A DNA stretch of 35,777 nucleotides from positions 1 through 35,777 of the forward strand of contig JAISMK010000071.1 in assembly GCA_031276785.1 (NCBI GenBank), read 5' to 3'. A program made the position numbers and the translations under genes. How positions within the stretch are numbered: the first letter of the stretch is position 1; each line of letters opens with the position of its first letter. The notes beneath the pieces are model-generated. The model did not search any database. It saw only the letters and a program-made list of their open reading frames with translations, and was not told where the DNA came from. This document shows, in pieces, positions 1 to 35,777 of the stretch. The DNA is from Desulfovibrio sp. Lineage in GTDB: Bacteria; Desulfobacterota; Desulfovibrionia; Desulfovibrionales; Desulfovibrionaceae.

Positions 1-100
1 AGGGGCAGGACGGAAGAGTCCAGCCCCTCCGCAAAAAGAACTCGCGCCTTGCCAAACGAAAAAACTCAGCGTTTCCGAAATCCATTTAATCAGTGCTTAC

Positions 101-2230
101 TTAAAGGGCGGCCGGGTCAGGTTCCGGGGCGGCCGGGTCAGGTTCCGGGGCGGCCGGGTCAGGTTCCGGGGCGGCCGGAGGCGCCGGCTCGCAAGCCAGG
201 AGGATGCTGAGCCGCGTTTCCAGCCATTGCCGGTGAGCCTCCTCGCAGCCGGCGGGCCTGTCCGGCCAGGATTCCCAGACCGACAGGGGTATGGCCAGGG
301 CAATCCTCTCTCTGGCGGCCAGTTCAGCGACCACCGCAGGATCGCGGGTTTCCAGGATCGTCCTGCCCAGGTAATAGGTGTAGGTTCCGCCGTAATCCCG
401 GAAGGAGACCGGAGTGAATCCCCTGCCCGCCAGATCCTTCATGGCCCTGGCCTGGGATTCCGGGCTGAGGACGGCGGAGAAGGAAGGAGCCACCTGCGTT
501 GCCAGGGGGAAGGAAAGGACTGTCAGGGACAGAGCCGCCGTAAGGATCGTGCCTTCCGGACGGGAGGAGCGCAGGAGCAGCCAGAGCAGGAAGGCGGCCA
601 GGATCATCCCTCCTGCCGTCAGGAAGAACCATGTGTTCAGGGGCAGCTCCCAACCGGGCAGACCTTTCAGGGGCGGCCGAGGCAGAAGGCCGAAGAGCAT
701 CAGGGAGGCAATGCCCAGGGCCAGGCCGGCCAGAAGGATGGTCAGGGCCAGACTGTGCCGGAACAGGGCGGACCTCCGGGCGGAGAGCTGCAGGGCGGCC
801 CGGCCCGCCAGGAGAGCCAGGGCGGGAAGTGAGGGCAGGAAATAGACGGCGAGTTTGGTGCTTACGGCGGAGAGCAGAAGCAGGGAGGAGATCGCCACGC
901 ACCACAGGTAGCCGTAGCCCTCTCCTTCCGGACGGCGGGAGGCCGCGAGTCCTGCGCGCATTCTGGCGCCGAACAGCCCGGTCCAAGGCAGGGCGAGGAG
1001 GAGCGGGGTCCAGGGGAGGAAAATCAGGGGCAGGGCCGCCAAATAGTAATACCAGGGTTCCTGGTGGTGAAAGGCGTTGACCAGCCGGTTGACGGTCTGC
1101 TCTTGCACATAGACGCGGAAAAAGGCGTCAAAGCCGCCCAGTTCCAAGGCGGCTGGCGCGGCCCAGGCGCTGATCAGGGCCAGACCCACCAGGAGGCCGA
1201 GCAGGAAATCTCCGCGCAGGATGCGCCGGGGCGTGCCCCGCCAGCAGAGGAAAAACAGTCCGGCCGCAAGGGGCAGAGCCAGGCCCAGGGCTCCCTTGGT
1301 CAAAACAGCAAGGGCCGCCAAGGTAAAGCCCAGAACCATGCAGCCCGCTGCCTGGGGACGGACCCAGGCATGGTAGAAGGCGGCGTGGCTGCACACCACC
1401 AGGGCGGAAAAAAGCAGATCCATCCGGGCGTAATGCAAAAGTCCCATCACGGCGGCGCAGGTAAGCAGGATCAGCCCTGACGCCAGTTGGGTCCGCCCGT
1501 CATAGCGGGCGACAAAACGGCCGAAAAACAGGGCCGCCCAGAGAAACAGCAGGCCGGAGACCGCCGCGCCCGCGAAATACAGATTCACTTCTTCCGTTCC
1601 GGCCAGGGCCAGCAGTTCCCGCAATCCCAGCAGAAACCAGAAGTAGAGCGGCGGCTTGTCAGGATATAGCTCCCCATTAAGGCGCAGGAGCAGCCAATGC
1701 CCGTTGTCCGCCAGTTCCCGGAAGACGGCGGCGTGCCGGATTTCATCGGAATACCAGAGGGAGCGCGAGTCAAGGGCGGGAAGAACCTGGGCCGCCAGCA
1801 GCAGGGTAAGAACAACCAGAGGGGACAGGGCCAGAAGATTGAACAGCCGCGAACCCAGGCTGGCGGGCAGGCCCGGCTCGGCCCTGAGCAGGGGATGGGT
1901 GCGGAAAAAATCCGCCGCCCCGGGTTCCGCCCTTGGGCGGGAGACGGCCTGTTTGTTCTCCGTGTCCAGATAGGCGGAGGCTGCGGGCCGGGAGGCGCCG
2001 GCCTCCGGCTCCTGGCCCGGTTCCTCGGCGCCGGCGGCGTCGGAGGGGGTGGGGCCGGCGTCCGGGCGATCCCCGCCGTCCGGATTTTCCATGCCAGGGG
2101 CCTCGGACGGAGAGATATCCGAGGCCGGGAAGCCCTGGCCCGAACCATCCGCGCCAGAGGCGTCAGTTGGAGGAAATTCCTTTTCTGCGGGCAGGATCGG
2201 GGGATGGGAAGGGTCAGACGGCTGGTTCAC
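101..2230 (-). CDS. ArnT/PMT-family membrane glycosyltransferase with long disordered N-terminus and C-terminal (PEPDPAA)n repeats
   Basis: Translation has LWYSDEIRHAAVFRELADNGHWLLLRLNGELYPDKPPLYFWF, typical of ArnT-like GT83 proteins, then many TM segments. Likely GTG start at 2230 in a GTGA overlap with the upstream PAP2 stop; the longer ORF to 2896 overlaps PAP2. Confidence 0.8.
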   Translation of the reverse strand: MNQPSDPSHPPILPAEKEFPPTDASGADGSGQGFPASDISPSEAPGMENPDGGDRPDAGPTPSDAAGAEEPGQEPEAGASRPAASAYLDTENKQAVSRPRAEPGAADFFRTHPLLRAEPGLPASLGSRLFNLLALSPLVVLTLLLAAQVLPALDSRSLWYSDEIRHAAVFRELADNGHWLLLRLNGELYPDKPPLYFWFLLGLRELLALAGTEEVNLYFAGAAVSGLLFLWAALFFGRFVARYDGRTQLASGLILLTCAAVMGLLHYARMDLLFSALVVCSHAAFYHAWVRPQAAGCMVLGFTLAALAVLTKGALGLALPLAAGLFFLCWRGTPRRILRGDFLLGLLVGLALISAWAAPAALELGGFDAFFRVYVQEQTVNRLVNAFHHQEPWYYYLAALPLIFLPWTPLLLALPWTGLFGARMRAGLAASRRPEGEGYGYLWCVAISSLLLLSAVSTKLAVYFLPSLPALALLAGRAALQLSARRSALFRHSLALTILLAGLALGIASLMLFGLLPRPPLKGLPGWELPLNTWFFLTAGGMILAAFLLWLLLRSSRPEGTILTAALSLTVLSFPLATQVAPSFSAVLSPESQARAMKDLAGRGFTPVSFRDYGGTYTYYLGRTILETRDPAVVAELAARERIALAIPLSVWESWPDRPAGCEEAHRQWLETRLSILLACEPAPPAAPEPDPAAPEPDPAAPEPDPAAL
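106..178. repeat. 21-bp in-frame tandem repeat (about 3.5 copies of GGGCGGCCGGGTCAGGTTCCG)
   Basis: Units at 106-126, 127-147, 148-168 and partial 169-178; encodes PEPDPAA heptads at the C-terminus of the glycosyltransferase. Confidence 0.95.
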
Positions 2231-2880
2231 GATAACCCCCGCGCGCTGATGTAGTGGACGGCGAGGGAGCAGAGAGCGCCTATGCCCATGCCGGCCGCGA
2301 TATCGGAGATGTGGTGCATGGAAAGATAGATACGGGAGTATCCGACAAGGGCCGGTACAAGGCCCAGCCCCAGCGAGAACAGAGGCCGGGCGCGGCGCGT
2401 GGCCAGAGGCGCGCAGGCGCCGATTATTTCGGCGGTATGTCCGGAGGGAAAGGAATGGTTGCCGTGTTCCAGAGTAAAGGGGACGTAGCCGACGCCCTGA
2501 AGCAGAGACTGGGGCCGGGGCCGGCCCACGGCGATTTTCAGGAGACGCACCAGGAGGAAGGAAAGGCTGATCTGGACGAGAACATAGGCGACGCACAGAC
2601 GCAGCAGGGAAAGATCGGGCATTTTCAGTCCCCGCCGGAAGATCCAGGCGTAGACCCCGTAGAACAGAGGCGTCGCTCCATAGGATACCGCCAGCATGGC
2701 CTGGGTGAGCAGGGGCTGCCTGGGCCGCAGGCCGCTGAAGTATTCGGCAAGTTCCCGGTTCGAGCCGAAAGCCGCGGACAGCCAGAGCAGAGTAAGAGCC
2801 AGAGGGGTCAGGCAGAGCATAAGATGGGTCCAGGGGTAGCCGCACAAAAAGACGGCGATCTCTCTTCCTTTCCCGGACAT
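2227..2880 (-). CDS. PAP2-family phosphatase (lipid phosphatase-like)
   Basis: Motifs KIAVGRPRP, SFPSGHTAE and SRIYLSMHHISDIAAG match the PAP2 signature; start at MSGKGREIAVF. Confidence 0.85.
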   Translation of the reverse strand: MSGKGREIAVFLCGYPWTHLMLCLTPLALTLLWLSAAFGSNRELAEYFSGLRPRQPLLTQAMLAVSYGATPLFYGVYAWIFRRGLKMPDLSLLRLCVAYVLVQISLSFLLVRLLKIAVGRPRPQSLLQGVGYVPFTLEHGNHSFPSGHTAEIIGACAPLATRRARPLFSLGLGLVPALVGYSRIYLSMHHISDIAAGMGIGALCSLAVHYISARGLS

Positions 2881-3022
2881 GCGGTCTCCGTGCCAATGCC
2901 GCCCTAATTTTATTTCCGATTCAAAACCGCGTCCTTGCTGTTTTGAATTGTCGGCCGGCGCTGTGGTACTCATGGCCTTCTTTAGGCCCGGTCCTGTTGT
3001 TTTGCGCAAGGCGGAGTTACCG

Positions 3023-3784
3023 TCAGCGGGCCGCCTTGCCCCGCCGATACTGGATGTAGCCGTTGCGCACGGCGGAGTAGGGTTCCACCGCCGTGCCGCG
3101 CATATCGTCGTAGATATCCAGAATCTTGTCCAGGTCGTTAAAGGTTTTCACAGCCGTAAGGCCGAAGCCGATCCAAGGGTCCATATAGGCCAGGGGATCC
3201 AGAAAGGTGTCTCCCACCATGCCCAGAGAATCCTTGAGAGTGCTTGGGCCCAGGAAAGGCCAGACAATATACAGAGTTTCCTTCATGCCCCAGACGGCCA
3301 GGGTCTGCCCCAGGTCCTCCTCTTCCACCGGGACAATGGCGGGGTGGGAGGGGGCAAGATCAAAGATGCCGCCCAGGCCGGCGGTGGAGTTCAGAATGAA
3401 CCAGGAGAATTCGGCTCCTGCCGCCAATCCCTTGCCCTGCAGCAGATTATTCACGAAGCGCACCGGGAAAAGGAGATTGTAGAATACATTGTGCAGGCCC
3501 GTGCGCACCGGATCGGGCGTTATGGCCACATATCCCCGGTGCAGGGGCCGGAGAACATAGTCGATGGCGACGTCGTTAAAGGACTGAACGGCTCTGTTCC
3601 AGCCCTCCAGAGGGTCTGGCACCCGATTGTCCTCATACTCCGCAAAGGGGTCGTCTTCTTCCAGGGAAGGATGGGGGCCGGCCGCGGCCGGCCCGGCGCC
3701 GGGCAGCAGGAGGCAGAAGATCAGGATCCCCGGGAGGAGAAAGCGTCGGCGCGTTCCGGAAGCGCAAGGCGGGCACGGGATCAC
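3023..3784 (-). CDS. mlaA: MlaA/VacJ-family outer-membrane lipoprotein
   Basis: DPLEGWNRAVQSFNDVAIDYVLRPLHRGY, VRTGLHNVFYNL, VWPFLGPSTLKDS: VacJ family hallmarks. Confidence 0.9.
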   Translation of the reverse strand: MIPCPPCASGTRRRFLLPGILIFCLLLPGAGPAAAGPHPSLEEDDPFAEYEDNRVPDPLEGWNRAVQSFNDVAIDYVLRPLHRGYVAITPDPVRTGLHNVFYNLLFPVRFVNNLLQGKGLAAGAEFSWFILNSTAGLGGIFDLAPSHPAIVPVEEEDLGQTLAVWGMKETLYIVWPFLGPSTLKDSLGMVGDTFLDPLAYMDPWIGFGLTAVKTFNDLDKILDIYDDMRGTAVEPYSAVRNGYIQYRRGKAAR

Positions 3785-3800
3785 AGACCGCTTCTCCGCT

Positions 3801-4448
3801 CTACTGCGCGGCTTGCCGCGGTCGGTTAAGGTCGCGCATCTTGGCGGCCATGTCTCCGACCTGCCGGATCAATTGCTCCACGTCGCCCTTGCTCAGGAGT
3901 TCCTGGAACTGATCCCGGTAGTAATGGACCATGCTCACGCGCTCAATAACCACGTCATAGACGACCCAGTTGTCTTTGCGGGTCATGCAGTAGGCCACGG
4001 ACACGGGCGTGCCCTTGACGTCCACGCTGGTCTGGATCTCGGCGCGCCTGCCGTCCTTGCTGGCGCTCTCGTCCAGGTAGGTGACGGTTTCTCCGTCATA
4101 GCCGGCGAGTTTCTCAAGGTAGCGTTCCCGCAGCAGGTTGGTGAAGGCCGCCTGGAAACGGTTTTTATGATCTTCGCTGAAGGTCAGCCAGGCGGGACCC
4201 ACCGCGCGCATGGAAAGTTCGCCGAAGTCAAAGAGAGTCAGGATGATCTTTTCCACAGAGTCCATGATTTCCTGCTGTTTGGCCGGGTCGTTGCGCTCCG
4301 GCCGGCCCAGTTCCGCCAGCACGGCGTTGATGGTGGATTCCAGGCGCTGCCGGGCCTCGGATTCCGCCGCCAGGGCGGGGGAGGGCTGCCGGGAGACCAG
4401 CAGGCAGAGCAGAGCGTATGTAAGAAAACGCGCTAAAGAGGCCGTCAT
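3801..4448 (-). CDS. mlaC: MlaC-family periplasmic phospholipid-binding protein
   Basis: Signal peptide plus FDFGELSMRAVGPAW, RYLEKLAGYDGETV, VVYDVVIERVSMVHYYRDQFQELL; position within mla operon. Confidence 0.88.
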   Translation of the reverse strand: MTASLARFLTYALLCLLVSRQPSPALAAESEARQRLESTINAVLAELGRPERNDPAKQQEIMDSVEKIILTLFDFGELSMRAVGPAWLTFSEDHKNRFQAAFTNLLRERYLEKLAGYDGETVTYLDESASKDGRRAEIQTSVDVKGTPVSVAYCMTRKDNWVVYDVVIERVSMVHYYRDQFQELLSKGDVEQLIRQVGDMAAKMRDLNRPRQAAQ

Positions 4449-4891
4449 TTTACTCCTCCGAAAACGAATTTGCCGATGAGCGCTTCAATGTCCAGAGCGG
4501 ACTCCGTTTCTTCGATCTCCCCTCCGGGCGGCACCAGGGAGGAGGAACCGCCCGGAGACAGGCGCACATACTTATCGCCGATCAGTCCGCTGGTCTTTAT
4601 GGAGGCAATGGTATCCCCGCTGAGGGCGACATTCTTGTCCATCTGCAGAGTCACTTTGGCCCGGAAACCGTCCTGAAGGCTGATGCCGATCACCTTGCCC
4701 ACGCTCACTCCTGCGATTTCCACCCTGGCTCCGGGGCGCAGCCCGCTCACGGAGGCGAAGGTGGCCTCCACAAGGTAGCCGTCCGAGGAGAAAAGCTCCA
4801 TCCTGCCCAGCTTGATGGTCAGGTATCCGAGGCAGAGAAGGCCGGCAAGCACGAAAAGGCCGACTGAAAATTCCAGAGAATATTTTCTCAT
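4445..4891 (-). CDS. mlaD: MlaD-family MCE-domain protein
   Basis: MRKYSLEFSVGLFVLAGLLCLGYLTIKLG, GLRPGARVEIAGVSVGKV, IKTSGLIGDKYVRLSPGG; single MCE domain. Confidence 0.9.
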   Translation of the reverse strand: MRKYSLEFSVGLFVLAGLLCLGYLTIKLGRMELFSSDGYLVEATFASVSGLRPGARVEIAGVSVGKVIGISLQDGFRAKVTLQMDKNVALSGDTIASIKTSGLIGDKYVRLSPGGSSSLVPPGGEIEETESALDIEALIGKFVFGGVK

Positions 4892-5013
4892 TCCGCCTGT
4901 CCTTTTTCCGGTTCGCATTTGCCGCCCGTAAAGCCGGGGGGCGCTGCTCCCCCCTTTTCCCTGGCGGGAAAAGGCTTGTTGTCCGCGCGTGATTCCGCCC
5001 GGTTCCGGTTTGT

Positions 5014-5859
5014 TTAACGGCTCTCCAGCCAACTGTCCAGAGCTTCCGCCATGCGTCCCCGGACGGCAGGGTCCAGATCGGCCGCGGCCGGGCAGGGGGC
5101 GCCGTCATCCTCCCGGGGGGCGGCGCGGTCCAGAAACAAGCGCAGGTAGGGATTGGCCGTCTTCTGCAGACCGTCGAGATCTCCGGCATAAGCCACGGTC
5201 TTGTCCGCCAGGACCAGGATATGGTCGGCCAGGGCGCGCACGCTGGCCATGTCGTGGCTGACGGTGACGATGGTCATGTCCGGAAAGCGTTTTTTCATGG
5301 TCAGGAGCAGGGCGTCCATCTGGGCGGCATTCACCGGATCCAGGCCGGAGGTGGGCTCATCGCAGAGCAGAAGGGGCGGGAGCGTGACCAGAGCCCTGGC
5401 CAGGCCGGCCCGTTTTCTCATGCCGCCGGACAGCTCCGAGGGATAGTAGCCGGCGAATCCTGCCAGATTGACCAGGAAGAGGGTGTGCCGGACAATGGCG
5501 CGGATATCGTCGGGGGAAAGGCGGGTATGTTCGGCCAGGGGCAGGGCCACATTTTCCCCCAGAGTCAGGGATCCCAGCAGGGCGCCGTCCTGGAACAGCA
5601 CCCCCATGCGGCGTCGGATGCGGCGGAAGGCTTTGGGCGGCAGGGCGAAAAGATCCTGCCCGCCCAGCAGGATTTGCCCGGACAGAGGCCGGGCAAGGCC
5701 GATGATGTGGCGGAGCAGAGTGGATTTGCCGCTCCCCGATCCGCCCAGAATGACGGAGATTTTCCCGGCCGGCAGGACGGCGCTGAAGTTTTCCAGAACA
5801 ACGGTTTCGCCGTAGCCCAGGCGCAGATCCCGCAGTTCTATGTCCCAGAATGTTCTCAT
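5014..5859 (-). CDS. mlaF: MlaF-family ABC transporter ATPase
   Basis: Walker A GGSGSGKST, signature LSGGMRKRAGLARAL, Walker B LLLCDEPTSGLDP. Confidence 0.9.
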   Translation of the reverse strand: MRTFWDIELRDLRLGYGETVVLENFSAVLPAGKISVILGGSGSGKSTLLRHIIGLARPLSGQILLGGQDLFALPPKAFRRIRRRMGVLFQDGALLGSLTLGENVALPLAEHTRLSPDDIRAIVRHTLFLVNLAGFAGYYPSELSGGMRKRAGLARALVTLPPLLLCDEPTSGLDPVNAAQMDALLLTMKKRFPDMTIVTVSHDMASVRALADHILVLADKTVAYAGDLDGLQKTANPYLRLFLDRAAPREDDGAPCPAAADLDPAVRGRMAEALDSWLESR

Positions 5860-5863
5860 TCGG

Positions 5864-6667
5864 TTACAGCAGGAAAGAGGTGAGCGCATAGTCTCCTGTG
5901 AGCAGGAGGACGCAGGAAAGAACCACAGCCGAGGTGGTGGCGTTGCTCACGGCCTCCGGACCCATGCCGTCCGTGCGCATGTGGGCGAAATATCCTTTGT
6001 AGCAGCAGACCAGGATCACCGTCAGGGCGAAGACCAGGGATTTGAGCAGACAGCCCTGAACATCCGCCCAGACCACGCTACTGGCGATCCGGTCGAAATA
6101 TACTCCCTGGCTGATGCCCAAGAGAAGCACGCCGGAGACATAGCCCCCCAGAATGCCCACGATGGTGAACACGGAGGTCAGCAGAGGGAAGCAGAGCAGG
6201 GATGCGGTGACGCGCGGGGCCACCAGATAGCCCATGGGGCTGATATCCATCACCTCCAGGGCGTCGATCTGATCGCTGATGCGCATGACCCCGATTTCCG
6301 CGGCCATGGCGGAACCGGCCCGCCCGGTGACCATAATGGCGGTGAGTACCGGGCCGAGTTCCCGGATCAGGCTCAGGGCCACAGCGGACCCGAGCAGTCC
6401 CTCGGAGCCGAACTGGGCCAGGTTGTAGTAGCCTTGCAGGCCGAGAACCATGCCGGTAAACAGCCCGATGAGTACAATGAGGAAAAAGGACCCCGCCCCC
6501 ATGAAGTAGATCTGGCGGATCACCTTGCCCGCCTGTCCGCGCGAGGGCATGTGGCGGATGCCTTGGGCCGCGAACAGGGCCATGGCCCCCATTTCAGCGA
6601 TGAAATTCAGGACAAGGCGGCCGAGAGAGGCAATAAGGCCGGTAAGGGCGAAATGCCGTTGCTGCAT
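5864..6667 (-). CDS. mlaE: MlaE-family ABC transporter permease
   Basis: GMVLGLQGYYNLAQFGSEGLLGSAVALSLIRELGPVLTAIMVTGRAGSAMAAEIGVMRISDQIDALEVM: MlaE hallmark. Confidence 0.92.
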   Translation of the reverse strand: MQQRHFALTGLIASLGRLVLNFIAEMGAMALFAAQGIRHMPSRGQAGKVIRQIYFMGAGSFFLIVLIGLFTGMVLGLQGYYNLAQFGSEGLLGSAVALSLIRELGPVLTAIMVTGRAGSAMAAEIGVMRISDQIDALEVMDISPMGYLVAPRVTASLLCFPLLTSVFTIVGILGGYVSGVLLLGISQGVYFDRIASSVVWADVQGCLLKSLVFALTVILVCCYKGYFAHMRTDGMGPEAVSNATTSAVVLSCVLLLTGDYALTSFLL

Positions 6668-6923
6668 GGGAATTTTGTTGCCTGTTTCCCCGGGCTGGGC
6701 CAGGGGATGATTGTTTCCGGCCGCTGGCCGGCGGCCCAGAGGTTCCGCCGCGGAGCCTTTTCCGGGGAGTTTACTGCAGAGGGAAGAGGGAGGATCCTTT
6801 CCGGTCCGCCCGCTGTGGCCGGCGGCGCGGTATCCGCCTCGGCGCTATGCATATCCGCTGGACAGCGCCGCGTCAAGGCCGGAACCCATACCCCGAGGCC
6901 GGCATGCGCCTATTGGCTTTGAT

Positions 6924-7052
6924 CTAGAGCATTTTACGCTTGAAATGCTTGCTTGACGGCGAGCTTGGCTCGCCTGCAAGCATTTCGCGGCAAGGATTTG
7001 CAGGCAAATCCTTGCAGAGCGGTCCAACTTTTTCAAAGTTGAACTGCTCTAG
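6924..7052 (+). repeat. Dispersed palindromic element copy R1 (modules A-B-C, full length)
   Basis: CTAGAGCA...TGCTCTAG ends; A hairpin GAAATGCTTGC..GGCGAGC-TTG-GCTCGCC..GCAAGCATTTC; B hairpin GCAAGGATTTGC/GCAAATCCTTGC; C hairpin GAGCGGTCCAACTTT/AAAGTTGAACTGCTC. Confidence 0.92.
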
Positions 7053-7269
7053 CTCCCCGCCCCCCGCCGTTAAATACAGTTCTACCCGGACGTATTTTGT
7101 CGGCCCAAAATGTATCTTTCGGCCCTGTTGTCATCCTCCCGGTTCCGTGCAAGTATCTTCCAACGCCAGTCGCGCTCGCGTCCAGGGGGGAGGAGGCAAT
7201 GCCTGGCATGTATATTGCTAATGCTCCGCAGTATCTTGCCCTTACACATTATTATCCAAGGAGCCGACC

Positions 7270-7755
7270 ATGCCTATGGTACCCATTCCTCCCATTGTCG
7301 CCGGGGATGAAATTGTCAATCACGGGCCGAAAATTTTTGAAGACATCCAGGCGCGTCCCGGCGAAAAGGCGCTCATCACCATGCATACGGTTCCCTTTGA
7401 AGGCTCAGTCGGCCTGATCAACATGCTGACCGCGACCCGTCTGGTGCGCAAGGGCTATGACTTCACCATGCTGCTCTATGGTCCCGGCGTACTCATGGCT
7501 TCCAATACCCGGGGCTTCCCCAAGGTGGGGGACGAGGGCTTCGGAGGCAACCTGGCCTATAACAGGCAGCTTGCTACAATTATGAAAGAAGGCGGAAAGA
7601 TTCTGGCCTGTCGTTTCGCTATGAGCGCCCTGTACGGCATGCGCGAGGCGGACCTCCTGCCCGGCGTTCAGGCCATCCATCCCCTGGATGTCCTGGACTG
7701 CAGTCTTCTCCACCAGCGCGCCGGCGCCCTGATTATCTCAACATGGACCGTATAA
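7270..7755 (+). CDS. MSMEG_0572/Sll0783-family nitrogen-starvation response protein
   Basis: GEKALITMHTVPFEGSVGLINMLTATRLVRKGYDFTMLLYGPGVLMA...CRFAMSALYGMREADLLPGVQAIHPLDVLD resembles this family from memory; RBS AAGGAG 6 nt before ATG. Confidence 0.8.
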   Translation: MPMVPIPPIVAGDEIVNHGPKIFEDIQARPGEKALITMHTVPFEGSVGLINMLTATRLVRKGYDFTMLLYGPGVLMASNTRGFPKVGDEGFGGNLAYNRQLATIMKEGGKILACRFAMSALYGMREADLLPGVQAIHPLDVLDCSLLHQRAGALIISTWTV

Positions 7756-7797
7756 TAAAGGTGCCATTGCAAAATAAAATGCTCTACAGGAGACTAT

Positions 7798-8667
7798 ATG
7801 GAACGCTTCGATGCAAAGCATAAAGTTAAGCGTAAAGTGTTTGATGCTCATAATCACATTGGCTTTATGGAGGGCTTTCCGTACTATGGCCTGCCGAAAC
7901 CGGTTAATCCAACGGTTTACTGTGACAACGATCGCGCTGCCAAAATCAGGCAGATGGACGCCTTGGGAGTGGAGCGGGCCATTGTCATGTCCAATTACGG
8001 CATTCCGGACGCGGCCCAGCCCTTCGGGCTGAACCCGGTCGTTCTGGAGGCCTGCGCCCATCCTGATAAACGGATTCTCGGCGGGATATGGTTTTCTCCC
8101 CTGGCCAAGATGAAGGAGGCCAATGCCCGGTCCCTGAAGCTGGCCGGAGAGCCGGGAGTCAAGGTGCTCAAAGCCACCTGCCTCTTGGGCGGAACCTGGA
8201 ATCCCGAGGATTGGGACGGGGAAACCATGGCCATGTGGGAGGACATCATTGCCGTGGGCGAAAAGTATGACCATGTTTTTCATATTCATACCAGTCCGGG
8301 CGGCGGTTCAGACGTCAGCAACGGCATTAAGTTCGTCCGCGCCTACGGCAAGCGGGTTAAAGTGCATATTGTCCATTGCGGAGGAGGGGTTTCCGGGCAT
8401 ATCAAGTTTATCCCCGAGTTTTTCAAGCTCATTCAGGAGGAGTACAAGGTATACACGGACACCTCCTGGTCCGTCGGCTTCTGTACCCGCTACCTGTTTG
8501 AGGAAATGGAAAAGCAGGGAGTGGGCGACGATCGGGTTCTGTTCTCCTCGGATGAGCCGTGGTCGGATTTCTGGAGCGAATACTACAAATTTGAAGGACT
8601 CGGGCTTTCTTCCGAACTGAAGGACAAAATATTCTGGGGAAATGCCGAGAAATTATACGGAGTGTGA
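7798..8667 (+). CDS. Amidohydrolase-2 (ACMSD-like TIM-barrel) family metal-dependent hydrolase
   Basis: FDAHNHIGFM metal-binding motif, HIHTSPGGGSD, VHIVHCGGGV, VLFSSDEPWSDFWSEY; RBS AGGAG upstream. Confidence 0.85.
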   Translation: MERFDAKHKVKRKVFDAHNHIGFMEGFPYYGLPKPVNPTVYCDNDRAAKIRQMDALGVERAIVMSNYGIPDAAQPFGLNPVVLEACAHPDKRILGGIWFSPLAKMKEANARSLKLAGEPGVKVLKATCLLGGTWNPEDWDGETMAMWEDIIAVGEKYDHVFHIHTSPGGGSDVSNGIKFVRAYGKRVKVHIVHCGGGVSGHIKFIPEFFKLIQEEYKVYTDTSWSVGFCTRYLFEEMEKQGVGDDRVLFSSDEPWSDFWSEYYKFEGLGLSSELKDKIFWGNAEKLYGV

Positions 8668-8672
8668 TTGCC

Positions 8673-8790
8673 AGGAGCAGTTCAACTTTGAAAAAGTTGA
8701 ACTGCTCTGCAAGGATTTGCCTGTGAATCCTTGCCGAGCGATGGTCGCAGGCGAGCTTTGCTCGCCGTTAAGCAACCATCTCAAAGCGAA
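8673..8790 (-). repeat. Dispersed palindromic element copy R2 (C-B-A on plus strand)
   Basis: GAGCAGTTCAACTTT-GAA-AAAGTTGAACTGCTC perfect 15-bp stem, AAGGATTTGCCTGTGAATCCTT, GGCGAGCTTTGCTCGCC. Confidence 0.9.
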
Positions 8791-8845
8791 ATTGGTCAAG
8801 GCTGGCGACGGGGTGAAAATCGTCAACTGATGCGGATGAGCGGCT

Positions 8846-10420
8846 ATGGAAATGACCTTTTTGGATTATGTCTCCCTGCACAGCGGGGGGGCCAGGGTGG
8901 CCGACAGCCAGGGCATCCGCCGGGGAGGGGCCGGGCCGGCTGATGCCGGAGCTTATCTTATCCAGGGGCGGCCTCTGATGGTTCCGGCGTTGAGTCCGTC
9001 CGCCCGCCATTCCGAGTATGCCCTTGTGCGGGAGAACCAGCGCAGCAGGCTGGAGAGGAACGGGCGCTTTCTCTGTTACCTGGACCCGGTTCCCGCCGCC
9101 GGATTTTATCAGAAAAAGACCGCCGACGGCATTCCCTACCCCCAGATCGCGCGCCTGCACGGCAAGGACTGCCTGGCCTCCACCGTAATTCAGGAATGCG
9201 TCCGCTACAGCCATCCCCGGACCCGTTGTCGCTTCTGCGCCATCGGGGCTTCTCTGGAACGGGGCGCGACCATTCTGCGCAAAACCCCCGCCCAGTTGGC
9301 CGAGGTGGCGCTGGCCGCCCGGGAACTGGACGGCGTAACTCATGTGACCCTTACGGCCGGGACCACCGCCCCGCCCGACGCCGGCGCGCTGTACCTGGCC
9401 CGCTGCGCGGCCGCGGTGCGCGAGGCCGCCGGCCTGCCGGTGGAAATCCAGTTTGAGCCGGTGCGGGACTCTTCGTCCTATGCCCTTTTCCGGGAGCTGG
9501 GCGTGACGGATGTGGGTCTGCATGTGGAAAGCTTTGATCCCGCGGTGCGCCGCCGCGTTACGCCCGGCAAGGCGGAGATCGGCCTGGAGGAATATTTTGA
9601 AGCCTTTGCCCTGGCGGTTGACGTGTTCGGACGCAACAAGGTCAGCACTTACGTCATTCTCGGGCTGGGGGAGAACGAGCGGCTGACTCTGGAAGGATGC
9701 GCCCGGGCGGCGGCCTTGGGCGTGTATCCCATTGTGGTGCCTCTGCGCCCTCTGGTGGATTCCTGTTTTGCCCGGGCCAAACCCGTGGATCCCAAATACC
9801 TGGAGCGAATGTACCGGGCGCTGGGCCGTATCCTGCAAGAAAACGGATTGGCCGCAGAGTATAGTTCAGCGGGGTGTGCCCGTTGCAAGGCATGTTCTTT
9901 GCTGCAATTTACGGAACAGGAGCAGACTGCCGCCCAGCTTGGAAAAGACATAAACGCTGATAAAAAAGATATAAATATCCGTATTGCCGAAGATGAACGT
10001 GATAAAGATAGTTATATGCAAATACGCCATAGGGTTTTTGTGGAGGAACAAAAAATATTTCCCATATGCGACAAGGATGATCATGACGATGCCGCTGTTT
10101 ATATCCTTGCCCGCGTGCGGGGTGTTGCCGCCGGCGGTGTACGCTGCTACCCGCGCGGAGGCGGAGTCTGGTTCGGAGGCAGGCTGGCCGTACTCCCGGA
10201 ATTTCGGCAGGGATTCAATCTGGGCGTCCTGCTGGTGCGCGAGGCTGTGGACGTGATGCGCCGGACGCCCGGCGTCCGGCGCTTTCGCGCCGCCGTGCAG
10301 GACAGGAATGTGCGCTTCTTCTCCCGCCTGGGCTGGGAAAAACGGGGCAGGCCCTTTCTCTGGCACGGCTGGAAACATCAAATCATGGAATATCCGCTAT
10401 GCAAGAAGACGGGACAATGA
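8846..10420 (+). CDS. MSMEG_0568-family radical SAM protein fused to MSMEG_0567/Sll0786-like GNAT acetyltransferase
   Basis: N-terminal rSAM with CVRYSHPRTRCRFC (CX9CX2C) and ILGLGE; C-terminal GNAT-like YMQIRHRVFVEEQKIF...LAVLPEFRQGFNLGVLLVREAVD...FFSRLGWEKRG. Single continuous ORF. Confidence 0.82.
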   Translation: MEMTFLDYVSLHSGGARVADSQGIRRGGAGPADAGAYLIQGRPLMVPALSPSARHSEYALVRENQRSRLERNGRFLCYLDPVPAAGFYQKKTADGIPYPQIARLHGKDCLASTVIQECVRYSHPRTRCRFCAIGASLERGATILRKTPAQLAEVALAARELDGVTHVTLTAGTTAPPDAGALYLARCAAAVREAAGLPVEIQFEPVRDSSSYALFRELGVTDVGLHVESFDPAVRRRVTPGKAEIGLEEYFEAFALAVDVFGRNKVSTYVILGLGENERLTLEGCARAAALGVYPIVVPLRPLVDSCFARAKPVDPKYLERMYRALGRILQENGLAAEYSSAGCARCKACSLLQFTEQEQTAAQLGKDINADKKDINIRIAEDERDKDSYMQIRHRVFVEEQKIFPICDKDDHDDAAVYILARVRGVAAGGVRCYPRGGGVWFGGRLAVLPEFRQGFNLGVLLVREAVDVMRRTPGVRRFRAAVQDRNVRFFSRLGWEKRGRPFLWHGWKHQIMEYPLCKKTGQ

Positions 10421-10836
10421 GCGTGCAGGCCAGGCACAGGGAAGGAGCGGTATTTGAGCTGTCCGCCGGACCCTTTGCCGCCCTCTCCGACAACAGCGCG
10501 GAATACGGGGGAACGGACAACGGTCCCCGGCCTTCGGAACTGCTGCTCTGGGCTGTTTCTTCCTGCCTGGGCCAGTCCATTCGCTACATGGCTCAGAGAA
10601 TGCGTAAAAATATTGAGGGACTGACCTTGGATGTGTCCGGCATCAAGGATCCTGGCAATTTTCGTTTCCGTGAAATCCGGGTGCGCCTGCGGACGACCGG
10701 AGACATTCAGGAACTCCGGAAGGTTCTCCGACTGGCCAAAAAATATTGCTTTGTCTCCAACAGTCTTGCAGTCCCCGTCAGCTATGAAGTTGTCGGAGAG
10801 GAAGAGGAAAGGGCCTACGACAACGAAAGCGGATAA
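10399..10836 (+). CDS. OsmC-family protein
   Basis: PSELLLWAVSSCLGQSIRYMAQRM and KYCFVSNSLAVPVSYEV: the two conserved cysteines of the OsmC fold. Confidence 0.78.
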   Translation: MQEDGTMSVQARHREGAVFELSAGPFAALSDNSAEYGGTDNGPRPSELLLWAVSSCLGQSIRYMAQRMRKNIEGLTLDVSGIKDPGNFRFREIRVRLRTTGDIQELRKVLRLAKKYCFVSNSLAVPVSYEVVGEEEERAYDNESG

Positions 10837-11725
10837 CCCCTTGCGCGCGGCGCGGAAACTGCGGACTCCCTGCCTGTGGGGGGAGCTGTATCTGCCTTCC
10901 GGGGATCAGGACAAGCTGGCCGCCGTGGTCATCCTGAGCAGCAGCGCGGGAGTGTGCGACATCAGGGAACGCTATTATGCCGGTTTTTTCGCTTCCCGGG
11001 GGGTTGCCGCCCTGGCGGTGGACAGTTTTGGCCCGCGCGGCATAACGGAGACCATAACCGACCAGTCCCGGCTGGCGGAGGATGCTATGGAGAAGGATGC
11101 CTACGCGGCCTTTGCCCTGCTCTGCGCCGAGGAGAGGGTGGACTGCCGGAAGATAGCCCTCATGGGTGTTTCCCTGGGCGGCCTTGCGGTCCTGCGCACG
11201 GCCCTGACTGTCCGCAGAAGGATGTTCGCCCGGCCGGAACGGGATTTCGCGGCCCGCGCCGCCCTGGTGCCGCCCTGCCACATCCAGCAGAGGGATGCCC
11301 GCACGGACGGCAGGCCCCTGCTTGTCCTGCTGGCGGAGGAAGATGATTATACCGGCGTCGTCCAGCCTCTGATGTATGTGCGGCGTATGCGGGAGGCCGG
11401 CCCGGCGGACATCGTCCTGCGCGTATACCCCGGGGCCGGGCACTGCTGGGAGCTGGCCGGGCGGCCTGTTTTTCTGGAAGCGGCGGAAAACTATTCCGGC
11501 TGTCTGTGGTGGCAGGAGGACGACGGCCGGCTTACGGAGGCGGACAGCGGCCGGAGCATGGCGCAGGAGGAATTTGTCCTCCGGCGGCGGGAATTTTGCG
11601 CTCTGGGAGCCCATGCGGGCGGGGGCGGCAGGGAAATCAAACAGCGGGCGGCGGAAGATATCCTTGCCTTTCTGGAAGAACGGGCGGGATTTTCCGGGGC
11701 TGTCCTCGGGCGGGAGCGGACATGA
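10784..11725 (+). CDS. Dienelactone hydrolase-like alpha/beta hydrolase
   Basis: GVSLGGLAVLR nucleophile elbow, LLVLLAEEDDYTG acid region, VYPGAGHCWEL histidine. Start assigned to ATG overlapping the OsmC 3' end. Confidence 0.75.
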   Translation: MKLSERKRKGPTTTKADNPLRAARKLRTPCLWGELYLPSGDQDKLAAVVILSSSAGVCDIRERYYAGFFASRGVAALAVDSFGPRGITETITDQSRLAEDAMEKDAYAAFALLCAEERVDCRKIALMGVSLGGLAVLRTALTVRRRMFARPERDFAARAALVPPCHIQQRDARTDGRPLLVLLAEEDDYTGVVQPLMYVRRMREAGPADIVLRVYPGAGHCWELAGRPVFLEAAENYSGCLWWQEDDGRLTEADSGRSMAQEEFVLRRREFCALGAHAGGGGREIKQRAAEDILAFLEERAGFSGAVLGRERT

Positions 11726-11943
11726 GCCGAAAGAAGGTCGCGGAAGCAGGAGGGGGGGAAGGGCCGGCCAGCCGGGCCGGGGGAACGGCCGTCATTCAGG
11801 CCAGACTCTCCCTGCTGGAAGAGAATTTCGCCCGGTTGTGTACTGTTGTCGGCAGCCTGGAAATGGAAATCCGGCTCCTGCGGGAGACGGCGGCGGCGCC
11901 TTGCGCGCGGGAAGGCTCCCTGGCGCCGCGCGCCGGGGAATGA
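11722..11943 (+). CDS. Small (73 aa) predicted helical protein of unknown function
   Basis: MSRKKVAEAGGGEGPASRAGGTAVIQARLSLLEENFARLCTVVGSLEMEIRLLRETAAAPCAREGSLAPRAGE; ATG overlaps upstream stop; helical heptad-like centre. Confidence 0.6.
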   Translation: MSRKKVAEAGGGEGPASRAGGTAVIQARLSLLEENFARLCTVVGSLEMEIRLLRETAAAPCAREGSLAPRAGE

Positions 11944-11955
11944 GGACGGAACGGC

Positions 11956-13359
11956 ATGGCGGACATCACCAGACGGATCCATCTTGTCAATGTGGGTTTG
12001 GAGGGATTCTTCCACGAGATCCGGGAACAGGGGACGCCGGCTGTGCATGTGGACTGGCGGCCGCCCGCCTCCGGGGATGTGGCCTTGATGCGTAAGATAG
12101 CCGCCCTGCGCGGCCCGGCGGTGGAAAAGGCCAATGCCGAGACCGTGGCCCGCATCAAGGCCGGCCGCCCTGTCTGGGTGGATGTCCAGCCCGCGGCCGA
12201 AGCCATTTATGGCATGGAGCGTAATGTTCTGCTGCATTCCGGGCCGCCCATTGATTTTTTCGATATGTGCGATCCTCAGCAGAGGGCGGTGGAGGCCGCC
12301 GCCATCTTTGAGGGCTGGGCGACGGATCGGGCTGGTCTCGCGGCCCGGCTGAAAAGGGGCGATATCCGGCTTCTGCCCAACTACGTCCTGGGCAGTGTGG
12401 GCGCCATGTGCGGCGTAATTTCCCCTTCCATGCCCGTGGTGGTAACCGAGAACGTCACCCGGGGCAACCGCTCCTGGACCACGTTCAACGAAGGCAAAGG
12501 CGCCGTCATCTGGATGGGCGCCTACAACGAGGAGACCTTCCGGCGCCTGCGCTGGATGCGGGACGTTCTGGCCCCCGGCCTGCGCGCCGCCTTGCGCGCC
12601 ACGGACGAGGGCATCGACATCTTTCCCATAATCGCCGAAGGCGTCCTCATGGGGGACGAGGTTCACGCCCGCAGCGCGGCCTGCACCCTTCTGCTTCTGC
12701 GCCGGCTGACGCCCCTGCTTCTGGCTGCCGATGTCGGCCGGGAAGCCATCCGGGAGATCGTCGAATTCATCGGCCGCAACAACCACTCCTTTCTGAGCCT
12801 GACCCTGACGGCCTGCAAAACCGTTGCCGACGCCGCCCACGGCCTGCCCGGCTCCACTGTGGTCACGGCCATGAGCCGCAACGGCGTGGATTTCGCCTTG
12901 CGCGTGGGAGGCATGGACGCCTGGTTCATTGCCCCCACCGCGCCCATGGACGAGGCCATTTATTATTCCGGCTACGGCCCCGAGGATGCCGCCGGCGACA
13001 TCGGCGACAGCGCCATTGTGGAAACCGTCGGCCTGGGCGGCATGATCATCGGGGCGGCTCCCAGCATCAGTTCCTTTGTGGGCGGCAGCATGCGGCATTC
13101 CCGGCGGGCCATGTCCGCCATGCGCTCTGTCTGCGCCGGGGAAAACCCGGCCTTTGCCCCCGGCTCCGTGGATTTTATGCCCGCTCCTGTGGGCATTGAC
13201 ATCCGCCAGGTCGTGCGCCTGGGGGTATCCCCCATCATTGACACCGGCGTGCTGCATAAACGTTCCGGCGTGGGACAGATCGGCACTGGCATCGCCAGGG
13301 CGCCCCTGGAAGCCTTCCGCAAGGCTCTGGCCGCCATGCCCCTGCCCCAGGAAAACTGA
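11956..13359 (+). CDS. DUF1116 family protein (YlbE/AllG-like)
   Basis: NVGLEGFFHEIREQGTPAVHVDWRPPASGD at the N-terminus and GIDIRQVVRLGVSPIIDTGVLHKRSGVGQIGTGIARAPLEAF at the C-terminus are characteristic of DUF1116. Confidence 0.82.
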   Translation: MADITRRIHLVNVGLEGFFHEIREQGTPAVHVDWRPPASGDVALMRKIAALRGPAVEKANAETVARIKAGRPVWVDVQPAAEAIYGMERNVLLHSGPPIDFFDMCDPQQRAVEAAAIFEGWATDRAGLAARLKRGDIRLLPNYVLGSVGAMCGVISPSMPVVVTENVTRGNRSWTTFNEGKGAVIWMGAYNEETFRRLRWMRDVLAPGLRAALRATDEGIDIFPIIAEGVLMGDEVHARSAACTLLLLRRLTPLLLAADVGREAIREIVEFIGRNNHSFLSLTLTACKTVADAAHGLPGSTVVTAMSRNGVDFALRVGGMDAWFIAPTAPMDEAIYYSGYGPEDAAGDIGDSAIVETVGLGGMIIGAAPSISSFVGGSMRHSRRAMSAMRSVCAGENPAFAPGSVDFMPAPVGIDIRQVVRLGVSPIIDTGVLHKRSGVGQIGTGIARAPLEAFRKALAAMPLPQEN

Positions 13360-13400
13360 AGGCCGGCGCCGAAAACCCCGCCGGCGGAAAATCCTGAGGT

Positions 13401-14354
13401 ATGCCTATGCGAGTCAAACCAATCGCGGTTGTGGCCTTCGGAGGAAACGCGATTCTGGATGCCGGGGACGACGGCTCCTTTGCCGCGCAACTGGAAAAGG
13501 CCAAAGACGCCTGCAGGCGGATATTGTCCATTCTGCACAAGGGCTATCAGCTTATTCTGGTCCACGGCAACGGTCCCCAGGTGGGCAATCTGTTGATTCA
13601 ATTTGAAAAAGCAAGCGATATCATTCCCGCCCCTCCTTTGGACGCGGCAGTGGCTTCCACCCAGGGGCTGCTCGGCCACATGCTGGAAATCAGCATGCGT
13701 TCCGTTCTGGAGGAAGACCGTATGCAGCGTGAAGTGGCCACCATCCTCACCCAGGTGGTGGTCAGCGCCGACGACCCGGCTTTTGCCCGGCCGACGAAGC
13801 CCATTGGCCCGTTTTACACCAGAGAGCAGGCGGAATCCTACCGCGCTTCCGAGGGCTGGTCCATTGCCGAGGATTCCGGCCGGGGCTGGCGGCGGGTGGT
13901 CTGCTCCCCCCAGCCTCGCAAGGTGCTGGAACTCAGCACCATCAAGTATCTGGCCGCAAGCGATACCGTGGTGATTGCCTGCGGAGGCGGAGGCATCCCG
14001 GTTAACTACCGCACGGACAGCGTTGTCGGCACGGACGCGGTTATTGACAAAGACGCCACGGCCGCCCTGCTGGCCAGGAATATCGGCGCCGACCTGTTCA
14101 TCATCCTGACCGGGGTGGATATGGTGTTTCTGGACTTCGGCAAACCCACCCAGAGACCCGTTGAAGTCATGACTGTGGAGCAGGCCGGCAAATGGCTGGC
14201 CGAAGGGCAGTTCCCCGCCGGCAGCATGGGGCCTAAAGTGCGAAGCGCGGTGGAATATGTGGAAAAGGGCGGGCTGGAGGCGATCATTACCTCCCAGAAG
14301 GGTTTGATTACGGCAATGCAGCAGGGCAGAGGCTGTACCCGGATTGTCCAGTAG
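13401..14354 (+). CDS. arcC: Carbamate kinase
   Basis: VVAFGGNAI, LILVHGNGPQVGNL, VVIACGGGGIPV, DKDATAALLARNIGADLFIILTGVDMVFLDFGKP. Confidence 0.92.
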   Translation: MPMRVKPIAVVAFGGNAILDAGDDGSFAAQLEKAKDACRRILSILHKGYQLILVHGNGPQVGNLLIQFEKASDIIPAPPLDAAVASTQGLLGHMLEISMRSVLEEDRMQREVATILTQVVVSADDPAFARPTKPIGPFYTREQAESYRASEGWSIAEDSGRGWRRVVCSPQPRKVLELSTIKYLAASDTVVIACGGGGIPVNYRTDSVVGTDAVIDKDATAALLARNIGADLFIILTGVDMVFLDFGKPTQRPVEVMTVEQAGKWLAEGQFPAGSMGPKVRSAVEYVEKGGLEAIITSQKGLITAMQQGRGCTRIVQ

Positions 14355-14425
14355 AGCATTTCGAGGCAAGGATTTGCGAGCAAATCCTTGCCGAGCAGTC
14401 CAACTTTTAAAAGTTAAACTGCTCT
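14352..14425 (+). repeat. Dispersed palindromic element copy R3 (A deleted; B-C intact)
   Basis: TAGAGCATTTCGAGGCAAGGATTTGCGAGCAAATCCTTGCCGAGCAGTCCAACTTTTAAAAGTTAAACTGCTCT; first TAG is the carbamate kinase stop codon. Confidence 0.9.
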
Positions 14426-14471
14426 GGCGTCCAGCAACAATTGAGCAACAGATGCCTGTGGCGGTGGAATA

Positions 14472-15992
14472 ATGCGATACGTCATTGTGCGGAAAAATCA
14501 GTATCAGGATTCAGTGCGCCTGATGCAGATATCCCGGCGGGCCGGCGATCTGCCCGGCGTGGACAAGGTTCTTGCCCTGCTGGGAACGGACGGCAACAAG
14601 AAAATCATCTCTGATCTGGGGCTGATGGACGCCGCTGTGCGGGAGGCTACAGCCAACGACCTGGTGATTTGCGTGGAGGCCGAATCCGGGGAGTCCGCCC
14701 TGGCGGCGGTCGCCGCCGTGGATGAGGGCCTGGGGGGAACAGGGCGGGAGGAGGATGCTTGGCGGGAACGGCCGGCCTCCATAGAGCAGGCGGTGCGGGA
14801 GATGCCGGAGGCGAATTTCGCCCTCATTTCCCTGCCTGGCCCGCTGGCCAAGCTGGATGCCCTTGTGGCCCTGGAGCAGGGCCTCCATGTCATGCTTTTT
14901 TCGGACAATATGTCTCTGGAGGACGAGCTGGAGCTGAAGCAAAGCGCGGCGGCCAGGGATCTTCTGCTGCTGGGTCCGGACTGCGGAACGGCCATTATCG
15001 ACGGCGTGGCTCTGGGTCTGGCCAATATCGTCCGGCGCGGGGAAATCGGCATCGCCGCCGCCTCCGGTACAGGCATTCAGGAAGTTGTCAGCATCATTGA
15101 CCGTTTGGGCGGCGGCATCTCCCATGCCGTAGGAGTAGGCGGGCGCGATCTCAGTGAAGCCATCGGCGGCCTGATGATGCGCCGGGCCATTGGCGCTTTG
15201 GCGCGGGACCCCGCCACCAGGCGCCTCCTCCTGCTGTCCAAGCCCGGCGCCCCGGCAGTCATGCGCGCCGTTCTGGATGAGGCGGAAAAAACCGGGCTGG
15301 AAGTTGTAGCCTGCCTGCTGGGCGCGGATACCCGGCACAGCCGTCCGGGCATGGCCCTGGTTTCCACTCTGGAAGAAGCCGCCTTCGCCTGCATGGGCAA
15401 AGAGGTCCCTCCCTTCGTCGCGGATCAGGATCTGCGGAGGCGGGCCGCGGCCCTGGATCCCGGCAGAAAATATTTGCGCGGCCTGTTCAGCGGCGGCACC
15501 CTTTGCTATGAAGCCCTGTATATTCTGAAAGACGAACTGGAGGTGGCCTCCAATATCGCCGTGCGCGCTGATTTGAAGCTGCGCGAGGGGGAAAGGGGCC
15601 GGGCTCATTGCTGCATGGATCTCGGGGAGGACGAGTTTACCCGGGGCCGGCCGCACCCCATCATAGACCATGAGCTGCGCCGGGAGTGGCTGGCGGCGAA
15701 CATGGCCGATCCGGAGGTGAAGGTCATCCTCTTCGACCTGGTACTCGGCTATGGCGCAAACCGTTCCGGGGCGGCGGATCTGGTGGCCGGCCTGTCCGGG
15801 AGGCGGGAAGGCGGTCCCCTTCTTGTGGCCCATGTCTGCGGAACGCGGTCCGATCCGCAAGGACTGGGCGAACAGGAGGATATGCTCTCCCGGGCCGGGG
15901 TTCTGCTTTTTCCAACCAATGCCCAGGCGGCGCGGGCGGCCCTGGCCGTGATCCGCCTGAACGCGGAAACGAACTGCGGAGAAAGCGCATGA
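14472..15992 (+). CDS. fdrA: FdrA-like (AllF-like) acyl-CoA synthetase-fold protein
   Basis: MRYVIVRKNQYQDSVRLMQIS, LLLLGPDCGTAIIDGVALGLANIVRRGEIGIAAASGTGIQEVVSIIDRLGGGISHAVGVGGRDLSEAIGG, GRPHPIIDHELR. Confidence 0.9.
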   Translation: MRYVIVRKNQYQDSVRLMQISRRAGDLPGVDKVLALLGTDGNKKIISDLGLMDAAVREATANDLVICVEAESGESALAAVAAVDEGLGGTGREEDAWRERPASIEQAVREMPEANFALISLPGPLAKLDALVALEQGLHVMLFSDNMSLEDELELKQSAAARDLLLLGPDCGTAIIDGVALGLANIVRRGEIGIAAASGTGIQEVVSIIDRLGGGISHAVGVGGRDLSEAIGGLMMRRAIGALARDPATRRLLLLSKPGAPAVMRAVLDEAEKTGLEVVACLLGADTRHSRPGMALVSTLEEAAFACMGKEVPPFVADQDLRRRAAALDPGRKYLRGLFSGGTLCYEALYILKDELEVASNIAVRADLKLREGERGRAHCCMDLGEDEFTRGRPHPIIDHELRREWLAANMADPEVKVILFDLVLGYGANRSGAADLVAGLSGRREGGPLLVAHVCGTRSDPQGLGEQEDMLSRAGVLLFPTNAQAARAALAVIRLNAETNCGESA

Positions 15993-17434
15993 ACGCCCAG
16001 GAAGAATTCCGGCAGGTCTTCGGCCCCGCGGTGTCCTTTGACCGTCAGATTATGGACAGCTATGACCACGATGCCGGCGAGATGCCCAGGGCGCTTATGT
16101 CTCTGGTCCGGCGCCGGCCGGACATGGTGGTGCTGGCCCGCAGCCGCGAGGATGTGGCCAGGGCGTTGGATCTGGCCAGGAAATACGGCCTGCCCCTCAC
16201 CCCCAGAGGGCAGGCCACCTCCGGCTACGGGGGGAGCATCCCCGCCAGGGGGGGCATTGTTCTGGATCTGTGTTCCTTCAACGCCCTTCTGCGGCTGGAC
16301 GTCCCCAACTCCTGGGCTGACGTGGAGCCGGGCATTGTCTGGGAGGAGCTTTCCCGCGCCCTTGCCCCCCACGGCCTGGACAACCGCGTCTGCCCGACCA
16401 GCGCCCCCTCCTCCACAGTGGGCGGCTGGTTCTCCATGGGCGGCATGGGCATCGGGAGTTTCGCCTATGGCTCGTTTTTGGATAATGTTCTGGAAATAGA
16501 CGTCCTGGCCTTTGACGGAACGCTCCATACCCTGAGCGGCGGGGACGCGGCTCTTTTTTACCAGACCTGCGGCGCCCTCGGCATAGTGGTCCGTCTGCGC
16601 CTTGCCTGCCGGGCGGCGGGCACTCCATTCACCCCGGCCGTCAGCCTGCCGGACGCCTCCGGCGTCATCCGCTTTCTGGACCTGGCCGGCCGGGATCTGC
16701 CCGTCTACTCCGCCTGCGTCCAGTCCGCCGGTTATTGTGAGCTGCGTGCCCGGGCAGAGGGGAAGGCCCCGCCCATATCCTCCGGCTTTATGGTGTCCCT
16801 GGCCCTCCTGGGCGCCGCGGACGGCGGGAGCGTCGCCGCCCTGGCCTCCGGCTGCGGCGGAAGCCTGCTGGACGAGGCCGTGGGCCGGGCGACCTGGGCG
16901 GACCGCTACTATCCAATGCGCCTGAAAAAGGCCGGGCCTTCGCTCCTGGCCGGCGAAAGCGTCATTCCCTTTGACGGCTTTGCCGGAGCCTGGGAGGATC
17001 TGCGGAAAACCCTGGGCGCTGACGGTTTCGGCCTGGAGGCCCATGCCGTCAGGGGCAGGCGTCTGGCGGTTCTGACCTATTGCCTGGACAATGCCAGGGA
17101 TTTTCTCTATCCCCTCCGCCTGGCCAAAGCCCTGATCCCCCTGCGGGTGGCCGCCCGTCACGGGGGCGGGCCCTATGCCTCCGGCATGTGGCTGGCCGCT
17201 CTGGCTCGGTCCCTGTACGGGAAGGAAAAATACCGGCGGGCGCTGGCCTTCAAGAGGCGGACCGACGATGGGGATCTCCTCAACCCCGGCACTCTGGAAG
17301 GCCCGCGCCTGCCCTTTACCCCCTTCAATCTGTCCCGCTGCCTGCTGGCCGGCGCCCGCATCGCCGCGCCCGTCGCGGCTCGCCTGACCTGCGCCAATAC
17401 CCGCCTGGACAGGCGGCAGGAGGACCGGCCATGA
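15989..17434 (+). CDS. FAD-binding (GlcD/VAO-like) oxidoreductase
   Basis: RRRPDMVVLARSREDVARALDLARKYGLPLTPRGQATSGYGGSIPARGGIVLDL...VWEELSRAL...CPTSAPSSTVGGWFSMGGMGIGS: PCMH-type FAD-binding domain. Confidence 0.88.
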   Translation: MNAQEEFRQVFGPAVSFDRQIMDSYDHDAGEMPRALMSLVRRRPDMVVLARSREDVARALDLARKYGLPLTPRGQATSGYGGSIPARGGIVLDLCSFNALLRLDVPNSWADVEPGIVWEELSRALAPHGLDNRVCPTSAPSSTVGGWFSMGGMGIGSFAYGSFLDNVLEIDVLAFDGTLHTLSGGDAALFYQTCGALGIVVRLRLACRAAGTPFTPAVSLPDASGVIRFLDLAGRDLPVYSACVQSAGYCELRARAEGKAPPISSGFMVSLALLGAADGGSVAALASGCGGSLLDEAVGRATWADRYYPMRLKKAGPSLLAGESVIPFDGFAGAWEDLRKTLGADGFGLEAHAVRGRRLAVLTYCLDNARDFLYPLRLAKALIPLRVAARHGGGPYASGMWLAALARSLYGKEKYRRALAFKRRTDDGDLLNPGTLEGPRLPFTPFNLSRCLLAGARIAAPVAARLTCANTRLDRRQEDRP

Positions 17435-18612
17435 ATACTCGGGAAAATTATCCCCGCCGGGCGGAACAAGCCCTTTCCCCCCTTTCCGCCGAGGCGGCGG
17501 ATACCTGCGCCCGTTGCGGCTTCTGCAAAATACACTGCCCCACCTATCCCTTTGGCGGCGGATTTGAAACCTATTCCCCCAGGGCCAGGCTTCATTTCCT
17601 GCGGGCCTATTGCCAGGGCCGGGAAAAGCTGACCCCGGAATGGGTGGATCGCCTGTACCGCTGCACTTCCTGCGAGCGCTGCGAGGCGGTGTGCCAGACC
17701 GGCATTCCCCTGGTCCGGCTGTGGGAAGACATCCGGGCGGAAAGCGTGCGCAGGGGCCTGGGCCCGATGCCGGCCCACAAACGCGTCAGGGAGATGGCGG
17801 AAAAGTTCGGCAACCCTTACGGTGAAGATCCCTCCCGCCAGACCCATTGGCTCACCCCTGAACATACCCCCGCGCCGGAAGCGGAGACGCTGCTTTTCGG
17901 CGGCTGCACCGGAACGTACAAAATGCCCGGCATGCTGCGGACCGGAGTGGCCGTTCTGTCCCGCCTCGGCTTTGCCTTTACCTACGCCGGAGGCGAAGAA
18001 TGCTGCTGCGCCAGCCCCCTGCTGCGCACTGGGCAGGTGGACGCCGCCCTGTCCCTAATTGCCCGCAATCTCGATCTGTTCGCCCGCCGCAAGACGCGCC
18101 TTATCATCACGCCCTGCGGCGGCTGCTCCAAAACCCTGAAGAAGGATTATCCGCTCTACGCCCGGCGGTTGGGCAAACCCTTTGATATTCAGGTGATGCA
18201 TTTTTCCGAACTCTATGTGCGCCTGCTGCGGGAGGGCGGGTTGAAGCCCTCCCGGCCGGTGGACAAAACCGTGACCTTCCATGATCCCTGCCACCTGGGA
18301 CGCTCCCAGGGGCTGTTCCGGGAGCCGCGGGAGATCCTGGCGGCGATACCGGGCCTGCGCCTGACGGAGATGCCGGGAAACCGGGAGGCGTCACGTTGCT
18401 GCGGGGCCGGGGGCGGGGTGAAGGCCAATTATCCGCAGATGGCCGGGGACATTGCCAGAGACCGCCTGAGGGAGGCCGAGGCCACCGGCGCCGACTGTCT
18501 GGTGACCATGTGTCCCTTCTGTATGGGAAGTTTTAAACAGGCCATTGAGGAAAGCGGATCCTCCATCCAGTTGTGCGGCCTGGAGGAACTGCTTTGGGCC
18601 TCCCTGGAGTAG
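17431..18612 (+). CDS. GlcF-like (Fe-S)-binding protein with CCG domains
   Basis: CARCGFCKIHCP and CTSCERCEAVCQ 4Fe-4S motifs plus two cysteine-rich (CCG) domains (EECCCASPLL, SRCCGAGGG). Confidence 0.9.
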   Translation: MNTRENYPRRAEQALSPLSAEAADTCARCGFCKIHCPTYPFGGGFETYSPRARLHFLRAYCQGREKLTPEWVDRLYRCTSCERCEAVCQTGIPLVRLWEDIRAESVRRGLGPMPAHKRVREMAEKFGNPYGEDPSRQTHWLTPEHTPAPEAETLLFGGCTGTYKMPGMLRTGVAVLSRLGFAFTYAGGEECCCASPLLRTGQVDAALSLIARNLDLFARRKTRLIITPCGGCSKTLKKDYPLYARRLGKPFDIQVMHFSELYVRLLREGGLKPSRPVDKTVTFHDPCHLGRSQGLFREPREILAAIPGLRLTEMPGNREASRCCGAGGGVKANYPQMAGDIARDRLREAEATGADCLVTMCPFCMGSFKQAIEESGSSIQLCGLEELLWASLE

Positions 18613-18730
18613 GCCTTAAGGCCGGCAGGGCCGGCGGCGCGGCCGTCCCCCGGCGGGAGGGAAGGCCGCAAGGGTGGGCGCGCATGATCTTTGCGGAAAA
18701 ACGCCCGGAAAAAGCAGACGGAGAACGTCC

Positions 18731-19699
18731 GTGGCTGACGGCTTGGATCTTTACGCTATTGCCGAGGCCCTGCGCGGCTCGGAGGAATTCAGCAACAAAC
18801 GCCGCATTCCTTCCGTTGCCGGAATGTTCGCGGCTCTGGGCCAGGCTTTCGGCTTCAGAAACGGCGATGACGCCGCGCTGATTCCTCGGAACGGGGAATT
18901 CCTGCTCCTGGCCTGCGAGGGGATCCGGGCGGATCTGGTGCGGGAGGATCCCTATCTTGCGGGGCGTTGCGCGGTACAGGCCAATGTCAATGACATCTAC
19001 GCCATGGGCGGCTACCCCCTGGCCCTGGTGGATGCCGTCGGCGCTCCGGAGGAGGAGGTTGTCCGGCGCATCAGCCTGGGAATGCGGGATAACGCCGCGC
19101 GCTACAGAGTGCCGGTGGTCGGCGGGCACCTGCTGCTGACCAGAGAGGACTATTCCGTGTCCCTGGCCGTTCTGGGGCGGGCCGCGCGCTGCATTTCCAG
19201 TTTTGACGCCCGTCCGGAAGACCGCCTGCTGCTTGTCCGCAGGGACAACGGCATCCGGGTGGAAGGGCGGCGTTTCTGGAACTGCACCCTGCCCGAGGAC
19301 GACGCTTCTCTGCTCTCCAACCTGGAGCTTCTCCCCCGTTGCGCGGAAAGCGGGCTGGTGAAGGCCGGGAAGGATGTGAGCATGTCCGGCATTGCCGGAA
19401 CCTCCCTGATGCTGGCGGAAGGCTCCGGGATCGGCCTCAGCCTGTTTCTGGACGAGATTGCCGTGCCCGCCGCCTTTACGCTGTCCGAATGGCTGCTGGC
19501 ATTCCATTCTTATGGTTTTCTGCTGGCCGTGGCCCCAGGCAAGTTGGATCGCGTCCGGGATCTTTTTTCCGGCCGGGGATTGCGCGCGGCGGTAATCGGC
19601 GAGTTTTGCGAGGATCGCCGGGTCTGGCTGTGCAGCGGCCGGGAACGGAGCCTTCTCTGGGATCTTTCCTTGGAGCCTTTTGCCGGGGCGGGAGGGTGA
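18731..19699 (+). CDS. AIR-synthase (PurM)-superfamily protein, Sll0787-like
   Basis: GDDAALIPRNGEFLLLACEGIRADLVREDPYLAGRCAVQANVNDIYAMGGYPLALVDAV...VVGGHLL: PurM N-domain. GTG start at 18731 or upstream ATG at 18674. Confidence 0.82.
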   Translation: MADGLDLYAIAEALRGSEEFSNKRRIPSVAGMFAALGQAFGFRNGDDAALIPRNGEFLLLACEGIRADLVREDPYLAGRCAVQANVNDIYAMGGYPLALVDAVGAPEEEVVRRISLGMRDNAARYRVPVVGGHLLLTREDYSVSLAVLGRAARCISSFDARPEDRLLLVRRDNGIRVEGRRFWNCTLPEDDASLLSNLELLPRCAESGLVKAGKDVSMSGIAGTSLMLAEGSGIGLSLFLDEIAVPAAFTLSEWLLAFHSYGFLLAVAPGKLDRVRDLFSGRGLRAAVIGEFCEDRRVWLCSGRERSLLWDLSLEPFAGAGG

Positions 19700-20460
19700 A
19701 GGCTCTGGAACCGGCCTGGGGGCGGACAAGCCGGTTCTATCTGCCCAACGAGGATGCCGCGGCGATCCGGTCCGCTCTGGGCGCTCTGGATGCCTTGCCG
19801 GAAAATCCGGTTTTCGTGGGAGGTTCCGGCATGGTTCTGCTGGAAGCCGCCCGGATGCTCTCCCCGGCGGCCTCCAGCCGCTATGTGGACATTGCAGCCT
19901 TCCAGTGCGCGTATTTCAGGCGTCTGCGCGACGCCTTGGCCGGGTGCGCCACGCCAGCCGCGTTGCGCCGCTGGTTCGCCCGTAAGGTCTATCCGGAGAT
20001 GCGCGGCCATTTTTTGGCCCGGGGCAGGGAATACGCGCTGCCCCAGGTCTGGCGCGCCCTGAGGGACATTTTCCGATGCCGCTTTTTTTTTGAGCAGGGG
20101 GCCTTTCTCGCCGCCCGGAGTGCGGCCGGCCGCGCGCTGGCGGCGCGGGAAGACATAGCCGTATGGCTGGCCGGCGCAAGGACCAGGCACGATTTCATAT
20201 ATCTGAGCAATGTCCCCGACTATCTGGATCCGGAAAAGGCGGAAGTATTGTTCGCGGCCTGCGCCCTGCACCGGGCGCCGACCTATGTGGCGCTGACCTC
20301 GGCCTGCGCGGATCAGCCGGCCGCGCACGCCGCCTGGCGGGCGGCCGGCTTCGCGCCCCATGCCTGCTGCGGGCGGCTGAACGCCCTGAACCGCGGTCTG
20401 GGTTCCGCCCTGCGCCGGGACTGGAACAGACCCGGAGAAATTTTTTTGCTTCTGCCTTGA
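19696..20460 (+). CDS. Conserved-cluster protein of unknown function (possibly degenerate DUF3419/methyltransferase-like fold)
   Basis: GTG start overlaps upstream TGA; FVGGSGMVLLEAARML...YVDIAAFQCAYFRRL...HDFIYLSNVPDYLDPEKAEVLF vaguely resembles a Rossmann methyltransferase; no confident family. Confidence 0.55.
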   Translation: MKALEPAWGRTSRFYLPNEDAAAIRSALGALDALPENPVFVGGSGMVLLEAARMLSPAASSRYVDIAAFQCAYFRRLRDALAGCATPAALRRWFARKVYPEMRGHFLARGREYALPQVWRALRDIFRCRFFFEQGAFLAARSAAGRALAAREDIAVWLAGARTRHDFIYLSNVPDYLDPEKAEVLFAACALHRAPTYVALTSACADQPAAHAAWRAAGFAPHACCGRLNALNRGLGSALRRDWNRPGEIFLLLP

Positions 20461-20472
20461 GCGTTGCGGGGT

Positions 20473-20535
20473 CAGAGCAGTTTAACTTTGAAAAAGTTGG
20501 ACTGCTCGGCAAGGATTTGCCTGCGCATCCTGGCA
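20473..20535 (-). repeat. Dispersed palindromic element copy R4 (partial, C-B)
   Basis: CAGAGCAGTTTAACTTTGAAAAAGTTGGACTGCTCGGCAAGGATTTGCCTGCGCATCCTGGC. Confidence 0.85.
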
Positions 20536-20560
20536 ATGGAATAAAACAAGGAGAAAGGGC

Positions 20561-21529
20561 ATGATTTTCCCTCCAGCCTTCGGGCGGCCGTTCCGCGGGC
20601 TTCTGTCCGCGCTTTCGCTGGCCTGCGCTCTGGCCGCTCCAGCGGGCGCGGCCTCTTCCGCCCTGCGTCTGGCCTATCTGCAGAACGACCTGCACCACCT
20701 GGCCCTGTGGGTTGGCATGGAAAAGGGTTTTTTCGCCCAGGAGGGGCTGCGGGTGGAGATTGCCGGTATTTTTCGCTCCGGCCCGGAAATGATGACGGCC
20801 TTTGGCGCCGGCGCGCTGGACGCGGCCTATGTGGGCGAGGCTCCGGCAGCCATTGCGGCCGTCCGGGGCACCGCCCGGATCCGGATTCTCGCCCAGGCCA
20901 ACACGGAAGGTTCCTCCCTGGTCTGGTCGGAAAAGCCTCCGGCCGGTAGGAGGCAGGCCCTCATTGCCGTGCCCGGCGCCGGCGGCGTGCAGGATCTCCT
21001 TTTGCGCAAGGCTCTCCCCCTGCTGGGCCTGGAGGCCAAGGATGTGGAGGTCCTGGTCCTCAGCCCGCCGGAAATGCTGTCCGCGCTGGCTGTGGGCGAA
21101 ATTGACGCCTTTGTGGCCTGGGAACCATATCCCGCCAAGGCCGTGGCCACGGGCATAGGGCGGGCGGCGGCCTCATCCTCCCGCATCTGGCCCGGCCACC
21201 TGTGCTGCGCCCTGGTCATAACTGAAAAACTGGCCAAGGAGAGGCCGGGGGACGTCCGGACTCTGCTGCGGGTCCACCGGCGCGCCACGCGTTTTCTGGC
21301 GGAGAACCGGGAGGAATCCGTGGCCATAGCCGTCCGCTGGACAGGGATGGAAGCATCCGTGATCCGGCGGGCCATGGATAACGTCATCTACACGGACGAG
21401 CCGGATATTCCGGGCCTGGAGGCCTACCTTTCCTTCCTGCGGGATCTGGGCATCATTGCCCTGGACGATCTGCCGGGTTTCGCCCGCGCCCTGGTGGCCT
21501 GGGAATTTCAGGACAGGGGCGGGCGGTGA
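20561..21529 (+). CDS. NMT1/SsuA/TauA-type ABC transporter substrate-binding protein
   Basis: Signal peptide, LRLAYLQNDLHHLALWVGMEKGFFAQEGLRVEIAGIFRSGPEMMTAFGAGALDAAYVGEAPAAIAAV. Confidence 0.88.
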   Translation: MIFPPAFGRPFRGLLSALSLACALAAPAGAASSALRLAYLQNDLHHLALWVGMEKGFFAQEGLRVEIAGIFRSGPEMMTAFGAGALDAAYVGEAPAAIAAVRGTARIRILAQANTEGSSLVWSEKPPAGRRQALIAVPGAGGVQDLLLRKALPLLGLEAKDVEVLVLSPPEMLSALAVGEIDAFVAWEPYPAKAVATGIGRAAASSSRIWPGHLCCALVITEKLAKERPGDVRTLLRVHRRATRFLAENREESVAIAVRWTGMEASVIRRAMDNVIYTDEPDIPGLEAYLSFLRDLGIIALDDLPGFARALVAWEFQDRGGR

Positions 21530-22281
21530 TGGTCCGGTCCTGCCTCGCCTTTCTCCTGCTGCTGGCTCTGTGGGAAATTGTCTGTCTGGCCGGGGTTCTG
21601 CCCTCCGCTCTGCTCCCTTCGCCGCCGGAGGCGGCGGCGGCCTTCCGGGAGCTTTTATCCGTGGGCATGCCGCCCGGCCGTCTGCTCGCCGGCCATGCCC
21701 TGCACAGCCTGGCGCGGGTTCTGGCCGGAGTCGGCCTGGCCGTGCTTCTGGGCGTGCCCGTGGGACTGGCCCTGGGCGCCTCCGGAACATTCCGGAGCTT
21801 CTTCCTGCCCCTGATCAATTTTTTCCGCCCCATTCCGCCCCTGGCCTGGATTCCCCTGGCCATTCTCTGGTTCGGCCTGGGGTTTTTCTCTTCCGTCTAC
21901 CTCATCTTCCTGGGAGCCTTTTTCCCCATCGCCCTGGCCGCCTGTTCCGGAGTCCGCGGCGTGGACCGGCTGTATCTGGATTCGCTCCGCGTCCTCAGAG
22001 CCACGCGCCGCGACATCTGGCTGAAGGCCCTTCTGCCGGGGGCCATGCCCTCCATTGTGACCGGCGTCCGGGTGGGCTTGGGCGTGGGCTGGATGACCCT
22101 GGTGGCGGCGGAATTCGCCGGGACCAGGGGCGGCTACGGGCTGGGCTACATGATCATGACCGCCAGGGATCTTCAGCGCATTGACGAGGTGGTGGCGGGC
22201 ATGGCGGCCATAGGCCTTATCGGCCTTGGCCTGGAGTTTATCCTGGAACGCGCCGCAAGGCGCCTGCTGCGCTGGATGTGA
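21526..22281 (+). CDS. SsuC/TauC-type ABC transporter permease
   Basis: FFRPIPPLAWIPLAILWFGLGFFSSVYLIFLGAFFPIALAACSGVRGVDRLYLDSLRVLRA...GVRVGLGVGWMTLVAAEF. Confidence 0.92.
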   Translation: MMVRSCLAFLLLLALWEIVCLAGVLPSALLPSPPEAAAAFRELLSVGMPPGRLLAGHALHSLARVLAGVGLAVLLGVPVGLALGASGTFRSFFLPLINFFRPIPPLAWIPLAILWFGLGFFSSVYLIFLGAFFPIALAACSGVRGVDRLYLDSLRVLRATRRDIWLKALLPGAMPSIVTGVRVGLGVGWMTLVAAEFAGTRGGYGLGYMIMTARDLQRIDEVVAGMAAIGLIGLGLEFILERAARRLLRWM

Positions 22282-23048
22282 CTGTGGCCGCCGGCTTGCT
22301 CCTTGAGGATCTGGAGAAGAGCTGCCCGGGGCCGGGCGGGTCTCCGGCCGTCAAGGTTCTGGACAAGATCCGCTTTACCGCCAGGGCGGGCAGCATAACG
22401 GGCATTGTCGGCCTGAACGGCTGCGGCAAGACGACATTGCTGCGCATCATCGCCGGCCTGGAACCGGCGGACGCGGGCCGCATCCGGCTGGAAGGGGAAG
22501 GAGCGGGCGGAATCGGCATGGTTTTTCAGGAAGTCGCTCTCCTGCCTTGGCGCACGGTGCGGAGGAATATCTCCCTGGGGCTGGAACTGAACGGCACGCC
22601 GGAGGCGCGGCGCGGGAGGATTGTGGAGGGCTTCCTCTCCGTCTTCGGGCTGGAGGAGAACGCGGACCAATACCCCAGAGAACTTTCCGGGGGCACGCGG
22701 CAGAAAACGGCCATCGCCCGCGCCCTGGCCCCCGGGCCGGGCGTGGTACTCATGGATGAGCCGTTCAGCGCCCTGGACGCCCAGACCAGGGACGGCATGC
22801 AGAAATTCCTGCTCCGGGTTTGGACGGAGCGGCGGGACACCATCCTTTTTGTTACCCATAATATTGAAGAGGCGGTGTACATGAGCGATCAGGTCGTCAT
22901 CATCACCCCCAAGCCCGCCCGAGTGGCGGCCGTTATTCCCGTTCCCCTTCCCCGCCCCCGCGACAAGACCGGCCCGGAATGCAACCTTCTGCGCCGGGAG
23001 ATATTCTCCATCCTCCATAAGCCGGGCGCGTCCCCGCGCATGGAATAA
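22278..23048 (+). CDS. SsuB/TauB-type ABC transporter ATPase
   Basis: GLNGCGKTTLLRIIAGLEPADAGRI, LSGGTRQKTAIARALA, VVLMDEPFSALDAQTR; GTG start in ATGTGA overlap. Confidence 0.92.
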   Translation: MTVAAGLLLEDLEKSCPGPGGSPAVKVLDKIRFTARAGSITGIVGLNGCGKTTLLRIIAGLEPADAGRIRLEGEGAGGIGMVFQEVALLPWRTVRRNISLGLELNGTPEARRGRIVEGFLSVFGLEENADQYPRELSGGTRQKTAIARALAPGPGVVLMDEPFSALDAQTRDGMQKFLLRVWTERRDTILFVTHNIEEAVYMSDQVVIITPKPARVAAVIPVPLPRPRDKTGPECNLLRREIFSILHKPGASPRME

Positions 23049-23050
23049 TT

Positions 23051-25765
23051 TTATGGAGCGGGAAGCCGCCGTCCGTCGCCGTCCAGCAGGTGGGTGACAA
23101 TGGCGTCCCCGGCGGCGCTTACCCGTAATTCCGCCCGTCTGGCGGCGCTGAAGGACTCCTGCCGGTCTTCCTGAAAGAAAAAGGAGCCGCCGCCCACAGT
23201 GGCTTTCCAGCCGTCGTACCGGAATTTCAGGCGATGCTCCTGTCCGGCCGGAGGGCTGCCTTCGTCTTCCAGGCGGAGGAAGCTGGCCAGGCCCCGCCCG
23301 TCCAGAGCCACGATGGCGGTTCCCCGCCGGGGTGTCCCGGCGGCGGGCAGACGCGCGAGGGCGTTTTCTATGTCCTCTTCCAAATCCAGGTTCAGGATCA
23401 TGTAATCGCCCTGCATCAGGGAGCGCGGGTCCACAGGCCGGAGATCCAGGATCATGACCGTGCCCCGGGACAGAGTATATTCCCTGCTGCCGGCAGACAC
23501 GCAGAACAGAAGCAAAAAGACGGCCAGAGCCGCGGCCGGGGCCGTTTTGCGGAGCAATTCGGGCAGGCCGCCCGCAGAGGGGGCTTCCGCCCCGCCGGGC
23601 GGGGCGGGGCTTTTTTCCGGCTGGCTGTCCGCCAGGGAGGGCAGCCAGCCGGAGGCTATGGCGGCCTTAAGGACGCGTCCGGCCAGCAGGCCCATGCCCA
23701 GCAGGAGCAGGCCGGTTGCGGCCAGATAGCCTGATTTCAGCAGCAGGCTGATGTCCTGCAGATAATATTCCACATTTACGGCCAGGGCCAGAAAAGCGAC
23801 AGACAGGCCCATAAGGGGAAGGTTTTTGTCCATCCGGGCCAGGAGCAGGGCCAGGAAGCCGGAACTCAGCCAGGGAAGGCGCCAGCTCAGGGCGGCAATC
23901 AGCACGGCGGCGGCCGGGAACAGGAAGCGGCCGGGCCGCCCGATTCCCAGAGAGGACGGCAGGAGCAGGCCGGTGAAGATCAGGCCCAGTCCGGCTCCAG
24001 GGCCGGCGCCGCGCGCCGGGTGTCCCGGAAAGGCATAGGCGGCGAAAAGCGTCAGACAGAACAGGCCCGCCAGAAGCCCGTTGCGCAGGGGAAGGATCAG
24101 GCCGGCTTTGTCCGGCGGAGCCGGCCGGCGGAACAGGTATGCCGCGCAGAGGGAGGAAGCGGCGGCAAGCAGCGCGCCGGAGATGTCCGCCGTTGTCCGG
24201 GATTCCAGCTTCTGTAAGGCGAAAAGGCCGTTTTCCCAGAGGATCGCCTGAAGCATAAGGAGGACGGGCACGGCCGCCGCCGCGCAGGTCCGGTACAAGG
24301 GGATTTTCAGCAGGAGGAAGCCCGCCGCGCAGACCAGGACGGCCGGCAGCAGCACAAAGCGCTCCTCAATGGCGTACTCCCAAGGCAGCGCCAAGGATAT
24401 CCCCACGCTGCCCGCCAGAGCCAGGCTCAGAGCGGATTGGCGCAGAAACTCGCCCTGGGCGAAGGTCAGGGCAAAGGCCAGGCCCATGCCCAGCAGAGAG
24501 AGAACCAGCAGGGTTGCGGGCAGGGGCGAGAAATATTGGGCGCCGGCCAGCAGCATGGCGGCCAGGAGCAGGGGCAGGGCCGTCCAGGCGCCCAGGCCGA
24601 TCAGCAGGCGCAAAAACCAGGGGGGCTTCGCGGGGTTTTCTCTTTCCGGGGATTCCGGAGCCTGGGGCAGGCGGCCGGTCAGGGCGAAGAGCTGGACAGC
24701 CAGGCCGCCGGAGAAAGGGAGGATCTGTCCGCCCCGGCCGTCCGCGCCTTGCGGGTTTTTGCCCTCCCGGGCCAGGCAGGCGGCCCGGCGCTCTTCCTCC
24801 AGGCGATCCAGGACGGGTTGGAGCGCGCGCAGGCGGGAGCGCAGCAGGCGCGCGGAGAGGGCGGTGCCCCCGATGACCAGCAGGGCGCCCTGGAAGGCGG
24901 GCAGCATGAAGTTCACATTGTAGTAGCTGTGCGCGATGTGGCCGCCCACAAAGAGGCAGAGGGCCAGAAGGATAAGGCTGAAGAGGCCCATGGCCAGTAT
25001 GGGAATGTCCGGCCGCCGGTGTCCGTACCACCAGCCGCCGGCGCAGAGGCAGAAGAGAAATAGGTCGAAAGGGAAGAAAAGGAACAGGGATTGCGGCCTG
25101 ATTTCTCGGAAATGCACCAGAAACAAGTATCCCAGGCGGAAGGTAAGCAGGGCAAGGAGGAACAGGGCAATAAGGCGGGGCAGCAGGCGGGAGAAAAGAA
25201 AGGGCCTGGGGGGCAGGAAGCGGGCGGCGGTTTCCCAGGCCAAAAGGCAGGCCAGTTGAAAGATGGCAGCCGGGCTGCGGGCGATGAAGAAAAAGTTGGA
25301 AGAGAGGAAATATCCGTCAGGATCAAGGAAGCTGGGGGAGAGGGTCCTGGTGTACAGGATGATCCAGATGGTGGAGACCAGCCACAAGGCCAGCCAGAGC
25401 GCCGTTTTTTGCCCGGCCAGGGCCAGGGGCAGGAGGAAGAGGCCCCAGGCCAGGAACAGTTCCCAGGCATCGGCTCCGGTCTGGTAGGTTTGGCCGAAAA
25501 CCGCCAGCAGGGGACCCGCCAGCAGGCCGCAGGCCAGGAGGGCCAGCCCGCCTGATCCGGAATCCTCCCCCCGGATCCGGGCCAGGGCCGCTGTGCCCAG
25601 CATGAGGCTGATAATCAGGCCGAATTTGGCGAAGGCCGGCAGGGCGGCCCAGTTGAAGGCGACAAAACAGATGAGGCCGGCCAGGCAAAAGAGAACGCCC
25701 GCCTGGAGGCAGAAAAACCTGCAGAACAGACCCCAGCTCAGTCTTTCCGTGTTTGTTCCGGGCAT
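23051..25765 (-). CDS. Multi-TM DUF2157-like / GDYXXLXY-domain protein
   Basis: Many TM segments, C-terminal QGDYMILNLDLE; start MPGTNTERLSWGLFCRFF. Confidence 0.75.
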   Translation of the reverse strand: MPGTNTERLSWGLFCRFFCLQAGVLFCLAGLICFVAFNWAALPAFAKFGLIISLMLGTAALARIRGEDSGSGGLALLACGLLAGPLLAVFGQTYQTGADAWELFLAWGLFLLPLALAGQKTALWLALWLVSTIWIILYTRTLSPSFLDPDGYFLSSNFFFIARSPAAIFQLACLLAWETAARFLPPRPFLFSRLLPRLIALFLLALLTFRLGYLFLVHFREIRPQSLFLFFPFDLFLFCLCAGGWWYGHRRPDIPILAMGLFSLILLALCLFVGGHIAHSYYNVNFMLPAFQGALLVIGGTALSARLLRSRLRALQPVLDRLEEERRAACLAREGKNPQGADGRGGQILPFSGGLAVQLFALTGRLPQAPESPERENPAKPPWFLRLLIGLGAWTALPLLLAAMLLAGAQYFSPLPATLLVLSLLGMGLAFALTFAQGEFLRQSALSLALAGSVGISLALPWEYAIEERFVLLPAVLVCAAGFLLLKIPLYRTCAAAAVPVLLMLQAILWENGLFALQKLESRTTADISGALLAAASSLCAAYLFRRPAPPDKAGLILPLRNGLLAGLFCLTLFAAYAFPGHPARGAGPGAGLGLIFTGLLLPSSLGIGRPGRFLFPAAAVLIAALSWRLPWLSSGFLALLLARMDKNLPLMGLSVAFLALAVNVEYYLQDISLLLKSGYLAATGLLLLGMGLLAGRVLKAAIASGWLPSLADSQPEKSPAPPGGAEAPSAGGLPELLRKTAPAAALAVFLLLFCVSAGSREYTLSRGTVMILDLRPVDPRSLMQGDYMILNLDLEEDIENALARLPAAGTPRRGTAIVALDGRGLASFLRLEDEGSPPAGQEHRLKFRYDGWKATVGGGSFFFQEDRQESFSAARRAELRVSAAGDAIVTHLLDGDGRRLPAP
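23587..23616 (+). terminator. Intrinsic-terminator-like hairpin on plus strand inside a minus-strand gene
   Basis: CCGCCCC-GCCGGGC-GGGGCGG-GGC-TTTTTT. Confidence 0.45.
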
Positions 25766-25821
25766 GCTTTTTGTTCCCTCGGGCGGCGCGCGGCGGGCGC
25801 CGCCCTTTGCCTGGCCGAGCT

Positions 25822-26673
25822 CTATCCGGCGCGGGACATGGAGAGGAGCCGGCGGACCCGCTCCTCCACCGGGGGATGGGTGCTGAACAGTCCGCTCAGC
25901 CTCCCGGAAAAGGGATTGACAATGAACATGTGGGCTGTGGCCTGGTTGCCCCCGCCCAGGGGAATCCGCCGGGAATAGTCCGCCAGTTTCCGCAGGGCGG
26001 AGGCCAGGGCTTCGGGCCTGCCGCTGAGGCGCGCCCCGCCGGCGTCGGCCAGATATTCGCGCGAGCGGGAAATGGCGAACTGGATAAGGGCCGCGGCCAG
26101 CGGGGCCACCAGGGCCAGGAGCAGGGCGGCGGCTCCGGAGCGGTTTTCGCCGTCGCCGCTCCGGCCGGCGCCGAACAGGGCGCCCCACTGGAGGATATTG
26201 GCCAGGAACATGACCACCGAGGCCAAAACCCCGGCGACCGTCTGGATCAGGATGTCGCGGTGGGCGATGTGGCTGATCTCGTGGGACAGCACTCCCCGCA
26301 GTTCCTCCGGCTGAAGCAGGCGGACAATGCCCTGGGTGACGGCCACAACCGCGTGTTCGGGGTTTCGGCCCGTGGCGAAGGCATTGGGCGCCTCGGAGGG
26401 GATAAGGCAGAGGCGCGGCTTGGGTATGCCGGCCCGGGCGGCCAGCTCCTCCACCATGCGGTGCAGCAGGGGGGCTTCGGAGGCGGACAGCGGGCGCGCC
26501 TTGTACAGGCGCAGGACAATGGTATCCGAATACCAGTAGCCGCCGACGTTCATGAGCAGGGCAAAACCCAGGGCCACCATCAGTCCGGCGGTACCGCCCA
26601 GGGCCTGGCCCAGGAAGAGGATAAGCCCGGAAAGCAGAGCCAGCAGCAGAAAGGTCTTGAGTTGGCTGGTCAT
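25822..26673 (-). CDS. htpX: HtpX-family zinc metalloprotease
   Basis: LSHEISHIAHRD zinc motif, PNAFATGRNPEHAVVAVTQGIVRLL, FSTHPPVEERVRRL. Confidence 0.93.
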   Translation of the reverse strand: MTSQLKTFLLLALLSGLILFLGQALGGTAGLMVALGFALLMNVGGYWYSDTIVLRLYKARPLSASEAPLLHRMVEELAARAGIPKPRLCLIPSEAPNAFATGRNPEHAVVAVTQGIVRLLQPEELRGVLSHEISHIAHRDILIQTVAGVLASVVMFLANILQWGALFGAGRSGDGENRSGAAALLLALVAPLAAALIQFAISRSREYLADAGGARLSGRPEALASALRKLADYSRRIPLGGGNQATAHMFIVNPFSGRLSGLFSTHPPVEERVRRLLSMSRAG

Positions 26674-26845
26674 GGGGAACTCCTTCGCGGGAAAAGGGGA
26701 GATCTCTCGCGCCAGAGAGATAAACACGAAGGAAGGCGCGGGCAAGGGCCTCATTCTCCTTGCCCCGGCGCGGAGAAGATCCGTCCTATTCCCCGCGGCG
26801 GCGCTCCGCAGCGGTCCGGCTTTGTCCAAGCGAACCGTTCCGGGT

Positions 26846-26920
26846 TCAGGAATTCTTTTTAATGTGGTAAAGGGCGCCGATGGTGGCGGCCAGTCCAAGG
26901 AAAAAGAAGATAAAGTCCAT
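26846..26920 (-). CDS. 24-aa putative single-TM small protein
   Basis: MDFIFFFLGLAATIGALYHIKKNS*; Shine-Dalgarno AGGAG 5 nt upstream (CCCCAGGAGCGCGCATG). Confidence 0.55.
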   Translation of the reverse strand: MDFIFFFLGLAATIGALYHIKKNS

Positions 26921-27012
26921 GCGCGCTCCTGGGGTTGCGGGGGGCGTTGGCCAGAGAAAGTTAAAATGGTCTGAAACGCGGTTTTAAGCGGTAGGAGGAA
27001 CAGCCAGTTCCT

Positions 27013-27564
27013 CTATCCCGCCGCCGGATTTTTTTCAAGATCGCCCCAAGGGGCCTCCTCGCCGCTCGGTCTCCGGGCTTCGCGGGGAAAGGCCCGGCCG
27101 CCCTGGGCTGCGAGTTCGCGCAGGATTTCGCTGATGAAGCGGGGAAAAGCCGCCGCGCACACCGGGGACAGCTCCAGGCGCAGGCTCTTCCAGTCCATGG
27201 GCTCCATGCCCAGAACCACGGCCGCCGGGCGGCTGTCCATCATCCCGCAGCCTATGAGCACGTCCACCAGATCCACCTGGTGCTGGGAGTCGTGAAAGCC
27301 CAGGCTCTTGCGCAGATCGTCGTCCTCCAGGCGGTACAGGGCGCCCGGAGGGCCTCCGCCCAGCACGGCGTCCATGACCACAAGCCTGTCGCAGTCCGCT
27401 ATGCTCCCCATAAGCAGCCTGCCCCGCGTTCCCCCTTCCAGCAGGGTGACGTTGCCGGAAAAGGTATAGTTCCGCTCCAGATGCCGGGCGGCATGGACGC
27501 CGACGCCTTCGTCGGCATAAAGGAGGTTGCCCACTCCCAGAAGAAGGATGCGCTGTTCCGGCAT
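27013..27564 (-). CDS. Hydrogenase maturation protease (HyaD/HybD/HynC family)
   Basis: ILLLGVGNLLYADEGVGVHAARHLE, LVVMDAVLGGGPPG, HQVDLVDVL. Confidence 0.93.
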   Translation of the reverse strand: MPEQRILLLGVGNLLYADEGVGVHAARHLERNYTFSGNVTLLEGGTRGRLLMGSIADCDRLVVMDAVLGGGPPGALYRLEDDDLRKSLGFHDSQHQVDLVDVLIGCGMMDSRPAAVVLGMEPMDWKSLRLELSPVCAAAFPRFISEILRELAAQGGRAFPREARRPSGEEAPWGDLEKNPAAG

Positions 27565-27585
27565 GGGCGGCCCGTCCGGCTGGGG

Positions 27586-29259
27586 CTAGAGTACGGTGAA
27601 CACCCGCTTTTCATTGCTCACGGGGTCAATAAGGTGGATGGCGCAGGCGATGCAGGGGTCAAAGGAGTGGATGGTGCGCAGGATTTCCACCGGCCGCTTG
27701 GGATCGGCGATGGGAGTGCCCACCAGGGCCTCCTCAAAGGGACCGCACTGCTCCGCCGCGTCGCGGGGGCCCATGTTCCAGGTGGTGGGCACCACAAGCT
27801 GGAAGTTGGCGATCTTTTTGTCCTTGATGCGGATCCAGTGGCTCAGGCCGCCGCGCGGGGCGTTGACAAAGCCCACTCCTTCGGATTCATTGGGCATTTC
27901 CCATTCTTCGTAGATCCGGGGTTTGGCCTCTTTTGCGATTTGGTCCTGAAGTTCCGCCACCCAGCGTTCCATCTGGGCGGCGACAACGGCGGCCTGGATG
28001 CCGCGCGCCGCCGTGCGTCCCAGGGTGGAGAACAGAGCCTCCGCCCCGATGCCCAGGCTGGCCAGCACTTTATCCACCACCGGCACCACGTCCTTGTGCC
28101 CTCCGGCATAGGCCACCAGCATCTGGGCCAGGGGGCCTGTTTCCATGGGGGCGTCGCTGTAGCGGGGAGATTTGGACCAGGAATAGCGTTCGTCGCCGTG
28201 CAGATCGGTGTAGTTGGGATCGGTTACGCCGTCAAAGGGCTTGCGCGCCTCATCCCCCTGGAACCAACTGTGGCGGACGTGTTCGGTGATCTTGTCCGGC
28301 TCGAAGGCCCGGATGGCGGAAATATCCCTGTTGAATATCACGCCGGGCTGGAAGAAGCCGCTGGTCAGGTCGCGGTCGTCGCTGCGGAATTCGCCGAAGG
28401 TGATGAAGTTGGTCGTGCCGCCGTATCCGGCCACATCCTTGTATTGGGCGGCCACAGCCAGAAGGTCCGGAATGTAGACATCGTTGATGAAAGCGATCAC
28501 TTCCTTTTCCAGATCAAGGAATTCCTTGATCCGTTCAGGCCGCAGGGCGTCATAGCTGGTTACGCCGCCTGCCGCCGTGAACTGGGGATGGGGGTTCTTG
28601 CCCCCGAAAACGGCCATGGCCCTGGCGGCCTTCACCTGAAGGTGCAGGGCGTCCAGATAGTGGGCGGTGGCGATGAGATCCAGCTCCGGAGAGAGGATAT
28701 AGGCGGGGTGCTTGCCCAGGAAATAGGCGTTGGTAAGATGCCCGAGCTGGCCGCTGTCCACATACTTCTTGATGCGGTCCTTCACGGCCTGCATGGATTC
28801 GGCCGTGGTTCGGCGCGTCGAGATGTCCGAGGCGATTTTGGCCGCTTTGGCCGCGTCGGCGTTCAGGCAGTTGCTCACGTCCACAAAGTCCAGGGCGTGC
28901 AGGTGGTAGAAATGGACTATGTGGTCATGCAGATAGAGCGCGGCCAGAACCAGATTGCGCAACATCACGGCCAGAGGGGGGATGCTCACGCCCACGGCGT
29001 GGTCCACGGCCCGCGTGGAGGCCAGGGCGTGGACATAGGTACAGACGCCGCAGGTTCTCTGGGTGATGTGCTGGGCATCCCTGGGGTCGCGGCCGAGAAG
29101 GATTTTCTCTATGCCTCTCCACAGGGTGCCGCTGGAGTATGCCTTGCTGACCCTGCCGTTGGTAACTTCCACCTCAATGCGCAGGTGGCCTTCCAGGCGG
29201 GTGACGGGGTCAACGACAATGGGTCCGGAAAACGAGGTGTCTATGGCGGACTGAGACAT
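27586..29259 (-). CDS. hynB: [NiFe] hydrogenase large subunit
   Basis: N-terminal RTCGVCTYVHA (L1) and C-terminal DPCIACAIH (L2) Ni-binding motifs; VDPVTRLEGHLRIEVEV. Confidence 0.95.
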   Translation of the reverse strand: MSQSAIDTSFSGPIVVDPVTRLEGHLRIEVEVTNGRVSKAYSSGTLWRGIEKILLGRDPRDAQHITQRTCGVCTYVHALASTRAVDHAVGVSIPPLAVMLRNLVLAALYLHDHIVHFYHLHALDFVDVSNCLNADAAKAAKIASDISTRRTTAESMQAVKDRIKKYVDSGQLGHLTNAYFLGKHPAYILSPELDLIATAHYLDALHLQVKAARAMAVFGGKNPHPQFTAAGGVTSYDALRPERIKEFLDLEKEVIAFINDVYIPDLLAVAAQYKDVAGYGGTTNFITFGEFRSDDRDLTSGFFQPGVIFNRDISAIRAFEPDKITEHVRHSWFQGDEARKPFDGVTDPNYTDLHGDERYSWSKSPRYSDAPMETGPLAQMLVAYAGGHKDVVPVVDKVLASLGIGAEALFSTLGRTAARGIQAAVVAAQMERWVAELQDQIAKEAKPRIYEEWEMPNESEGVGFVNAPRGGLSHWIRIKDKKIANFQLVVPTTWNMGPRDAAEQCGPFEEALVGTPIADPKRPVEILRTIHSFDPCIACAIHLIDPVSNEKRVFTVL

Positions 29260-29296
29260 GGGGGCTTCTCCGTGAGCGGTGAGGATGACAACGGCC

Positions 29297-30265
29297 TTAG
29301 CGGTAGAAAGGGGTCATGTGGTCCCAGAAATCAGGCTCGGAGCATCCTATGCAGGGGTGTCCCGCGGCCACGGGCCAGTTGGTGCCGTTGAAAAGGACCT
29401 TGGGACAATTATTGTAGGTCTGCGGCCCCTTGCAGCCCAGGTTATACAGACACCAGCCCTGGCGGGCCTCCTCCGAGGAGAAGGAGTTGGCGAAGCGTCC
29501 GGCGTCGAAGTGGGGGCGGCGCTCGCAGAGTTCGTGCACGGACTTGCCGAAGAAAATGTTTGGCCGGCCGATATAGTCCAGCTCGGGCAGCGCCCCCTTG
29601 TGCTCCAGATAGTACGTTATGGTGCCCACGATGTTGATGGGGTTGGGCGGACATCCGGGAATGTTGATAAGGCCGGCGGCCTTGACCCCCAGAAAGTCAA
29701 GAGCGTCGCCGACTCCCTTGGCGCCGGTGGGGTTGGGCGCCGCCGCCTGGATGCCTCCGTAGGACGCGCAGGTGCCGTAGGCGATGACCGCCTTGGCTCC
29801 GGGCAGAACCTCTTTGTTAATGGAGAGCATGGTCCTGTTGGCGACCTTGCCGTATATGCCGTTGTCCGCCGTGGGGATGCCGCCTTCCACAATGCAGATG
29901 TAGCCGTCCGGGTTGTGGATGGCGCTGTGCAGAGCCTCTTCCGCGGCCTCGCCGGCGGCGGCCATGATGGTTTCCTGGTATTCCAGGGAAATGGCGTCAA
30001 AGAGCAGGACGTCCAGAAAGGGGGCGTTGGTGCGCAACAAGGCTTCGGAACATCCGGTACACTCCGCGTTATGCAGGTAGACCACGCAGGGGCGCCTGCC
30101 GGCTCCCCCGGTCATGGCTTTGGCCACGCGGGAGGCGTAGGCCGGGCCCATGCCCATGGCGGCGGCAACGGCCGCGCAGTAAGTGAGAAACTGGCGGCGG
30201 GTAATGCCGTGCGCCTGCAGGCGTTTTTCCACATTATCCCTGGCAAGACCAACGGCGATTCGCAT
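29297..30265 (-). CDS. hynA: [NiFe] hydrogenase small subunit with Tat signal
   Basis: [20 protein letters not shown] Tat motif, [56 protein letters not shown]. Confidence 0.95.
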
Positions 30266-30573
30266 CTTTCCTCCTTGACCCGTGGAACGGGGGGTTCTAC
30301 GCCTGCCGGGCGCGTTTATCCGCTCCTTTCCCTAGGGCCGTCTTTCCGGGCGGCGCCCCAGCGGCGGGGGGGAAGGCCGGCGGCGATCCGGGTTCCCTCC
30401 TGTCCGCGTCCTCCCCCTTCCTCCGCGCTTCAGCGGGGAATTCTGCCCATACTATAAATATAGTTGGAGGAAATACAGGAGAGCCCGGAGAAAATCAAGC
30501 ATATAATTCAAGAAGGGCGCAGTCAATATATTCCGGAGCTATTTCACTTTGAAAATGCCTGGCCGGCCGGAAG

Positions 30574-30754
30574 CGGACTGTTCAGGCGTAAAATCCGCCT
30601 GAACAGTTTAACTTTGAAAAGTTGGACCGCTCTGCAAGGATTCGCCTGCGAATCCTTGCCGCGAGATGGTTGCAGGCGGGCTTGCGTCCTGGGGCCGGCT
30701 CTGTCATTCTCCCCCGGCAGGAGGGCTTTGCCCGCCGTCAAGCAGGCATTTCGA
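30574..30754 (-). repeat. Dispersed palindromic element copy R6 (C-B-A with extra hairpin and an interruption in A)
   Basis: ACTGTTCAGGCG-N7-CGCCTGAACAGT hairpin, then C/B modules, then GGCGGGCTTG...insert...GGCTTTGCCCGCCGTCAAGCAGGCATTTCG. Confidence 0.85.
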
Positions 30755-30866
30755 GAAGCAGGCGCCAAAAGAACGAGCAACGCGGTTCAAACGGAATAAA
30801 TCAGCGCTTCCAAAGGGAAAGAATGGACCAGGGCCGCCTTTGGCCAAAGGCCGGTCCGGAAGGAGA

Positions 30867-32750
30867 ATGGCCATGTCCTATCCCAACCTTGCCGCCTGTC
30901 TGGCGGATCTGGAAAAAAACGGCTTTCTGCGCCGGGTGGAAGGGCTGGAGGTGGACCCGCATCTGGAGGCGGCGGCCATCCAGCGCCGGGCCTTCCTGCG
31001 GGGCGGCCCGGCCCTGCTCTTCACCAGGGTCAAGGGCACGCCCTTCCCTCTGCTGGCCAATTTGTTCGGTTCTCTGGAGCGGACCCGTTTCATTTTTCGC
31101 CACAGCCTGAGGGCGGTGGAGGCCCTGCTGGCTCTGAAGGCCGATCCGCGCGATCTTCTGCGCCGCCCCCTGCGCCACGCCCGCCTTCCCCTGACCTTGC
31201 TGCGCATGATCCCGCGCCCGGTTAAGACCGGCCCGGTTCTGGAATGTTCCACCACCCTTTCCCGGCTGCCCCGTCTCGTCTCCTGGCCCGGGGACGGCGG
31301 CGGCTACATAACCCTGCCTCAGGTCTATTCCGAGGACCCGGACCGGCCGGGGTTCGCCTCCTCCAATCTGGGCATGTACCGGGTGCAGATCAGCGGCAAC
31401 GCCTTTGATCCGGAAACCGAAGCGGGACTGCACTACCAGATCCACCGGGGCATAGGCCCCCACCACGCGGCGGCTCTGGCCAAAGGGCGGGAACTGCCGG
31501 TGAACGTCTTTGTGGGCGGCCCGCCGGCCTTGACCCTGGCCGCTATTCTGCCCCTGCCCGAGGGAGTGCCGGAGATCTGTTTCGCCGGGGCTCTGGCCGG
31601 GCGGCGCATTCCCCTGGTCCGGCCCGGTCCCGGCGCTTTACCCATTCCGGCGGAAGCGGATTTCTGCCTTTCCGGCGTCCTGGCCGGCGGCGGAGGCCAG
31701 GCTCTGACCAAGCCCGAAGGCCCCTTTGGGGATCACCTGGGCTATTACAGCCTGACCCACGATTTTCCCGTCCTGCGCCTGCGCGGCATCCATCACCGCC
31801 GCGACGCGGTCTGGCCCTTCACCTCCGTGGGCCGCCCGCCTCAGGAGGATTCGGTATTCGGCCGGTTTATCCATGAGCTTACGGCCGCCCTGGTGCCCTC
31901 CACCTTCGCCGGGGTACATGAGGTCCACGCCGTGGACGCCGCCGGGGTGCACCCCCTTCTTTTGGCCCTGGGCAGCGAGCGTTACGTTCCCTTCGCCCGG
32001 GGGCGCGTCCCCCAGGAGCTGCTCACCTGCGGTTTTGCTCTTTTGGGAAACACCCAGACCAGCCTGAGCAAGTATCTGCTCCTGGCCGCCAGAGAGGATG
32101 CCCCAGGACTGTCCGTCCGCGACATTCCGGGTTTTTTCAGCCACATTCTGGCCCGCACCGATTTTGCCCGGGATTTGCATTTCATCACCCGCACCACCAT
32201 GGACACTCTGGATTACACCGGCATCAGCCTGAACCAGGGATCCAAGCTCCTGTGGGCCGCTACGGGGGAACCCCGGCGCGAACTCGCCCCCGCCGTGCCG
32301 GCGGACCTTTCCCTGCCTCCCGGTTTTGCCCACGCCCGCCTTTTTGCCCCTGGCATCCTGGTCTGCCGGGGACCGGAGCATACCCTGCCCCGCGATGTCC
32401 AGGATCCGGCCCTGGCCGCGCTGGCCGAAGCCCTGGGCCGCGCCGCTCCCCGCCGGGACGGCGGCCTCCCCCGGGAGGTCGCCCTTCTTGTGCTTGCGGA
32501 TGACCCTGATTTCAGCGCCGCTTCCTGGGACAACTTTCTCTGGACGGCCTTCACCCGTTCAGACCCGGCCACGGATCTGTACGGACCCCGCGCCGGCGTC
32601 CGGTGCAAACACTGGTTCTGCTCCGCCCCCCTTATCCTGGACGCCCGGCGCAAGTCCTTCCATGCCCCGGTTCTGGAAGAGGACCCGGAGACGCAAAGGC
32701 GCATCGACAGTCTGGCCGCTGCCGGCGGCCCTCTGCGCGGCCTGGTGTGA
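30867..32750 (+). CDS. UbiD-family decarboxylase (menaquinone-biosynthesis-type)
   Basis: KTGPVLECSTTLSRLPRL...YITLPQVYSEDP, GLHYQIHRGIGPHH, GPFGDHLGYYS, FTSVGRPPQEDSVFG; RBS AGGAG. Confidence 0.9.
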   Translation: MAMSYPNLAACLADLEKNGFLRRVEGLEVDPHLEAAAIQRRAFLRGGPALLFTRVKGTPFPLLANLFGSLERTRFIFRHSLRAVEALLALKADPRDLLRRPLRHARLPLTLLRMIPRPVKTGPVLECSTTLSRLPRLVSWPGDGGGYITLPQVYSEDPDRPGFASSNLGMYRVQISGNAFDPETEAGLHYQIHRGIGPHHAAALAKGRELPVNVFVGGPPALTLAAILPLPEGVPEICFAGALAGRRIPLVRPGPGALPIPAEADFCLSGVLAGGGGQALTKPEGPFGDHLGYYSLTHDFPVLRLRGIHHRRDAVWPFTSVGRPPQEDSVFGRFIHELTAALVPSTFAGVHEVHAVDAAGVHPLLLALGSERYVPFARGRVPQELLTCGFALLGNTQTSLSKYLLLAAREDAPGLSVRDIPGFFSHILARTDFARDLHFITRTTMDTLDYTGISLNQGSKLLWAATGEPRRELAPAVPADLSLPPGFAHARLFAPGILVCRGPEHTLPRDVQDPALAALAEALGRAAPRRDGGLPREVALLVLADDPDFSAASWDNFLWTAFTRSDPATDLYGPRAGVRCKHWFCSAPLILDARRKSFHAPVLEEDPETQRRIDSLAAAGGPLRGLV

Positions 32751-32763
32751 GGAGCGGTCCGCC

Positions 32764-32783
32764 GGCCTGTTGAAAAACAGGCC
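32764..32783 (+). terminator. Perfect 8-bp hairpin with GAAA tetraloop between convergent ubiD-like and cobM genes
   Basis: GGCCTGTT-GAAA-AACAGGCC, 14 nt after the UbiD stop; no clear U-run, so termination is uncertain. Confidence 0.4.
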
Positions 32784-32805
32784 GCGCGCGCCGGGAGGGG
32801 CTTTG

Positions 32806-33603
32806 TCAACGCCCCGCTGCCGGCGGCCCTGTTCCGTTCCGGTATCCGTGGCTGAAATCCCCGGCGTAGAGGCGGGAGGGGGAACCGGGTAGACTCTCCC
32901 CCGGCAGGATCAGGACAATGGTCTGCCGGGCGAAACACTCCCGGCTCAAAATCCGGGCCAGATCCGCCAGAACGCCCCGTTCCAGGCGCTGCTCCGGCTG
33001 GCCCACCCGGCCCGCCACCACAACCGGGGTCTGTTCCGGCAATCCCCCGGCGCGTAGTTCGGCGGCCAGCCGTTCCGGATCCCCGGCGGCAAGATACACG
33101 GCCATGCTGCCTCCGTGGCGGGCATAGTCGCGGACGCGCTGCCCCTGGGGCACCGGGGTGCGCCCGTGCAGCCGGGCGAAGATCAGGGACTGGGCCGCCC
33201 CGGGCACGGTAAAGCTCACCCCCGCGGCCGCGGCCGCGGCAAAGGCGGCGCTGACGCCGGGGACCACGGCATTGGGAATGCCTTCGGCATCCAGGAGGAT
33301 CTTTTGCTCGCGCATGGCGCCGAACAGGCTCCCGTCGCCCGTATGCAGGCGGACGGCCGTTTCTCCCGCCCAGGCCGCCCCGCTAAGCAGAGCGTGCGTT
33401 TCTTCCAGGGTCAGGGCGGAGGAATCCTTCAGCCTGGCCCCCTGCCTGGCGCCCTCCAGCATGGCGGGGGGCACCAGGGAACCGGCGTAGAGGATCAGAT
33501 CCGCCCTGGCCAGGAGGTCGCGCCCCTTAACGGTTATCAGATCCGGGTCGCCCGGACCCGCGCCTACGAACCAGACCATGCCCGCCGCACGTCGCGCGCT
33601 CAT
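32806..33603 (-). CDS. cobM: Precorrin-4 C11-methyltransferase (CobM/CbiF)
   Basis: VWFVGAGPGDPDLITVKGRDLLARADLILYAGSLVP, LHTGDGSLFGAMREQ, VPGVSAAFAAAAA. Confidence 0.92.
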   Translation of the reverse strand: MSARRAAGMVWFVGAGPGDPDLITVKGRDLLARADLILYAGSLVPPAMLEGARQGARLKDSSALTLEETHALLSGAAWAGETAVRLHTGDGSLFGAMREQKILLDAEGIPNAVVPGVSAAFAAAAAAGVSFTVPGAAQSLIFARLHGRTPVPQGQRVRDYARHGGSMAVYLAAGDPERLAAELRAGGLPEQTPVVVAGRVGQPEQRLERGVLADLARILSRECFARQTIVLILPGESLPGSPSRLYAGDFSHGYRNGTGPPAAGR

Positions 33604-33682
33604 TTTTTCCTCCCGCCTGAAGCCGTAAAAGGCGCGCCTTATCCGGATTCCAGAGCCATCTCATAATCAAAAAGATTGGAAT

Positions 33683-33810
33683 TTAGAGCGGTTTAACTTT
33701 TAAAAGTTGGACAGCTCCGTAAGGATTTGCCTGCGAATCCTTGCCGCGAAATGCTTGCAGGCGGGCTTTGCCCGCCGTTAAGCAAGCATTTCAAGCGTAA
33801 AATGCTCTAG
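33683..33810 (-). repeat. Dispersed palindromic element copy R5 (C-B-A on plus strand, full length)
   Basis: TTAGAGCGGTTTAACTTTTAAAAGTTGGACAGCTC, AAGGATTTGCCTGCGAATCCTT, GAAATGCTTGCAGGCGGGCTTTGCCCGCCGTTAAGCAAGCATTTC, ending TGCTCTAG. Confidence 0.92.
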
Positions 33811-33918
33811 AAAATATCTATACTTTTTAGGCTGTTCCCCGCACGAATGGGGAATGGACGTCAGCAAATGAGCAATGGGAACGACTTGCCCCTCTTCTGA
33901 GCGACACTCCCAGGGGTC

Positions 33919-33951
33919 TTGACATATTTCCAGCCCGTATTACAATGTAAT
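33919..33951 (+). promoter_or_regulatory. Sigma70-like promoter with palindromic operator over the -10 of the antitoxin gene
   Basis: TTGACA (33919-33924), 16-bp spacer, TACAAT (33941-33946); palindrome ATTACAATGTAAT (33939-33951). Confidence 0.65.
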
Positions 33952-33978
33952 GCGGCGAGTAAACAAAGGGAGTTAATC

Positions 33979-34239
33979 ATGGCCAAAGGACTCGTCCAGG
34001 CCCGCATAGACAACGCGATCAAAGAAGAAGCCGCCGCCGTGCTGGCAACCATAGGCCTCAGCCTATCAGACGCCGTGCGTTTGATGCTCATGCGGGTTGT
34101 ACAGGATAAGGCCCTGCCGTTCAACCCGCTCATTCCCAATTCCGAAACGATAGCGGCTATGGAAGAAGCCAGGGCGGGCAATCTGCCGCGCGCCAAAACC
34201 GTCAAAGAATTATTTGAGAAATTAAATGCGGACGGTTGA
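33979..34239 (+). CDS. RelB/DinJ-family antitoxin
   Basis: MAKGLVQARIDNAIKEEAAAVLATIGLSLSDAVRLMLMRVVQDKALPFNPLIPN; RBS AGGGAG. Confidence 0.9.
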   Translation: MAKGLVQARIDNAIKEEAAAVLATIGLSLSDAVRLMLMRVVQDKALPFNPLIPNSETIAAMEEARAGNLPRAKTVKELFEKLNADG

Positions 34240-34333
34240 ACGGGAAATTGACTGGACATCAGCGTTCAGGCGGGATTACAGGCGCGAAAAAAAGACAGAT
34301 CGCCGGCTTGAAGCCCACCTTAGTACGCCGTAA
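34226..34333 (+). pseudogene. Truncated YafQ/RelE-family toxin (35 aa remnant)
   Basis: Overlaps the antitoxin 3' end; MRTVEREIDWTSAFRRDYRREKKTDRRLEAHLSTP* resembles a YafQ N-terminus, then stops. Confidence 0.75.
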
Positions 34334-34367
34334 ATTTATCCGCAATTTTAAATATTACAGCGTACTA
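34321..34367. repeat. 13-bp imperfect inverted repeat at the toxin truncation point
   Basis: TAGTACGCCGTAA ... TTACAGCGTACTA (12/13 complementary), 21-nt AT-rich loop. Confidence 0.8.
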
Positions 34368-34417
34368 GAGCATTTTTCGCTTGAAATGCCTGCTTGACGG
34401 CGGGCAGATCCCGCCTG
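34365..34417 (+). repeat. Dispersed palindromic element copy R7 (partial, A only)
   Basis: CTAGAGCATTTTTCGCTTGAAATGCCTGCTTGACGGCGGGCAGATCCCGCC. Confidence 0.85.
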
Positions 34418-34732
34418 GTGGAATACAGTTTTTTTGGCGTTTTCTTAAAAAACCCCTTGACATTTTGTAAAAGCGGTCCCATTACTGGCTCAGGGGGATA
34501 TTCCGGGGGGGGATGCCGGTTGCCGGCTGGCCCGGCCTATGGGCGGCATCCTGATTTTTCTTCCTTACCTCCTCAATTTCCCGGCTTTCAGCGTCCAGGT
34601 GTGTATCCTTGGCTTTTAGCGCCTCGCGCGCGGCCAAAAGGGATCGACGGCGTGAAAGAAAGAAGTTTTGCTTCTTTGTACCGGAATTATAATGCGGCCC
34701 AGGCTGAAGCCCTAGGCTTTGGCCTGATTTTT

Positions 34733-34774
<42 letters not shown>

Positions 34775-34872
34775 AGCTCTGTTTTTTTCCTTAATACAGG
34801 CGGATTTTCCGCCTGCCCGCGGCCCGAATTTCCTTTCCGGAAGAGGGCCGTTTCGGCGTTTTCCGCGCGGCT

Positions 34873-34910
34873 GGACCGGGGCTTTTGGGCCCCGTCCCGC
34901 CGCTTTTTTT
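34873..34910 (+). terminator. Terminator-like hairpin in the adhesin leader
   Basis: CGGGGC-TTTTGG-GCCCCG stem flanked by GGA/TCC, then CCGCCGCTTTTTTT. Confidence 0.5.
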
Positions 34911-34941
34911 CGGCAGCAATAATCTAACCAGGGGGAAAACC

Positions 34942-35777
34942 ATGTCGCCAGAGATGTCGCGCATCGCCCATGTGTCCAGACCGGCCGCGGGCAACGCCCA
35001 GATCGTTTCTTTTCCAGCCGGCCTGACGGGGCAGGTTCTGGCTCTTGATTTCGATCTTCAGGGTGTCAGCGTCAACCGTTCCGCCAACGATCTTGTTTTT
35101 ACCTTTGACGACGGCGGGGCGCTTACCCTGATGTCCTTTTTCAAAGTGGAAGGGGACACCCTTCCTCCTTTCCAGTTGCGGGACGGCACGCAGGTGGACG
35201 GCAAGGAGCTGCTCTCCTCCCTTAACGGCGCTCTGGACGTAACCCCGGCGGCCGGCCCCTCTCCCGGAGGGTCCTTGGGCGGTTTGGGTTCCTATTCCGA
35301 TGACGCCGGCTCTCTGCTGGACGGCGTGGACCGTATGGGCGCGGGCGATGACGCTCTGGGGCAGTGGGGCTACGGGAGCGGCGGCGGCGCTTTGGCGGGC
35401 GCGGGCGGCGGCGCGGCCGTGGATCTTAACGATCAGCCCGTGGTCTTCAACGCCGAGGCTACGGCCGTGGAAGACGAACTCCATCCCGGCGGCAGCCTGG
35501 CCGCCTATGTGCTGGACCCGGACGCCGGGGACGTCCACATTTTCCAGGCCCTGCCGGAGCTGATCTACACGGACGCCCAGGGCGGGCGGCATACGGTCAG
35601 CGCGGAGGAGGCGGGCTTCAGCCTCGCCCCGGACGGGACCTGGACTCTGGACACCACCAGGGATCTGTACCAGGATCTGAGCGCGGGGGCCAATGGCCGG
35701 CTGGAAATTTTCTACACCGCCACGGACAACTCCGGCGAAGGCAACGCCACCTCCGCCCCCGCCACCCTGGCCATTAC
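34942..35777 (+). CDS. Large type I-secreted (LapA/RTX/VCBS-like) adhesin, N-terminal part, truncated by window end
   Basis: Open frame to window end: ...GQVLALDFDLQGVSVNRSANDLVFTFDDGGALTLMSFF... then VCBS-like ATAVEDELHPGGSLAAYVLDPDAGDVHIF; RBS AGGGGGA. Confidence 0.78.
   Translation, partial: MSPEMSRIAHVSRPAAGNAQIVSFPAGLTGQVLALDFDLQGVSVNRSANDLVFTFDDGGALTLMSFFKVEGDTLPPFQLRDGTQVDGKELLSSLNGALDVTPAAGPSPGGSLGGLGSYSDDAGSLLDGVDRMGAGDDALGQWGYGSGGGALAGAGGGAAVDLNDQPVVFNAEATAVEDELHPGGSLAAYVLDPDAGDVHIFQALPELIYTDAQGGRHTVSAEEAGFSLAPDGTWTLDTTRDLYQDLSAGANGRLEIFYTATDNSGEGNATSAPATLAI

Follow-up and report, generated by a model that had tools for sequence, protein, structure and literature searches.

The window analysed here, a 35,777-nucleotide stretch of a Desulfovibrio sp. 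genome, probably carries a nitrogen-scavenging gene cluster that is related to the Nit1C nitrilase cluster and includes a carbamoyltransferase part, with allH lost in this genome from the slot where relatives keep it. Of greater value is the conserved association between Nit1C-type genes and a carbamoyltransferase, and a single metagenome-assembled genome (MAG) is poor ground for calling AllH dispensable. The cluster appears to be a large, nitrogen-scavenging one of anaerobic bacteria and is apparently undescribed; a limited literature search returned no report of Nit1C-type genes combined with a carbamoyltransferase.

Gene content of the cluster

The genes form a plus-strand run of ~16 kb (7270-23048; Table 1). 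Profile searches of the window proteins identified a Nit1C-like core, made up of a Sll0783-family protein, an MSMEG_0568 radical SAM enzyme fused to a GNAT domain and a putative sll0787 AIR-synthase-like protein, together with an AllFGH-type carbamoyltransferase and a carbamate kinase. A previous reading of the sequence alone had placed open reading frames for a 73-amino-acid protein (here p73), a DUF1116/AllG protein, a carbamate kinase and FdrA at 11722-15992. All four are present at those positions as part of the longer run, and the profile matches leave the last three unambiguous.

Table 1. Features of the cluster in the window, with the evidence for each assignment
Feature	Position	Strand	Evidence
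MSMEG_0572/Sll0783-family protein (Nit1C ORF1 type)	7270..7755	+	TIGR04044 216 bits, cut-off 110
Amidohydro_2 metal-dependent hydrolase	7798..8667	+	PF04909 E 3.8e-19
MSMEG_0568 radical SAM enzyme fused to MSMEG_0567/Sll0786 GNAT, one ORF	8846..10420	+	TIGR04043 383 bits (cut-off 304), TIGR04045 98 bits (cut-off 68)
OsmC-like protein	10399..10836	+	PF02566 E 5.2e-20
Alpha/beta hydrolase	10781..11725	+	DLH/Peptidase_S9 matches; start uncertain, ORF opens at 10631
p73, 73-aa helical accessory protein (predicted)	11722..11943	+	Homologues in 8 other cluster-bearing genomes
AllG/YlbE/YahG-like carbamoyltransferase subunit	11956..13359	+	PF06545 E 5.6e-72, 242 bits, cut-off 27
Carbamate kinase	13401..14354	+	TIGR00746 360 bits, above cut-off
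AllF/FdrA/YahF-like subunit, shortened C-terminus	14472..15992	+	NF004760 428 bits, just under cut-off 433, model 1-497 of 555
GlcD-like FAD-dependent oxidoreductase	15989..17434	+	PF01565
CCG/Fe-S electron-transfer subunit	17431..18612	+	PF02754, Fer4_8
118-bp slot, occupied by allH in relatives; possible deletion scar	18613..18730	.	Synteny; weak remnant match
sll0787-family AIR-synthase-like protein	18731..19699	+	TIGR04049 302 bits, below NCBIfam cut-off 321; PF00586/PF02769
orfX, predicted class-I SAM-methyltransferase-like fold	19696..20460	+	No Pfam family; AlphaFold pLDDT 90; Foldseek matches to methyltransferases, E 5e-5
SsuABC/NMT1-type ABC transporter (binding protein, permease, ATPase)	20561..23048	+	PF13379, PF00528, PF00005

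The Amidohydro_2 hydrolase, 64-86% identical to its counterparts in other clusters, stands in place of the Nit1C nitrilase. The OsmC-like gene keeps its position after the radical SAM gene in most clusters, the ABC transporter genes keep the same place, and orfX is conserved in nearly all of them. We considered orfX as a hidden AllH and rejected it on the basis of its predicted fold and the lack of a Pfam match. The window AllG has 42% identity to Escherichia coli AllG and 37% to YahG, and the window FdrA, a homologue of PDB 3dmy, has 36% identity to AllF and 41% to YahF. Outside the cluster, minus-strand ORFs at 27013-30265 resemble the large and small subunits of a [NiFe] hydrogenase and a maturation protease; recognised by eye, they presumably fit a Desulfovibrionaceae host.

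Conservation and gene order in relatives

When 84,980 species genomes were scanned with three AllGs of the cluster as queries, nine loci came up, in Desulfovibrionaceae, Anaeromyxobacter, Ca. Anammoxibacter and one unclassified MAG. Further genomes of the family were added by a separate genome search. The gene set and its order are common to at least 12 other loci in several phyla. Within a family set of 288 genomes, all 10 with a cluster-type AllG also have Sll0783, and AllG of this type occurs in none of the 275 genomes without it.

In many Desulfovibrionaceae the cluster is split into two operons, with the order Sll0783-amidohydrolase-rSAM/GNAT-OsmC in the first and AllG-CK-FdrA-FAD-FeS-AllH-AIRs-orfX-ABC-sigma54 regulator in the second. 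Between them lies a module on the opposite strand, consisting of KASIII and/or an alpha/beta hydrolase, p73 and a ferredoxin. The window has its hydrolase and p73 genes on the same strand as the two operons and between them; no KASIII, ferredoxin or sigma54 regulator was found within the window. Several genomes have a GAF-type sigma54-dependent regulator directly after the cluster ABC ATPase (e.g. L065 5869-7503), and searches of the window genome for a regulator of this type gave only matches of 37-53% identity (best 46%, one internal stop). In genome G039 a divergent OsmC-like domain and AllG share one open frame (L017 9620-11386), possibly as a fusion. Genome G316 has Sll0783, KASIII, a p73-type protein and a ferredoxin at L092, and neither AllG nor AllH was detected in it despite a completeness rating of 100%.

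AllH and its slot

The sequence-only reading had seen no DUF2877 protein in the window, and this stands, as PF11392/AllH matches none of the scanned cluster proteins. The same Pfam model found no match in the whole window genome (an 86.9% complete MAG of 183 contigs). In relatives whose AllG is 62-78% identical, the cluster has AllH in a fixed slot, which in most relatives lies between the Fe-S and AIR-synthase genes. AllH comes after the Fe-S gene in L013, L014, L015, L020, L021, L065, L068, L075 and L085, followed by the AIR-synthase gene where the contig continues. AllH lies after the ABC ATPase in G039 and on a separate contig in the Anaeromyxobacter MAG; it was not found in G173 and G184, whose contigs end short of the G039-type position. 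Each of the 13 near-complete family genomes that carry AllG carries AllH as well, and the two occur together in 15 of the 19 AllG genomes (Fisher p 7e-19), the remaining four being MAGs of 81-89% completeness. Only the window combines a completely sequenced slot with the absence of AllH both from the region directly following the transporter and, by Pfam, from the rest of the genome. The loss of AllH is confined to the window genome or to its assembly. The earlier proposal of a reduced or altered carbamoyltransferase can thus be kept as a possibly reduced enzyme in the window genome alone, and is not supported as an AllH-free type of enzyme, since AllH has a constant place in relatives. An altered substrate specificity is plausible, given how much the gene context differs.

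The AllHs of the cluster have ~290-330 amino acids with GLTPSGDD/GHSSG-like motifs. One of them (L015 16606-17529; AlphaFold pLDDT 84) is modelled with a strand-rich N-terminal part, an all-helical C-terminal part and GLTPAGDD and GHSSG motifs; comparison of the model with PDB gave no match at E<0.001, so the fold offered no clue to what AllH does. By direct alignment, the slot in the window weakly matches the first ~23 codons of AllH from the nearest relative (L013), with a BLOSUM score of 42 that ranks second among 3570 window tiles and that 4 of 300 shuffles also attain. A profile HMM made from six AllH N-termini gave no significant match to the slot. The slot is a possible deletion scar, and its 3′ part (GGAGAACGTCCGTGG) may be nothing more than a ribosome-binding site with the start of the gene that follows.

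A sensitive search with a nine-sequence AllH alignment did identify a DUF2877-family ORF elsewhere in the window genome, at 1-561 on the minus strand of a 4.2-kb contig (C40; L063). Its N-terminal 182 amino acids (E 4.7e-7) run off the contig edge. PF11392 is a 109-position model that covers part of the DUF2877 proteins, and it missed this ORF because the modelled region falls in the C-terminal part, past the contig end; N-terminal fragments of DUF2877 proteins are missed by it in the same way. A DUF2877 gene elsewhere in the genome, which the sequence-only reading had named as counting against its proposal, is present in part: nothing was found by the Pfam model and an N-terminal fragment was found on C40. 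'No DUF2877' is right for the window and wrong for the genome. The C40 ORF has as neighbours a broken sigma54-regulator fragment, an SGNH-hydrolase-like ORF and a GatB-like ORF.

That this orphan protein acts as AllH in trans is possible but doubtful. One of its best matches, L073, follows a carbamate kinase, but the orphan is of a different DUF2877 subfamily, its best matches (L080, L073 and L029) are AllHs outside the present cluster, and its similarity to cluster AllHs is weak. In addition, the C-terminus, where the conserved motifs lie, is beyond the assembled sequence, and the sigma54 gene next to the ORF is broken. It is rather unlikely that allH is present in the organism and that the window reflects an error of metagenome assembly or strain collapse. 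With the genome an 87%-complete MAG spread over 183 contigs, a full AllH may lie in unassembled sequence, and the presence of AllH in every near-complete AllG genome points the same way. However, the slot lies within a continuous contig between intact genes, and a clean loss of ~0.8 kb of unique sequence would be an unusual assembly error.

A general decay of the pathway in this lineage, with allH as its first loss, is in our view unlikely. The absence of allH would agree with it, as would the changes in the window AllG at 9 of 204 otherwise invariant sites, compared with 0-4 in other Desulfovibrionaceae (rows for ordinary AllG loci were left out of this comparison). Yet the remaining cluster ORFs are intact, several of the AllG changes are mild (e.g. 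L to I), and the overall rate of change at conserved sites, 3.1%, is ordinary against 0.5-4.5% in other Desulfovibrionaceae. As 195 of the 204 invariant residues are retained, the window AllG is not a decayed gene.

p73

The ATG of p73 overlaps the stop codon of the upstream alpha/beta hydrolase, and the protein has homologues of 42-50% identity elsewhere, so p73 is a real gene. Its motif is ARLxxLEEHFARLCTVVGRLExE. A chance ORF had been considered while the first loci gave no homologue, and was dropped once the added genomes gave clear ones. The 73-amino-acid ORF, whose conservation had been in question, is thus conserved: it has homologues in eight further genomes, each of which also has Sll0783. 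They adjoin the alpha/beta hydrolase, the usual neighbour of p73, in G004, G120, G176, G177 and G322, and KASIII in G313, G316 and G323, often with a small ferredoxin next. The earlier suggestion that p73 serves as a substitute subunit, making a true AllH-free carbamoyltransferase, is very improbable and p73 was rejected as an AllH replacement by synteny and co-occurrence: it is conserved and directly 5′ of AllG in a window genome without a cluster-type AllH (by Pfam and alignment searches), but AllH is present in seven of the eight other p73 genomes, AllG is a neighbour of p73 in the window only, and a 73-amino-acid protein without the AllH motifs is far shorter than AllH. Its hydrolase and KASIII neighbours, together with the retention of AllH, indicate that p73 is a cluster accessory protein, which by gene order would belong to the alpha/beta-hydrolase/KASIII/ferredoxin module sitting between the two main operons.

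Predicted pathway

Enzymes of the carbamate kinase family convert carbamoyl phosphate to ATP, CO2 and NH3, and the carbamate kinase of the cluster would do so as the last step of the pathway. Upstream, the ABC transporter would import a compound, which the radical SAM/GNAT, AIR-synthase-like, amidohydrolase and FAD/Fe-S enzymes, judging from their classes only, may convert to an oxalurate-type ureido acid. Phosphorolysis of this acid to carbamoyl phosphate and an amide would be carried out by AllF-AllG, normally with AllH, as suggested by the E. coli enzyme (PMC11326118). In the window genome, where synteny shows allH to be missing from between the Fe-S and AIR-synthase genes, the remaining enzyme may be a poorly working AllF-AllG or may borrow the C40 DUF2877 protein. 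Poor function of AllF-AllG alone is suggested by E. coli, in which the enzyme without AllH retained a little activity: 1.2 of 17.7 mM oxamate in the deletion mutant and ~7% on complementation (PMC11326118). A more tentative view, for which we see a limited chance, is that the cluster is an anaerobic counterpart of Nit1C, with the same radical SAM/GNAT/AIR-synthase chemistry acting on a nitrogen compound and nitrogen release by the nitrilase replaced by ureido acid formation and phosphorolysis, conserving ATP, and that the window genome uses AllF-AllG alone.

Comparison with known systems

E. coli AllFGH with AllK (oxamic transcarbamylase; Kim and Kim 2024, PMC11326118) shares with the window homologues of AllF, AllG and carbamate kinase in one operon, and presumably the same chemistry. 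In contrast, the window has no allH, its neighbouring genes differ, with no sign in the cluster of the allantoin-pathway genes found next to allFGHK in E. coli, and its AllG (467 aa) holds a segment of ~50 amino acids that E. coli AllF has C-terminally. Residues 4-52 of the window AllG match residues 507-555 of AllF, and the window FdrA is without this tail. The split is not new, since in the E. coli yahEFG-yahI-yahJ operon YahF (515 aa, without the tail) and YahG (472 aa, with it) are built likewise. The yah operon also has a carbamate kinase and an amidohydrolase, as in the window cluster; unlike the window, it encodes a DUF2877 protein (YahE) and has no Nit1C-type genes.

With the Nit1C nitrilase cluster (BMC Evol Biol 2005, PMC1199592), the window cluster shares the Sll0783-family ORF1, the MSMEG_0568 radical SAM enzyme and the GNAT, and probably the AIR-synthase-like ORF5, for which the TIGR04049 score of 302 bits lies under the cut-off of 321. 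It differs in having the amidohydrolase, the carbamoyltransferase, the FAD/Fe-S pair and the ABC transporter, and in having neither an sll0784-type nitrilase nor an MSMEG_0570 family protein. In six cluster genomes (the window genome and five related ones), TIGR04048 (sll0784-type subfamily-1 nitrilase) gave no match over cut-off, with none among the cluster proteins, and TIGR04042 (MSMEG_0570 family, to which we assign Nit1C ORF6 of ~100 aa by assumption) gave no match. Later work has reportedly linked the Nit1C nitrilase to cyanide assimilation. What the Nit1C radical SAM, GNAT and AIR-synthase-like genes do in metabolism was left open in the 2005 description (PMC1199592). By joining such genes to a carbamoyltransferase of known product chemistry, the present cluster predicts the end of the pathway as carbamoyl phosphate, ATP and ammonia, and near-complete genomes in which this can be tested are now at hand.
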